Origin: Lysobacterales bacterium
GTDB lineage: Bacteria > Pseudomonadota > Gammaproteobacteria > Xanthomonadales > Marinicellaceae
DNA: 53,421 nucleotides
Assembly: GCA_026988115.1 (NCBI GenBank)
Contig: JALSLV010000058.1
Location: forward strand, 1-53,421
Direction: 5' to 3'
The position numbers and the translations under genes are program-made. Numbering within the stretch: position 1 is the stretch's first letter; each line of letters begins with the position of its first letter. A model generated the notes under the pieces. That model did no database searches, was not told the DNA's origin, and saw only the letters and a list, made by a program, of their open reading frames with translations. Below, piece by piece: positions 1-53,421 of this stretch.

Positions 1-158
1 GACAATTGTCGTAAACTACTATTTAGTGCTCTGTCTTAACTAATTTTATGATAGATAAAATCAAAAATCAACAATGGGATTGTTTTAGAGATTAAAGACT
101 AGAACATGTGAAATTATGTATTTAAACGAGTATGTAAACTAAACTGTGTAAGTTAGTT

Positions 159-1366
159 TTAGACATTTTTAATTCTGTCCTCGAATTCTATCACAAAACG
201 GTTCAATGCAGGTTTCCATCTATGGATTGGCATTGTCCATTTTTTACTTGCTGACTCAATTGCAAGAAAAACGGTCTTCATGGCAGAGTTGTCTGTTGGG
301 AAAATGCGCCTATTTTTTATTGCTTTTCTAATAACCGAGTTTAAAGATTCAATCGCATTGGTCGTATAAATGACTTTTCTGATGTCATCAGGATATTCAA
401 AAATAGTGCGTAAATTCTCCCAATTCTTGTACCAAGATTTGTAAATTGTCGGGTATTTTGAATCCCATTTTTGCTTAAATTCATCCAGTGATTTCAATGC
501 TTGTTTTTCATTCACTGCTGAATATACCATCTTCAAATCTCTACACAATTCTTTGCGGTCTTGATAGGTCACATACTTGACCGAGTTCCTAACCATGTGA
601 ACAATACAAAGCTGTATCTTAGCATGAGGATAAACAGATTCAATGGCTGCTGGAAAACCGCTTAGGCCATCAACGCAAACTATGAGTATATCTTTTAAGC
701 CTCTGGTTTGTAAATCCGTTAATACACTTAACCAAAACTTGGCTCCTTCGTTCTCGCTCATCCACAAGCCTAAAACATCCTTATGACCTTCCATATCAAT
801 GCCTAGAGCCACATAGATGGCCTTTTTGATGACTCTACCATCTTGACGAACCTTCACAACAATACAATCAAGATAGACAATAGGATAGAGTTCTTCTAAC
901 TCACGGGCTTGCCATTGTTCAAGTTGTTCAATAACCGCTTGGTTACCTTTGATACAAGCATTGGTGAAATTTGTGCACCATCATACATTTCTTCAAACGT
1001 CGCAACAATATCTCGCGTACTCATGCCTTTAGCATAAAGTGATAATATTTGCTCATCAAATTGAGTTAATCGAGTTTGTCGTTTCTTGACAAGAATAGGT
1101 TCAAAATCACCGTTGCGATCTCTTGGTGTAGAGATTTCAACTTCACCAACATTGCTTTTTATTTTTTTCTTGGTAAAACCATTACGGTAGTTTTTATTCT
1201 TGCTTTTTTGTCCTTTAGGATAACCAAGGTGATCATCCATCTCTGCGCCAAGGGCTGCTTCAACGGTCATCTTCATTAATTGCGATGAAAAGTTTGATAA
1301 ATCTGATTCAGTCTTTATATTTTTAGCAAGAGACTGGGCGAGTTTTTCTAGTTCTTTTTGTTTCAT
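159..1366 (-). pseudogene. IS256-family transposase (mutator type), frameshifted
   Basis: Two minus-strand reading frames (1366-896, then about 940-159) together make one transposase of about 400 residues. The N-terminal part has the family's opening domain, including the STPRDRNGDFEP and GMSTRDIVATFEEMYD stretches. The second part carries the DDE core: an Asp in YLDCIVVKVRQDGR (read upstream of position 857), the second Asp in CVDGLSGFPAAI, and the Glu in YTTNAIESLNSVIRKA. The frame is lost near 938-943, where the coding strand reads GTAACCAAGCGG; one added base restores the expected continuation VIEQLEQWQARELEELYP. No catalytic residue is lost, so this is one indel, or a sequencing error, in an otherwise whole gene. 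Confidence 0.9.
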
Positions 1367-1406
1367 TTGTATAACCTCAAAAATTTATTATAACATTTAA
1401 AAAATT

Positions 1407-1422
1407 TCCCCCTAGGGGGAAC
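1407..1422. repeat. 16-bp perfect palindrome upstream of the IS transposase
   Basis: TTCCCCCTAGGGGGAA is fully self-complementary and stands out as the only GC-rich run in this AT-rich end of the element. It lies between the right inverted repeat and the transposase start codon. A hairpin here could limit read-through transcription from outside the element or cover the ribosome-binding site, as described for other IS. This role is inferred from position only. Confidence 0.6.
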
Positions 1423-1492
1423 ATCAAATGTGAAGTTACACAGTTTTATTTACAGACTCATTTAAACTTGACAGGTCAAAACATATCAACCC

Positions 1493-4324
1493 CTAAATAT
1501 CAAAATCAATTTCACTGATAGGATCAGGTATCTTCTTTTTAGGCTTAGCCTCTGCTTTTGGTTTCGCTTCTGCTTTAGGCTTAGCCTCTGCCTTTGGCTT
1601 AGTTTCTGCTTTTGGCTTAGCTTCTGCCTTTGGCTTAGCTTCAACTTTTGGCTTGGCTTCTGCCTTTGGCTTGGCTTCTGCCTTTGGCTTGGCTTCTGCT
1701 TTTGGCTTGGCTTCTGCCTTTGGCTTAGTTTCTGCTTTTGGCTTGGCTTCTGCTTTTGGTTTAGCTTCTGCTTTTGTCTTAGCTTCAGTTTTTGGCTTAG
1801 CTTCAGTTTTTGGCTTTACTTCTGCTTTTGGTTTGGATTCTACATTTGGTTTGTCTTCAGTCTTTGGCTTTGCTTCAGCTTTTGGCTTTGCTTCAGCTTT
1901 TGGCTTTGCTTCAGCTTTTGGCTTTGCTTCAGTCTTTGGCTTTGCTTCAGCTTTTGGCTTTGCTTCAGTCTTTGGCTTTGCTTCAGTCTTTGGCTTTGCT
2001 TCAGTCTTTGGCTTTGCTTCAGTCTTTGGCTTTGCTTCTGCTTTTGGCTTTGCTTCTGCTTTTGGCTTGGCTTCACTCTTTGGTTTTGTTTCTGCCTTTG
2101 GCTGCGCTTCATCCTTTGATTTGTTTTCAACTTTAAGCTTTGATTCTGCTTTTGGTTTAGCTTCAGGCTTTGGTTCTGATACTGGCTGCACTTTTGCCTG
2201 ATCTTTAGATGTTACAACTTCACTTCCAGAGTTCTTTTGAGCTTTTTTGGCCGCATAAGATGCCACACTCCCTAAAGGTCTTTGCAATATCTCATCGTTA
2301 GGTTTAGCTGCTTCAACTTCTTTATCTTTATGGTTAGCATTTTTTTGTTGAGGCTTAACATTTGCCTGCTGCTTTTGTTGTTGAGGCTTTTGCCCTTGCG
2401 GTTTTTGGTCTTGCAGTTTTTGGTTAGGCTTAGGTTGCTGTTTTTGCGGGCCTTTATTTTGAGGCTGATATTTATTCTGTTGCGGCTTTTTATTATGCGG
2501 CTGTTTTTTATGCTGCGGTTTCTTTGGTTGATTCTTTGTATTGCCTTTATTTTGATTAGTGGCTTTTTTATGCTGTGGCTTTTTATAAGCTTGTTTATTA
2601 TTTTTTTGCTGGTTTTTAGTTTGTGGTTTGGTTTTTTTAACGGGTTCATCCGCACTTGAGGTAAATAAACTCAGTAACCAACTTTTCAAACCACTTTCTT
2701 TTCTTCTTTCTGGCACTTGAGATTCTGGAGTCAACACCTCCACAGCCGCACGTTGTCTGTGTACCTGTTTTTGCATTGATTTGTTTTCTGCTTCTTCTTC
2801 ATTTTCTGGTTTATTCAATTCAACCTTATTAATGTCAAAGTTTTTTGCCTCGGCTTTCTTTAAACGACTGATATCAAATTGCGGAGATTGATAATGCTCG
2901 TTTGCGACAATATACATTGGCACAGAATGCCTTTTTTCCAAGGCAGTTAGTTCATCCCGCTTATCATTAATAATAAAATTTGCAATTTTAGTTGGCACTT
3001 GAGCAACAACTTTACCCGTACCTGGCTTCATGGCTTCTTCTTCTAATATTCTTAAGATAGAAACCGACAAGGACTCTATGTTGCGTATAAAACCATGACC
3101 CGAACAACGTGGGCACACAAATTGACTGGATTCGTTTATGGATGATTTTAAGCGTTGACGCGACATTTCTAACAAACCAAATTTAGATATTTTACTGGTT
3201 TGAATTCGCGCCCTATCATTACTAACTGCTTCGTTAAGCTGTTGCTCAACAGCACGTTGATTTTTGTGGTTACGCATATCAATAAAATCAATCACCACTA
3301 AACCTCCCAAATCTCGGATTCGCAATTGCCTAGCGATTTCATCGGCGGCTTCTAAATTGGTGTTAAGTGCAGTTTCTTCAATATCGGCACCTTTGGTTGC
3401 ACGGGCTGAGTTAATATCGATTGAAATCATGGCTTCAGTGTGGTCAATTACCAACGAACCTCCCGAAGGTAAATGCACTTCTCGTGAGAATGCTGATTGA
3501 ATTTGCGACTCAATTTGGTAACGAGAAAACAATGGAATTGTGTCATTATAATAAGACAACTTTTTGAGATTATGCGGCATAACTTGTTGCATAAAATCCC
3601 GAGTCTTTTCATAAATTTCTTTGTCATCTATTAATATTTCACCAACATCTGGGCGTAAATAATCGCGGATAGCACGTATTTCTATGGCACTTTCTTGGTA
3701 TAAAAATCGCGGGGCTTTAATGTTAGCTGCCGCTGATTTTATAGCGGTCCATACCTGATCAAGGTAATTTAAATCCCATTCAATTTCTTCAACACTGCGA
3801 CCAATGCCGGCAGTTCTAACAATAATACCAGAATCTTTAGGTTGTTTGACTTGATTCAAAACCGCTTTTAATTCTTGTCGGGCTTTGCCTTCAATTCTTC
3901 TGGATATGCCACCTGCTTTGGGGTTTTCTGGCATGTAAACTAAATAACGTCCAGCTAAACTGATGTATGTTGTAATTGCTGCGCCCTTGTTGCCACGCTC
4001 TTCTTTATTGACCTGAATAATAACTTCAGTGCCTTCTTTAATGGCTACATTAATAGGAGGGCGTTCTTTGGCTTTATTGGCAGCTTCGGTGTAGTAGCTT
4101 CGGCTTATTTCTTTATAGGGCAAAAAACCGTGGCGATTGCCTCCATATTCGACAAATGCTGCCTCCAAACTGGGTTCAACACGGGTGATTTTTCCCTTGT
4201 AAATATTGCCTTTTTTTCGATCTTCACCTGGGACATCTATATCGAGATTATAGAGTTTTTGACCATCTGCTAGAGCAACGCGTATTTCTTCTGAATGCGT
4301 TGCATTGATTAACATTCTTTTCAT
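1493..4324 (-). CDS. rne: Ribonuclease E
   Basis: Endoribonuclease that starts mRNA decay, processes rRNA and tRNA precursors, and scaffolds the degradosome on the inner membrane. The S1 domain (about residues 35-125) and 5'-sensor region are followed by the DNase I-like catalytic core. The two metal-binding aspartates are D303 (in ISIDINS) and D346 (in VVIDFIDM), the same numbers as in E. coli. The Zn-link cysteines are C404 and C407 (CPRC). After about residue 510 the protein becomes the unstructured C-terminal half: a Q/K/N-rich stretch (about 560-670), then 34 hexads of KPKAEA type (723-926), then a short acidic end IPDPISEIDFDI that might bind a degradosome partner. The start ATG has an upstream AGGA. 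It is divergent from rluC, as in many gammaproteobacteria. Total length 943 residues (E. coli 1061). Confidence 0.97.
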   Translation of the reverse strand: MKRMLINATHSEEIRVALADGQKLYNLDIDVPGEDRKKGNIYKGKITRVEPSLEAAFVEYGGNRHGFLPYKEISRSYYTEAANKAKERPPINVAIKEGTEVIIQVNKEERGNKGAAITTYISLAGRYLVYMPENPKAGGISRRIEGKARQELKAVLNQVKQPKDSGIIVRTAGIGRSVEEIEWDLNYLDQVWTAIKSAAANIKAPRFLYQESAIEIRAIRDYLRPDVGEILIDDKEIYEKTRDFMQQVMPHNLKKLSYYNDTIPLFSRYQIESQIQSAFSREVHLPSGGSLVIDHTEAMISIDINSARATKGADIEETALNTNLEAADEIARQLRIRDLGGLVVIDFIDMRNHKNQRAVEQQLNEAVSNDRARIQTSKISKFGLLEMSRQRLKSSINESSQFVCPRCSGHGFIRNIESLSVSILRILEEEAMKPGTGKVVAQVPTKIANFIINDKRDELTALEKRHSVPMYIVANEHYQSPQFDISRLKKAEAKNFDINKVELNKPENEEEAENKSMQKQVHRQRAAVEVLTPESQVPERRKESGLKSWLLSLFTSSADEPVKKTKPQTKNQQKNNKQAYKKPQHKKATNQNKGNTKNQPKKPQHKKQPHNKKPQQNKYQPQNKGPQKQQPKPNQKLQDQKPQGQKPQQQKQQANVKPQQKNANHKDKEVEAAKPNDEILQRPLGSVASYAAKKAQKNSGSEVVTSKDQAKVQPVSEPKPEAKPKAESKLKVENKSKDEAQPKAETKPKSEAKPKAEAKPKAEAKPKTEAKPKTEAKPKTEAKPKTEAKPKAEAKPKTEAKPKAEAKPKAEAKPKAEAKPKTEDKPNVESKPKAEVKPKTEAKPKTEAKTKAEAKPKAEAKPKAETKPKAEAKPKAEAKPKAEAKPKAEAKPKVEAKPKAEAKPKAETKPKAEAKPKAEAKPKAEAKPKKKIPDPISEIDFDI
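1547..2158 (-). repeat. 18-bp in-frame minisatellite (34 units) in the rne tail
   Basis: Thirty-four tandem 18-bp units encode the hexad K-P-K-(A/T)-E-(A/T) in the disordered tail of RNase E. Variant units (SKDEA, PNVES, KTKAEA) lie mainly at the edges. The middle holds near-identical blocks, such as four KPKTEA in a row and runs of KPKAEA, as expected if units expand and shrink by slippage or unequal recombination. Because 18 is a multiple of three, changes in unit number keep the frame. Confidence 0.9.
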
Positions 4325-4827
4325 TGTAAATTCCTGTTTTGATGCTCACACAGGTAAGAAAACGCCTTAAATACAGGCAGTTACAGCTAGAATTGCTGTT
4401 GTAATTTGGTTAGTGCATGATCTTTTTTTCTGGCTTCATGCATTAAATTTGAATAATTTATTATTCAAATATATCGAGTTTTTCTTCCAATATCTTCCCA
4501 ATAAAAGCGTTCCTTTGCCTTTTTACTTATCTTGTGTGTGCATTTATTTTATTAAAATGCTGATGAAAAAAATCATTTGCTTGTACGGATTTGATTGACT
4601 CCTTGTGCACAGTAACTAAATACTCAACCTGTGTCTCTGGGTTGCTTACTTCCTGTATTGAAAATCGCTTGCCTTAAATCTATAAAATTGTTCATCAAAC
4701 TGTTCAGGCAATTCTCTTGATTACCTGATTGTAATTTATTTTACCTATTTAGTTTTTATATCTGTCTAAATAGATTTGCGGATGATAACATTTCTCATTC
4801 TTATAATACAGACTAAATTCTGCTTTT
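4325..4827. promoter_or_regulatory. Divergent rne/rluC intergenic region with long rne leader
   Basis: 503 bp without a convincing gene separates the rne and rluC start codons. In E. coli rne has a long 5' leader through which RNase E controls its own mRNA, and the length here fits a similar leader, though I could not match its known hairpins. One perfect hairpin, 10-bp arms with a 4-base loop, lies at 4447-4470 (arm ATTTGAATAA). A TATAAT at 4802-4807 lies 20 bp before the rluC start codon and may be its -10 box; its best -35 (TTGCGG, 4776-4781) is spaced too far at 20 bp. I saw no clear -35/-10 pair for rne. Confidence 0.5.
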
Positions 4828-5760
4828 ATGCAAAATAAGCCAGCAAAAAATATTTTTATCGTTAACTCTGACTGTAATGGGCAGCGTATTGACAATTTTT
4901 TATTGAAAACATTGAAGGAAGCAAGTAAGTCCAACTTGTATAAACTTCTTCGAAAAGGGCAGATTCGAGTCAATGGCAAAAGAACTAAACCCATTTACCG
5001 AGTTCAAACCCAAGATATTGTTCGCATTCCTCCTTTTCTTATTCCTGATGAAAAGGGGGGGTTATTTATTAGTGATAATTTATTGAATCAAGTCAGAGAA
5101 GCCATTATCTTTGAGAATAATAATTTCTTAGTAGTTAACAAACCCAGTGGACTAGCGGTGCACTCAGGAACAGGCGTACGAGTCGGTTTAATTGAAATTT
5201 GCAAAAAACTTTTTTCAAATATTGATATTCAACTTGCTCATCGCTTAGACAGAGACACTTCTGGCTGCGTGGTTTTGTGCAAAAACCGTGATTCTCTTAA
5301 CTTGTTTAATCAACAATCTAAAGAAAATACTTTAACAAAAAAATACACAGCCTTAGTTCAAGGCATAATCAAAAACGATTTTATAGTTGATTTAGCGTTA
5401 GACACCTCTGCCCGCCGAAATGGAGAACGAACCGTGCAAGTGAGTGAAACGGGTAAATTTGCACGAACAAAATTTACTGTGATGGAAATTTATAACGGAA
5501 AAAACCCCTCCACTTTGCTTGAATGCCAACTATTTACAGGAAGAACCCATCAAATTCGCGTTCACACCAGCACTAGTAACCACCCAATTGCTGGAGACCA
5601 ACGTTATGGCAATGGTAAATATAATAATAAACTACGCAATCTTGGACTCAAACGTTTATTTTTACATGCTGCCAACATACAATTTAAAGACGGCGAAGAA
5701 AGCATTATTGTTTGTGCTGATTTACCCAATAAACTCCAACAACTTTTAGAGAAACTATAA
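4828..5760 (+). CDS. rluC: 23S rRNA pseudouridine synthase RluC
   Basis: Makes pseudouridine at positions of 23S rRNA (955, 2504 and 2580 in E. coli). The N-terminal S4 RNA-binding domain spans about residues 17-75 (GQRIDNFL, LRKGQIRVNGKRTKP). The RluA-type catalytic domain has the signature HRLDRDTSG with catalytic D141, and later GRTHQIRVH. At 310 residues it is close to the usual 319. The ATG matches the family start well, although no Shine-Dalgarno sequence is visible and a -10 box lies just upstream, so the mRNA leader is probably very short. The esterase gene starts on the base after its stop codon. Confidence 0.95.
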   Translation: MQNKPAKNIFIVNSDCNGQRIDNFLLKTLKEASKSNLYKLLRKGQIRVNGKRTKPIYRVQTQDIVRIPPFLIPDEKGGLFISDNLLNQVREAIIFENNNFLVVNKPSGLAVHSGTGVRVGLIEICKKLFSNIDIQLAHRLDRDTSGCVVLCKNRDSLNLFNQQSKENTLTKKYTALVQGIIKNDFIVDLALDTSARRNGERTVQVSETGKFARTKFTVMEIYNGKNPSTLLECQLFTGRTHQIRVHTSTSNHPIAGDQRYGNGKYNNKLRNLGLKRLFLHAANIQFKDGEESIIVCADLPNKLQQLLEKL

Positions 5761-6774
5761 ATGTCAATCTACAACCACGTCAAATCTTACCCAAAAGGTT
5801 CTTTGGTTCAATTTGAAATTGAATCAGAAATCCTAAAAGACAATCCGTTAAAAGACCCTCATGTTCGCACCGTTTATGTGTATGTACCTGCCACCTACGA
5901 TGAGGGTGACGAACTGTTACCAGTGATGTATTACCTCGCAGCCTATACAAACAGCGGAACAGGCGTAATCGGCTGGCGTGCTTTTGGTGAGAGCATTACC
6001 GAACGTTTGGATAGGTTGATAGCGGATGAAAAAATGGGCAACACCATTGTTGTTATGCCCGATTGCTTTACTTGTTTGGGCGGCAATCAGTACATAGATA
6101 CGCCAGCTATTGGCAATTATGCCAGTTATATTGTAGAAGAAGTTGTGCCCGTGGTTGAGGAGAATTTTAGAGTGAGAAAAGGCGCGCAACACCGTGCAAT
6201 TTTGGGCAAATCATCAGGTGGCTTTGCTGCCATTCGTTTTGCTATGGATTTTCCAGGGTTTTGGGGGGCAATTGCCAATCAATCAGGTGATGCAGGTTTT
6301 GATATTTTGTACAAACGCGATTTCCCAACCGTTGCCAATGTCCTTGCCAATTACAAAAGTGACATCAATCACTTCATCAAACGCTTTTGGAAAGCAAAAA
6401 AAACACATGGAACAGACATTCTAACCCTGATGATGATATGCATGGCAGCCACTTACGACCCACAGGACGAAATCGAATTACCATTTGATTTAAAAACCTG
6501 TGAAATAAAACCCGAACGTTGGCAAAATTGGTTAGATAATGACCCCGTTAATTTGGTTAAACACAACATTAAAGCCTTAAAACAACTCAATGGTTTATTT
6601 ATGGATTGCGGTTCACGTGACCAATTTATGATTCACTACGGCATGCGCCAACTCGCCAATCAATTAGACAAACACGGCATCGAACACACCTACGAAGAAT
6701 TCAACGGAACCCATTCAAGTATTGATTACCGCTTGGATATTTCTTTACCATTTTTGTACAAAAGAATAGCGTAA
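5761..6774 (+). CDS. Putative esterase (alpha/beta hydrolase, esterase D/enterochelin-esterase type)
   Basis: A 337-residue alpha/beta hydrolase of the esterase family that includes esterase D and Fes-like enzymes. The nucleophile elbow is G149-K-S151-S-G (GKSSGGFAAIRFA). A later Asp (DCGSRDQF) and a His near the C-terminus (NGTHSSIDYR) can complete the triad. There is no signal peptide, so it is probably cytoplasmic. The start codon follows the rluC stop directly (TAAATG), which implies co-transcription and coupling, and the racemase gene begins 2 bp after its own stop. The substrate cannot be told from sequence. Confidence 0.8.
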   Translation: MSIYNHVKSYPKGSLVQFEIESEILKDNPLKDPHVRTVYVYVPATYDEGDELLPVMYYLAAYTNSGTGVIGWRAFGESITERLDRLIADEKMGNTIVVMPDCFTCLGGNQYIDTPAIGNYASYIVEEVVPVVEENFRVRKGAQHRAILGKSSGGFAAIRFAMDFPGFWGAIANQSGDAGFDILYKRDFPTVANVLANYKSDINHFIKRFWKAKKTHGTDILTLMMICMAATYDPQDEIELPFDLKTCEIKPERWQNWLDNDPVNLVKHNIKALKQLNGLFMDCGSRDQFMIHYGMRQLANQLDKHGIEHTYEEFNGTHSSIDYRLDISLPFLYKRIA

Positions 6775-6775
6775 C

Positions 6776-7464
6776 ATGAAAAAACTTGGGCTTGTTGGAG
6801 GTATCAGTTGGGTATCGACGATGGAATATTATAAATACATCAATGAAGGCATTAATACGCATTTAGGTGGATTAAACTATGCAGAGTGTGTTATCTATTC
6901 ACTCAATTTTGCTGATATTCATGCGGTTAAATGGGATAACTCTTATGACTTATTGCTTAACGCCTGTTTTAGCTTACAAAAAAGTGGTGCTCAAGGCATT
7001 GTTTTATGTGCCAATACTGCACACTTTGCAGAAGAAGAACTTAAAAAAGAACTCAGTATTCCAATTATCAGTTTAGTTGATGCAACAGTAGATGTGGTAA
7101 AAAAAACAACCTCAATAATGTCGCTTTAATTGGTACAAAATACACTATGGAAATGAATTTTTATATGAAAAAATTCAAACAAGCAGATATAACTCTTATT
7201 ATTCCGAATAAACAAACAGTCAGGGACTTTATACAAAATACATTAAAAAATGAACTGGGTAAGGGCTTTATTAAAGAAAAAACAAAATCTGAGTATAAAT
7301 TAATTATCAATGATTTGATTGCACAAGGAGCTCAAGGCGTTATATTTGCATGCACTGAGATCCCTCTATTTTTTGACCGAAAAGACTTTGACGTTCCTGT
7401 ATTTGATACAACAAAAATACACGCAAATGCTGCTGTTGAATTTTCTATGAGCGAAAATTTTTAA
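6776..7464 (+). pseudogene. Aspartate/glutamate racemase family protein, frameshifted at an A8 run
   Basis: Two adjacent frames (6776-7129 and about 7107-7464) join into one cofactor-independent Asp/Glu racemase of about 230 residues. The first half has the family start MKKLGLVGGISWVSTMEYY and the first catalytic cysteine C78 (LCANTAHF). The second half has the other cysteine in IFACTEIPLFFD. The break is at a run of eight A (7099-7106): one extra A would read VVKKNNLNNVALIGT and restore the frame. Both catalytic cysteines are intact, so the lesion is either recent, a sequencing error, or a site where polymerase slippage on the A run still yields some full-length product. It follows the esterase gene by 2 bp. 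Confidence 0.85.
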
Positions 7465-7469
7465 TAAAA

Positions 7470-7485
7470 GAGACCTTTGCACAAC
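7470..7485. repeat. Solo IS5-like terminal sequence
   Basis: GAGACCTTTGCACAAC, just after the racemase frame, closely resembles the left end of the 150-bp MITE at 11794 (GAGACCTTTACATAAC) and the termini of many IS5-family elements. I could not find a matching opposite end nearby, so this is a relic or half-element. Confidence 0.45.
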
Positions 7486-7551
7486 TCATCGAACGTGTTA
7501 AATAAGTTGTAAAAACGCCACTCTGCGTTAAAAAATTATCTTTTCCGGAAT

Positions 7552-7606
7552 ATTAAGTTGTTTTTTTCGGAACAATGCATTGTATTATTCGGAATAGTGA
7601 TATACT
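7552..7606 (+). promoter_or_regulatory. Promoter/operator region of the AAA_14 ATPase gene
   Basis: A TGATATACT (7598-7606) forms an extended -10 box about 30 bp before the start codon. Upstream are three CGGAA-containing motifs (TTCCGGAAT near 7552, TTCGGAAC near 7567, TTCGGAAT near 7588), two of them flanking a perfect 12-bp palindrome ACAATGCATTGT (7572-7583). This looks like a regulator-binding region, but no regulator gene is adjacent. I saw no good -35. Confidence 0.4.
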
Positions 7607-7636
7607 CTTACGCCAATAGTCATAAAAGCATCCTAA

Positions 7637-8896
7637 ATGTTCAATCGGAATTTACAAGAAACCATAGAAGAGTTACTTAAAGAATTTAGAGTGGTCTATT
7701 TAACCGGGCCTCGCCAATCTGGAAAAACGACACTTGTAAAAAAACTGGGCAAACAGTTGAATATGTCGTATGTTACTCTTGATGATCAAGCTATCTATCA
7801 AGCGGTTAACCAAGACCCTCATGGTTTTATTGATTCATTTAAAGGGAGAAATATTATACTCGATGAGTTTCAATATTCTCCACAACTTGTACCAGCTATT
7901 AAAATGTGTTCTGATAATTTAGCAATAGAACATAAGGGTAAATTTTTATTAGCAGGCTCTGCCGATATTTTTAAGTCTGCCAAAACACATGAAGCTTTGC
8001 CGGGACATATGGCACGACTAGAACTATATCCACTATCTCGAACCGAAATAAACAACAAACAATTCAACCTAATAGATTATCTTATTATTCAAGATTTTAA
8101 AAATACTAAGCAAATATCCATAACAAGAGAAAATATCGCGCAATGGATAATTGATGGTGGCTACCCAGAAATTCAGTATAAAAAAAGCCAAAGGACAAAA
8201 ACCATTTGGTTCAAATCCTATTTACAAGGTCGATTATTTAAAGATTTTGAAACGCTTTATAATGCACGAGGAGATTATCAAACAAAGTTAAGGGTATTAA
8301 TTTCCTATCTTTCAGGCTTATGTGGCAATTTGTTAAAGTATTCCAATGTAGCAAGTGACATTGGTTTAGATGACAAAACCAGCAAAACCTATATTTCGCT
8401 TCTTGAATTAATGTTTATTGTCAAAACAATGCCTGCTTTTCGTAAAAATAGAGCAAAGCGAGAAATTACACATATGCCCAAATTGCATTTTGTGGACACG
8501 GGTTTAACATGTTATTTGCTTGGGTTGAATAAATGTGAACAGCTGATTAAATCAAACAATTATGGCGGCTTGTTAGAAAACTTCATTATGATGGAAATCA
8601 CAAAACACAGTCAATGGGCATTAAATGATATCTCTGTTTACCACTTTAGAGACAAAAGAAAAAATGAAGTCGATATAATATTGGAACAAACAAACGGTCA
8701 AACCATCGCAATTGAAGTTAAGGCATCCGCCAGTGTTTCCATTAGAGATTTTAAAGGCATTCTAAAATTTGCTGATTTTGTAGGTTCACAATTTTCACAT
8801 GGAATAGTGTTCTATTCTGGTAAACATGTATTACCTTTTAACCAAGGTAAATTAAAATTAACCGCACTGCCCATAGGATTACTCAATGAGTGTTGA
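7637..8896 (+). CDS. AAA_14/DUF4143 family ATP-binding protein
   Basis: A 419-residue P-loop ATPase of the widespread AAA_14-DUF4143 family. Walker A is G24-PRQSGK-T31, Walker B is in NIILDEFQYSPQL, and the DUF4143 domain (about 190-355) is followed by a nuclease-like segment with an E-V-D...I-E-V-K pattern (KNEVDIILEQ, AIEVKASASV), which resembles PD-(D/E)xK enzymes. The role of this family is not established. Genes of this type are often found singly and are patchily distributed. It has its own upstream palindromic region and no visible Shine-Dalgarno sequence. A 41-codon frame overlaps its last bases. Confidence 0.85.
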   Translation: MFNRNLQETIEELLKEFRVVYLTGPRQSGKTTLVKKLGKQLNMSYVTLDDQAIYQAVNQDPHGFIDSFKGRNIILDEFQYSPQLVPAIKMCSDNLAIEHKGKFLLAGSADIFKSAKTHEALPGHMARLELYPLSRTEINNKQFNLIDYLIIQDFKNTKQISITRENIAQWIIDGGYPEIQYKKSQRTKTIWFKSYLQGRLFKDFETLYNARGDYQTKLRVLISYLSGLCGNLLKYSNVASDIGLDDKTSKTYISLLELMFIVKTMPAFRKNRAKREITHMPKLHFVDTGLTCYLLGLNKCEQLIKSNNYGGLLENFIMMEITKHSQWALNDISVYHFRDKRKNEVDIILEQTNGQTIAIEVKASASVSIRDFKGILKFADFVGSQFSHGIVFYSGKHVLPFNQGKLKLTALPIGLLNEC

Positions 8897-9011
8897 AGAA
8901 TTAATAAGAACAATTTTTGATACACCAAATCTCGCTATTTCTTCAGAATTAAAAGCTAAAAAAGTCGGACAAACAACTTTTCCTGTAAAAACTAAAGTTT
9001 ACCACAAATAA
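8886..9011 (+). CDS. Small overlapping ORF (41 aa), unknown
   Basis: An ATG at 8886 overlaps the last 11 bases of the AAA_14 gene in another frame and opens 41 codons (MSVEELIRTIFDTPNLAISS...) ending at TAA 9011. The overlap would permit coupled translation. The sequence matches no family I recognise, and it may be a chance frame or the remnant of a longer gene. Confidence 0.3.
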   Translation: MSVEELIRTIFDTPNLAISSELKAKKVGQTTFPVKTKVYHK

Positions 9012-9101
9012 TAGAATGAATATTAGCCCTTAACGCTTGAAAAAGTTATATTAGCGCATACTTATGCAACATATTTGCCAACACAGACACAAGAGAATCA
9101 A

Positions 9102-9692
9102 ATGAATATTACCATTAGTCCCGAAGCAGAAGCTTTTTTAGCCGACGTCATTGCCAAACACGATATCGATGATTTGCATTTGCAAGTGATGGTTAAAAAC
9201 CCAGGCACGCCAATTGCCGATTGTTTTTTAAATTTTTGCGAGCGCGATGAGATACCACCAGAGGCTTATGAATTTAAGCAGTCGACCTACAGCTTGTTTG
9301 CTAGTAAAGCCGATGAAAAATACCTTGATGGCGCTGATATCAGTTACGATGATACCGATACAGGTGGTCAATTAAATATAAAAGCCCCTCAACTCAAAGG
9401 CAAAGAACCTGATAAAGACGCTCCTTTACATGACCGTGTGCAATATTTTATTGATACGGAACTTAACCCCTCACTTGCGATGCATGGGGGTAATGCAAAG
9501 TTAACTAATATTGATGACGGTTATGCTTTTATCGAGTTTGGTGGTGGTTGCAATGGTTGTGGCATGGCGGGTCAAACTTTATCCATGGGCATGGAAACAA
9601 AACTCTTGCGTGCATTTCCTGAACTCAAAGGCTTAATGGATGGCACCGACCATTCCACAGGTGAAAACCCTTATTATAAAAAAGAAGATTAA
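9102..9692 (+). CDS. nfuA: Fe-S biogenesis protein NfuA
   Basis: Carries and delivers [4Fe-4S] clusters to apoproteins, especially under oxidative stress or iron limitation. The N-terminal half is the degenerate A-type carrier domain (ISPEAEAFLADV... NPGTP) and the C-terminal half is the Nfu domain with the cluster-binding C-x-x-C in GGGCNGCGM. Length is 196 residues. I chose the ATG at 9102 because it matches the start of the E. coli protein; a TTG nine codons earlier is in frame but has no support. A weak purine stretch AAGAGA precedes it. cnoX begins 9 bp after the stop. Confidence 0.95.
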   Translation: MNITISPEAEAFLADVIAKHDIDDLHLQVMVKNPGTPIADCFLNFCERDEIPPEAYEFKQSTYSLFASKADEKYLDGADISYDDTDTGGQLNIKAPQLKGKEPDKDAPLHDRVQYFIDTELNPSLAMHGGNAKLTNIDDGYAFIEFGGGCNGCGMAGQTLSMGMETKLLRAFPELKGLMDGTDHSTGENPYYKKED

Positions 9693-9701
9693 ATAATTAC
9701 C

Positions 9702-10511
9702 ATGTCTAAATACATTAAAGCCGTTACATCAAGTGATTTTGAAACCGAGGTTATTGAGAAATCCAAAACTGTTCCTGTCTTAATCGACTTTTGGGCAGAT
9801 TGGTGCGCTCCTTGTAAACAATTGATGCCATTATTACACCAAATTGTTGATTCACTGAAAGGTTCTGTGCACTTAGCAACGGTTGATACTGATGCCGAGC
9901 AAGAATTATCAATGAACTTTGGCATTCGTTCTTTACCTACCGTTTTATTGATGAAGAATGGCGAAATCATTGAGCAGTTTATGGGCGTTCAGCCAGAGAG
10001 TGAAATTAGAAAATTAATTGAACCTCATGTAACACTTGTGTCGCAACCAGCAGAAGAAATATCTAACTCCATGCAAAAAGCGCTGGATTTAATTAACAAC
10101 AATCAAGTTTTGGATGCAATTCCCTATCTTGAGCAAGAAAGTTCGTTGCACGGCAAGTTACTTTTGATTAAAATCTATTTGCAAGAAGGAGAAGTGGAAA
10201 AGGCTCTTGAATCTTTCGCAAAATTAACGGATGACGAACAAGAGAACGATGAAGCCAAAACCATTAAAACCATTTTGGACTTGGTTGAGCAAGGGCAAAA
10301 AAGTCAAAACAAAGCCCTGCAACAGGCGATTGATCAAACAGTTTCGATCAACCCTGAACAAGGAATAAATCAACTGTTACAACTTTTATCTCACGCTCAA
10401 GCGGATGAAAAAGATGAAATTAAACAAAGCTTAATTAGTGCGTTTAATCTGATTGAAGACGCTAAATTAGTCTCTCAACTGCGCCGCAAGATGGCAGCAC
10501 TTATTTTTTAA
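9702..10511 (+). CDS. cnoX: Thioredoxin-fold co-chaperone CnoX (YbbN)
   Basis: A 269-residue protein with an N-terminal thioredoxin domain (about 8-110; active site W34-C35-A-P-C38-K) and a C-terminal TPR-type helical region. This is the CnoX/YbbN architecture: a holdase that passes oxidatively damaged proteins to GroEL or DnaK. E. coli CnoX has lost one active-site cysteine (SxxC), but here both cysteines of CAPC are present, as in Caulobacter CnoX, so it should also have thiol-disulfide reductase activity. Its place 9 bp after nfuA suggests a joint oxidative-stress operon. Confidence 0.88.
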   Translation: MSKYIKAVTSSDFETEVIEKSKTVPVLIDFWADWCAPCKQLMPLLHQIVDSLKGSVHLATVDTDAEQELSMNFGIRSLPTVLLMKNGEIIEQFMGVQPESEIRKLIEPHVTLVSQPAEEISNSMQKALDLINNNQVLDAIPYLEQESSLHGKLLLIKIYLQEGEVEKALESFAKLTDDEQENDEAKTIKTILDLVEQGQKSQNKALQQAIDQTVSINPEQGINQLLQLLSHAQADEKDEIKQSLISAFNLIEDAKLVSQLRRKMAALIF

Positions 10512-10528
10512 CAATTTAGGAAAAGAAC

Positions 10529-11068
10529 ATGAAAAAAATTGCATTAATTCTCACCACACTTTTGATTTTCAACGCACAGGCACAGCTTGCGAAACCCAAA
10601 TTAAAAGTGATTAAGCGTCCACCTTACACACAAATGTTATTTCAGCACGACAACATCTTTATTGGTCCGCAACCCCAATACCAAGATTTTGCCACTTTAA
10701 AAGCAGCCGGCTTTACCAAAGTCATTAATATGCGCACTCCAGAAGAAATGAAGGAACTAAAATTCTATGAAGATTATCTTTTGAAGAAAGCTGATATTGA
10801 TTACAACTTCATCCCAATTGGCGGCAAAGACAACTCCTACTCTCCTGAAAAATTAGCGGAGTTTGCTGCCGCATTAGAAAATACCGAGGGTAAAGTGCTG
10901 TTGCATTGCCGTTCAGGACATCGTGCCTCGCAATTGTGGGCCGCTTATTTGGTTAAGTACAAAGGCAAAACCCCAGACCAAGCTTTAGAAATGGTTTCTG
11001 ACATGGGCTGGTGGCCAATGCCAATGGAAACTTTACTTAATAAAAAATTACACGTTAGTTTTGAATAA
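10529..11068 (+). CDS. Periplasmic phosphatase-like protein (DUF442/beta-lactamase hydrolase-like fold)
   Basis: 179 residues with a clear signal peptide (residues 1-18, ending NAQA before Q19), so periplasmic. The active-site loop is H126-C127-R-S-G-H-R132. The Cys-x4-Arg spacing matches the DUF442/Blh group (CRSGTR type) of the tyrosine-phosphatase/rhodanese-like folds rather than the classic Cys-x5-Arg phosphatase loop. The start of the mature part (IFIGPQPQYQDFATLKAAGFTKVINMRTPEE) also fits that group. The reaction could be phosphate hydrolysis or sulfur transfer. It is 17 bp after cnoX and 12 bp before the oxygenase gene. Confidence 0.75.
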   Translation: MKKIALILTTLLIFNAQAQLAKPKLKVIKRPPYTQMLFQHDNIFIGPQPQYQDFATLKAAGFTKVINMRTPEEMKELKFYEDYLLKKADIDYNFIPIGGKDNSYSPEKLAEFAAALENTEGKVLLHCRSGHRASQLWAAYLVKYKGKTPDQALEMVSDMGWWPMPMETLLNKKLHVSFE

Positions 11069-11080
11069 TAAGAGTCTATT

Positions 11081-11791
11081 ATGAGCAAGCCACCAGAAGT
11101 TAAAATTATCCCTGCTTTTGCGGTGCCATTTGGAGCTTCTTTTATGGCAGATTGTGGTCAGATGAACTTGGACTTAAAAACATTATTTTTAAGTCGAGAA
11201 ACAGAACAATACAAGAATCCAATGGCAGATTCGGTAGAATCTGACCAAGTTTTCGAAAGTGATTTTGATTTATTTACGTGGAAAGAACAATGCGTAGCCA
11301 AATTAAAAGAATTCATGACGGCATGTGTTTTAGAAACCCTCGGAATGGTTAATAAATACAAGCGCAGCAAAGTCTCTGAGTTTGATATATATGCCGATGC
11401 GTGGTATCACATCACGCGTAAAGGTGGCTATTTCACCAACCATAATCACCCAATGGCATCATGGTCTGCGGTCTATTGCGTTGCCGATGGGATAGAGCAA
11501 GGCGAAGAAGAAGAAGATTCTGCCGTTACGCGTTTTTTCCACCCGCAAACGGCGGCCTCAACCTATTTAGATGCAGGCAACTTTAACATGACTGACACGC
11601 CTTTTGGCTATGGTCATCAAGTTTTTAAATTGCAAGCAGGACAAATATTGATTTTTCCTTCCTGGGTTTATCATGAAGTCAGTCCTTATATGGGAAATTC
11701 AGAAAGAATAACCGTTGCAGTTAATTATTGGTTCAATCACCCGCAAATGAATCCGCAAATTGGGCCAAAGATATATTCAGGAAAAAAATAA
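11081..11791 (+). CDS. 2OG-Fe(II) oxygenase family protein (TIGR02466 type)
   Basis: A 236-residue double-stranded beta-helix protein resembling the putative 2-oxoglutarate/Fe(II) oxygenases of the 2OG-FeII_Oxy_5 type. Iron-ligand candidates are the histidines in NHNHPMASWSAVYCV and the distal histidine in IFPSWVYHEVSPY; the arginine in SERITVAVNYWF would bind 2-oxoglutarate. The substrate is unknown. It is last in the compact nfuA-cnoX-phosphatase-oxygenase run. Its stop codon TAA (11789-11791) is part of the TAAAT repeated on both sides of the following MITE, so the element landed exactly at the end of the gene. Confidence 0.75.
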   Translation: MSKPPEVKIIPAFAVPFGASFMADCGQMNLDLKTLFLSRETEQYKNPMADSVESDQVFESDFDLFTWKEQCVAKLKEFMTACVLETLGMVNKYKRSKVSEFDIYADAWYHITRKGGYFTNHNHPMASWSAVYCVADGIEQGEEEEDSAVTRFFHPQTAASTYLDAGNFNMTDTPFGYGHQVFKLQAGQILIFPSWVYHEVSPYMGNSERITVAVNYWFNHPQMNPQIGPKIYSGKK

Positions 11792-11793
11792 AT

Positions 11794-11943
11794 GAGACCT
11801 TTACATAACTATATGGCGAAAGAAAAAATTTGCAAGATTGAGTTAAAAATCGAAGGCAATAACCAGTTATTGGCGAGATTTTTAGCGAAAAGCTGGTGAA
11901 TTTAATCATTTTTTACTCGTCACTATAATTATGCAAATGTCTC
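11794..11943. mobile_element. 150-bp MITE with IS5-like termini
   Basis: The left end GAGACCTTTACATAACTATA and the right end, read inward as GAGACATTTGCATAATTATA, form a roughly 20-bp terminal inverted repeat with three mismatches. A direct repeat TAAAT lies on both sides (11789-11793 and 11944-11948). There is no coding capacity; an internal hairpin CAATAAC/GTTATTG is at 11857-11872. The termini are of IS5-family type, so a transposase encoded elsewhere would have moved it. It separates two convergent genes. Confidence 0.75.
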
Positions 11944-11952
11944 TAAATGCTG

Positions 11953-12843
11953 CTAATTGTATTGGCTTTTGAGGTAATCAAGAGCCAATGCAATATCGGC
12001 TTGTTGCCCTTGGGTTAAGACCTGCTGAATATAACTGGGGTAATCCAAACCACAAGCTTTTGAATTTAAATAACAAAGCATTACCATGGTTGAACTATAA
12101 GCGGAACAATCTGCTCCTGATTGGCATAAATACAATTGATGGGCATAGTTTTGTATGTATTCAACGTAATCGTATTGGTGATTGCCCAAGACACTTTCTA
12201 AATCCCAGTGAATCGTTTTTTGGTAAAATTCTCGCAAATACTGTGGTGCTTGGGTTAACACATTGAGGCTGCCAGAACTCAACAACCCTCGCACTTCAGA
12301 ATCTGTTAAATCAGCAGCTAATTTTTCTCCTTTAATTATTTCACCCCACAGACTGACGGCTTGTGCCTTATTTTTTTGTTGGTTTAATATTTTCTTTTCG
12401 GTCAAATGGTATTCTGGGTGTTGTTTGTTTAACTTTTGACAATATTGGGTAAATTTGTCATAAAACTTTTGCTGATTTTCATCCAATCTCGCCTTAAAAC
12501 GTTGCAAGTATTGCACGTAATTTTTACTGTCGGATAAATGCCGAATACAGAGGATGTTTTCTTTCAATAGCATCGACGCATTGACCACAGGGTCATCGTC
12601 ATAGACAACATCCACAGCTTCTTCGTGCTTTGAATCACCTGTTGTCGGTATTTTTTTTGGAGGTGATTTAACCGTTTCCAACTGAGGCTTTTCAACAACC
12701 TTAGGACTGACCGGCTCAACCATTGCGATAGACTCTTTTTCTCTGTTCAACGTTTTTTCAACGTTAGGCGAATAAAGATTCCAAGCAAAAACAGCCAACA
12801 ACAACAGCAGAAAAACAAAGATAAAAATACGTTTACTTTCCAT
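11953..12843 (-). CDS. Membrane-anchored six-cysteine periplasmic protein (short form, copy 1)
   Basis: I do not recognise this 296-residue protein from any described family. An N-terminal membrane anchor (residues 5-23) is followed by a charged, proline-rich linker and a helical periplasmic domain. It has exactly six cysteines: C99 and C135, then a C-terminal cluster C240-x5-C246-x10-C257-x6-C264. The same pattern recurs in the next three genes upstream, and it is clearly homologous to the 14140-15030 gene (shared C..LN..HPE..LT.K and GQQADI motifs). Its ATG overlaps the end of the preceding long-form gene by 11 bp, so translation is probably coupled. The even cysteine number and export signal suggest disulfides. 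Confidence 0.8.
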   Translation of the reverse strand: MESKRIFIFVFLLLLLAVFAWNLYSPNVEKTLNREKESIAMVEPVSPKVVEKPQLETVKSPPKKIPTTGDSKHEEAVDVVYDDDPVVNASMLLKENILCIRHLSDSKNYVQYLQRFKARLDENQQKFYDKFTQYCQKLNKQHPEYHLTEKKILNQQKNKAQAVSLWGEIIKGEKLAADLTDSEVRGLLSSGSLNVLTQAPQYLREFYQKTIHWDLESVLGNHQYDYVEYIQNYAHQLYLCQSGADCSAYSSTMVMLCYLNSKACGLDYPSYIQQVLTQGQQADIALALDYLKSQYN

Positions 12844-14086
12844 AAGTATTGACCATGTATTGAAAATAAGTATTCACATCATTGAGTTGATTGGCACCGA
12901 TATAAAAGTTGAAATAAAAGTCTTCCAAATTCATTCCACAAGCTTGATTGAACATGCTATCACGCAAACCCAAACAATAACTGAGCATATAATCCGAATC
13001 TGCATCACAAGGATAATTCATCGAGCAAGCAATCAAAGGCATGGTGATTTTATTGAGGATATCAATATAGTACGAATCCCAAATTTGTGTTTCTTGCTTA
13101 ACTTTTGCCAGCACGGGTGAGTCTTTTTGGTAATATTCTGAACGAAATAAATTGCCCGCAATAACCAAAAAAGCATCAGCAGAAATCACGGTCTTCAAAA
13201 ACGCCTCCATGGCAAGTAAATGCTGATTGATTTGTTCATTAATAAGTTCACGTTGTTCATTGTCAACCACTTGACTCTTAGCAATTATGCCATTTAACTC
13301 ATCCAACTCTTGAGAATACTGTTGCAAAAGCCGATTTTCCTCTTCTGAGAGTTTTTCTTTGCCTTCATAAACTGACAACAAATTCTGCGTAACTTGATTA
13401 ATCTGTGCATTGAGTTCCTGCAATTGTTCAGGGTTCAAGTTGCTTTTTTTGCGGCTGCTATTGGTAAAATCCAACATTAACTGGCGCAACTGTGTTTGCA
13501 TTAGTAAAGCCTGCTGCAACTGCTTTTCTTCTTCTGTTGTTGGAATAATGGCGTTAAATCTTTCTTCTAAACGTTGCATATTAGCGTAATAATCATCGCT
13601 ATCGTCCTCAATCATGCTTTTGCAAATATCCACATGATGCAAGTAATAAGTATTTTGTTGTGCTGTTGGCTCGGTTTGCGATTCTCGCGGATTATTCTCA
13701 AACCGCTCTTTTAATGTATCCAACGGGTCTCTGTGCTTAAGAAAATCTTCAACATCGGTATAACAATTTTGAAAATACTGCCAATCACGGTAAGCACTGA
13801 TGTAGTCAGTTTCAGGTTCTGATTGTTTTTGTTGTTTTAACTCCTGTGCATTTGCAACAACCTCAAGAACCGCTTCAACCTCACCTTCTTTCTTCTTATT
13901 ATCAAGCTTTTCTGTGTGTGTTTTAACTGATTTAATCGCTTTGTTGTGAAAAGAAACCCGATTAACCTCCTGAGCCTTAGTAACGCTCGCCTCATCATCT
14001 TGCCCTGCAAAATAATAAAACAAAACCAAAAAAACCAGTAAAAATAGAATGACCAGTAGAATATTTTTCATGTTTTTAACAATCAT
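12833..14086 (-). CDS. Membrane-anchored six-cysteine periplasmic protein (long form, copy 1)
   Basis: A 417-residue unrecognised protein. The N-terminal anchor (about 8-27) starts a protein whose middle is long, charged and likely coiled (about 160-290). The six cysteines are C108, C155, C354, C360, C371 and C383; the last four follow C-x5-C-x10-C-x11-C. It is homologous to the 15017-16234 gene (YI.A.R, YYL.H...CKS...DD, TE.EKQL, IACSMNYPC versus FACALDYPC). A second ATG at 14071 could be the true start; neither has a visible Shine-Dalgarno sequence. It overlaps the short-form gene downstream by 11 bp and follows the other pair by 53 bp. Confidence 0.8.
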   Translation of the reverse strand: MIVKNMKNILLVILFLLVFLVLFYYFAGQDDEASVTKAQEVNRVSFHNKAIKSVKTHTEKLDNKKKEGEVEAVLEVVANAQELKQQKQSEPETDYISAYRDWQYFQNCYTDVEDFLKHRDPLDTLKERFENNPRESQTEPTAQQNTYYLHHVDICKSMIEDDSDDYYANMQRLEERFNAIIPTTEEEKQLQQALLMQTQLRQLMLDFTNSSRKKSNLNPEQLQELNAQINQVTQNLLSVYEGKEKLSEEENRLLQQYSQELDELNGIIAKSQVVDNEQRELINEQINQHLLAMEAFLKTVISADAFLVIAGNLFRSEYYQKDSPVLAKVKQETQIWDSYYIDILNKITMPLIACSMNYPCDADSDYMLSYCLGLRDSMFNQACGMNLEDFYFNFYIGANQLNDVNTYFQYMVNTYGK

Positions 14087-14139
14087 ATTTTTAACAATAA
14101 GGTCAAATAAATTAAAATCAACTTTAAAAGGGCATCATT

Positions 14140-15030
14140 TTAACGCTTAGCATTATTAAACAATTGCTCTATATAATTTACTAGAATATCGATGTCTGCT
14201 TGTTGACCCGGGCTATAAAAGAGCTTAATGTATTCATTGTAGTCATTTATAAAACAAAGGTTTTCATCTCTTTGGCATTGATACTTTAATTGCGGCATAA
14301 ATCCATCACAACCTCCATTGATATTACAACTGTAAATCATTTGTGCGACATTGACTGTATCCCATGCATATGCAATTTGTTGCGTGTGTAATAGATCCAT
14401 AATTTTATATAAATACTGTAGGTGATAATCATTCATTGCATAATAAGCATTGGCAGTTAAAAGAATTCTTGAATCAGCATTTGCAAGCTCCTTAAAAAAC
14501 TGTTGAGTGATTTGTTCATCCTCTCCTAGGTATCTTTCGTATTTGAAAACTTTTTGCAATAATGATCGACTCTCTAGGTTAAAAGCCTTTCGTTTGATTC
14601 TAGTCTTATTAGTTAAATCCAATTCAGGGTGCTTCAAATTAAGTCTTTTACATTCTTTAAAGCGACTTTTAAGGCTTTCTTTAATTTCTCTTGATTTTAA
14701 TCTAATTATGTTGCTTTGCCAAATATGCTTATCATCTTTGTGCTTTAAAGAATATTCAAGGTATTCGATGCAATCGGATAATGTTGCTAGTATTATCAGT
14801 TGGTTAATATATGGATCTGATGAGAAATAATCAGAAATACCCTCTATTACTTTTTCTTCATTAACTTTTTTTATGATACTTTCATTAAGAGGTATCTTTT
14901 TCTTTGGTTCTAAGTTATTGGGTTGTGGTTTTATTTTGTTTTCACCAATATAACTCTCATGCGTTGCAAAAAAGAATAATACAACAATCAAGCCAACCAA
15001 TAAAAAGCTTTTAAATTTATTCTTGTGCAT
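14140..15030 (-). CDS. Membrane-anchored six-cysteine periplasmic protein (short form, copy 2)
   Basis: A 296-residue paralogue of the 11953-12843 gene with identical total length. It has an N-terminal anchor (about 8-23), cysteines C87 and C127, and the cluster C235-x5-C241-x10-C252-x6-C259 with exactly the same spacing as copy 1. The region near C127 (CKRLNLKHPELDLTNK) matches CQKLNKQHPEYHLTEK in copy 1, and SPGQQADIDILVNYI matches TQGQQADIALALDYL. The start ATG overlaps the long-form gene upstream by 14 bp. Function unknown; probably attached to the inner membrane with the body in the periplasm. Confidence 0.8.
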   Translation of the reverse strand: MHKNKFKSFLLVGLIVVLFFFATHESYIGENKIKPQPNNLEPKKKIPLNESIIKKVNEEKVIEGISDYFSSDPYINQLIILATLSDCIEYLEYSLKHKDDKHIWQSNIIRLKSREIKESLKSRFKECKRLNLKHPELDLTNKTRIKRKAFNLESRSLLQKVFKYERYLGEDEQITQQFFKELANADSRILLTANAYYAMNDYHLQYLYKIMDLLHTQQIAYAWDTVNVAQMIYSCNINGGCDGFMPQLKYQCQRDENLCFINDYNEYIKLFYSPGQQADIDILVNYIEQLFNNAKR

Positions 15031-16234
15031 AATTTTCCAATAACAAATCTAAAAAGCTATCCACATCTAATCTTATATTTGGACTTATATAATCTTCAAG
15101 AATAAAGTCTTCTACACTTTTTCCACAAGCATGGTAATTAGCCATGATAATACAATAATAAGTCGTCAACTGCGAATCACTGCCACAGGGATAATCTAAC
15201 GCACATGCAAATAAAGGGAAACTCGCTAGTGCTAAAATTCTTGGGAAATTATCTTGTTTAAATGCAAGCTTTGTTGTTATCTCGCTAATCATTTTGTCAT
15301 AAACACCCCTCAACTCAAAAGTTAAATAACTTTGCTCTTTCCACATAATCATTAATGCGAAAATATCTGGTGTTTTTATATGAGTTAATTCTTTAAGCAA
15401 TATACTCTTCAAGTTTCCTGAAAATGATTGAATGTCCTGAATCAAGTCATCGTCTTTTACATAACTCTCTCTTAAAATTTTATCAATTTTACTCATCTGT
15501 TCACTCTTTTCATCCAGTATTCTATTTTGTGTCGCAGTTCTTTCTTTCTCAGGGATTCGAACTATTGGTTTTATGTAGCTATAGAGTTGCCTTAACTTTT
15601 CTTGCATTTTCTTGACTTCAGAGGGTGGAAAACTTGATATACCTACTCTTTGAATCTTTAATTGAGATGAAAGGCCACCCAGTTCATCTAAAATAGCAAT
15701 AATTTTAGCCAACTGTTTTTCTCGTTCTGTTTCGGGTTGAATATTCTGATAAGTCTTTTGCAAACGATCATAGGCTCTGTCATAAAGTTCTTTATCATCA
15801 AGCAGATAGCTCTTACAATGCTGCAAATGAAGAAGATAGTATTCTTCATGCTTTTTTCCGCCATCAAAACCAAACTTTTTAACGTCTTTTAATTTTTGTC
15901 GAAAAGACTTGAGTAACGTTTTATTTTGCCAATCTGTAATGGAAGTTTTACACAACAAAAAATCTGTAAAATTTCTAAATGCATTGATATAGTTGATAGC
16001 CATCACTTGGTTTACTGATTTTTTATCTTTCAAAAGTTTCTCTTTATCATTGGCAGAATTTTTAAATGAGTTAGTAACTGAATTCATCTTTTCTTGAATT
16101 CCTTTTCTTAATTCTTTCTGCTCTACATCTAGACTTAAATTTTCGTGCTCAAACGGAAGTTTTTCGGAATGTAAGAAAAATAGATACACAAGCAAAGCAC
16201 CAAGGATTAACAGGTAATATTTTTTGTTTTGCAT
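15017..16234 (-). CDS. Membrane-anchored six-cysteine periplasmic protein (long form, copy 2)
   Basis: First gene of the four-gene set, 405 residues. It has a membrane anchor (about 6-21), a charged region, then cysteines C95, C140, C344, C350, C361 and C370 (C-terminal cluster C-x5-C-x10-C-x8-C). It shares the layout and several motifs with copy 1 of the long form (YINAFRNFTDFLLC versus YISAYRDWQYFQNC; HLQHCKSYLLDD versus HVDICKSMIEDD). The middle (about 140-280) is predicted helical. It is divergent from hutI with 140 bp between the start codons, where the promoter of this operon should lie. No known domain recognised. Confidence 0.8.
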   Translation of the reverse strand: MQNKKYYLLILGALLVYLFFLHSEKLPFEHENLSLDVEQKELRKGIQEKMNSVTNSFKNSANDKEKLLKDKKSVNQVMAINYINAFRNFTDFLLCKTSITDWQNKTLLKSFRQKLKDVKKFGFDGGKKHEEYYLLHLQHCKSYLLDDKELYDRAYDRLQKTYQNIQPETEREKQLAKIIAILDELGGLSSQLKIQRVGISSFPPSEVKKMQEKLRQLYSYIKPIVRIPEKERTATQNRILDEKSEQMSKIDKILRESYVKDDDLIQDIQSFSGNLKSILLKELTHIKTPDIFALMIMWKEQSYLTFELRGVYDKMISEITTKLAFKQDNFPRILALASFPLFACALDYPCGSDSQLTTYYCIIMANYHACGKSVEDFILEDYISPNIRLDVDSFLDLLLENYAQE

Positions 16235-16374
16235 TTATCTAATGGAATGTCCTTTTTTATGATTAAAAAATTATACCACCGCAAAACTTTTATTTCCATG
16301 AAAAATTTAATCGCTCTTTCTGCTTCTTTAACTGTTAAGGTATAATTAGTATTTTTAAAACACCAAATTAAATC

Positions 16375-17583
16375 ATGTTCAAATGGGATAAACTTATCAT
16401 CAATGCCAACCTTGCCACTCTGGCGGAGGGTTCGCACAATTATGGCATGATTAAACAGGGGGCGATTGGGATTTTGGGTGGTCGTATAGAGTGGTTGGGA
16501 ACTACCGCTGGTATTGCCAGCAGCCTTGATACCTTAGCCAAAGAACTCATTGATGCCAAGGGCTGTTTGGTCACGCCTGGTTTAATTGATTGCCACACCC
16601 ATTTGGTCTTTGCTGGCAACCGTTCGGATGAATTTGAACAACGGCTCAATGGCGTAGCTTATGAAGAAATCGCCCGAAATGGCGGTGGCATTTTATCTAC
16701 TGTTGCTGCCACACGCAATGCCTCTTTTGATGAATTGTATCAACAATCTTTACCGCGTTTTCTTGCCCTCATTCGCGAAGGCGTGACCACGGTTGAAATT
16801 AAATCGGGTTATGGCTTGGACTTTGAAAATGAATTAAAAATGCTCAAAGTTGCCAAAAAGTTGGGTGAGGAACACACCATTGATGTCAAAACCACCTTAC
16901 TAGCCGCTCACGCTATTCCCCCAGAATATAAGGGCAAAGCCGATGAATATATCGAGCTTATCTGCACCCAAATTATTCCACAAATGGCAGACTTAGGCAT
17001 GGTTGATTGTGTTGATGCCTTTTGTGAAGGCATTGGTTTTAGTTATGCCCAAACCAAACGCGTGTTTGATGCAGCGGCTCGCTGGGGTTTGCCCGTTAAG
17101 TTGCATGCGGATCAATTATCAGACCTTAATGGTGCGGCATTGGTTGCGGAATACTCGGGCTTATCGGCTGATCATGTTGAATACACCAGTTTAAAAAGTG
17201 TTAAAGCCATGGCACAAGCAAGAACAGTTGCAGTGTTATTGCCCTATGCTTTTTATATTCTCAAAGAAACGCAATTGCCACCGATTGATGCATTTAGAAA
17301 ATACCAGATACCGATTGCCGTTTCGACAGATTGTAACCCAGGAACCGCTCCATCCAGTTCTTTACTCACCACCATGAACAAAGCTTGTATAGAATTTTCA
17401 TTAACACCCGAAGAAGTCCTCAAAGGCGTAACCATTAATGCAGCAATGGCATTAGGCATTGAAGAGGAAGTCGGCAGTATTGAATTTGGCAAAAAAGCCC
17501 ATTTGGTATTATGGAACTGCCAATCTCCTGCTGATTTAAGCTACTGGCAAGGCATGAATCGAGTGCAGAGGGTTTTTAATTAA
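16375..17583 (+). CDS. hutI: Imidazolonepropionase
   Basis: Third step of histidine breakdown: hydrolyses 4-imidazolone-5-propanoate to N-formimino-glutamate. Amidohydrolase fold of 402 residues with the metal-binding HxH in VTPGLIDCHTHLVFAGNR, the KSGYGL substrate loop, a metal-binding His in LHADQLSD, and the final Asp in STDCNPG. A TATAAT at 16341-16346 lies 28 bp before the ATG and may be the -10 box, though its -35 is poor. No hutH, hutU or hutC is adjacent, so the pathway genes must be scattered or lost. No Shine-Dalgarno sequence is evident. Confidence 0.95.
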   Translation: MFKWDKLIINANLATLAEGSHNYGMIKQGAIGILGGRIEWLGTTAGIASSLDTLAKELIDAKGCLVTPGLIDCHTHLVFAGNRSDEFEQRLNGVAYEEIARNGGGILSTVAATRNASFDELYQQSLPRFLALIREGVTTVEIKSGYGLDFENELKMLKVAKKLGEEHTIDVKTTLLAAHAIPPEYKGKADEYIELICTQIIPQMADLGMVDCVDAFCEGIGFSYAQTKRVFDAAARWGLPVKLHADQLSDLNGAALVAEYSGLSADHVEYTSLKSVKAMAQARTVAVLLPYAFYILKETQLPPIDAFRKYQIPIAVSTDCNPGTAPSSSLLTTMNKACIEFSLTPEEVLKGVTINAAMALGIEEEVGSIEFGKKAHLVLWNCQSPADLSYWQGMNRVQRVFN

Positions 17584-17669
17584 TAAAACTGTTAAACAAT
17601 ACTGAATTCTTCTTTATTTCTTGACATTTACACTTAGGGAGGGGGTGCATTTCAATTTTAAAAAAGAGG

Positions 17670-17698
17670 TTGTTAAAAAATGAAAAATAGTTTATTGT
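17670..17698 (+). promoter_or_regulatory. Putative promoter of the 17730 gene
   Basis: TTGTTA (17670-17675) and TATTGT (17693-17698) are separated by 17 bp and lie about 32 bp before the start codon. A better -35 (TTGACA, 17621) has no -10 at the right distance. Confidence 0.35.
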
Positions 17699-17729
17699 TA
17701 TTTGTTTAGAAGACCCAATGAGAATTTAA

Positions 17730-18473
17730 ATGAAAAAACAAATAATTATAATATTAGTTTTAGCTACATTTTCAACCGTTCTATTTAAAAGTGAACTTTT
17801 TACTTATTTTAATAGCAATGAAGAAGTATATGAACCTCATATTAATCAAGTCAGTAAAAAAGATGTTAATGAAAGCAAGGTTGAAAAGAAGGATTTTTTG
17901 GTTAAAAGTTTAAAACAAAAACCTGTATCTAAAAAAATCAGGTCAAAGAGTGTTGTTAAAAAGAATACCGAAAATGACATTAATTCAAAAGAGCCAGAAA
18001 ACAGCCAAATACTTGAGAACTTACAAGAAGTTGAGTCAAGACTCTTAAATGGTGGTAAAGGAGTAGCTTATTCCCTTGTTAATAGGATTAATGATGACAA
18101 CTATTATTTTAAAACACTCAAAGAATTGGAGAGCGTATCAAACTTATTTCCCGATGCTTATGAGAATAGATCTGACTTTCTAGATTCATTTCTTCAAGCT
18201 TCTAATGATTTAAACAGCGAATTAGTTATTAATGAATTGCAATGTGGACAAGCTTCATGTGTTGGTTCGTTTTCTACTGCAGACTACGATACATGGAAAC
18301 AATTTTTAGCGAATAGAACATCAGGCAATAATGAACTATACCCTCCATTTTATTCACTTTCACATTTTTCCCAGTTAAGAAATGATGGTAGCATTGAGCA
18401 TCGAGTATTCTTTACAACCATAGCAGAGTTAAATAAAGTGATATTGTCGATGCAGGACTATAATGGAGATTAA
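17730..18473 (+). CDS. Membrane-anchored hypothetical protein with a C-x4-C pair
   Basis: A 247-residue protein I do not recognise. The N-terminus (MKKQIIIILVLATFSTVLF) is an uncleaved anchor or signal peptide. Residues 30-95 are lysine- and serine-rich and probably disordered; the rest is a compact domain with only two cysteines, C172 and C177, in LQCGQASCVGSF, likely a disulfide loop. The layout resembles the six-cysteine proteins at 12-16 kb, but I see no sequence similarity, so I do not place it in that family. It stands alone between hutI and the convergent SURF1 gene. Confidence 0.75.
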   Translation: MKKQIIIILVLATFSTVLFKSELFTYFNSNEEVYEPHINQVSKKDVNESKVEKKDFLVKSLKQKPVSKKIRSKSVVKKNTENDINSKEPENSQILENLQEVESRLLNGGKGVAYSLVNRINDDNYYFKTLKELESVSNLFPDAYENRSDFLDSFLQASNDLNSELVINELQCGQASCVGSFSTADYDTWKQFLANRTSGNNELYPPFYSLSHFSQLRNDGSIEHRVFFTTIAELNKVILSMQDYNGD

Positions 18474-18497
18474 AATTAAGTAGTGGATTGGTCAACT

Positions 18498-19205
18498 TTA
18501 TTGCTTACGTAACCAATAAACAAAAATCACAATCAAAACTAAAGTCATGGCAAACCATTGCACCGCATAGGCTATGTGTTTTGAGGGTTGCATGACAATG
18601 GGTTTCCAGTCGCGTTTAAAACCTTGTGGCTGGGATTTAGCCATCATCAAGATTTTAGAACTCACCACACAGTCCAAGCTTTTACAGAGTCGTTCTTGCA
18701 CAAATTTCTTTATTTTATCTTCTTCGTAATAGGTGATGACTTGAATGGCGCGTTCTTGAATTAATTCAATTTCACCTAACTGAATACCGACTTTGGGTGG
18801 TGTATTGAGTTTACCTACTAAGCTTATTTGATTGCTCTCAATACCTAATTGTTCATCGGAAAATTTATTTTTAACCAACCAACCCCTATTAACCATGATA
18901 ATAAGGTTTAATCCATCGACAACAAAAGGCGTAAAGGCGTGGTAACCTTGTTGTCCTTCATCGACTTGGTTATCCAACAATAACTGAGGCGAGTCAACAA
19001 AGTATCCCTTTAGTTTCACATTAGCGTATTTAGGCAGGTCTTGAATTTGGCTTTTTTGCGTTATTTTAGTGACATTTTCATCAGCAAGTAATTCAATTAA
19101 CTGCTCTTTTTGCGCGGCTCGTCTAATTTGCCAAAAACCCATGTTAACCATAAGAATGACAAAAAACAATACCATTAATGTTGGAATCAAAGGTAGGTTT
19201 TTCAT
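18498..19205 (-). CDS. SURF1 family cytochrome oxidase assembly protein
   Basis: SURF1 proteins help insert haem a into subunit I of aa3-type cytochrome oxidase. The 235-residue protein has the typical two-helix layout: an N-terminal transmembrane helix (5-22) followed by the conserved GFWQIRRAAQK, a periplasmic domain with the family motifs LDNQVDEGQQGYHAFTPF and VNRGWL, and a C-terminal helix preceded by HIAYAVQWFAM. Its ATG overlaps the cdd stop codon (ATGA), so the two are co-translated. No cox genes are in the window. Confidence 0.9.
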   Translation of the reverse strand: MKNLPLIPTLMVLFFVILMVNMGFWQIRRAAQKEQLIELLADENVTKITQKSQIQDLPKYANVKLKGYFVDSPQLLLDNQVDEGQQGYHAFTPFVVDGLNLIIMVNRGWLVKNKFSDEQLGIESNQISLVGKLNTPPKVGIQLGEIELIQERAIQVITYYEEDKIKKFVQERLCKSLDCVVSSKILMMAKSQPQGFKRDWKPIVMQPSKHIAYAVQWFAMTLVLIVIFVYWLRKQ

Positions 19206-19600
19206 TTTGGCAAGTGTGTTTTATCAAAGGAGTGAGGCAATAAATCATTCATGTTAAATTGTGTGACTTCATTATTGTGGTCTATGAGTATTTGTGTGTT
19301 TTCATCACTAAATTCCTTTATTTTTTGACGACATCCACCACAGGGAGTCACCATAAGATCACCCGATGAAACAATTAAGATTTTTTTAATGGATTTTGCA
19401 CCCGACAAAATCATGTTTGAAATAGCCCCAGCCTCAGCACAAACACCTTCGGGATAAGCCGAATTTTCAACATTACAACCCAAATGAATGCTATTATTTT
19501 CATCAATTAATGCCGCACCAACGTAAAATTTTGAATAAGGTGCGTAGGCTTTTTTCATAGCAATTTGAGCCTGATTTTTGAGTGTCTCTAGTGTTGTCAT
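19202..19600 (-). CDS. cdd: Cytidine deaminase
   Basis: Deaminates cytidine and deoxycytidine to uridine and deoxyuridine in pyrimidine salvage. It is the small homotetrameric type (132 residues) with the zinc site formed by C-A-E (EGVCAEAGA) and PCGGCRQ; the Glu of CAE is the proton shuttle. The substrate motif NVENSAYPEG is present. I chose the ATG at 19600, ten codons inside the longest frame, because it matches the family start; the upstream part begins with TTG and has no conserved features. It overlaps the SURF1 gene by four bases, an unusual pairing of functions. Confidence 0.92.
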   Translation of the reverse strand: MTTLETLKNQAQIAMKKAYAPYSKFYVGAALIDENNSIHLGCNVENSAYPEGVCAEAGAISNMILSGAKSIKKILIVSSGDLMVTPCGGCRQKIKEFSDENTQILIDHNNEVTQFNMNDLLPHSFDKTHLPK

Positions 19601-19663
19601 AAACAAATATTGGAATACGGGTGAGAACAATATCGAATAAGTGCGAAAAATTCAAGTATTTCA

Positions 19664-19693
19664 TTGCTAAACTAGGGTGGAATCACTTAAAAT
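19664..19693 (+). promoter_or_regulatory. rpsO promoter and leader
   Basis: TTGCTA (19664-19669) and TAAAAT (19688-19693) are spaced by 18 bp. The following leader of about 100 bases, with several self-complementary stretches up to the start codon, corresponds in position to the region where S15 represses its own translation in E. coli. Confidence 0.55.
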
Positions 19694-19802
19694 ACGCGCG
19701 CTTGCAGGTCAATCCTGTCAGTTTATCTCGTCGATGCGAATGTTCAACGCTCGATTGGTCATATAAAACAGGCATTCATGCCAAAAATTAGGAGAAGTCA
19801 TT

Positions 19803-20069
19803 ATGTTGACTGTAGAACAAACACAAGAAATTATCAATGATTACAAAACAAGCGACAACGACACGGGTTCTGCCAATGTTCAAATCGCTTTATTAACAGC
19901 ACGTATCACATACCTTACTGAGCATTTTAAATCGCACAAAAAAGACCTACACTCACGTAGAGGCCTTATCAAGTTGGTTAACCAACGTCGTAAGTTGCAA
20001 AAATACTTAAAAGGAAAAGATGCTGAAGGTTATCAAGCATTAATCAAACGCTTAGGATTGCGTAGATAA
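19803..20069 (+). CDS. rpsO: 30S ribosomal protein S15
   Basis: A primary 16S rRNA-binding protein of the small-subunit platform, 88 residues (usual 89). The family pattern is intact: [28 protein letters not shown], then [22 protein letters not shown] good Shine-Dalgarno sequence (AGGAGA) precedes the ATG. It is followed by an intrinsic terminator-like hairpin and then pnp, the standard gammaproteobacterial order. Confidence 0.98.
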
Positions 20070-20084
20070 ACTCTTAAAAGTTTT

Positions 20085-20111
20085 AAAAAAGGTACATTGT
20101 GTACCTTTTTT
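20085..20111 (+). terminator. rpsO-pnp intergenic terminator/attenuator
   Basis: A perfect hairpin with 12-bp arms (AAAAAAGGTACA, loop TTG, then TGTACC and a T run) lies between rpsO and pnp. In E. coli the same position holds a leaky terminator, so pnp can be read both through it and from its own promoter. Confidence 0.85.
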
Positions 20112-20150
20112 TATATCGGAAATGAAAATTAATAATAGGTGAAAATAGCA

Positions 20151-22256
20151 GTGGCTAAATATATAAAAGAGTTTCAGTATGGTAATCATACTGTAAAATT
20201 GGAGACTGGTGAAATTGCACGTCAAGCAAGCGCAACAGTTATGGTAACAATGGGAGATACAGTTGTCATGGTGGCAGTTGTCGCTAAAAAGGAAGCAAAT
20301 CCAGGACAAGGGTTTTTTCCATTAACGGTTAATTACCAAGAAAAAGCTTATTCGGCTGGTAAAATACCTGGAGGATTCTTCAAACGCGAAGGGCGTCCTA
20401 CCGAAAAAGAAATTCTAATCTGTCGTTTAATCGACAGACCCATTAGACCTTTATTTCCTAAAGGTTTTAAAAATGAAATACAAGTGGTTGCAACGGTTAT
20501 TTCCTACTCAGAAGACATTGATGCAGATATTCCCGCATTAATTGGTGCCTCTGCAGCTATGAGTTTATCAGGTGCTCCTTTCCACGGCCCAATTGCGGCG
20601 GCAAAGGTGGGTTATAAAGATGGCGAATACCTCTTAAACCCAACTAACGAACAATTAAAAGACTCGCAGCTTGAATTAGTGGTTGCAGGAACAGAATCAG
20701 CCGTATTGATGGTTGAATCTGAAGCGGATTTACTTTCTGAAGATGTTATGCTTGGCGCAGTAAGCTTTGGTCATAAAGAACAACAGGTGGTCATTAACGC
20801 TATCAATGAAATGGTTGCAGATTTAGGTGTAACCCAATGGAAATGGGAAGCGCCAAAACTTGATCAAGAACTGGTTAATAAGGTTAAAGAAGTTATCGCT
20901 GCTCGTTTGGTAGCTGCCTATAACACCCACGATAAAGCTGAACGTTACGAAGCATTAAATGTTATGCGCACAAATGCCGTTGAGACTTTGGTCACTGATG
21001 AAGAGGATTCTCCAAGTGCTGATGAAGTTAAAGAAATTGTTGCTTTAATCGAAAAAGCTCACGTTCGCAAAAAAGTCATCTCAGGCAAGCCTCGTATAGA
21101 TGGTCGTGGACTTGCTGATGTACGTGACATTGCAGTTCGTACTGGCGTTTTACCACGCACACATGGCTCAGCTTTATTCACAAGAGGTGAAACCCAAGCT
21201 ATCGTTGTGACAACATTAGGTACTGGACGTGATGCACAATTAATTGATTCGCTTGATGGCGAAGACAAAGATAAGTTTATGTTGCATTATAACTTCCCTC
21301 CCTACTGTGTTGGCGAAACTGGTTTTATGAGTGGTCCTAAACGCCGCGAAATTGGACATGGGAAACTAGCCAAACGTGGTTTGATGGCTGTTATGCCAAC
21401 GGACGAAGAATTTCCTTATGTTATACGTGTTGTTTCAGAAATTACTGAATCCAATGGTTCAAGCTCAATGGCATCGGTTTGTGGTTCATCGTTATCCATG
21501 ATGGATGCTGGCGTTCCTTTAAAAGCACCTGTTGCTGGTATTGCTATGGGCTTAATCAAAGAAGGCGATGATTTTGCTGTTTTATCTGATATTTTGGGCG
21601 ACGAAGATCACTTAGGCGACATGGACTTTAAAGTAGCTGGTACTGCTGATGGCATCACTGCACTGCAAATGGACATTAAAATTGAAGGCATCACTGAAGA
21701 AATCATGCAAAAAGCCTTATCACAAGCCAAAGGCGGACGTGATTATATCTTGGGCGAAATGAACAAAGTCTTAGACGCAACACGCGAAGAAATGTCTGAT
21801 TACGCACCTAAGCTCATCACTATTACTGTACATCCTGACAAAATCCGCGATGTCATCGGTAAAGGTGGCGCAACAATACGAGCCTTAACTGAAGAAACCA
21901 ACACCGTTATCGAAATCAATGACGATGGTGTCGTCACTATCGCTGCTGTTAATGGCGATGATGCACGCAATGCAGTTAAACGCATTGAAGAAATCACTGC
22001 TGATGTAGAGGTTGGTGCTGTTTACGAAGGTAAGATTGTTAAGATAATGGACTTCGGAGCCTTTGTTAACTTACTACCAGGCAAAGACGGCATGGTTCAT
22101 ATTTCACAAATCTCACACGATCGCGTTGCTAACGTAACTGACGTGTTAAAAGAAGGTGAAATGGTTAAAGTTAAGGTATTAGAAATCGACAAGCAAAACC
22201 GCGTAAGATTATCAATCAAAGCTTTACTTGATAAACCAGAAAAGAAAGAAGATTAA
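20151..22256 (+). CDS. pnp: Polynucleotide phosphorylase
   Basis: Phosphorolytic 3'-5' exoribonuclease and degradosome partner of RNase E. Domain order is RNase PH 1 (about 5-140), helical linker, RNase PH 2 (about 320-530) with catalytic aspartates in [18 protein letters not shown] domain with GxxG in [12 protein letters not shown], and S1 domain ([26 protein letters not shown]). I chose the GTG at 20151 ([11 protein letters not shown]) because an AGGTGA lies 8 bp upstream (20137-20142) and the resulting N-terminus aligns with E. coli; the GTG at 20139 is inside that Shine-Dalgarno sequence. Length 701 residues. Confidence 0.97.
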
Positions 22257-22267
22257 TTAACTCTGTT

Positions 22268-22373
22268 GTCATCCTCGCGAAGGCGGGGATCCAGTATTTT
22301 AGAACTCAATCTTTGTAGTATTGTTCTATTTTCAATCATTGAGCTACTGGATTCCCTTTTTCAAGGGAATGAC
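22268..22373. repeat. 106-bp imperfect palindromic intergenic repeat
   Basis: Two 29-base arms, GTCATCCTCGCGAAGGCGGG... on the left and GTCATTCCCTTGAAAAAGGG... read inward from the right, both end in ATCCAGTA and enclose about 48 bp. This is the GTCATTCCCGC...GGGAATCCAG type of palindrome dispersed in many proteobacterial genomes. A degenerate half-copy occurs at 46097-46120. It lies between pnp and its terminator. Confidence 0.75.
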
Positions 22374-22381
22374 TGAACTTT

Positions 22382-22421
22382 AAAAAAAGCCTATAAGGTG
22401 CGAGTCTTATGGGCTTTTTTT
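22382..22421 (+). terminator. pnp terminator
   Basis: AAAAAAAGCC and GGCTTTTTTT, with inner pairing ATAAG/CTTAT, form a strong stem followed by T residues, 125 bp after pnp and beyond the palindromic repeat. The A run on the other side also allows termination of the leftward toxin transcript. Confidence 0.88.
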
Positions 22422-22458
22422 ATGCCTTAAAAAATCTTTATTGAATTTACTCAACAAA

Positions 22459-22833
22459 TTACCAGCAAGCTTTTTTATAGTTTTCCAAAATTACATTGTC
22501 TTTTGTTAATAATAGAGTTTTATTGATAGAAGCTTGAGCCACGATGATTCTATCAAAAGGATCTCTTGTCCAATTTTGATTGATAGATTGTTTGATAACC
22601 TCTTCAAACGGTTTATTACAGGTTTTTAAGCCAATTGTTTTGGATAAATCTTTAAGAATAACATCAGCAGATTCAGTGATTCTTTTAATTTCTAATAGGT
22701 ATTGCAACTCAAGTTGCACAACAGGTGATATCAATAAATCATGAGCATTAATTAAATCTACACCTGTTGGTGTAAACTTATTCTTATCGCCAGCGTACAG
22801 CCAAACCACCACATGGGTATCGAGGTATATCAT
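22459..22833 (-). CDS. PIN-domain toxin (VapC-like)
   Basis: A 124-residue PIN-domain ribonuclease toxin. Acidic active-site residues are in YLDTHVVVWL (Asp), LELQYLLE (Glu), RDPFDRIIVAQA (Asp) and LTKDNVIL (Asp), the usual four. Such toxins cut tRNA or rRNA when not bound by antitoxin. The start ATG overlaps the antitoxin stop (ATGA), the standard antitoxin-first arrangement. Confidence 0.9.
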   Translation of the reverse strand: MIYLDTHVVVWLYAGDKNKFTPTGVDLINAHDLLISPVVQLELQYLLEIKRITESADVILKDLSKTIGLKTCNKPFEEVIKQSINQNWTRDPFDRIIVAQASINKTLLLTKDNVILENYKKACW

Positions 22834-23069
22834 AAATCAGTATCGAGTTTTACAAACTCATCCCAATGAATATCTGATAAATCCTCAGAGTCATCTGTAA
22901 TAAAATCAGGTCTCTTGGATAAGTTTTGTAGCTTATCAACTGTATCAACAGCAATAATTTTTAAAATTTTTCCTTTTCTAATAATCTCAACAGGAATGCC
23001 AGACGCCAAAACTTCATCCAGCACATTATAAATATTATTTCTTAATTCGGTTGGTGTTAAATTATTCAT
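22830..23069 (-). CDS. Phd/YefM-type antitoxin
   Basis: A 79-residue antitoxin. The N-terminal part (MNNLTPTELRNNIYNVLDEVLASGIPVEIIRKGK) is the Phd/YefM DNA-binding domain, and the acidic C-terminus (DDSEDLSDIHWDEFVKLDTDL) should bind and block the PIN toxin. Phd-type antitoxins repress their own operon. Just upstream is a TATGAT (minus strand, 23086-23081), a possible -10 only a few bases before the ATG, between TACG- and CGTA-containing half-sites (23070-23096), which would make the mRNA nearly leaderless. Confidence 0.88.
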   Translation of the reverse strand: MNNLTPTELRNNIYNVLDEVLASGIPVEIIRKGKILKIIAVDTVDKLQNLSKRPDFITDDSEDLSDIHWDEFVKLDTDL

Positions 23070-23141
23070 GTACGCATGTTATCATATCACGTACGTTCAC
23101 ACAAGCCTGTTATTGGACTACATGCCATAATCTATTTGGAA

Positions 23142-24311
23142 CTAACCATCCGCCCTAGGACTAACCAATATCTTCGCATAACTCAACACAAACAAAGCAG
23201 AGGTCACCACCCACAAAGAGCCTGAAACAATAATTGTCCATAGGTAAATCGAAGGAACAACAAGAGGCACAAAGACACGAACAATAACTGCTAACACCAT
23301 AAGAATAAATGCAGGTTTGAGTAATTTGGGTGGAAAGCGTAAATCTCGCCCCGTGTGACCAATACTTACTCTAGCCATCATACCTATGGTAACAATACCT
23401 AAAGTACCAATACTAAAGGCGTGTAACGCTAAAAAATACAAAGATGGTATATATTGACTAATTGCCGTCATCACTAAGCCAATGATTAAAAATAAATAAC
23501 CGACATGCAAAATCCAAACCAAAGGCACCTGCCAGATTTGGCGGTTGTACCACCCTTTTAAACGAATGGCATGAATAAGCGCAGCCAGAATTGCGGTGAT
23601 AGCCGTTAATATTGGCGAGCCAATAAACAATAAGCTCAGGATAAATACAAAATAACTCGGCATAACCAATTTTTCAATTATAGGATATTTCACCACTTGA
23701 TAACGCACTGGCACACCATTTTGCGAAAACATCGGAAACACCCGACCTGCCATAACAATGATTAAGGCAATAATAATGTAAAAGGCCGTTTTGTAAGCGG
23801 GTATTGCTGTATTTTGTACAACACCAAGTTTATCCAAGTGCAGCAAAAGGTTTAACAATGCCATCAAAACAATCATACCCACCATAAAATAATTGCGTTT
23901 ATTACCTGTTTTAACCAAAGGAATCGCCACAAAAACAGCCAGTAATGGCAAGAACAACATATCAACCAAAGCAATTAACCACGCTTGGTTAAAGACAAAA
24001 GGAGCAATTCGTCCTAATACCCAGACCAAAACCAATAGCATTAAATTGATTCCATTCACCGTTTGCACACGCGTCCAATTGCGAATAGCCGTTAATAAAA
24101 ACCCAGCCACAACCGCCATGCCATAACCAAAAATCATCTCATGCACATGCCAAGTGACGGACGAATAATAATCAAATGAACTTAAAGGTTGTTGTGTAGA
24201 ATAGAAAAACACCCACAAAGCCATTAACACCGTTGAAAAAAGTGTTGCCAATAAAAACAAAGGCCGAAAGCCAATTGAAAAAAATACTGATTTCATGATT
24301 GAAATTGTCAT
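23142..24311 (-). CDS. nnrS: NnrS family protein
   Basis: A 389-residue polytopic membrane protein with about twelve hydrophobic segments. The histidine-containing signature WHVHEMIFGYGMAVVAGFLLTA is near the N-terminus, and HTGRDLRFPP is in the second half. NnrS proteins are haem- and copper-containing membrane proteins linked to tolerance of nitric oxide. An ATG five codons downstream (24296) is an alternative start. No nitrite or nitric oxide reductase genes are nearby. Confidence 0.9.
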   Translation of the reverse strand: MTISIMKSVFFSIGFRPLFLLATLFSTVLMALWVFFYSTQQPLSSFDYYSSVTWHVHEMIFGYGMAVVAGFLLTAIRNWTRVQTVNGINLMLLVLVWVLGRIAPFVFNQAWLIALVDMLFLPLLAVFVAIPLVKTGNKRNYFMVGMIVLMALLNLLLHLDKLGVVQNTAIPAYKTAFYIIIALIIVMAGRVFPMFSQNGVPVRYQVVKYPIIEKLVMPSYFVFILSLLFIGSPILTAITAILAALIHAIRLKGWYNRQIWQVPLVWILHVGYLFLIIGLVMTAISQYIPSLYFLALHAFSIGTLGIVTIGMMARVSIGHTGRDLRFPPKLLKPAFILMVLAVIVRVFVPLVVPSIYLWTIIVSGSLWVVTSALFVLSYAKILVSPRADG

Positions 24312-24604
24312 TCGTAAAACTGCATTCTAAAGCAATTGAGTTGCGATTGAATTGATTTATGTTAGGGGTGTTCAATATTTTCACTCGAAGACAAACCTTA
24401 TACCGTCATCCTATGTTAACACAAGTTTTTAAAGCGTAACGCCAAGGTCGCAAAGCAGGCGCAAAGTTACGCAAATGTCATAAGAAATAAGCATCTTTGC
24501 TAGAAACAAAAGCAAGGTGGAAACTTTATTCTTCCTCGCAATGAAATGTACAATATTAATCCTTTCTGCTTATTTGAGTTTGACTCAACAAAGGAAGACT
24601 GACA
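24312..24604. repeat. Intergenic region with dispersed-repeat fragments
   Basis: No gene seen. It holds an inverted repeat GCGTAAC/GTTACGC at 24434-24472 enclosing CGCAAAG-rich sequence, and near 24529-24545 a TTCTTCCTCGCAATGA segment related to the repeat at 25299. Both look like fragments of dispersed intergenic repeats. Confidence 0.45.
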
Positions 24605-25249
24605 TTATTTACCTAATGAAAAATCTGTCCCAAAATTGCTCGTTTTAAAAAGTCTATAAACTACTGAACTATCCTTAATAAAAGGATACTTTTCTTTAAA
24701 ACCTTTTATAAAACTATTAAAATTTTCCCTGTCTTCAAGATAATATCGCCAAGGTATAGGCTGTTTATAGCAATCAAGACCAAATGATCCAATATACACT
24801 GCTTCCTTTTTTTTAACAGAAAAAGTTCCTCCTATTGGTACTCCATTATCCATAAGTCTTGATTCATTTGCTTTAAGCTTAAATATATCTCCCTCATACC
24901 CATTAACTTTAATACTATAACCAACTAAAGCATATTCACCAGATTCCAGAATATAAGCAAAAGATTCAAATTTATTTTTAGAGGTATAACTTGTAGGTTT
25001 CTTTAATGAAAACAGTAAATTTTTACTATTTGGCTTTATTCTTTTGAAAATCAATTTTTGTAACTGTGCATTTCTATACCCAGAACAACTCCAGTTCTTT
25101 CCCCAATTGAGTTGAATTAAAACAACCCCACTGTCATTACTTATTCTGTTGTATTTAGACTTCGTTAATTTTATTGGCTTTACCGCAAAGCAAATACTAA
25201 AGAAACACAACAAGAAAACAAAAAATATTTTTTTAAATAATTCATTCAT
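24605..25249 (-). CDS. Secreted hypothetical protein
   Basis: I do not recognise this 214-residue protein. I chose the ATG at 25249, thirteen codons into the longest frame, because it gives a classic signal peptide (MNELFKKIFFVFLLCFFSICFA, cleavage before VKP) and the upstream codons run towards a repeat. The mature part has two cysteines (NWSCSGYRN and GLDCYKQPIPW), likely paired, and mixed beta-type sequence. It stands alone between nnrS and sbcC, transcribed leftward. Confidence 0.7.
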   Translation of the reverse strand: MNELFKKIFFVFLLCFFSICFAVKPIKLTKSKYNRISNDSGVVLIQLNWGKNWSCSGYRNAQLQKLIFKRIKPNSKNLLFSLKKPTSYTSKNKFESFAYILESGEYALVGYSIKVNGYEGDIFKLKANESRLMDNGVPIGGTFSVKKKEAVYIGSFGLDCYKQPIPWRYYLEDRENFNSFIKGFKEKYPFIKDSSVVYRLFKTSNFGTDFSLGK

Positions 25250-25298
25250 TTTTATAATGTCTTTTACATGGTGTCTTGATTCTAACACATTCCACAGA

Positions 25299-25327
25299 TT
25301 GCCGCGTCGTTCCTTCTCGCAATGACG
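25299..25327. repeat. Dispersed repeat fragment (TCATTGCGAG...GACG type)
   Basis: The segment, read on the minus strand as GTCATTGCGAGAAGGAACGA followed by CGCGGCAAT, matches a repeat type dispersed through many bacterial genomes. It lies between sbcC and the secreted protein gene. Confidence 0.5.
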
Positions 25328-25338
25328 AAGTCTATTTA

Positions 25339-28158
25339 TTAATTTTTAAATCTATATCGTTCTTTCAGTGAACTATACCCCAAACCACTTTGTTTTTTGA
25401 TATGGATTTGTACGGGGATGCGTTCTTTTAAGGCATCTATGTGGCTGATTATGCCTATCATTTTGCCTTTGGCGTTGAGGTTATCTAGGGCATCAAGGGC
25501 AATATCCAAGGTTTGGGCATCGAGTGTGCCGAAGCCTTCATCCAAAAATAAGCTGTCAATAGAGGTTTTATGGCTGACTAAATCGGACAATGCCAACGCT
25601 AAGGCTAAGGACACCAAAAAGCTCTCACCACCGGATAGTGTTTTGGTATCACGCAGGCTATCGGCTTGCCATGTGTCGATGACTTCAATTTCTAAGGCGA
25701 CTTCGGCTTTGCGTTGCAATTGGTAGCGTTTATGCAATTGTTGCAGTTGTTGGTTAGCGAGATAAATAAGGTAATCAAGCGTTAAGCCTTGAGCATAAAC
25801 CCGAAATTTTTTGCCATCTGCCGAGCCAATCAAGCTATTTAAATGCGTCCAAATATCGTAGGTTTTTTGTTGCTTTTCAATGGCATTTAATAGCTTTTGT
25901 TGTTTCGCCCTTTGCAATTTGTCATTAGCCAATTTTTGTTGTATTTGTCCTTGTTTGGAGTTTAATTCGGCAAGCTTATGTTTTAGCTGTTCTAAATCTT
26001 TTTGTAAGGATTCACTATTTAAGTCTTTTACCGCACTGGCATCAAAGTCATTAAATTGTTGTTGTGCTTGTGAGTTTAAAGTTTGGGCTTGCAATAACTC
26101 TTTATCGAGTTGAACCTTAAGATTTTTTAGTAGTGTAAACTCAGCCTCGGGTATTAATGCTTGCTCAAAGGTTTGATTATCAGTAAAAATTGATTGCTCT
26201 AACGCTTTATTCCATTTTGACTGAGTCTCTTTGAAAATATTTTTCTGTTCTTCAATGGCTTGTCTGTTTTCTGCTTGTTGACCACTAATTTGTTGCATCT
26301 GTGCAATGCTACTATCGAGTTTTTGTAAAGATTTTGGAAAATTATCAATAGGTGTAAAATTTATTGCTTGAGGTAATTCAACTCCAATAATTTTTATTTT
26401 TTCATCTATTTGTTTTTTGTGATGGCTCATCTCACGCAACTCTTGATTAAGTTGGTTAAAAACCTCTATCTTTTCTAGTTGTTTGGCGTTATCTTTGAGT
26501 TTTTGAGCAAGGATAGTTAAACACTTTTCATCATCTATGTGCATATCCTCTGATAACTTGTTCCAACTGTTAGTTGTTTCAAAAACGATACCACTAATTT
26601 CTTCTCTTTGCTTTTTTAACGAGTCACAACGCACTTCAGCTTGGTTTTGGTGCTTTCTTGCTTTTTGACCTTGCTCAGTCAGTTTTTCTAACTCGCCTTT
26701 GGCTTGTTTGAGCAACCTTTGGGTGCTGCTAGCATCAATTGTTTGGTAATGCTCCACTGCGGGATGTTCTTTGGAGCCACAAAGAGGGCATTCTTTATCG
26801 TTTTGTAATTTATCACGGTATTCTTTTAAGCTTTGGATTTGCGATTCTAGCTGTAACTTTTCTTCCAGATTTTCAATACTTTCTTTTTTATAACTGTAAT
26901 TAACGCGCAGTTTATCTGCTAAAATTTTGTTTGTTTCAAGCCATTTCTTTTGCTCAATTAATTTTGCATCAAGTTGAGTATCTTTTTGTTTTAATTGATG
27001 ATAATTTTTATAAAGCCGCTGTAACTCCTTATAATCTGAATTAAGCTGATGAATTTTAGTAAAATATTTATCTGATTTAGTGACATCAAAATCTTTTCCA
27101 AGAGCCTGCAACAACGCTTGCTGTTTATTGTTTATGCCTTGAGTCCTTTGTTGCAAATAATGCAGGAGTGATTGGGTTTGATTAATGTAATTTTGTTTGC
27201 TGTTTTCCTGACTTGTTTGTAAAAACAGTCCTTTGTCCTCCACCTGTTTCAATCGATTGAGTTCTTTTTGATTTAATTGAAACAATGGATTGATATCTTG
27301 TGCGGGTTCAGCATTTTTAAGCTTTGCTAAGTCTTCTTTATGGAATTTAATCTTATCTTGTGTCTTTTTTAAACCGACTTCACTTTTTTGGGCATTTGAC
27401 TTTAATAAATTCCATTGTTTCAGTTGTTCTAACAACTGCTGGGTTTGAGTTAATTGTTTGTTTTTAGACTGAATAGTGCTGTCAAGTTCATTAAGCTGAG
27501 CCTTACAGTCTTTTACTGTTTCAGGTTCTAACAATTCTACGTTTTGATTTTGTGCCTTTAATAGTTCTAACTTTTGGCTCTGAGTTTTATAATTTTCATA
27601 AACTTTATTTGAGATTCTTCCGTAAATTTCTGTGCCTGTTAATTCTTCCAACAATTCAGCTCGCACACCGGCATCGGCGTTCAAAAAGGCAGCAAAACCC
27701 CCTTGAGCCAGTAACATGGATTTAGTGAATCGCGCAAAGTCCAAACCAGTTATATTAGCGATTAAGTCTTTTTTATCATTGATTTTATCGGCTAATATTT
27801 TTTCGCCTTGAGCTAATTCGACCACTGCGGGTTGCAATTTACCATCAGCTTTACCTCGTGCTCTGCGCACTTCCCAAAAGGCACGATACACTGTGCCATC
27901 GGCTTCAAACTCAACTTCACTCAAACAATCCCCAGTATGACGTGTCATCACCATTTGAGCAGGTTGACCAGAGTCTATGCGAGGTGTTTGGTGGTACAAA
28001 GCCAAACAGATGGCATCCAAAATACTGGATTTGCCCGCACCTGTTGCACCAGTGATGGCAAACAATCCACTGCTGGCAAAAGGTTCTTTGGCGAAATCAA
28101 TTTTCCATTCGCCTTTGAGTGAATTGATGTTTTTAAAACGCAGGCTAAGGATTTTCAT
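25339..28158 (-). CDS. sbcC: SbcC, ATPase subunit of the SbcCD nuclease
   Basis: The SMC/Rad50-like ATPase of SbcCD, which cuts DNA hairpins and protein-blocked ends and limits long palindromes. Counting from the longest frame: Walker A G41-ATGAGKS-48, a coiled-coil arm with the zinc hook C461-P-L-C464, a second coil, then the ABC signature LSGGESFLVSLALALALSDLV and Walker B SLFLDEGFGTLD. I chose the ATG at 28158 (MKILSLRFKNINSLKG), which matches the family; the frame is open four codons further. It overlaps the end of sbcD by 14 bp, so the two subunits are coupled. 939 residues. Confidence 0.95.
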   Translation of the reverse strand: MKILSLRFKNINSLKGEWKIDFAKEPFASSGLFAITGATGAGKSSILDAICLALYHQTPRIDSGQPAQMVMTRHTGDCLSEVEFEADGTVYRAFWEVRRARGKADGKLQPAVVELAQGEKILADKINDKKDLIANITGLDFARFTKSMLLAQGGFAAFLNADAGVRAELLEELTGTEIYGRISNKVYENYKTQSQKLELLKAQNQNVELLEPETVKDCKAQLNELDSTIQSKNKQLTQTQQLLEQLKQWNLLKSNAQKSEVGLKKTQDKIKFHKEDLAKLKNAEPAQDINPLFQLNQKELNRLKQVEDKGLFLQTSQENSKQNYINQTQSLLHYLQQRTQGINNKQQALLQALGKDFDVTKSDKYFTKIHQLNSDYKELQRLYKNYHQLKQKDTQLDAKLIEQKKWLETNKILADKLRVNYSYKKESIENLEEKLQLESQIQSLKEYRDKLQNDKECPLCGSKEHPAVEHYQTIDASSTQRLLKQAKGELEKLTEQGQKARKHQNQAEVRCDSLKKQREEISGIVFETTNSWNKLSEDMHIDDEKCLTILAQKLKDNAKQLEKIEVFNQLNQELREMSHHKKQIDEKIKIIGVELPQAINFTPIDNFPKSLQKLDSSIAQMQQISGQQAENRQAIEEQKNIFKETQSKWNKALEQSIFTDNQTFEQALIPEAEFTLLKNLKVQLDKELLQAQTLNSQAQQQFNDFDASAVKDLNSESLQKDLEQLKHKLAELNSKQGQIQQKLANDKLQRAKQQKLLNAIEKQQKTYDIWTHLNSLIGSADGKKFRVYAQGLTLDYLIYLANQQLQQLHKRYQLQRKAEVALEIEVIDTWQADSLRDTKTLSGGESFLVSLALALALSDLVSHKTSIDSLFLDEGFGTLDAQTLDIALDALDNLNAKGKMIGIISHIDALKERIPVQIHIKKQSGLGYSSLKERYRFKN

Positions 28159-29356
28159 GGCAATCCTCAACGATGGAGTTGAATGCTTTGGTGATTTGTT
28201 TCTTTATGGCTTTTTGTGCTGGACTACTCCAGTCTTCTTCGCTTAAACGCTGATTAAACACATCCAATGGCGTGAGTTCTTGCAAGCTTTCTTTTTGCAC
28301 TTGGTTGATGCTTTTCAGCTTTTGTTTTTTCTTGCGGCGCAACTTTAACACGACTAATGATGTATCTGCCACCATGGACTCAATGCGTTGATGCAAATCG
28401 CCTAAATAATCTTCGCTGGATACTTCGATATCCAACCAAATATTGCCATCAAGTTCATTTAATTTCTTTTCAATTTCGACTAAATCGCCTTTTATCTGTT
28501 TGAGTTGCTGAAAACATGGGATTTTAAGTTCAGTTACCGCATTTAATTTCTCTTCATTAAATTCAACCAGTAATACTTTTTTATCGCTATTGAGTTCATC
28601 AAAACTTAATGCAATCGGCGAGCCACAATAACGTATATGCTCACTTTTACCTACTTTTTGCGCACGATGAATATGACCCAAAGCAATATAATCCGCAGAC
28701 GGAAAATTGTTAGATGAAAAACTCTCCAAAGTACCGATATAAATATCCCGCACCGAATCACTGGTCTTAGCACCAACCGTTGCCAGATGCCCTGTGGCAA
28801 TTATTGGAATTTTTTTACCAATGACTTTGCGTTGCGCATGAGCTAAATCGTAAATTTGTTGGTAGTGTTCAGTAATGGCTTGTTGCAAAGAGGTTTGTTT
28901 TTGTTTGCCGGTAAGTCCAGCTTGTGAAAACTGCAAATCACGTGCCCGCAAAAAAGGCACGGCACAAATCATCGCGATTGGGTGTTTGTTTTTATCGGTT
29001 AAGGTGATGACTTGCTCATCTAAATTAGACATGACACCAGGAATCACATAGGTATTAAGCATTTTCAACAAGCCTTTGGATTCACCCAATGTTGCCACCG
29101 AATCGTGGTTGCCACCAACAATAATCAACTTAATCTTGCTTGCCTGCAAATCTTCAATAAACTGGTTGTACAACTCGCGCGCATAAGATGGCGGTGAACC
29201 CGTATCAAAAATATCACCCGCGACAATAATCGCATCCACCTGCTTGTCTTGTGCACAGACAAGCAACCAATCTAAAAATTGCTTATGCTCATTCTGTCGC
29301 GATTTTCCAAGGAAATATTGCCCTAAATGCCAATCAGATGTGTGAAGGATTTTCAT
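28145..29356 (-). CDS. sbcD: SbcD, nuclease subunit of SbcCD
   Basis: Mre11-type calcineurin-like phosphoesterase, 403 residues. All metal-binding motifs are visible in order: TSDWHLGQ, AGDIFDTGSPP, GGNHDSVA, ATGHLA and ALGHIHR. The C-terminal region provides the SbcC contact. It is the first gene of the sbcDC unit. No strong promoter or Shine-Dalgarno sequence was apparent upstream. Confidence 0.95.
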   Translation of the reverse strand: MKILHTSDWHLGQYFLGKSRQNEHKQFLDWLLVCAQDKQVDAIIVAGDIFDTGSPPSYARELYNQFIEDLQASKIKLIIVGGNHDSVATLGESKGLLKMLNTYVIPGVMSNLDEQVITLTDKNKHPIAMICAVPFLRARDLQFSQAGLTGKQKQTSLQQAITEHYQQIYDLAHAQRKVIGKKIPIIATGHLATVGAKTSDSVRDIYIGTLESFSSNNFPSADYIALGHIHRAQKVGKSEHIRYCGSPIALSFDELNSDKKVLLVEFNEEKLNAVTELKIPCFQQLKQIKGDLVEIEKKLNELDGNIWLDIEVSSEDYLGDLHQRIESMVADTSLVVLKLRRKKKQKLKSINQVQKESLQELTPLDVFNQRLSEEDWSSPAQKAIKKQITKAFNSIVEDCHENP

Positions 29357-29440
29357 GGGTGAATAATAACATAACTTTGGCTTTCTCCACAGCCTTGCTA
29401 TAAAGAATCGTAAGGAGAGCTAAGAAAACGATTATTAGAA

Positions 29441-29482
29441 TTGAAATTCTTGATAACATGTATTACAATGTGTCTTACACAT
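29441..29482 (+). promoter_or_regulatory. Promoter and operator of the RHH/PIN toxin-antitoxin pair
   Basis: TTGAAA (29441-29446) and TACAAT (29464-29469) have 17-bp spacing. A perfect inverted repeat ATGTGT-CTT-ACACAT (29468-29482) starts at the end of the -10 box, where bound antitoxin would block transcription. Confidence 0.65.
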
Positions 29483-29497
29483 AATTTTGAGGTCTTT

Positions 29498-29743
29498 ATG
29501 TTAAATATTAGACTAGATAAAAACATGGAAAAAAACATTGATTACTTGGCGAAACAGGCGGGCAAAACAAAGTCTGAGTTTGTACGCGAGTGTCTGGCAC
29601 AGTATATTGTTGAGTACCAACAGCCTACCCCTTGGGAAACGGGCGAAGACAAATTTGGCAAATACAGCAGTGGCAAAGGTAATTTGGCACAAGAGAGAAA
29701 AGCGTTATTAAAAGATATTCTTGAAAAGAAACAGCATGGATAA
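29498..29743 (+). CDS. Ribbon-helix-helix antitoxin
   Basis: An 81-residue antitoxin starting at the ATG at 29498 (MLNIRLDKNMEKNIDYLAKQ). The N-terminus is a ribbon-helix-helix DNA-binding domain (LNIRLD strand, then two helices with KTKSEFVRECL), and the C-terminal part (TPWETGEDKFGKYSSGKGNL) should wrap the toxin. An upstream in-frame ATG at 29441 lies inside the promoter and is unlikely. The toxin ATG lies 8 bp inside its 3' end. Confidence 0.85.
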   Translation: MLNIRLDKNMEKNIDYLAKQAGKTKSEFVRECLAQYIVEYQQPTPWETGEDKFGKYSSGKGNLAQERKALLKDILEKKQHG

Positions 29744-30146
29744 AGTCCTAATAGATTCAGGACCAATGATTGCTTTATTTGATGGTTCTGATAAATACCA
29801 TAAAGTCTCAATTGAATTTATCAAAAACAATACTGCCGAACTAATAACAACATTGGCATCCATCACAGAAACCCTACATTTATTGGGTTTTTCTCGTCAT
29901 GCACAAGCTGATTTTCTTCAATGGATTTACTCAGGGGCAATAAAAATCGAAAATATTAGCAGCCGCGATTTTCAGGACATTGCTCAAATGATGTTAAAGT
30001 ACGCCGATTTACCTATGGATTTTGCCGATGCTTGTTTAGTCTTTGTCGCAGACAAACTCAAAATTAATACCATTGCAACCATTGATAGAGATTTTGATAT
30101 TTATCGCTTGAAGAAAAAGAAGACTTTTACAACTTTGATTAAGTAA
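29736..30146 (+). CDS. PIN-domain toxin
   Basis: A 136-residue PIN-domain protein starting at the ATG at 29736 (MDKVLIDSGPMIALFD), overlapping the antitoxin gene by 8 bp. Acidic residues: D in LIDSGP, E in TLASITETLHLL, D in MDFADACLVF and D in TIDRDFDIY. It is a different lineage from the PIN toxin at 22.5 kb. The last 50 bp of the gene are repeated at 32207-32256, beyond the next gene. Confidence 0.88.
   Translation: MDKVLIDSGPMIALFDGSDKYHKVSIEFIKNNTAELITTLASITETLHLLGFSRHAQADFLQWIYSGAIKIENISSRDFQDIAQMMLKYADLPMDFADACLVFVADKLKINTIATIDRDFDIYRLKKKKTFTTLIK
30091..30140 (+). repeat. 50-bp direct repeat, copy 1 (3' end of PIN toxin)
   Basis: The segment beginning ATTTTGATATTTATCGCTTG recurs at 32207-32256 with only two mismatches, one of them at the last base. 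The two copies bracket 2.07 kb that holds just the beta-propeller lipoprotein gene. Confidence 0.9.
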
Positions 30147-30148
30147 TT

Positions 30149-32143
30149 CTACTCATTAATATTAATTCTGTACTTTTCTACAATTTCACCATTAATTAAT
30201 TCTGCTTCTATTAATTCATCTCCAGAGATGGCGAATATTCGATTGCCAATAAAAAATGGGCGACTATTACCATACCAATCCTCACAGGAGAGGGTACAAG
30301 TTTTATTGGGTTTGGCTTGGCTTGTTAATTCACCTATATATTCAATTTTTTCATTACCACCAATAAAGGTAATATCTGATGAAGTATTATCATCCCAATA
30401 GTAATAACCGTCTTCATTTTCTGCCTTATCTTTATCTTGTGTTGTTATTCCCGCAAGAAAATAATCATCAATATAAGTGAAATTAAACGCATGACTCCTA
30501 TTTTCACCTTCTAATCTATCGAGCAAGGTTGTTTGTTCTATTACTTTCGGGTTCTCAGGTGAAAATAAGCTAACTCCTAAATTATTATCTAAAGTTTTAC
30601 CAATAACTAAAGCCTTGTTATTTATTGCCTCAATTCGTTTTGCGTAGTTATTGAGATTAATTGTTTTCTTATACCCATTTTTGAAATTTATCGCTGTAAG
30701 AGGTTTAATAATTTTATCTTTAACAAAATTATATCCATCATCACCTATTAAGAAATAATTGCCTACATAGCGTTGTGTTGATGATATATCAGCACCGTTA
30801 TTTATTTCTCTGACGAGAATTGAAGACATACTTGCAGATTTATCAAATAGACTATCAGGCATCTTCACAAGTTGTGCTTTCCTCTTATCTAGCAATCCAA
30901 ACATATAAAGTGCATTGTCTTGATAATGAAATGAAAATTGTGACGTTGGCATTACTTTTACTTGAATAGCATCAACATCAAAAGTATCTAAAGAAATACG
31001 GTAAATTAAAGGATTATACAGTTCATCTACATCTTTATTATTAATTTCATATCGATATCTAGTTTTATAATTATATTGATTTTCATTTCGGTAACTGGTT
31101 TTATAATCATAAAGAGTTTCTTCTATTTTAATTTGCTTATATTTCAACGCCTCTTCTTGCCATGCAGATGTCCACATATAGATGTTTTCACCATTGTTAT
31201 AATACAGATTATCCCATGAGCTGATTATACCAATACCATTACATATCAACACATCTTCATCTAATGGACACACAATAAAGCTATGTAACATGGGATTTAA
31301 CACAGTTTGAATTGGATAATAAATATCAGACACTTCAATTAATGGACTCCAAATCAAGTCATCTTCATCTCCACTAAAGCCATCTTCTACTTTGGCAATC
31401 TTTGGCAACTGTTCTTGTATGGCAGTATCTGTATCAAGTTCAATTGGTATATAAGTAGTATACTGGTGGTTAAACAAACGAGAAGAATAATTCTCTTCAT
31501 CAAAGTAATCTTCTGATTTTATTAAGTAATTATCCTTGTAAGAAAATTCACCGCCTTTTGTTAAAATAAATCGAATAACTTCTGTTGAGTCAAAGTCATA
31601 ATTATACCCCAAAACTAAGACCATACCGTTATCGATTAAAATTTCATCAAACCATGCATCGTGTTTCCAAAAAGGCGAAAAAGCATCCACTTCATCTATT
31701 TTAATCATTTTAGGCAGGTTGCTTTCTGAAATGTCTAAACTATAGAGTTTGCCTTTGCGTAAAATGACAAGCATATTTTTATAACGCTTTATAATATCGC
31801 CTTCATCAATACCTGTCACTTGATTGTTAGTGATTAAATCTCCAGCAGATATTCGTGAACCTGTTACTACAACTCTCTCTAATAAAATACAATTCTCAAC
31901 ATCATCTTCACATCCTACATTAGAATAGCTATTGTTATAGTAAAGATTAGCATTCTGATTTTTTAAAAATTTATTTCTTTTTTTAATTAGTCCAAGATAT
32001 TCATTAACCTGATTTAAAGATGTAAATTTTTTTAATCTTTTTTTTGTTATACTTGTCGGATGTATATTTGAATGACAACCTTGAAGTACAAAAATAAAGA
32101 GAAAAAACAACAAACGAGAAAATTTAGCCTTTGTACAATCCAT
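30149..32143 (-). CDS. Beta-propeller domain lipoprotein
   Basis: A 664-residue secreted protein resembling the family of proteins with a C-terminal beta-propeller domain (Beta_propel type): NNQVTGIDEGDIIK at 106-119 is its typical entry motif, followed by repeated blade-like units (LVILRKGKLYSLDIS and onward). A lipobox L20-Q-G-C23 at the end of the signal sequence predicts a lipid-anchored protein. Just before the domain is VVVTGSRI (91-98), a short motif better known from plug regions of TonB-dependent receptors; its meaning here is unclear. Function unknown. The gene is convergent with the PIN toxin (2-bp gap) and is bracketed by the 50-bp direct repeat. Confidence 0.75.
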   Translation of the reverse strand: MDCTKAKFSRLLFFLFIFVLQGCHSNIHPTSITKKRLKKFTSLNQVNEYLGLIKKRNKFLKNQNANLYYNNSYSNVGCEDDVENCILLERVVVTGSRISAGDLITNNQVTGIDEGDIIKRYKNMLVILRKGKLYSLDISESNLPKMIKIDEVDAFSPFWKHDAWFDEILIDNGMVLVLGYNYDFDSTEVIRFILTKGGEFSYKDNYLIKSEDYFDEENYSSRLFNHQYTTYIPIELDTDTAIQEQLPKIAKVEDGFSGDEDDLIWSPLIEVSDIYYPIQTVLNPMLHSFIVCPLDEDVLICNGIGIISSWDNLYYNNGENIYMWTSAWQEEALKYKQIKIEETLYDYKTSYRNENQYNYKTRYRYEINNKDVDELYNPLIYRISLDTFDVDAIQVKVMPTSQFSFHYQDNALYMFGLLDKRKAQLVKMPDSLFDKSASMSSILVREINNGADISSTQRYVGNYFLIGDDGYNFVKDKIIKPLTAINFKNGYKKTINLNNYAKRIEAINNKALVIGKTLDNNLGVSLFSPENPKVIEQTTLLDRLEGENRSHAFNFTYIDDYFLAGITTQDKDKAENEDGYYYWDDNTSSDITFIGGNEKIEYIGELTSQAKPNKTCTLSCEDWYGNSRPFFIGNRIFAISGDELIEAELINGEIVEKYRININE

Positions 32144-32206
32144 TATTGCATTTTACTTTTAGAAAACGTCATTATATCACCAGAAGAATCTCGATATTGG
32201 TTAAAT

Positions 32207-32256
32207 ATTTTGATATTTATCGCTTGAAGAAAAAGAAGACTTTTACCACTTTGATA
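32207..32256 (+). repeat. 50-bp direct repeat, copy 2
   Basis: Duplicate of the last 50 bp of the PIN toxin gene (30091-30140), 48 of 50 identical. No other part of the toxin precedes it: the sequence immediately upstream, back to the lipoprotein start, does not resemble the toxin. Confidence 0.9.
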
Positions 32257-32262
32257 TATCCT

Positions 32263-32301
32263 AAACCCCGATAGTAAAAACACGATTCACTATCGGGATT
32301 T
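32263..32301. repeat. REP-like palindrome (CCCGATAGT...ACTATCGGG)
   Basis: Arms of 13 bp with one mismatch (AAACCCCGATAGT and ACTATCGGGATTT) enclose 13 bases. The right arm and its flank, TATCGGGATTTGGGTATTA, recur exactly at 50595-50613 and as a degenerate copy near 35414-35435. It may also end the leftward yaaA transcript. Confidence 0.6.
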
Positions 32302-32333
32302 GGGTATTAACCTTGCTCGATTTTCCTGAGCCA

Positions 32334-33125
32334 TCATTTCTTTTTCAACGGTTTTGGCTGTTTGCGTGAGAACACTAACAAATCTTCTTTAGAAACACTC
32401 TTATCGTATTTATAATCGGCATAATCAAAGGCTTTTATGCCTTCAATGGTTTCAATGCGATTACGGATAATGAAATCGGTCATCATGCCACGGGCTTTTT
32501 TGGCATAGATGGCTATTATTCTGCTTTTACCGTCTTTATTTTCTTTGAAGGCGACTGCAATAATTTTGCCGTTAATTTCTTTTGGTTTAACTGATTTGTA
32601 GTATTCGTTTGAGGCTAAATTAAGTAGAACCTTTTCTTTTTGTCGTTCCAGTGCTTTATTTAAAAGTTTGGTTATGCTATCGCCCCAAAATTGATAAAGG
32701 TTGTCACCACGATTGTTAGCCAGCTTGGTTTTCATCTCCAAACGGTAAGGTTGAATCAAGTCCAGTGGACGCAAACACCCATAAAGTCCTGACAATATTC
32801 GCAAATGTTCTTGAGCGTATTCAAAATCCGCTTGATTCATGCTGGCTTTATTTATTCCTGAATAAACATCCCCTTTAAAGGCAAATAATGCTCCTTTGGC
32901 ATTTTGTGGGTTAAAAGGTGTGGAAAAATCTTTATAACGTTGGTAGTTTAGCTTAGCTAGATTTTCACTAATCGACATCATCTTGGCAATTTCTTGTTGC
33001 GAATAATTTTTGAGTTGCGCAATCAATTGTTCTGAATCTTTAAGTTGTTCAGGAATGCTGTAAGTCTGCGTGGGCGCAGCTTGCTCGAAATCTTGACCTT
33101 TTGAAGGTGAAAGTGTAATTATCAT
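32334..33125 (-). CDS. yaaA: Peroxide stress protein YaaA
   Basis: A 263-residue DUF328/UPF0246 protein that in E. coli lowers free intracellular iron during peroxide stress and binds DNA. Typical family segments: MIITLSPSKGQDF, PAKGALFAFKGDVYSG-like (NAKGALFAFKGDVYSGI), HLRILSGLYGCLRPLDLIQPYRLEM and LLNLASNEYYKSV. Length is normal (258 in E. coli). It is divergent from accA. Confidence 0.93.
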   Translation of the reverse strand: MIITLSPSKGQDFEQAAPTQTYSIPEQLKDSEQLIAQLKNYSQQEIAKMMSISENLAKLNYQRYKDFSTPFNPQNAKGALFAFKGDVYSGINKASMNQADFEYAQEHLRILSGLYGCLRPLDLIQPYRLEMKTKLANNRGDNLYQFWGDSITKLLNKALERQKEKVLLNLASNEYYKSVKPKEINGKIIAVAFKENKDGKSRIIAIYAKKARGMMTDFIIRNRIETIEGIKAFDYADYKYDKSVSKEDLLVFSRKQPKPLKKK

Positions 33126-33186
33126 CAGTTTATAATTTTAGTAAATAAGGGTAATATTAACCATTAACTAGCAGAGAAACAAATAT

Positions 33187-33216
33187 TTGCGTAGAATATC
33201 CGTTTTGATTTACAAT
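33187..33216 (+). promoter_or_regulatory. Putative accA promoter
   Basis: TTGCGT (33187-33192) and TACAAT (33211-33216) with an 18-bp spacer. The predicted start of transcription would be within a few bases of the accA ATG at 33225, giving a leaderless or nearly leaderless mRNA, which fits the lack of a Shine-Dalgarno sequence. Confidence 0.4.
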
Positions 33217-33224
33217 ATTTGTCA

Positions 33225-34190
33225 ATGAATAACGATTACCTCGAATTTGAACAACCGCTAACCGAACTGGAAGCCAAAATTTCTGAACTGCGCAATGTCA
33301 GTGATGACAATGCCATGAATATTGATGATGAAATTCATCGCTTGGAAGAAAAGTTAAAAATCAAAACTAAACAAATTTTTGCAAAATTAAACGATTGGCA
33401 AATTGCCCAATTGGCACGACATCCCAAACGCCCCTACACGTTGGACTATATTGATTTATTAACGGAATCGTTTGATGAATTGCACGGTGATCGCGCTTTT
33501 GCCGATGACCCTGCGATTGTTGGGGGTCTTGCACAATTTAATGGCAAAGCGGTAATGATTATTGGTCACCAAAAAGGGCGTTCAACCAAAGAAAAAATAA
33601 AACGCAACTTTGGCATGCCAAGGCCTGAAGGCTACCGCAAAGCTTTACGCTTAATGAGAATGGCTGAACGCTTTAACATCCCTATTCTGACCTTTATTGA
33701 TACGCCTGGCGCTCATCCTGGTATTAGTGCCGAAGAACGTGGTCAAAATGATGCTATCGCACGTAATTTAGCGGAAATGTCCGATTTACGTGTTCCTATT
33801 ATTTGCACTGTTATTGGTGAAGGTGGCTCAGGTGGTGCCTTGGCAATTGGTGTGGGTGATTGCACCATGATGCTACAATACAGCACTTATTCTGTTATTT
33901 CTCCTGAAGGTTGTGCTTCTATTTTATGGCGTACGGCAGAGAAAGCCAATGTGGCTGCTGAAGCTTTATCGATTACTTCCAAAAAATTAAAAAAACTGGG
34001 ATTAATTGACCGAATCATTGAAGAACCGCTAGGCTCTGCTCATAAAGACGTGGAAAAAGTGGCCGCTTCATTGGCTAAGGCCATTGAACAAGAATTAGAA
34101 AAACTTGAATTAATGTCAACGGATGAAATGGTTAAAAGGCGTTACCAACGTTTGATGAGTTATGGTGTATACCAAGACGCTCAAGCTTAA
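33225..34190 (+). CDS. accA: Acetyl-CoA carboxylase carboxyltransferase subunit alpha
   Basis: Alpha subunit of the carboxyltransferase that moves the carboxyl group from biotin to acetyl-CoA, the first step of fatty acid synthesis. 321 residues (319 in E. coli). The family start [47 protein letters not shown], and the oxyanion glycine loop [15 protein letters not shown] are intact. I chose the ATG at 33225 rather than the TTG two codons upstream. tilS starts inside its 3' end (29-bp overlap). Confidence 0.96.
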
Positions 34191-35403
34191 AACACTGATA
34201 AAGGACCTTCCTGATTGCGAAGGTTATTTAATTGCTTACAGTGGTGGTGCTGATTCAACTGCTCTTTTGCAGCTTTTTGCACAAGCCCATAAAGTTCGAG
34301 CCATTCACATTAATCACGGTTTGCAAAAGCAAGCGGATGATTGGCAAAAACATTGCCAAAAAACCTGCGCACACGTTGGTATAGATTTAATCATAGAACA
34401 GGCTAATTTAACCAGTGCCAGTGAAAGCAGTTGCCGAAAAGCGCGCTATGCTTTTTTTAAAAAGCACCTTAAAACTCATGAAATTTTGCTCACCGCACAC
34501 CACAAGCAAGACCAAGCGGAAACGGTTTTGCTTAAATTATTACGAGGCACTGGCTTGAACGGTTTGACTGGAATCCAAAAGCTCAGAAAATTTTACAACG
34601 GATTTATTGCTCGACCATTACTTGATTATTATCCGCAACAACTCAAAGAATACTTGCGAGCACAAAACATTAGTTGGATTGAAGATGGTTCCAATAAGGA
34701 CAATGCTTACAAAAGAAACTTTCTTCGCAATGAAGTTCTTCCAACTTTACAATCGCAATTTGCTAATGCTACCAACAACATAGTTAGAAGTGCCAAAAAC
34801 ACTCAACAATCATTGGCATTGTTGAATCATTATTGTGAGTTTCATTCAAGCCAATTGCCCCTTTCAAAACTCCAACAATTGCCAACTAATCTGCAACCAA
34901 GCCTTGTTTATCATTGGCTCAGTCTTAAAAACCTACCCACTCCTGACACAAAAGCACTAACACAGATTACTTGCGATTTTATCCATGCCGCAGCAGACAA
35001 AAATCCCCATTATCAGAATGCATACTACCAATTATTTCGTTCACAAGGAGCAATTTATTGCATTGAAAATTTTGACATTATTGACCCAGATGCCATTTTT
35101 CATTGGAATACCGACAAACCCTTTGTCTTTCCAAATGGCTGTGGTTCATTAACTTTTACTGGTTCAGAACCTTTAGATTTAAAAGTGAGATTTAACCAAA
35201 AAGGGCAAAAAATCAAGCTTCCCAACCGCAACACGAAAACCATCAAAAACCTTTTTCAAGAGCACGCCATTCCCCCGTGGGAAAAATTAAACACACCCTT
35301 TATTTACCGAGGTAATGAGTTAATTTCTTTGGGGTATAAGTGGTCTAATACAAAAAGCATCTCTAGTGAAATTAGGTTAAATTATAATAAATTAAAACTT
35401 TAG
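34162..35403 (+). CDS. tilS: tRNA(Ile)-lysidine synthetase
   Basis: Adds lysine to C34 of tRNA-Ile(CAU) so it reads AUA; essential in most bacteria. 413 residues. The PP-loop S27-GGADS-32 is followed by [12 protein letters not shown], the ATP-binding region [23 protein letters not shown], and the C-terminal substrate-binding domains ending in the FxQxxxPPWEK-like segment [19 protein letters not shown]. The ATG at 34162 lies inside accA; a GTG follows at once and is an equal candidate. accA-tilS adjacency is common in gammaproteobacteria. Confidence 0.94.
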
Positions 35404-35543
35404 CTCTGTATTTTCTATATCGAGATTTGGAGTTAAATGATTAATATATGTATAGACCTCTAGAGTATTTCTTTTAAAATATATGTCACAAAATACATGA
35501 AAAAAACGTATAGATAGTTGAGGCATTACTTTAAGAGAAAATT

Positions 35544-37874
35544 ATGATTATAAGAACATTTCTACTATTTACACTAACAACTGCTGTTTTTGCGAAGCCA
35601 ATCGTGAGCTATGAACAAGAAATCACGGTGTTAAACGAGTTAAGAGCTGAACAAATTATCACCCAAAACCAATATGAAAACCGCATACAAACCATTGAAT
35701 CTATAAAACCAGTGGTTAAAAATAAAACCTTAGGCGGTACAGCAATAATAAACGGTCATGTTGAAAACACATCTGCAGTACCCTTAACTTCACAAGCCAT
35801 TCAATTGCATGAAATTATAGCGGGTCAGCAGGTGTATGTTGACACAATAATAACAGATGCAAGTGGTGACTTTTCTTTTACTGGTCTCAATGCCGGAACT
35901 TATCTTGTTTTTCAAGGAAGTCTTGATGACGATTATCTCAATTATATGTGGGGTTCTGGTAGCAACACCCTTTGTACGGTTTATGTTGGTGATTGCCGAA
36001 CACCTACAGCATCTAATCAAATTGTCCTAGCGGCTGCTGAAACACGAGCAGGAATCAATTTTATTCCCGAGATTGGAGGTACTATTTCTGGTAGTATTTT
36101 AGAATCAGTCACCAATAACCCATTAGATACGTTAGTAGCAAAAGTCGTATCGCCTGATGGTCGAAACAATTATCAATTAGGTGCGGTACTAAACAATTTA
36201 ACAGGAAGTTATACAGTAAAAGGTATTCCTGATGGTGACTATCGTGTTTATCTCCAACCTGATGATTATGGGCAAAATGGCATTCATGGGGATAATCAAC
36301 ACATTCCTGTTATTTACGGCGGACCACAATGTAATATTTGTGAGCGTCTTTTAGCCACTGGTTCTGGCATTGGCACAATACTCACCATTGCTTCAGCTAA
36401 CACAATTACCAATATTAACTTCTCTGTTGAGATTGGAGCATCTATTAGTGGCAATATTGTCGACAACACTAGCTTAAATGCAGTGCAAAATTATGCCTTT
36501 ATTGTGTTATTTAATGACTCCAATTCCATTGTCAATTACAAAGCAATTGAAGGCACATCAACAAACCCAACTGCTGATGGTTCTTACTTTCTAGGCGGAC
36601 TTCTAGCTGGGAACTACTACGTTCAAGGAGAGGGAGGGGATTACTACCAAAGAGAATTGTATAACAATAGACCGTGTTATTTTGGTGGTTGTTATCGAAA
36701 TTTAGGTGATTTGGTTTCATTAGCGTCTAAAGAAAATAAAGTTGCTATTAACTTTCTCCTCGAAAAAGGGGGTCTAATTTCTGGAAATATTATTGATGAA
36801 ATAACTGGGCTACCTATTATTGGTGAAGCGTACAATGAAACGATTCTTGAGGTTGTTGATGCATCAGGGGTTGTGGTTGGCGGGGCTTATGCTCAAAATG
36901 ATGGGACTTACACCACCGCAAAAGGAATACCCGCTGGCACCTATTCTATTAGGACTGGCTCAATGTTCCAAGGACAACTAACCAAGCCTTATGTCAATGA
37001 GAAATACAACGACGTTCAATGCGCTGGTATTGCCTGTGACTTTAGCTCTCCAAACATTATCGTTGTCACAGATGCCACAACATCAGGAATTGATTTTGCA
37101 CTAACAACAGGCAATTCTTTTACTGGAACTGTCACTGACTTATCAACGGGTGCACCAATTGGCGGTGTGCATGTTTTGGCTTATAAAGAAATGAGTCCAG
37201 GTGTGGTAAAATTTGCCAATTGGGCAACTACTTCTCGTGGCGATGTTCCTGGAGGATCTGCCATTGGTACATTTGAAGTGAATGGATTGCCTGATGGCAC
37301 CTATTATGCACGCACAGGTTATGGTTCGGATTTGCCATTTTTTGTTAGTACTTTTCATAATATTGGAGGCGTTGCTCCTGTGGGTTGGATAGATATTTTA
37401 TATGATGGCATGCCTTGTCTTGCGGGTTGCAACGTGACATTAGGAACACCAATTGTATTACCTGTGGTCGCAACAAAAACCACAAACACGGTGACAACAG
37501 GACCAATTATTGATTTCTCCCTGTCTCAAGGAGCCGTGATTTCAGGGCTAGTGGTAGATTTTATTAATCATGCCAGCCTTAAAGACGTAACGATTAATGT
37601 TTATAATCACACTGGCACATTTATGGGAAGTTCCATTACTAACTCTCAAGGAGAGTATATTACTCGAGGATTGCCTGCAGGAACATATTATTTAACAACT
37701 AGCAGCTATAATAATTTATTGGATGTTAAATACGGCAATGAATTTTGTTACCCTAGTAATTGCAATCCACTGGATGCACAACCTATTAGCGTCACAGAAC
37801 TTGAGACCAAAATAAATCAGAACTTCATCTTGAAAACAGCTTATATGCACATGTTTAGCAATGACTTTGAATAA
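35544..37874 (+). CDS. Secreted protein with repeated carboxypeptidase-regulatory-like beta-sandwich domains
   Basis: A 776-residue exported protein (signal peptide 1-17, TTAVFA before KP). After about residue 68 it consists of about six units of roughly 100-120 residues with the pattern G-x-I-S-G-x-I-x-D at the start, then DG.Y..KGLPAGTYY, a Y..Y..C...C loop, and IDF.L at the end, which is the carboxypeptidase-regulatory-like (prealbumin-like) fold. Each unit holds one close cysteine pair: TLCTVYVGDCR, QCNICE, PCYFGGCYR, QCAGIACD, PCLAGCNV and FCYPSNCN. No C-terminal sorting signal or catalytic domain was seen, so it is probably a structural or binding protein outside the inner membrane. A terminator follows directly. 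Confidence 0.8.
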   Translation: MIIRTFLLFTLTTAVFAKPIVSYEQEITVLNELRAEQIITQNQYENRIQTIESIKPVVKNKTLGGTAIINGHVENTSAVPLTSQAIQLHEIIAGQQVYVDTIITDASGDFSFTGLNAGTYLVFQGSLDDDYLNYMWGSGSNTLCTVYVGDCRTPTASNQIVLAAAETRAGINFIPEIGGTISGSILESVTNNPLDTLVAKVVSPDGRNNYQLGAVLNNLTGSYTVKGIPDGDYRVYLQPDDYGQNGIHGDNQHIPVIYGGPQCNICERLLATGSGIGTILTIASANTITNINFSVEIGASISGNIVDNTSLNAVQNYAFIVLFNDSNSIVNYKAIEGTSTNPTADGSYFLGGLLAGNYYVQGEGGDYYQRELYNNRPCYFGGCYRNLGDLVSLASKENKVAINFLLEKGGLISGNIIDEITGLPIIGEAYNETILEVVDASGVVVGGAYAQNDGTYTTAKGIPAGTYSIRTGSMFQGQLTKPYVNEKYNDVQCAGIACDFSSPNIIVVTDATTSGIDFALTTGNSFTGTVTDLSTGAPIGGVHVLAYKEMSPGVVKFANWATTSRGDVPGGSAIGTFEVNGLPDGTYYARTGYGSDLPFFVSTFHNIGGVAPVGWIDILYDGMPCLAGCNVTLGTPIVLPVVATKTTNTVTTGPIIDFSLSQGAVISGLVVDFINHASLKDVTINVYNHTGTFMGSSITNSQGEYITRGLPAGTYYLTTSSYNNLLDVKYGNEFCYPSNCNPLDAQPISVTELETKINQNFILKTAYMHMFSNDFE

Positions 37875-37885
37875 GTAAAGCAATA

Positions 37886-37920
37886 GGACGCTTGGGTTTT
37901 CTCAAGCGTCTATTTTGTTT
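37886..37920. terminator. Convergent terminator after the 776-residue gene
   Basis: A hairpin with 8-bp perfect arms GACGCTTG/CAAGCGTC is followed by TATTTTGTTT. It lies between convergent genes and probably ends the rightward transcript; the weaker A-rich side makes it less good for the leftward operon. Confidence 0.8.
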
Positions 37921-37923
37921 GCT

Positions 37924-38187
37924 TTACATATCTTCCATCAGTTCATCCATGGCTTCACACGCCTCTTGTGGGTCAGAACTGCTGCCTAATTTTTGAATTT
38001 CTTTCATCTTGCCTGAAAGCGCCATAATTTTACTCATGTCGCCTGAGGTCATGAGGCTTTGCATTTTCTTAGTCAGTTCCTCGCCTTTTGCTTTAACATC
38101 TTCCTTAGTGCTGCAACTAGAGCCTCCACAGGCTGCCAGTGAAAAAGTTGCTAATATCACGATGAGTTTAAGTAAGTTTTTATTCAT
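37924..38187 (-). CDS. Small lipoprotein, last gene of the PspA-flotillin-AAA+ operon
   Basis: An 87-residue protein with a lipoprotein signal (LAAC, lipidated Cys at about residue 20) and a short helical mature part rich in K, E, M and S (EELTKKMQSLMTSGDMSKIMALSGKMKEI), with two more cysteines. No family recognised. Its ATG overlaps the stop of the zinc-ribbon gene (ATGA), and an AGAGGAAA upstream serves as Shine-Dalgarno sequence, so it belongs to the same operon and would put one component of the system on the outer side of the membrane. Confidence 0.8.
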   Translation of the reverse strand: MNKNLLKLIVILATFSLAACGGSSCSTKEDVKAKGEELTKKMQSLMTSGDMSKIMALSGKMKEIQKLGSSSDPQEACEAMDELMEDM

Positions 38188-38717
38188 TTTGGTTTCCTCT
38201 TTTTTAAATAATCGATAACGTCATTCTTTTTATCGTATGTATCTAACCACATTTTGAAGGCATTTATCTTGTTAAATGCATTTCCAAAGTGGTTTTTGAT
38301 TCTTTTTTCGGCATTTTCTTCGACATTCTTGAGTAGCAAGTGCTTTTGCCACTTTTCAGAAAAAATACTTTCTAAATTTTTTTGCAAATCAAGTTGTTGC
38401 AATAATTGCCACTCACCCGAATCAATCCACGTTTCATAGCACCTAAAACACAAATCTAAACGGTTATGTGTTTGGTTTGATATTTGATACTTTGTCATAA
38501 ACCCTGAACATTTTGGGCAATAGATTAAGTCGCTGGTTTCATCAATTTCACAAATGGTTTGACTGGTGTTTCCTTTTGTTTCTTGAGTGTCTCGCCACTG
38601 AATAAATTGAACAATTGAAAGCAAGCTCCCCTTGCAATGATCACAACTCAAGGCAATCAGTCCATTATCTAATTTTTTGGGTTTTAAATGGTAACCTTGG
38701 CATTTTGGGCAATTCAT
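38184..38717 (-). CDS. TFIIB-type zinc-ribbon protein
   Basis: A 177-residue cytoplasmic protein with two zinc ribbons: C3-x2-C6 ... C25-x2-C28 (CPKC, CDHC) and C67-x2-C70 ... C90-x2-C93 (CPKC, CFRC), the second followed by YETWIDSGEWQLL, the W-x-D-x-GE mark of zf-TFIIB domains. The C-terminal 80 residues are helical and basic. It is coupled by ATGA overlaps both to the AAA+ ATPase gene before it and to the lipoprotein gene after it. Its partner and role are unknown. Confidence 0.8.
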   Translation of the reverse strand: MNCPKCQGYHLKPKKLDNGLIALSCDHCKGSLLSIVQFIQWRDTQETKGNTSQTICEIDETSDLIYCPKCSGFMTKYQISNQTHNRLDLCFRCYETWIDSGEWQLLQQLDLQKNLESIFSEKWQKHLLLKNVEENAEKRIKNHFGNAFNKINAFKMWLDTYDKKNDVIDYLKKRKPK

Positions 38718-41700
38718 GATTTTTTACTGGTTCTTTTTTTTACCACTGTTTTAACCGACTTAGTTGAGCTCAATTCATTGAGCTTTTCACTTAGTTTAGT
38801 GACTTCTTCTAACACTTCCATATTTATTTCGAGTTTTTTATTCATGGCAACGACGATGGGTACAAAGGAGTTTGTCATGGTTTCGGACAATGACGACAAT
38901 GCCTCACCCAGTGCGGGTAATGGATTGTTAACCACCTCGACGTCTATATTGAGATTATCAATCGCGGTGGTGATGGCTTTAACTTGTCTGGTTGTCGCCG
39001 CTTTTTCTTTGCTTTTATCTGCAGTTATGGATTGCGATAAATTGTCTAAATGCTCTTTTAAACCCGATATTTGCGAAGCAATTTTAGTTGCACCGTCTTC
39101 ATCGCCAGCGACTGAATTGCGGATTTTGAATTCTGTTTTTATTTGAGCCCAGCGTTTGGCATCATCATTGCTTAAAATGCCACGAAGCTCTTTGAGCTTC
39201 AGCAAATTTTCCTCAGCCCCTGTGGTGAGTAATTGAGCTTCACCAACATAGTGGTCATCAATCAGTTGTTGCAGTTCTTTTTCATCCATGATGGCAACAA
39301 TCTTTTCTGCCATTTTATTCATGTTACGGTAAGAACCTTGTAGTTTAAACGCTGGCTCTTGGCGGTATTTATCATCCATGGCAGCAGAACGAATGTATTC
39401 TTGATTGACCGATAAAATGACTTTTTGGACTTTAAACAACGCTTTAAGTACAGTGGTTATTTCGTTTATCTCACTGCCAGAATAACTGTAGGATAAATCC
39501 GAGGTGGCAATTTCTTTGCCTTGAGCTTTATCCATCAGCAAATACAAATCATTCATGTCTCGTAAGGCTAAGGGTGCAAGCACTTTATTGGAAGTTAATG
39601 CGTTTTCGATATAACTCATGGAAAATATGTCTTCTTGTCCGCTTAACACATCACCTAAATTATAAACATCGGCACGATTGGCTAACATGTCAGGAATTTT
39701 GAACACTTCACCGGATTCGGTGTAAGGATTTCCTGCCATAATGACACAGAACTTTTTGCCACGCAAGTCATAAGTCTTGGGCTCGCCCCTCCAAACACCT
39801 TCAATTCGGCGAGTGCCATCACATAACGAGATGAATTTTTGCAAAAATTCTGGATGAGTGTGTTGGATATCATCCAAATACAACATGGCATTATTGCCCA
39901 TTTCTAAGGCTAAGTTGAGTTTTTCTAGCTCTTGTTTGGCCGTTGCATTGGGTGCATTGGCTGGATCTAACGACTTAACATCATGCCCCAGAGAAGGGCA
40001 GTTGATTTTCATAAAATTCAAACCCAAACGGTTGGATACATATTCCATCAGCGTGGTTTTACCGTAACCCGGAGGTGAAATCAGCATTAATAAGCCCATC
40101 AAATCGGTGCGTTTTTCGGCACCTAATGCACCCATTTGTTTAGCGAGGTTGTCACCAATAATAGGCAAATAGGATTCGTTAATCAATTTATTACGCACAA
40201 AGGAAGACAGCGGACGGGCTTTAAAGGAGTCTAAATTCATGGCGGTTTTTTGGGCTTCCATGATGGCCGTTTTTACTTTTTTGAACTCATTATAAGCAGG
40301 CACAGTGAACTTATTGTAATGACTTAATCTTTCAATAAATTCATCCACTTCAAAATGAATTGTTCTGTCATTTATAGAACCATGATCACCCAACAAATGC
40401 TTAACCTCGCAATGCATGTCTTTTGGGTTTTTACTAAAAACTTCACTTGATTGCAGCAATATGTTGACGATGGCTTCATTTAAGTAACGTTTGTTGTCCG
40501 CTTGATTTGCTTGTTGCAACAATCCCGACAACCAATAACCCACATAGTGCCATTGCTCTTTGGGTGAGTCCTTAAGGTCTGCCAAGGTATTGTTAAATTC
40601 TCTGCTTTGGGTACTGGTTTTGAAGTATGTGTGTAATTGTTCAACCAATTCAGCGGACTTATGCGAGACGTCAAATTGTTTTATGTCTGCCATTAAAAAA
40701 TGAATTAAATATTCCGCCGAGTTCTGCAGTAAATTTTCGTCAAATTCCATCGCTATATTCATGTAAAAATCTTGCAGGTTTTGCTGCGTTTTCGCTATCA
40801 AATCATTGAGCATCTGTACACCACCGAAGGCTTGTTGAATTTTATTTGCTGTTTTGGCTTGATTGATTAGCTGTTTGTTATATTTGTCATCGGTAGTTTT
40901 GAGCCAAAAATAACTGGCAATGGCGCGAGCCGAAGGACTATAGCGCAGTAAGGGCTGGGTTTTGTATTTGTCTAATAATTGAGTCAATATCAACACGGCA
41001 TCATTATCGTGTACGCCTTTTTCATAGCCTTCTTGGTAGCGTGGTGCGGCATAATTTTTGACTATTTGAATCAATGCTTTATCACTTTCTAATAATTTAT
41101 CGAGATTCAATTCGTTTTTGTTGTTTAATGCATCATTAAAAATTGAGTACGCTAGGTATTCTGCGCGGTAAATATCGTTGTTTTCTGAAACCAAAGTTTG
41201 TTGCCAAAATTCACTTAAGTCATTAAGCAAGTCATTTGCAACCGTTTGGTAATATTCGGTACCCGATAAATGAAAGGCAAGTTTACCGTCTTTGGGCAGG
41301 ATGGTTAAATCCAAGGCCTGAGTGTTGACGCTAAATTTGTGTTTGCCGAATTTAATTGCATTACCACCATCTTCAAAAATGTCTTTTTTATCTCGTAAGG
41401 AACGAATGGCTTGTTCTTTTAGAGCTTTGAGTTTGGCTTGGGTATCATCCGCTTTGACATTGTCATCAACTTCTCGCAGTTTTAACACCAAATCAGATAC
41501 CTTCATCACCGTTGGATCGGATGAAAAGTAGGTGTTGAGTTCATCATTTTCACTAAATTTCAAACTGCGTTTTTCGATGCTTTTTAAAATGCGTGTCGCT
41601 GCGCTTTGCAGCGATTGGGCTTTGCGTTGCCTTTGATCAAGCAAGGTTTGTTTGCGTGCTTCAAAGGTTTCATGCAACTCATCGCGTTTGGCATATATTT

Positions 41701-43942
41701 GATCAAGAAACTCATCGTTTTCACTAAAAATACTTTCCAACTCTTCCAGTTGCACCAGTAGTCGCGCGAGTTGTTCGTCACAGGCATCGGGTGTATCGGC
41801 ATTGGAGACGCCGTTGGAAATGCTTTGCGATAAAACCGCTAGTTGTGCACCAAATTCGGCAACCGACTCACCTGCTGATAACTCCTTGCTGGTTAATTTT
41901 GCGTGGGCTTTGGTTTGGTTAATACGGCTATATACCGTTGAGACGGATTGTAAAATCTGGGTTTTTACCGTGGTGTCATCAATTGCCAAACCATTTATCA
42001 CTTCGCTCAAGGCATCCAAACCATGACTCATTTCATCGAGTTGCGACAAAATTGGTTGTAAGTCTTTGACGGTTTTGATTTTCTCTATGCTTTGATGAAC
42101 CTCATCAACCACCTTGTTGTAGTATTCCATTGCATTTTCTTGCGATAAAAACTCAACCGTGCGTTTGCCCAATTCGTCAACTTCTTTGTCAACTTTGGCT
42201 GAGACTTCATCCAGTTTAGCTAAGTCGATGTAACGGTAATCTTTAAGGGAAAGCAAATGCCCTTTTTGGCGTTTGAGCTTTAACAACCCCTCAACAAAAG
42301 GGGCGGGTGTGTCCCAATTGGATATGGCAATTTCTTTGAGCAAGGCCTTGAGCTTATTTTGCGCCTCTTTTAATGCCTGTGAAGATTGTTCGCTGATGGC
42401 ACGGACTTTTTCGAATTCATCCAAGACCAGCTCTGAGGTTTCGCCAATTTCTTTGAGTTGATGGGAAAACTCGCCGACTTCATCACTCTCCAGCCAATAA
42501 TAACCATCGGTGACGCGTTGGATATTTTTGATTAAATCTTCATAAACTAAAATGCTGGGTTGTTGCTGGCTTATCATCTTGGTAATGGTATAAAGCTCAG
42601 AAATACCTTGCACCAATTCGGCATTGCCGATTGTCGCTAAAAAAGTTTTCTCACTGCTGTTGGCTAGAGAATATTCTTCGCTGGTGTAAGGCGTTTGCCA
42701 CACTTGCATGGGATGGATGCGAGTTGGTTCGTTTGATTCACTGCGAAAAATGAGCATCTTGCCATCATCATAGAGCGAATAACCATGCCCAAAAATTGGA
42801 CTGGCAAGTTCTTTTCGAATCATATTATAGGAAAATAATGCAAATTTGCCTTCATTTTGTTCGTAAAAGACATAGAGAACGTCTTCACCATTGGGAGAAT
42901 TCCACTGGCGTTTAAACTTTAATCCACTGATGTCTTCAGCAAAGACCTTGGATTCTCCACTTTGCAGATAATAACCACCGGGGAATATAATGCCATGTTC
43001 GTTGGGCAGGCTTATGCAGGCATAACCGATGGCATCGATGCGTTTGACATCCTGATTGCGAGTATTGAATACGAAATAACGCCATGTTTCTTCTTTGTAG
43101 GGTAAAAATTTCAATAAAATTAAATGACCCACGCGTGCATAGAAAATTTCGGCATCATCTAACGATTGATGGGCTTCTTGCACGGGTTCTCGGTAAATCC
43201 CTTGTCCGTCTTCGGTGTTGTCTTCTATCTTGATGGTCAAATCACCACCCACGGTTTCGACAAATATTTCATCCATTATCGAAACATGCGGGTGCTTGCC
43301 TTCGATAAAATTTTCACGTTTGGTTGCAATCCATTGAAAATCATAAGCCGGTGGCAACTCCATATCTCGCTCACCACGGTCATCAATATACTTAACCTGT
43401 CCATCTACTGATAAATCCCAACGAAAGACACGCACATCAGTAATACGATCGCCGATTTGAAAGCCAGCCAGTAATTTTTGGTTGTTAATCCTTAATTGTA
43501 CCAAGTGGGTGTTTTTATAATAGCTGTAGAGTTCAAAAAATTGCTTTTGAAATAAGGCATCATCCAAAAAACTGCCTTTTAGACTTTCCGCCTTTACATC
43601 AAATTTTCCGTCCTTTTCTTGTAAAGAATACAGGGCAAAGACATCGGATATTTTGGTTTCCTTTTTTAAACCAATAAAAACGTTATACCCAAAAAGCAGC
43701 TGCCCATTGATGCGAACAATATCACGAGGGACGCAATTGTTTTCGGTACGAACGCGAACACGGTCAATAACCTCAAGCACGGTTTTGCCAAATTCAGCTT
43801 CACGTTTTTCATTAAGCGAAAGAATGCCTGATTCCAGCTTTTTGTTTTGTTCCTCTAAGCGTTTGCGAATGACTTCATAGGAGCCACCTTCGGCTACGGC
43901 TTGGTTTATTATGTTGCTTTTTTTATTTTTCTCTTTTGACAC
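38714..43942 (-). CDS. Giant AAA+ ATPase (1742 aa), often annotated 'DNA repair ATPase'
   Basis: The largest gene of the window. The N-terminal 430 residues or so are beta-rich (repeated RVRTENNCVPRDIVRINGQLLFGYN-like stretches), residues about 440-900 are long helices likely forming coiled coils, and the AAA+ module begins near residue 1270: Walker A PPGYGKTT with its Lys near 1295, Walker B MLYLDDIQHTHPEF near 1355, and a sensor-1-like Asn in VIMAGNPYTESG. The C-terminal part is again helical. Proteins of this size and layout are often named DNA repair ATPase without experimental support. Here it sits downstream of a flotillin, NfeD-type protein and PspA, so a membrane-remodelling motor is at least as likely. 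134 bp separate it from the flotillin gene. Confidence 0.85.
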   Translation of the reverse strand: MSKEKNKKSNIINQAVAEGGSYEVIRKRLEEQNKKLESGILSLNEKREAEFGKTVLEVIDRVRVRTENNCVPRDIVRINGQLLFGYNVFIGLKKETKISDVFALYSLQEKDGKFDVKAESLKGSFLDDALFQKQFFELYSYYKNTHLVQLRINNQKLLAGFQIGDRITDVRVFRWDLSVDGQVKYIDDRGERDMELPPAYDFQWIATKRENFIEGKHPHVSIMDEIFVETVGGDLTIKIEDNTEDGQGIYREPVQEAHQSLDDAEIFYARVGHLILLKFLPYKEETWRYFVFNTRNQDVKRIDAIGYACISLPNEHGIIFPGGYYLQSGESKVFAEDISGLKFKRQWNSPNGEDVLYVFYEQNEGKFALFSYNMIRKELASPIFGHGYSLYDDGKMLIFRSESNEPTRIHPMQVWQTPYTSEEYSLANSSEKTFLATIGNAELVQGISELYTITKMISQQQPSILVYEDLIKNIQRVTDGYYWLESDEVGEFSHQLKEIGETSELVLDEFEKVRAISEQSSQALKEAQNKLKALLKEIAISNWDTPAPFVEGLLKLKRQKGHLLSLKDYRYIDLAKLDEVSAKVDKEVDELGKRTVEFLSQENAMEYYNKVVDEVHQSIEKIKTVKDLQPILSQLDEMSHGLDALSEVINGLAIDDTTVKTQILQSVSTVYSRINQTKAHAKLTSKELSAGESVAEFGAQLAVLSQSISNGVSNADTPDACDEQLARLLVQLEELESIFSENDEFLDQIYAKRDELHETFEARKQTLLDQRQRKAQSLQSAATRILKSIEKRSLKFSENDELNTYFSSDPTVMKVSDLVLKLREVDDNVKADDTQAKLKALKEQAIRSLRDKKDIFEDGGNAIKFGKHKFSVNTQALDLTILPKDGKLAFHLSGTEYYQTVANDLLNDLSEFWQQTLVSENNDIYRAEYLAYSIFNDALNNKNELNLDKLLESDKALIQIVKNYAAPRYQEGYEKGVHDNDAVLILTQLLDKYKTQPLLRYSPSARAIASYFWLKTTDDKYNKQLINQAKTANKIQQAFGGVQMLNDLIAKTQQNLQDFYMNIAMEFDENLLQNSAEYLIHFLMADIKQFDVSHKSAELVEQLHTYFKTSTQSREFNNTLADLKDSPKEQWHYVGYWLSGLLQQANQADNKRYLNEAIVNILLQSSEVFSKNPKDMHCEVKHLLGDHGSINDRTIHFEVDEFIERLSHYNKFTVPAYNEFKKVKTAIMEAQKTAMNLDSFKARPLSSFVRNKLINESYLPIIGDNLAKQMGALGAEKRTDLMGLLMLISPPGYGKTTLMEYVSNRLGLNFMKINCPSLGHDVKSLDPANAPNATAKQELEKLNLALEMGNNAMLYLDDIQHTHPEFLQKFISLCDGTRRIEGVWRGEPKTYDLRGKKFCVIMAGNPYTESGEVFKIPDMLANRADVYNLGDVLSGQEDIFSMSYIENALTSNKVLAPLALRDMNDLYLLMDKAQGKEIATSDLSYSYSGSEINEITTVLKALFKVQKVILSVNQEYIRSAAMDDKYRQEPAFKLQGSYRNMNKMAEKIVAIMDEKELQQLIDDHYVGEAQLLTTGAEENLLKLKELRGILSNDDAKRWAQIKTEFKIRNSVAGDEDGATKIASQISGLKEHLDNLSQSITADKSKEKAATTRQVKAITTAIDNLNIDVEVVNNPLPALGEALSSLSETMTNSFVPIVVAMNKKLEINMEVLEEVTKLSEKLNELSSTKSVKTVVKKRTSKKS

Positions 43943-43976
43943 GGTGATACCTTTTTATGATTTACTACAATCCCCG

Positions 43977-44045
43977 GGTAGTTGGTTTTTCAACTGTTTC
44001 TTACCTAAAACCTGTGGTTTTATGGGTTGACTAAAGCCAACTACC
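43977..44045. repeat. Nested palindrome between the flotillin and AAA+ genes
   Basis: Outer arms GGTAGTTGG (43977-43985) and CCAACTACC (44037-44045) enclose an inner hairpin AAAACC-TGT-GGTTTT (44007-44021). In the operon mRNA it would fold into a two-level stem in the only sizeable gap of the operon. It may set the relative amounts of flotillin and ATPase mRNA, or simply be a dispersed palindromic repeat. Confidence 0.55.
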
Positions 44046-44076
44046 GATTTGAGTGTTACTCATTTATACGGGACAA

Positions 44077-46071
44077 TTAAGTTTCCTTATCTTCGGATTG
44101 CTTTTCACCCTTATTGCGCGCTAAGTTTTTTATCATTTTAGTGACATTAGCGACATCAAAACTTTGTCCAGTACCGAGTTTCATGACTTTTGAAACAGCG
44201 GCTTGTAGAATGTCTGATTTTCCAATCGCTCCATCTACGGCTTTACCAACAGCGAGTGAACTCATGAATTTCTCAAGGAAATCACCGTTACCACCAACGA
44301 TATCGATATTGGCTTCTTTAAGTGCTTCTGCCAAAATATGCGCTTGCTTATCGGCAATTTCGGTATTGGCTTCTATGGCCGTCATGTTCTCTTTATGGGC
44401 TAAATCCAGTGCCATGCGGAACTCTTCGTGACCTCGAACTTCTTCATTCATGGTGCCTAGTGCTTCGAATTTCTCCTCTAAACCTTTGGCTTCAGCGGCA
44501 TATTGCAGTTGAATGACTTCGGCTTCGGCCTCTCCACGTTTTTTAATCGCTTCGGCTTCGGCTACTTTGATTTTGACATCGACCATGGCTTGTTGTTCTT
44601 CGCCTTTAGCATCGGCCTCTTTGACGCGAACATGTGCCATGCCCACTTCTTCGGCTCCCATGGCTTCGGCTTTGAACTTGCGTTCTTGAACGATGGCTTG
44701 GGCAATACCTGGAGCTGCAACTTTTTCTTTGACGCCTTCGGCAAGTCTTATCATTGCATCGGCTTCTTTACTGGCAGCTTCACGTTCGGCTTCGGCTAAG
44801 ATAATGCGTTCGGAAGCTTTATGTTTAGCGCGGGTTTCATCGGCTTGTGCGGCTTTGATTTCTTTAATTAACTCCTGTTCAGCAATGGCTTCAGCATTAA
44901 TCACATCTGATTTTTTGTTGCGTAATGCTTCTTCAACCAAGCGTAATTCTTTGATTTTTTCTTCCTGCTCGGCTACGGTTCTTTCTACCGCTATGCGCTC
45001 ACGAATAACATCGGCAATGTTTTTCTTTTCAACTTCGATGTCTTTTTCTGCATTAATTTCTTGTAAGGCTACTTCACGTTCGCGGCTAACAATTTCGACT
45101 TCTCTTGTTCGAATGACTTTTTCTTCTTCAATCGCAACGGCTCGTTTGCGGTTGTTTTCAGCCACTTCAACTTCACGCAATTTATTTTCTTCTAGTACTT
45201 GCACTTCTTGTTCCATGGCAATACGGGCTTGTTCGGATTTGAGCTTTTCTTCGGATTCAATTTTTTCCTGTTCGGCAGTTTCTCTTGCTTGAACGGTTGC
45301 CACTTCACGTTCTTGCTTTGCTATCGCATCGGCTTCAATGCGTTCCAGTTCTAAAATTCTCTCACGGGCTTCCACATCGCGTTTTTTAATTCGGGTTTCT
45401 TCATCGCGTTCAAATTCATTGGTCAAAATATGTTGTTTTGCCGTTAACTCGGTAATTTTACGAATGCCTTGGGCATCTAAAATATTGTTTTCATCCAATG
45501 CTCCAATGGGTGTTTGTTCTAAGTAGTCAATCGCCGCATCTTCTAGGACATAACCATTGAGGTCTTTACCAATAACCATGATAATTTCATCGCGAAACCT
45601 ATCTCGTTCTTCGTATAACTCTTCAAAATCTAATTTTTTACCAACCGTTTTTAAGGCTTCTGAAAATTTTGCACTGAATAACTCATCAACCGTGGCTTGT
45701 TTGGATGCACGTTCACAACCAATGGCTTGTGCCACCTTAAGCACATCTTCTTTGGTCTTATTCACCCGCACAAAGAAAGTTACCTTGATGTCAGCACGAA
45801 TATTGTCCTTGCAAATCAAGCCATCTTGGGCACGTCTGTCAATCTCTATGGTTTTCAAGGAGATATTCATAATTTCTTTTTTATGAATAATTGGCCACAC
45901 TGTTCGACCCGTAAAGGTCACATCAGGAACGGCACGCAAGGTGTTAACAATCATGGCTTGTCCCTGATCGACCTTTTTGTAAAATTTCATTAGAATTAGT
46001 GCTAACCCCATTATGACGAGGAAGATAATCCCTGCATAGGTTGCAATGGCTATTAATAAATCACTGTTCAT
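44077..46071 (-). CDS. yqiK: Flotillin family protein (YqiK-like)
   Basis: A 664-residue flotillin. An N-terminal transmembrane helix (7-29) is followed by the SPFH/Band 7 domain (about 30-200), a very long coiled coil rich in A, E, K and R (about 210-590), and the C-terminal flotillin oligomerisation region. Flotillins form large membrane-attached cages that organise membrane microdomains. YqiK is normally encoded next to YqiJ, as here, where yqiJ lies 55 bp upstream. Transcribed within the leftward operon. Confidence 0.93.
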   Translation of the reverse strand: MNSDLLIAIATYAGIIFLVIMGLALILMKFYKKVDQGQAMIVNTLRAVPDVTFTGRTVWPIIHKKEIMNISLKTIEIDRRAQDGLICKDNIRADIKVTFFVRVNKTKEDVLKVAQAIGCERASKQATVDELFSAKFSEALKTVGKKLDFEELYEERDRFRDEIIMVIGKDLNGYVLEDAAIDYLEQTPIGALDENNILDAQGIRKITELTAKQHILTNEFERDEETRIKKRDVEARERILELERIEADAIAKQEREVATVQARETAEQEKIESEEKLKSEQARIAMEQEVQVLEENKLREVEVAENNRKRAVAIEEEKVIRTREVEIVSREREVALQEINAEKDIEVEKKNIADVIRERIAVERTVAEQEEKIKELRLVEEALRNKKSDVINAEAIAEQELIKEIKAAQADETRAKHKASERIILAEAEREAASKEADAMIRLAEGVKEKVAAPGIAQAIVQERKFKAEAMGAEEVGMAHVRVKEADAKGEEQQAMVDVKIKVAEAEAIKKRGEAEAEVIQLQYAAEAKGLEEKFEALGTMNEEVRGHEEFRMALDLAHKENMTAIEANTEIADKQAHILAEALKEANIDIVGGNGDFLEKFMSSLAVGKAVDGAIGKSDILQAAVSKVMKLGTGQSFDVANVTKMIKNLARNKGEKQSEDKET

Positions 46072-46096
46072 ATTTTTGCTCCGTTGTATTTTTTGA

Positions 46097-46120
46097 GATT
46101 CCTGCCTAAGCAGAAATGAC
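46097..46120. repeat. Degenerate half-copy of the GTCATTCC palindromic repeat
   Basis: Read on the minus strand, GTCATTTCTGCTTAGGCAGG followed by AATC resembles one arm of the 106-bp palindrome at 22268-22373. It lies between yqiJ and yqiK, inside the operon. Confidence 0.5.
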
Positions 46121-46126
46121 GGTCTT

Positions 46127-46777
46127 TTATATTTTTGCTACGTTATAGCAATCATCTTTTTCATTGTATTCGATAAGGATAACTTTATCCCCTTTCTTAA
46201 TTTCTTTTTCTGCTGGTGCTCTTATGGATAATACCATGCCAGCTTCGCCATCTTCTAATGAGGCTTGTCCAAACTCTTCATTGACTTGACCCGTTGTGAC
46301 TTCACACTCTTGCCCAATCAATGTGCTTTTCTTTACTGCAGTATGGGCAATAAAAAAACCTTTAAACGGTCTTATTGTCCATGCAGTAATTGGAATAGAT
46401 ACAGCAAAACAGACCGCTATTAAACCTGCTCCTATCGCATAGCGTAAAATATCAAGTGGTATATGAACCAAAATAAGCGATGTAGCCAGATAACATATTA
46501 ACCATGAGGTAACGATTAAAAATGAAACCACAACGGTGATTGGCACTCCCGTCAATCCCCAGTTGAGCATAAATCCGGCTAAACCACTTAAACCTTGTGC
46601 ATCAGGATTGATACTGACTTCGGTTTCAAAATCCGTTTCAATCTCAATATCTGCATCAAATACATCAATGTCCACCACGCCAAATAGAGCCATCATCCAA
46701 TAAAAAAGCACGATAATTAACAAAAAAGTGTAAACCACTACGGGAAAAGTTGTTATATTTGCTAAAAATGTTTCCAT
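46127..46777 (-). CDS. yqiJ: YqiJ-like membrane protein with OB fold (NfeD-related)
   Basis: A 216-residue protein with three or more transmembrane helices (about 11-33, 75-105 and 108-132) and a C-terminal OB-fold domain (about 145-216, GQECEVTTGQVNEEFGQASL... KGDKVILIEYNEKDD). This is the YqiJ family, related to NfeD proteins, which nearly always pair with SPFH proteins. Its ATG overlaps the previous gene's stop by one base (TAATG). Confidence 0.88.
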   Translation of the reverse strand: METFLANITTFPVVVYTFLLIIVLFYWMMALFGVVDIDVFDADIEIETDFETEVSINPDAQGLSGLAGFMLNWGLTGVPITVVVSFLIVTSWLICYLATSLILVHIPLDILRYAIGAGLIAVCFAVSIPITAWTIRPFKGFFIAHTAVKKSTLIGQECEVTTGQVNEEFGQASLEDGEAGMVLSIRAPAEKEIKKGDKVILIEYNEKDDCYNVAKI

Positions 46778-47115
46778 TATTTTTTCACCTCATCACTTTT
46801 ACTTGCGTGTTTAATTAGTATTTCTGCTGCACGTTTCTTTATTTCTAGTTTGTTGTCTTCTTCGACATCAAATTTTTGCGCTAAAAACTTCATGTCTGCA
46901 CCATTTAAGGAAATGGACAAGCGCAGTCGTTTCGGTTTTCGTGATATTTTTAGTCCTAATAGTTCACGAATTCGATCCGATGGATTTAGATCCCTGTCAA
47001 GCGCTTCCTTACGAATGACGTATTGAATCTTTTCTCCCACATCAAAAGCCACTTGTGTTGCTTTGATGGCTTTTTCTTCTTGTTCCCACTTTTGTAGGAT
47101 TTTTTTCTTTTTCAT
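46777..47115 (-). CDS. Small basic protein of unknown function between pspA and yqiJ
   Basis: A 112-residue basic, helical protein (MKKKKILQKWEQEEKAIKATQVAFDVGEKIQYVIRKEAL...). The segment YVIRKEALDRDLNPSDRIRELLGL, then KRLRLSISLNGADMKFLAQKFDV, weakly suggests ribbon-helix-helix-like or small DNA-binding folds, but I cannot assign a family. It ends in a TAATG overlap with yqiJ and lies 61 bp after pspA, so it is part of the operon. It could be the operon's own regulator. Confidence 0.7.
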   Translation of the reverse strand: MKKKKILQKWEQEEKAIKATQVAFDVGEKIQYVIRKEALDRDLNPSDRIRELLGLKISRKPKRLRLSISLNGADMKFLAQKFDVEEDNKLEIKKRAAEILIKHASKSDEVKK

Positions 47116-47176
47116 AGGCTAGCTTTAAATTTAAATACCAGTCGTCACTGGCATTATGTTGTTAATGGGTATTTCC

Positions 47177-47875
47177 CTACGCTTTTTTCTTGGCTTTGGC
47201 TTTCAATCGCGCTAATACGGCTTCGGCTGCACTTTGGGTGTCACCAATGCCCGCTTGCTTCATCTTATCTGATAGGTTTTTGCCACTATTTTCAGCATCC
47301 AATTGTTCTGCGGCTAAATTTCTGTCATCAAAGTCTTCTTGCTTTTTACGAATTCTATCCAATGACTCTTTTGCCGACATCAAAGTCGAATCCGTTGTCC
47401 CAAAATTGTCTGTTATGGCTGCCGTGGCTTTTTGCACATTCTCTGTGGTTTTCACCATGGTTAATTGACGTTCATAATCCTTAAGCTGTCTTTCGGCTTT
47501 TTCCATCATGCTTTTGAGTTTTTCTATGTGTTTTTCATAAGATTGTTGAGCATCCACCTGCAAAGCTTTATCTTGTTCAAGTTCTGCCACTTTTGTGGCA
47601 ATCTCTAAGGCAAGGCTTTCTTCTTTTTTGGCTAACGCATCGGCAACATAACCCTCATTCTTTTCAATTTCTGCGCTAATGGACTCTACCTTGCGAGAAG
47701 CTTGCATTTCTTTTGCCATCACTTGGGTTAAATCGTGTTTGGCTTTTTTTAAGCTTTCTTGTGCGTCTTCGATTTCTTGTTCAAAGATACGTGTGCCTTG
47801 AGAGTCAACGATTGATTCACCTAGTTCACGCGTTCCTCCTCGGATAGCTGTCATTATTTTCTTTAATATGTTCAT
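47177..47875 (-). CDS. PspA/IM30 family protein
   Basis: A 232-residue, almost wholly alpha-helical protein of the PspA/Vipp1 family, bacterial ESCRT-III homologues that polymerise on and repair the inner membrane. The long coiled coil (about 25-150) contains the family's QEIEDAQESLKKAKHDLTQVMAKEM and KAERQLKDYERQLTMVK segments. The amphipathic N-terminal helix is MNILKKIMTAIRGG. I chose the ATG at 47875 because a good AGGTGA lies just upstream; a GTG at 47884 is inside that Shine-Dalgarno sequence. It follows the DUF2170 gene by 23 bp, as yjfJ follows yjfI in E. coli. Confidence 0.92.
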   Translation of the reverse strand: MNILKKIMTAIRGGTRELGESIVDSQGTRIFEQEIEDAQESLKKAKHDLTQVMAKEMQASRKVESISAEIEKNEGYVADALAKKEESLALEIATKVAELEQDKALQVDAQQSYEKHIEKLKSMMEKAERQLKDYERQLTMVKTTENVQKATAAITDNFGTTDSTLMSAKESLDRIRKKQEDFDDRNLAAEQLDAENSGKNLSDKMKQAGIGDTQSAAEAVLARLKAKAKKKA

Positions 47876-47898
47876 GTTTTTCACCTTTTAATCTTACG

Positions 47899-48306
47899 TT
47901 ATTTTAAAAAATCTTCCATAGCGGTCACTACGTCTATGGCATTTTCATTGAGTGTTACCACTTCTTCTATGACTTTGTCTAAATTTGAGTTGACCGAGAG
48001 TGCTCCATAAAGAACAAACCGATTACCTACCCGCGCATAAGCAGAAAGTGGTATGGAAATACTGGTATCGAGCATCATTTCTAACATTTGTGTGCGCTTT
48101 TCAGATTTAACTTCATCCTCCGACCACAAATAAACAATGCATATAATTTGGTTTTGGGTTTTTGTCAAAAAAATTGGAAAACCATTCATTCCGTTGATTT
48201 CAATTTGCAAAACTTCAACTTCTCCATTAATGGTTTGGCAGTCAAAAGTAAAACCTTCCCTGGTTCTGTTTTGTGATATTCGTATAGCGTAATCCTGTAT
48301 GTTCAT
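47899..48306 (-). CDS. DUF2170 (YjfI-like) protein, first gene of the operon
   Basis: A 135-residue protein of the DUF2170 family, related to E. coli YjfI, which is encoded next to the PspA-like YjfJ. It has a type III secretion chaperone/YbjN-like appearance: alternating strands (FTFDCQTINGEVEVLQIEI, QIICIVYLW) and a C-terminal helix (NLDKVIEEVVTLNENAIDVVTAMEDFLK). I chose the ATG at 48306 (MNIQDYAIRI), preceded by AGGAGA; the frame is open 26 codons further upstream but that part overlaps the promoter. Confidence 0.85.
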   Translation of the reverse strand: MNIQDYAIRISQNRTREGFTFDCQTINGEVEVLQIEINGMNGFPIFLTKTQNQIICIVYLWSEDEVKSEKRTQMLEMMLDTSISIPLSAYARVGNRFVLYGALSVNSNLDKVIEEVVTLNENAIDVVTAMEDFLK

Positions 48307-48338
48307 TGTTGTTTTTCTCCTAACAGTTGTTTGCTTAA

Positions 48339-48393
48339 TGACATAATATGGCACCTGCCATAATATGTCAAGCGGTAATGCCATAATATGTCA
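48339..48393 (-). promoter_or_regulatory. Three 15-bp operator-like boxes
   Basis: Box 1 TGACATAATATGGCA (48339-48353) and box 2 TGCCATAATATGTCA (48356-48370) form an inverted pair two bases apart; box 3 at 48379-48393 is identical to box 2. Each is itself nearly palindromic around CATAATATG. Box 1 covers the -10 and box 2 covers most of the -35 of the operon promoter, so a bound protein should repress. The regulator is not known. Confidence 0.8.
48343..48371 (-). promoter_or_regulatory. Strong sigma-70-type promoter of the PspA-flotillin-AAA+ operon
   Basis: On the minus strand TTGACA (48371-48366) is followed after exactly 17 bp by TATTAT (48348-48343). The predicted start of transcription lies about 30 bases before the DUF2170 start codon, with AGGAGA in between. 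The remaining region 48398-48660 holds nothing I can assign. Confidence 0.85.
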
Positions 48394-48660
48394 TATTTGT
48401 TCGTAATTTAACTGAGAGCTTGCCTTAGCCTCTTGAAAGAAGTGCTCTTGATTGGAATAAAATCACACAATACCTAAAATGAAACCAGTATTGCATAGCA
48501 CGTCATGATAGCTTTTTTTAAATGCCAACAAGCTTATGGCGTTTATAAAAACAATAAACTGACATAAAACACCCTGTCAAACGACAAACCCTCACACCTA
48601 AAAATCTGTGAAATTCTTGAATATATTGTTAAAATGTAAAATACAGTGGGTGTCCAGCAT

Positions 48661-49266
48661 TCACTTAAGAGGTGTTCCTGTTTGAGCACAGTTTCTAATA
48701 TCAGTGAGAACTTTTTCATCCATTTGTTCTAAAAATAAATAACGGTAATTCTCTTGTTGTTTTTTTCTGATTCTTGCTAGTCCTTTGTAACTGCTGTGTT
48801 CTGAAATCACGGGGTCATAAGCTCCTCTTACATTGGAATGATAACTCGACCATTGATAGTCTTGCGGTGCTTTTACCATATCTGCTCTAACTGGGTTCAT
48901 CTCGATATAACGCATACAGGACAAAACATAGACTTCATCAGCAACCAAAGAACTTTTAAAACGCCCCTCCCACAAAGTTCCTGTTCTGTTGTATTTAAAA
49001 TTGACATAAGGAACATAAAATCGCCCAACTTGTTGCATCATTTGACTGATGCCATTAGTTGTATCTGCTGTTGCTAACAGATGAATGTGGTTTGTCATCA
49101 AAACATACGCATGGATCTTTACCCCTTGTTTAGTGGCTGCTTCATTTAAAATAGTTAAATACTTGTGATAATCTTCTTCTTCAAAAAAGACAGCTTCTTT
49201 ATTGTTGCCACGTTGAATAACGTGGTTGGCAATGTCAGCAACAAAAAATCGTGGTTTTCTTGGCAT
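48661..49266 (-). CDS. REP-associated tyrosine transposase (RAYT, Y1 type)
   Basis: A 201-residue HUH-type transposase of the RAYT group, single-strand DNA enzymes that cut and join at REP palindromes. Visible motifs: MPRKPRFFVADIANHVIQRGNN, the HUH histidines in LMTNHIHLL, the region with the catalytic tyrosine (RFYVPYVNFKYNRTGTLWEGRFKSS), and RYIEMNPVRADMV. The extended -10 TGATATAAT (minus strand, about 49298-49290) lies between the gene and a REP at 49308-49330. Copies of that REP are scattered over the next 3.5 kb. Confidence 0.93.
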   Translation of the reverse strand: MPRKPRFFVADIANHVIQRGNNKEAVFFEEEDYHKYLTILNEAATKQGVKIHAYVLMTNHIHLLATADTTNGISQMMQQVGRFYVPYVNFKYNRTGTLWEGRFKSSLVADEVYVLSCMRYIEMNPVRADMVKAPQDYQWSSYHSNVRGAYDPVISEHSSYKGLARIRKKQQENYRYLFLEQMDEKVLTDIRNCAQTGTPLK

Positions 49267-49307
49267 GATTGGATCCTAAAAAAAACAGTATTATATCATA
49301 GTATGCA

Positions 49308-49330
49308 TTAAAGGGGTACTGACCCCTTAA
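49308..49330. repeat. REP palindrome immediately upstream of the RAYT gene
   Basis: A 23-bp palindrome containing AAGGGGTACTGACCCCTT. Related copies: 49710-49727, 50742-50758 (degenerate), 50982-51002, 52854-52866 (half) and 52870-52894. They occur in both orientations. Confidence 0.85.
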
Positions 49331-49636
49331 ACTCACACAGTCAGTAAATTCTCTTTAAATTCGTATTTGTAAGCTTGCACAACCGCTCAAACTCCGTGCT
49401 AAAGAAACCTGTTTCAAAAAGAAATAATTTAGTCGTTATCCATCTATTAGATTGAGAAATTCAACTAAAATGGGTACTAACCCGAATACTGGTATTTAAA
49501 TTAGAATTCATAGGTAAGTGGGATTTATCCCACTCAAATCAAACGAAGCCACATGTAGGATGCGCCACGTCCATCTGTAGTGTTTAGACAGCCTCAATGA
49601 TCAAAAGAAAATCAAATCCTCCGAACCCATTGTAAG
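49331..49636. other. Intergenic accessory DNA with a palindromic repeat
   Basis: No gene seen. A degenerate REP (TGGGTACTAACCC) lies at 49471-49483. At 49513-49538 is a 26-bp palindrome-containing repeat (core GTGGGATTTATCCCAC) whose exact reverse complement is at 52980-53005. Confidence 0.6.
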
Positions 49637-49727
49637 GCGTCAGTTCTTTTAAATGATTTTGTGCTACAATACCTTATTTTGTAGATAAAAACATGCCAAG
49701 AATAAAAATAAGGGTACTGACCCCTTT
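49637..49727 (+). pseudogene. RAYT relic 1: upstream region plus first codons, joined to a REP
   Basis: The order is a degenerate REP half (CGTCAGTTCTTTTAAATG), a copy of the RAYT promoter region (GTGCTACAATACC in place of TATGATATAATAC), ATGCCAAGA (49693-49701, the first three RAYT codons MPR), about 10 bases, and a full REP AGGGTACTGACCCCTTT. The rest of the RAYT gene is missing. Orientation is opposite to the intact RAYT. Confidence 0.7.
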
Positions 49728-49741
49728 AGCTTAGGGCAATA

Positions 49742-50365
49742 ATGAGTAAATCGATGAGAAAGTATATTAACACATTAGATGAAGGTCAATGGGAACCAGT
49801 ATTCAAATCAGAGGGTTCAGAATCTACAATGAGTAGCCACAGAACAACTCATGAGATATCAGATTATAAAGAACCTTTTACACTAATCATTCAAAGAACG
49901 CCAAAATCAGGTCAACAACAATTAGATTTAAACCAAGAGGGTGATGAAATCCAGACAAATGGTTATACCTATCGTGTAATAGCAACATCAATCGATAGAA
50001 TGAGTGATAGTGAAATCATCAACTGGTACGGTGCCAGAGCAGAAAAATCTGAAAATAAAATCAAAGAATTAATGCTAGACTTTGGTGGTGCACATATGCC
50101 TTGTGGCCAATTCCAAGCCAATGCACTATACTTTAGTATTTGCACATTATCCTACAATTTATTTGTTATGCTGCGAAATCATCTTCCTGATGAATTTAGA
50201 AAAAGCCGTTCCAAAGCTGTTAGATTGCGAATTTACTCCATGGCAGCAAAATTAATTAAACACTCACGTTCATACAAGTTGAAGCTACAAGAATTTAATC
50301 GAGACCTGTTGTCACAAATCATATATAAAATTAAACGCTACCAATTTTATCCAGTCTTAGAATAG
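49742..50365 (+). pseudogene. IS1380-type transposase, 3' fragment
   Basis: 207 residues resembling the C-terminal half of IS1380-family DDE transposases: YRVIATSIDRMSDSEIINWY, GARAEKSENKIKEL, GGAHMPCGQFQANALYFSI and SKAVRLRIYSMAAKLIKHSRS. The N-terminal half with the first catalytic aspartates is missing; the frame begins 15 bp after the REP of RAYT relic 1. The ATG at 49742 is probably not a real start. Truncation by recombination at the REP is a likely cause. Confidence 0.8.
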
Positions 50366-50872
50366 TTGTTTGTAAATACCAAGAATTGAAAAACAGGTAA
50401 AACTAATCAGCCAATGTCTACCCATGCCTGAGATTTAGTAAAAGTTAATATAAGCTCATGATTTTGAGAAGTTAATAACTATTTTTAAAAAGAAGGTGTC
50501 TGGTATTAAATTTCAAAAAATCAAACAGGCAGACTTTAACTCAAAACCCTAAATCGCCCTGAAATCTACGATTTAGCCGAGAATTTGATTTCTATATCGG
50601 GATTTGGGTATTATATAAAGAAAATAAACTTACAGTGTATGAAACAGGAGTTAAGTGCACAGCCATGTAAATTTTTAATGGATTTCAGAAGAGAAATCCT
50701 TAAGAAGAAAATACTAAAAGGGCGCTTTAACAGCCAAAAAGTTTAAGGGGTCGGTACTAAATGGCACTAAGTTTAGGGTTCTTAGCATGGTTTTGATTTT
50801 GTATAAAACCGCTAAACATCTAGGTTTCATGCGGTTTTCAAGTATATAAAAGCGGCTTAACTTAGCAGCATT
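50366..50872. other. Intergenic accessory DNA
   Basis: No gene seen. It holds an inverted repeat CTAAATCG/CGATTTAG (about 50555-50582), a copy of TATCGGGATTTGGGTATTA (50595-50613) shared exactly with 32291-32309, and a degenerate REP TTAAGGGGTCGGTACT (50743-50758). Part of it may be the 3' flank of the IS1380 element. Confidence 0.5.
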
Positions 50873-51002
50873 CGGGTCAGCACTCTTTTAAATGATTCTA
50901 TGCTATAATACCTTCTTTTGTAGATATAAACATGCCAAGAAAATTATGATTTTTTGTTGTAGGAGTTGCCAACTACGTTATAAAGGGTACTGACCCCTTT
51001 AA
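50873..51002 (+). pseudogene. RAYT relic 2: upstream region plus 17 codons, joined to a REP
   Basis: A degenerate REP (GGGTCAGCACTCTTTTAAA), the RAYT promoter region with TATGCTATAATACC, and ATGCCAAGAAAA at 50932, then codons reading M-P-R-K-L-stop-F-F-V-V-G-V-A-N-Y-V-I, against MPRKPRFFVADIANHVI in the intact RAYT. At codon 17 the sequence passes straight into a REP (50982-51002). An in-frame stop replaces the Arg codon at position 6. This is a clear internally deleted derivative. Confidence 0.8.
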
Positions 51003-51146
51003 TTGCATAAGGGTTTGATACATTTCCTTGGTGATTGGAATGTGGTTCTTATATTTCCTCATGGGTATGACTATATCTATTGGGGAGAAGAAACCAAGTC
51101 TCAATTGTTAATGTTTCAAAATTACCAATCCATATTTACAGCCTGA
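51003..51146 (+). pseudogene. Possible 3' gene fragment after a REP
   Basis: Directly after the REP a 47-codon frame reads LHKGLIHFLGDWNVVLIFPH and continues GYDYIYWGEETKSQLLMFQN to a TGA at 51144. Its composition looks like a real protein C-terminus rather than chance, but I cannot name the family. It overlaps the convergent 51122 gene by 25 bp. It may be what remains of a gene cut by REP-linked recombination. Confidence 0.3.
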
Positions 51147-52297
51147 TTATGCATTTCTGATAAATGTTCAATAAAACAATTCATTTCTTCCACCGAAATC
51201 ATGGCTTTTTGATATGTTCCATCTTTTGTCATGGTTAATATAGTTGGTAATTCGCTTTTAATGTAAATTACTTCGGGGAAAATTTCTGACTCCCAGTAAT
51301 AATTTATAAAATTATTTATAACCGATAAAGCTTCTGATTCTTGAAATTCCAAATCTCTTTTAAATGAAAAACGACTATTGCCTTGTTGATGGGGCATTAA
51401 CAAAGGGACAGCTCCTGCTCCTGTATGAATCAAAAATGCTTCCCCTCTCTTTCCAAATGCACCATGTGCTACATAGTTTCTGATTTGGCGTTTAATCAAC
51501 ACTAATTGGTTGTAATATTTGTTTATATCTGGGTTAGAAATATCCAATGCAGTTTTAAATTTATCCCCCCAGTTCCCTTCTGCTAAATCTGCAACCTCTT
51601 TGCCTGTATTAATTTTACATTGCAGTATTGCAGCATGAATAAATACGTGCTCTGTCCAAGTAAAAAAAGCATCTATAGCAGATAAGGCCAACCAATTAGC
51701 GTTTCGTTTTAACTCAATTGATGGAATTGAGATAGTTTTAGCATTATCATTGAGTACTTTAATAATACGTTCATCTTTTCTTTCTATGGCTTCACTATTC
51801 ACCTTGTTGTATTCATCTAGATGGTATTGAAATCTATGGAACAAATTATAATTATAATTAAGTACATTTAGTTCGGAATTATCCGCACATATTTTTGCCC
51901 TCCATTCAAAGTATGGTTTCGAAAATTCAATAGCTTTTTGTATCAATTTAACAATTACTTTTGCATCTGCTTGTTGGGCTTCTTTGTCTTTTGCAAACAA
52001 CCCAAAACCAAATTTCCGATGCTCAAGTAAATATGCTTCACCTAGGTAATCAATTGGTATTGACCAAGAAACTTTTTCAAATTGGCCTAAATTTCTAAAC
52101 CCTAATAAGTCTATAAATAGAAAATAACATAAGTAATATTCTGGTAAGCTTTTACTCTCTTCTGTTTTTTGAGCTGAAAAAAGAAAATCCTTATCAGCTC
52201 TCGTTTTTTCGCTTACTGGAGATATAGGTTTTAATGTTTGGAAGATTTCAATTTTAAACTTCTCAAGGTCTTCATGGAATTTATGTTTTTTAACCAT
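51122..52297 (-). CDS. HEPN-like protein of unknown function
   Basis: A 391-residue soluble protein. Residues 201-225 (NWLALSAIDAFFTWTEHVFI...) form a long helix, followed by LAEGNWGDKFKTAL and then KRQI-R273-N-Y-V-A-H278-GAF. The R-N-x3-H pattern on a late helix is the active-site signature of HEPN RNases, common in toxin-antitoxin and anti-phage systems. The rest has no recognised domain. It is downstream of, and probably co-transcribed with, a small tail-anchored protein gene (67 bp gap), in a region full of mobile DNA. HEPN membership is my reading of the motif and not certain. Confidence 0.65.
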   Translation of the reverse strand: MVKKHKFHEDLEKFKIEIFQTLKPISPVSEKTRADKDFLFSAQKTEESKSLPEYYLCYFLFIDLLGFRNLGQFEKVSWSIPIDYLGEAYLLEHRKFGFGLFAKDKEAQQADAKVIVKLIQKAIEFSKPYFEWRAKICADNSELNVLNYNYNLFHRFQYHLDEYNKVNSEAIERKDERIIKVLNDNAKTISIPSIELKRNANWLALSAIDAFFTWTEHVFIHAAILQCKINTGKEVADLAEGNWGDKFKTALDISNPDINKYYNQLVLIKRQIRNYVAHGAFGKRGEAFLIHTGAGAVPLLMPHQQGNSRFSFKRDLEFQESEALSVINNFINYYWESEIFPEVIYIKSELPTILTMTKDGTYQKAMISVEEMNCFIEHLSEMHNQAVNMDW

Positions 52298-52364
52298 TGT
52301 AATCTCTAATTTATTTCATTGATTTCAATTTGAATAACAGTAACACCTTATTATAAATTCTTTA

Positions 52365-52718
52365 TTATATTGCAAACCCAATACCTACTAATGCAACAAT
52401 GATTGAGAGTATTGTAGTAACATGAGATCGATGGATTGCACTCCAACCACTATCCGTTAGTCTATATATAGGCTTATCAGATTGGAAAATCTGACCTTTT
52501 GGCAATGAACCACCTGTTCCAAGTTTTCGAGTTGGCACGGAGTCATGCAATACTTCAACCCACCCTCGCATTAAACAAGTTTGGAGGTTTTCTTCATGTA
52601 ATTCAGTATCAGGTAGTGCCTTTTCAATCACCCAAACATTCCCTGGTTTTAGAACCATACTAACTCTTTGCTTTGAGAGTAATTTAAGTGTTTTATGGAT
52701 TGAGTATTCTCGTTTCAT
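52365..52718 (-). CDS. Small tail-anchored protein, winged-helix-like
   Basis: A 117-residue protein whose last 18 residues (TTILSIIVALVGIGFAI) form a single C-terminal transmembrane helix, so the body should face the cytoplasm. The body (MKREYSIHKTLKLLSKQRV... PIYRLTDSGWSAIHR) has the look of a winged helix, with the RLTDSGW turn typical of the wing. A TATAAT on the minus strand (52759-52754) is a plausible -10. It precedes the HEPN-like gene and may be its partner. Not recognised as a known family. Confidence 0.65.
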   Translation of the reverse strand: MKREYSIHKTLKLLSKQRVSMVLKPGNVWVIEKALPDTELHEENLQTCLMRGWVEVLHDSVPTRKLGTGGSLPKGQIFQSDKPIYRLTDSGWSAIHRSHVTTILSIIVALVGIGFAI

Positions 52719-52853
52719 ATTTGAACCTTAATAATTTATTATTCGATAAATGCATTATATTATCATAGTTGAATTTGTTAGTTCTTCGTATTGGTAAGAT
52801 TTATTTAAAATTGGTTTAATGGCTCCAAAAAATATGCACTTCATTATATAGAG

Positions 52854-52894
52854 TTAAAGGGGTCAGGAGTTAAAGGGGTCAGTACCCTTTAAAG
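52854..52894. repeat. REP cluster (half plus full copy)
   Basis: TTAAAGGGGTCAGG (52854-52867) is followed at once by a full REP, TTAAAGGGGTCAGTACCCTT..., ending near 52894. It is in the opposite orientation to the copies at 49710 and 50982. The region 52719-53062 otherwise has no gene. Confidence 0.8.
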
Positions 52895-52941
52895 ATGCGT
52901 GGTAGAAAAGAAAGGCTCAAAGGATTTGACTTCGTTAGATT

Positions 52942-53005
52942 GTCGGTTTTAACCGACGCTTTTCAGGTTTAAGTTTAGTTTTGAGTGGGATAAATCCCAC
53001 TTACC
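52942..53005. repeat. Hairpin and 26-bp palindromic repeat before mutS
   Basis: GTCGGTT-TT-AACCGAC (52942-52957) followed by GCTTTT is a small terminator-like hairpin. At 52980-53005 lies the exact reverse complement of the 26-bp sequence at 49513-49538 (core GTGGGATAAATCCCAC). Confidence 0.65.
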
Positions 53006-53062
53006 ATTATATGATCCTTAGTTCAAATCAACACAATAGTTTGCTCATTATATTTTATCTGA

Positions 53063-53421
53063 CTACAACTTCTTCAACTTATACAACAAATCCAATGCTT
53101 GTCTTGGGGTCAGTTCATCGGGATTAATTTGTCCAAGTTCTTTTTCTACGGCGGTTTCTTCGGGTAGAGTTTCGAATAAGGACATTTGTTGAGGAGCCAG
53201 TTCGGTGGTTTTGCCTGATTCTAAAATGGACAATGTTTTCTTGGCGTTTTGTAGGACTTTGCTGGGAATACCTGCAAGTGCGGCAACTTGTAAGCCATAA
53301 GAACGGCTGGCTGCGCCTTTTTTGACTGAATGTAAAAAGACAATGGAGTCATCGTGTTCTATGGCATCGAGGTGGACGTTTTCGATGTTTTGGACTTCTT
53401 TGTCAAAGGCGGTAATTTCAA
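53063..53421 (-). CDS. mutS: DNA mismatch repair protein MutS, C-terminal part
   Basis: Partial: the gene continues beyond the right end of the window. The 118 visible codons end in TAG at 53065-53063. They include the end of the ATPase domain region (DDSIVFLHSVKKGAASRSYG, then LQVAALAGIPSKVLQNAKKTL) and the typical last helix NPDELTPRQALDLLYKLKKL. The Walker motifs and mismatch-binding Phe lie outside the window. Confidence 0.95.
   Translation of the reverse strand, partial: EITAFDKEVQNIENVHLDAIEHDDSIVFLHSVKKGAASRSYGLQVAALAGIPSKVLQNAKKTLSILESGKTTELAPQQMSLFETLPEETAVEKELGQINPDELTPRQALDLLYKLKKL

Follow-up and report, generated by a model that had tools for sequence, protein, structure and literature searches.

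The window, a stretch of 53,421 nucleotides of Lysobacterales bacterium DNA, contains a cluster that runs from a DUF2170 gene to a small lipoprotein gene (Table 1). The eight minus-strand genes claimed in the initial annotation were all recovered as open reading frames in the window and their families were confirmed. In the order DUF2170 to lipoprotein, the intergenic gaps are 14, 61, -1, 55, 134, -4 and -4 bp. Profiles built from the loci recovered E. coli YjfI (1.7e-31), YjfJ (2.3e-49), YqiJ (4.1e-12) and YqiK (2.8e-54), and therefore the gene names are right; the YqiK-like protein is 31% identical to E. coli YqiK over 454 columns. The lipoprotein, YqiJ-like protein and small112 gave no match in the Pfam scan at 0.001. 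The PspA is the single PspA_IM30 match in its own genome, and its earlier identification as an ESCRT-III homologue agrees with the membership of PspA in the ESCRT-III superfamily described in passages of PMC10936438. A defence-system reading of the operon was dropped since the PADLOC search returned only weak, partial matches (E 0.005).

Position 48306 (135 aa) is a more likely start of DUF2170 than position 48384, favoured by the RBS-like AGGAGA and by the alignment of relatives. In the longer reading frame, the initial 26 codons overlap the promoter and operator candidate.

Table 1. Features of the operon; coordinates are window positions except where residues are given.
Feature	Position	Strand	Basis
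Three M1 palindromes, candidate operator	48340-48352, 48357-48369, 48380-48392		GACATAWTATGTC, one mismatch each
Sigma70-like promoter, TTGACA-17-TATTAT	48343-48371	-	11/12 matches, consensus only
DUF2170 (YjfI/BacA-like, short form)	47899-48306 (ORF opens 48384)	-	Pfam PF09938, 3e-30
PspA (YjfJ-type, ESCRT-III superfamily)	47177-47884	-	PF04012 PspA_IM30, 3e-36
small112, 112 aa, predicted tandem ribbon-helix-helix regulator	46777-47115	-	AlphaFold2 model
YqiJ-like NfeD-type membrane protein	46127-46777	-	Profile match to E. coli YqiJ; hydrophobic segments
YqiK-like flotillin, N-terminal transmembrane-like segment	44077-46071	-	Band_7, 6e-12
ATPase, 1742 aa	38714-43942	-	DUF3686 5e-200, DUF7902 3e-23, AAA 3e-8
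ATPase, DUF3686	residues 39-482		Pfam
ATPase, DUF7902	residues 604-685		Pfam
ATPase, C-terminal AAA+	residues about 1285-1412		Pfam
Zinc-ribbon protein	38184-38717	-	PF13453 Zn_ribbon_TFIIB, 1e-7
Small lipoprotein	37924-38187	-	LAAC lipobox by eye
Terminator-like hairpin between operon and convergent gene	37887-37910	-	Consensus match only

Gene content and the giant ATPase

The ATPase served as query for collecting loci, of which the 80 best were retained; the counts therefore do not describe a random sample. An ATPase relative is encoded in at least 567 of the 591 pattern-matched stretches of named genomes, so that conservation extends well outside this strain. The merger of the YjfI/YjfJ and YqiJ/YqiK modules with an AAA+ gene that had been noticed in the window recurs in many genera. 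All five core genes (DUF2170, PspA, YqiJ, YqiK and AAA+) lie in one cluster here, and the core set is not new, being already in print (PMC11237479); the complete eight-gene set was found only in the window and in L017, one locus of its genus.

Co-occurrence was scored in the 84 ATPase loci whose sequence reached far enough upstream; 15 loci with less than 5.2 kb upstream were excluded and the duplicate contig L012/L068 was counted once. DUF2170 accompanied the ATPase in 54 of the 84 loci and small112 in 18. PspA was recognised in 53 and not in 31, and a PspA_IM30 match was absent genome-wide in 10 of those 31 genomes. Among 276 genomes of the class, DUF2170 was present somewhere in all seven that bear the ATPase versus 15 of the other 269; the operon modules are therefore linked, though separable. 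Examination of 28 unlinked YqiJ-YqiK-ATPase loci revealed DUF2170 elsewhere in nine of the genomes. Around the ATPase loci, the neighbours identified were genes for rhomboid, PLD-like, TelA and PspA proteins. A degenerate PspA copy may be present in L015 and perhaps in L016.

The zinc-ribbon gene, present in 16 of the 84 loci, is a recurrent but movable neighbour found upstream and divergent, between YqiK and the ATPase, or downstream. The lipoprotein gene occurs in 2 of 100 loci, both of one genus, and the contact across the membrane proposed for it is for that reason unlikely to be a conserved one.

No transmembrane-like segment was found in the ATPase. The PGYGKT (1291-1296), YxDD, GNPY, NR and GSYRN motifs are invariant in all 44 aligned rows. 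The AAA+ domain was modelled with a pLDDT of 84 and its best structural match was NorQ; the matches listed (50 of 456 significant) comprise MoxR-type proteins (CbbQ among them), RuvB, Lon and Clp, but not Vps4. In the model, a beta hairpin (strands 185-190 and 193-198) precedes strand 204-210. A beta hairpin before sensor 1 is a feature of the MoxR clade that is shared with related clades. The N-terminus is DUF3686, a family for which no mention was found in the literature searched, and no MIT domain was detected in the Pfam scan at 0.001. For neither the ATPase nor YqiK did a sequence search at 0.001 return a relative of solved structure. The link of the ATPase to the flotillin pair is strong, with both YqiJ and YqiK present in 83 of the 84 loci. 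Because this pairing exceeds that with PspA, the domain is MoxR-like and MIT was not found, the ATPase is assigned on sequence and model to YqiJ/YqiK, with PspA-DUF2170 as a putative plug-in module.

Palindromes, DUF2170 forms and small112

The three M1 copies are the only sites with two or fewer mismatches in the window, and two of them overlap the sigma70-like promoter, a consensus match in a region with 23 promoter-like matches versus 27.5 in shuffles. A sigma54 promoter as in P. aeruginosa was unsupported: the consensus scan gave 40 matches versus 33 expected in the window, with none on the operon strand in the 330 bases upstream and one two-mismatch match on the plus strand at 48480.

The window DUF2170 is a short form without the additional N-terminal domain carried by the long, BacA-type DUF2170, and it scored 50.5 bits against BacA model NF050185 over positions 86-203 only, the cut-off being 300. 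The NCBI BacA model has a length of 206 aa and is matched throughout by the P. composti protein (353.6 bits); BacA crystal chain 8q8o aligns only to residues 64-205 of that protein. The long-form N-terminus gave a MazE-like match below cut-off (E 0.04).

The two forms differ in the palindrome that precedes them. M1 lies upstream of DUF2170 in 21 of 21 loci with small112 in the stretch first fetched, and of 31 of the 32 short DUF2170 genes with small112 in the locus or genome, versus 0 of 39 long genes. The exception is L132, with small112 in the genome and M1 absent. M2 (TTACATGTAA) was found upstream of 34 of 39 long versus 3 of 36 short genes. Markov-1 random controls contained any M1 in 33 and any M2 in 71 of 3750. 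M1 was absent from both short DUF2170 genes without small112 nearby (14 kb in G163, 18 kb in G091); G309 has both small112 and M1 (L126), and two contigs were too short to judge small112 (G211, M1 absent; G308, M1 present). Duplicates (L012, L128, L110, L112, L113) and the truncated L043 were left out of the motif counts, and L061 and L114 were counted as long-type. The two forms of DUF2170 may represent clades that separated long ago, in which case common descent would account for part of the link between motif and form.

An exact M1 precedes the unlinked YqiJ-YqiK-ATPase operon in 3 of the 28 loci, all within the nine genomes with DUF2170 elsewhere; M1 is absent at that position in the other 6 of these 9 split genomes. 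In one genome, G161, all seven exact M1 copies precede operons for PspA, SPFH, NfeD, YqiJK-ATPase and spermine synthase, which together make up a predicted membrane-integrity regulon. Twenty stretches around M1-like sites were fetched, 3 from G161 and 17 from G290, G104, G219, G199, G106 and G244; these were mainly both-strand matches among the matches listed, with G000, G087, G006 and others beyond the listing. Membrane-stress genes stood at 2 of the 17 (DUF2170 in G199, PspA in G244), and the idea of a trans regulon extending to other genomes with small112 was not adopted. In 18 control stretches from three long-type genomes, no recognised gene for PspA, SPFH, YqiJ or the ATPase followed immediately downstream; an SPFH fragment was present at a distance of about 1.4 kb. 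In the window's own genome, one-mismatch M1 sites were not commoner than a reversed-pattern control (6/6 versus 7/8).

The AlphaFold2 model of small112 (pLDDT 73) has two beta-alpha-alpha units. Foldseek gave no significant PDB match; the highest query TM-scores among the matches listed (50 of 111), 0.36-0.40, were to TraY of the F relaxosome, AvtR and single-chain Arc, which we take to be tandem ribbon-helix-helix folds. Two relatives matched ribbon-helix-helix Pfam models below cut-off (FitA-like 0.21, RHH_9 0.05). The 112-residue protein, found in at least 11 of 255 genomes of the class, looks like a tandem ribbon-helix-helix regulator, a resemblance new here. In the literature searched, the palindrome strings were found only in two papers, on plants to judge by their titles, and DUF2170 was mentioned in three; the three M1 copies in the promoter and the co-occurrence of M1 with small112 are new here.

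Proposed mechanism and alternatives

The reading preferred is a three-module membrane-integrity operon with a YqiJ/YqiK-ATPase core, a DUF2170-PspA plug-in and small112 as control, for which the case stands about even. Judged from their families, YqiJ and YqiK would form a membrane-anchored flotillin/NfeD assembly on which the cytosolic MoxR-like AAA+ protein would dock, with ATP serving to load, unload or reshape clients or the assembly. DUF2170, with a T3SS-chaperone-like fold as in BacA, would handle PspA, which could polymerise on damaged membrane. small112 would bind the palindromes over the promoter and repress the operon, and membrane damage engaging PspA/DUF2170 would lift the repression. 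In a bacA transposon mutant described in passages of PMC10948618, the five downstream proteins rose 6.1- to 13.5-fold, as expected on loss of a repressor.

A bolder proposal, which we hold tentatively, is that small112 is the master repressor of a membrane-integrity regulon acting through GACATAWTATGTC and coupled to DUF2170 shuttling, with BacA a fused switch on TTACATGTAA. In some genomes small112 would act in trans on a number of operons for PspA, SPFH and NfeD proteins as well as on the flotillin-ATPase machine. DUF2170 would shuttle between PspA and the repressor, and PspA polymerisation would change DUF2170 occupancy and turn the regulon on; in BacA, an overlooked N-terminal DNA-binding domain would act on its own palindrome. 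Because long DUF2170 fuses a DNA-binding-like domain to a chaperone-like domain, a separate repressor should act with the short form.

Co-regulation from one promoter of several independent membrane-repair devices (PspA-DUF2170, YqiJ/YqiK-ATPase) that form no joint complex is the alternative that survives best, although we consider it unlikely. It accords with the splitting of the modules in many genomes, the separation of yjfIJ from yqiJK in E. coli, and the occurrence of M1 or its one-letter variant before seven different membrane-related promoters in G161. However, in none of the 84 loci does the ATPase occur with PspA and without YqiJ/YqiK, a point in favour of one or more joint complexes, and DUF2170 is present in every ATPase-bearing genome of the class.

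The initial annotation had suggested Vps4-like action of the ATPase on PspA polymers or flotillin cages. The form of this idea in which PspA polymers are the substrate and the flotillin serves to anchor the ATPase at the membrane is improbable. PspA is linked in 53 of the 84 loci and passages of PMC11237479 propose ESCRT-like roles for PspA-AAA+ associations generally, but the 10 ATPase genomes devoid of a PspA_IM30 match, the failure to detect MIT and the absence of Vps4 among the matches listed leave such action unsupported. The C-terminal tails of PspA, aligned for 53 of 57 ATPase-linked loci (L010, L012, L018 and L033 omitted) and 18 DUF2170-fetched loci, 3 of them from genomes with an unlinked ATPase, are alike with and without a linked ATPase; a search by eye for a linked-only motif ended in a C-terminal helix common to both sets, and Vps4-like tail recognition was rejected. 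Less probable still is a MoxR-like maturation factor that assembles or inserts a cofactor into a membrane enzyme with the flotillin pair only as docking site: the closest listed solved relatives include MoxR-type NorQ and CbbQ, and NorQ-NorD VWA entries appear among the structural matches, but the VWA-domain partner that MoxR proteins have was not noticed among the recurrent neighbour clusters inspected, and the neighbours identified are of other kinds.

To our knowledge, PspA, flotillins and NfeD proteins have mostly been studied as separate membrane-repair systems, and little has been described of damage sensing and induction of these systems where PspF is missing. Under the three-module reading, YqiK/YqiJ and not PspA would be the first partner candidate for the giant ATPase. 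The repeated palindrome, which in many bacteria goes together with a small predicted repressor, would give a new and easily tested control circuit. The dichotomy of palindromes and regulators lends itself to testing a switch independent of sigma54, and it would explain the negative-regulator behaviour of BacA.

Comparison with known systems

MoxR-type NorQ and CbbQ are among the nearest listed folds of the AAA+ domain, whose model shows a beta hairpin ahead of the sensor-1 strand; unlike these proteins, the window ATPase has a giant N-terminal part (DUF3686/DUF7902) and a flotillin/NfeD partner. The likeness to Vps4/ESCRT-III consists of the PspA superfamily and an AAA+ protein in the same operon, whereas no MIT was found, the listed AAA+ neighbours are others, and PspA is dispensable in gene content. 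E. coli encodes homologous YjfI, YjfJ, YqiJ and YqiK in yjfIJKLMC and yqiJK, confirmed as separate loci as had been stated, with no ATPase gene annotated beside them; no small112 match was found in the yjf region, nor M1 or M2 in the 300 bases before yjfI.

An operon described in passages of Ravi et al. 2024 (PMC11237479) joins DUF2170(CesT/Tir)-PspA, YqiJ, band-7/flotillin and a beta-propeller AAA+, the same five core genes as here, its AAA+ having N-terminal repeats. The published ATPase has a beta-propeller and a coiled coil N-terminal to the AAA+ domain; in the window ATPase, DUF3686 and DUF7902 were found in that part. Abbreviated operons without PspA are also described there, and an RHH gene ends a related DUF4178/spermine-synthase operon. 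Those passages place no RHH inside the flotillin/AAA+ operon and draw no long/short DUF2170 split, and neither 'operator' nor 'palindrom' occurs anywhere in the main text. Compared with the operon in those passages, the window has an additional tail of zinc ribbon and lipoprotein.

The initial annotation knew of no experimental description of the set, but a relative, the bac operon of P. aeruginosa, has been studied experimentally. According to passages of PMC2587700, PMC10948618 and PMC13086221, bacABCDEF encodes BacA (DUF2170), BacB (PspA-like), BacC (short NfeD) and BacD (SPFH, PaFlo3), and bacABCD has the same gene order as DUF2170-PspA-NfeD-SPFH here. BacA is the long form with the N-terminal domain, whereas the window DUF2170 is the short form; small112 is missing from the loci of the BacA relatives L036, L038 and L042. 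BacA relatives of 61-77% identity lie in DUF2170-PspA-YqiJ-YqiK-ATPase loci, the best match being 77% among 398 genomes of a related genus, a search that did not reach P. aeruginosa itself. From the synteny of these loci, BacE is probably the giant ATPase.

Gene content of the ATPase loci

The eight minus-strand genes were found at the positions, and in the families, given in the initial annotation; the DUF2170 start is most likely 48306, not 48384. Profiles grown from the loci recovered YjfI, YjfJ, YqiJ and YqiK of E. coli. An IS200-like (Y1_Tnp) transposase gene lies directly upstream of the operon, and a gene for a 776-residue protein with carboxypeptidase-regulatory-like repeats is convergent with it.

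In order to compare gene content, 100 ATPase loci were assembled comprising that of the window, 19 relatives and the best 80 of at least 567 further relatives, with one contig present twice. Counts were based on the 84 loci with at least 5.2 kb upstream after removal of the duplicate. YqiJ and YqiK were each encoded in 83 of the 84, a result that strengthens the flotillin-ATPase link initially proposed; the exception, L021, had the ATPase alone and belongs to a genome of 520 contigs. PspA was encoded in 53 loci, DUF2170 in 54, the 112-residue protein in 18 and the zinc ribbon in 16, while the lipoprotein was present in 2 of the 100. YqiJ, YqiK and the ATPase were accompanied by DUF2170 and PspA in 36 loci, and by these two plus the 112-residue protein in a further 16. 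The same three genes were accompanied by neither DUF2170 nor PspA in 28 loci, by DUF2170 and the 112-residue protein with PspA not recognised in two, and by PspA without DUF2170 in one. One of the latter two loci with DUF2170, L015, contains a divergent 175-residue ORF, PspA-like by eye, between the genes for DUF2170 and the 112-residue protein; PspA is therefore perhaps slightly undercounted, and that of L015 may be decaying or specialised.

A whole-genome search of the 31 genomes without recognised PspA at the ATPase locus revealed PspA_IM30 elsewhere in 21 and no match in 10; DUF2170 was present somewhere in 12. These results, combined with the locus counts, indicate that the ATPase depends in gene content on YqiJ and YqiK and not on PspA. 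The genome of the window, from the same genus as genome G006, yielded no PspA_IM30 match besides the operon PspA. DUF2170 was found in all 7 ATPase-bearing genomes of the class versus 15 of the remaining 269 (n = 276), indicating that the ATPase and DUF2170 modules are linked. The zinc ribbon was matched in 12 of 255 class genomes (cut-off 0.001); seven of the 12 matches were strong (E < 1e-22), five of them in ATPase-bearing genomes.

Other genes were observed near the ATPase. A rhomboid-family protease gene lies directly 3' in 12 of the 100 loci (for example L036, L038, L041, L071 and L102), with a Rhomboid Pfam match of 4e-19 in one member, and a PLD-like gene lies within ∼0.9 kb downstream in 14. 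TelA-family (toxic anion resistance) genes are near the ATPase in four loci (L101, L058, L057 and L061), the one member scanned matching TelA at 5e-69. A small helical protein with weak EF-hand Pfam matches, which by eye we take to be TerB-like, is encoded in 10 loci, between YqiK and the ATPase in six and after the ATPase in four. The ATPase frame of genome G161 is broken by one TGA.

Predicted properties of the ATPase and the 112-residue protein

Pfam placed DUF3686 at residues 39-482, DUF7902 at 604-685 and the AAA+ domain at the C-terminus of the ATPase, in which no transmembrane-like stretch was detected. The PGYGKT (Walker A), YxDD, GNPY and GSYRN motifs and an NR pair were invariant in all 44 aligned rows, from which the giant protein should be an active ATPase; the second D, at the position of the usual Walker B glutamate, is constant. 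The AAA+ part was modelled from 42 sequences at a pLDDT of 84. Foldseek returned NorQ as the best match, followed by RuvB, Lon, CbbQ and others, and Vps4 was absent from the 50 listed of 456 significant matches. In the model a beta hairpin precedes the sensor-1 strand, as is typical of AAA+ proteins of the MoxR type and allied clades. A PspA tail specific to ATPase-linked loci was looked for and rejected, since the C-terminal tails are alike in these loci and those fetched with DUF2170. The proposal that the ATPase acts on PspA polymers as Vps4 acts on ESCRT-III is weakened by the inconstancy of PspA, the fold matches and the similar tails.

The 112-residue protein matched no Pfam family at 0.001. 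The model, built from 17 sequences at a pLDDT of 73, has a beta-alpha-alpha unit occurring twice. No significant PDB match was returned by Foldseek; among the 50 of 111 matches listed, none significant, the highest query TM-scores (0.36-0.40) were to TraY, AvtR and single-chain Arc, all tandem ribbon-helix-helix (RHH) folds. In five genomes (G161, G087, G104, G106 and G214) the gene order is DUF2170, PspA, a gene of 212 to 219 residues and the 112-residue gene; the third gene of G161 matches DUF4178 at 3e-5, just under the cut-off. The RHH reading agrees with an independent observation of Ravi et al. (2024, PMC11237479), who note that a related operon with DUF4178 and spermine synthase sometimes ends in a gene for an RHH transcription factor.

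Palindromes upstream of the DUF2170 genes

The 75 DUF2170 genes fall into two kinds, 39 long and 36 short, the long having a conserved N-terminal domain (KSSAHYQRxYRxRLREQGLVKKEVWILPE). Palindrome M1 (GACATAWTATGTC) was found upstream of 32 of the 36 short genes and none of the 39 long; palindrome M2 (TTACATGTAA, one mismatch allowed) was found upstream of 3 short and 34 long genes. No gene for the 112-residue protein was found in the fetched loci of the 39 long genes, three of which were checked over 12 to 18 kb. M1 was present in all 21 loci with that gene inside the first-fetched stretch and, with genomes and wider stretches counted, before 31 of 32 short DUF2170 genes accompanied by it. 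M1 preceded neither of the two short genes for which none was found nearby and one of two on contigs ending too early to show it. Of 3750 Markov-1 random sequences, 33 contained any M1 and 71 contained any M2; other tiles of the same loci had two or more M1 sites in 4 and two or more M2 sites in 9 of 3438. Neither palindrome precedes E. coli yjfI. Two of the three M1 copies in the window promoter overlap a promoter-like TTGACA-17-TATTAT, and no further sites at up to two mismatches were found in the 53,421 bases. In L070 and L098 the 112-residue gene, PspA and DUF2170 are divergent from YqiJ, YqiK and the ATPase, with several palindromes in the common intergenic region.

Among the 28 ATPase operons with neither DUF2170 nor PspA at the locus, three (L025, L094 and L099) also had exact M1 upstream of YqiJ; all three belong to the nine whose genomes have DUF2170 elsewhere. 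Genome G161 has seven exact M1 sites and, as an eighth, an M1 variant. Two M1-like sites precede a PspA apart from DUF2170 in G244; the remaining sites with one mismatch that were retrieved from G290, G104, G219, G106 and G244 were not at such genes. There was no overall excess of M1 in the genome of the window, and 18 control stretches from three long-type genomes had no such gene directly downstream. Judged against these other sites and controls, a wide M1 regulon is shown at the level of sequence in one genome only, G161.

Coordinates and contexts of M1 sites and neighboring features
Feature	Coordinates	Context
M1 copy	window 48340-48352	promoter, candidate operator
M1 copy	window 48357-48369	promoter, candidate operator
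M1 copy	window 48380-48392	promoter, candidate operator
Y1_Tnp gene	window 48661-49266	
776-residue protein	window 35544-37874, plus strand	
PspA-like ORF	L015:2310-2837	
ATPase of G161	L025:4317-9410	
TelA-family gene	L101:16113-17213	
Small helical protein	L038:9515-9790	
Small helical protein	L023:7874-8125	
G161 exact M1		before genes for a lipoprotein-like protein, DUF350 and spermine synthase
G161 exact M1, two sites		before DUF2170, PspA, DUF4178-like and 112-residue genes
G161 exact M1		before small gene with PspA and PspC
G161 exact M1		before Band_7 gene, divergent from threonine-dehydratase-like gene (by eye)
G161 exact M1		before small gene with NfeD and Band_7
G161 exact M1		before YqiJ-YqiK-ATPase, divergent from zinc ribbon
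G161 M1 variant, before Bax1-I family gene	L177:2004-2801	YccA-like membrane protein

Proposed function and relation to described operons

The bac operon of P. aeruginosa is described as encoding DUF2170, a PspA-like protein, a short NfeD, an SPFH protein and two more proteins from one transcript by RT-PCR, and a bacA transposon mutant had all five downstream proteins raised 6.1- to 13.5-fold (PMC2587700, PMC10948618). Deletion of the SPFH gene is reported to lower biofilm by about 20% (PMC13086221), and in one study PA3728-PA3732 were among 17 genes raised in all phage-infected samples (PMC12041424). Relatives of BacA with 61-77% identity are encoded in the DUF2170-PspA-YqiJ-YqiK-ATPase loci L036, L038 and L042 (two Pseudomonas and one Stutzerimonas), and from this synteny in the loci of relatives we infer that BacE is the giant ATPase. 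The NCBI BacA model, matched end to end by a P. composti protein, has 206 residues and the solved BacA chain covers only residues 64-205 of that protein; we think, therefore, that the published structure is without the DNA-binding-like N-terminal domain. The only Pfam lead of interest for this domain was MazE-like (E 0.04, below the cut-off).

We favor a working core in which the ATPase would be docked on flotillin/NfeD, with PspA-DUF2170 as a putative plug-in that responds to damage, and in which the predicted RHH protein would be the repressor. The fusion of a DNA-binding-like domain to DUF2170 in one branch and the separate predicted RHH gene in the other suggest that DUF2170 itself carries the signal, which fits the raised BacB-F in the bacA mutant.

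An operon in which CesT/Tir-like DUF2170, PspA, YqiJ-type, band-7/flotillin and AAA+ ATPase genes stand together, the ATPase with an N-terminal beta-propeller and coiled coil, was reported by Ravi et al. (2024, PMC11237479), as were shortened operons without PspA. The operon of the window is a member of this kind with a variant control part, and the control circuit, in which the signal flow and repression would be as proposed, is the new part of the system.
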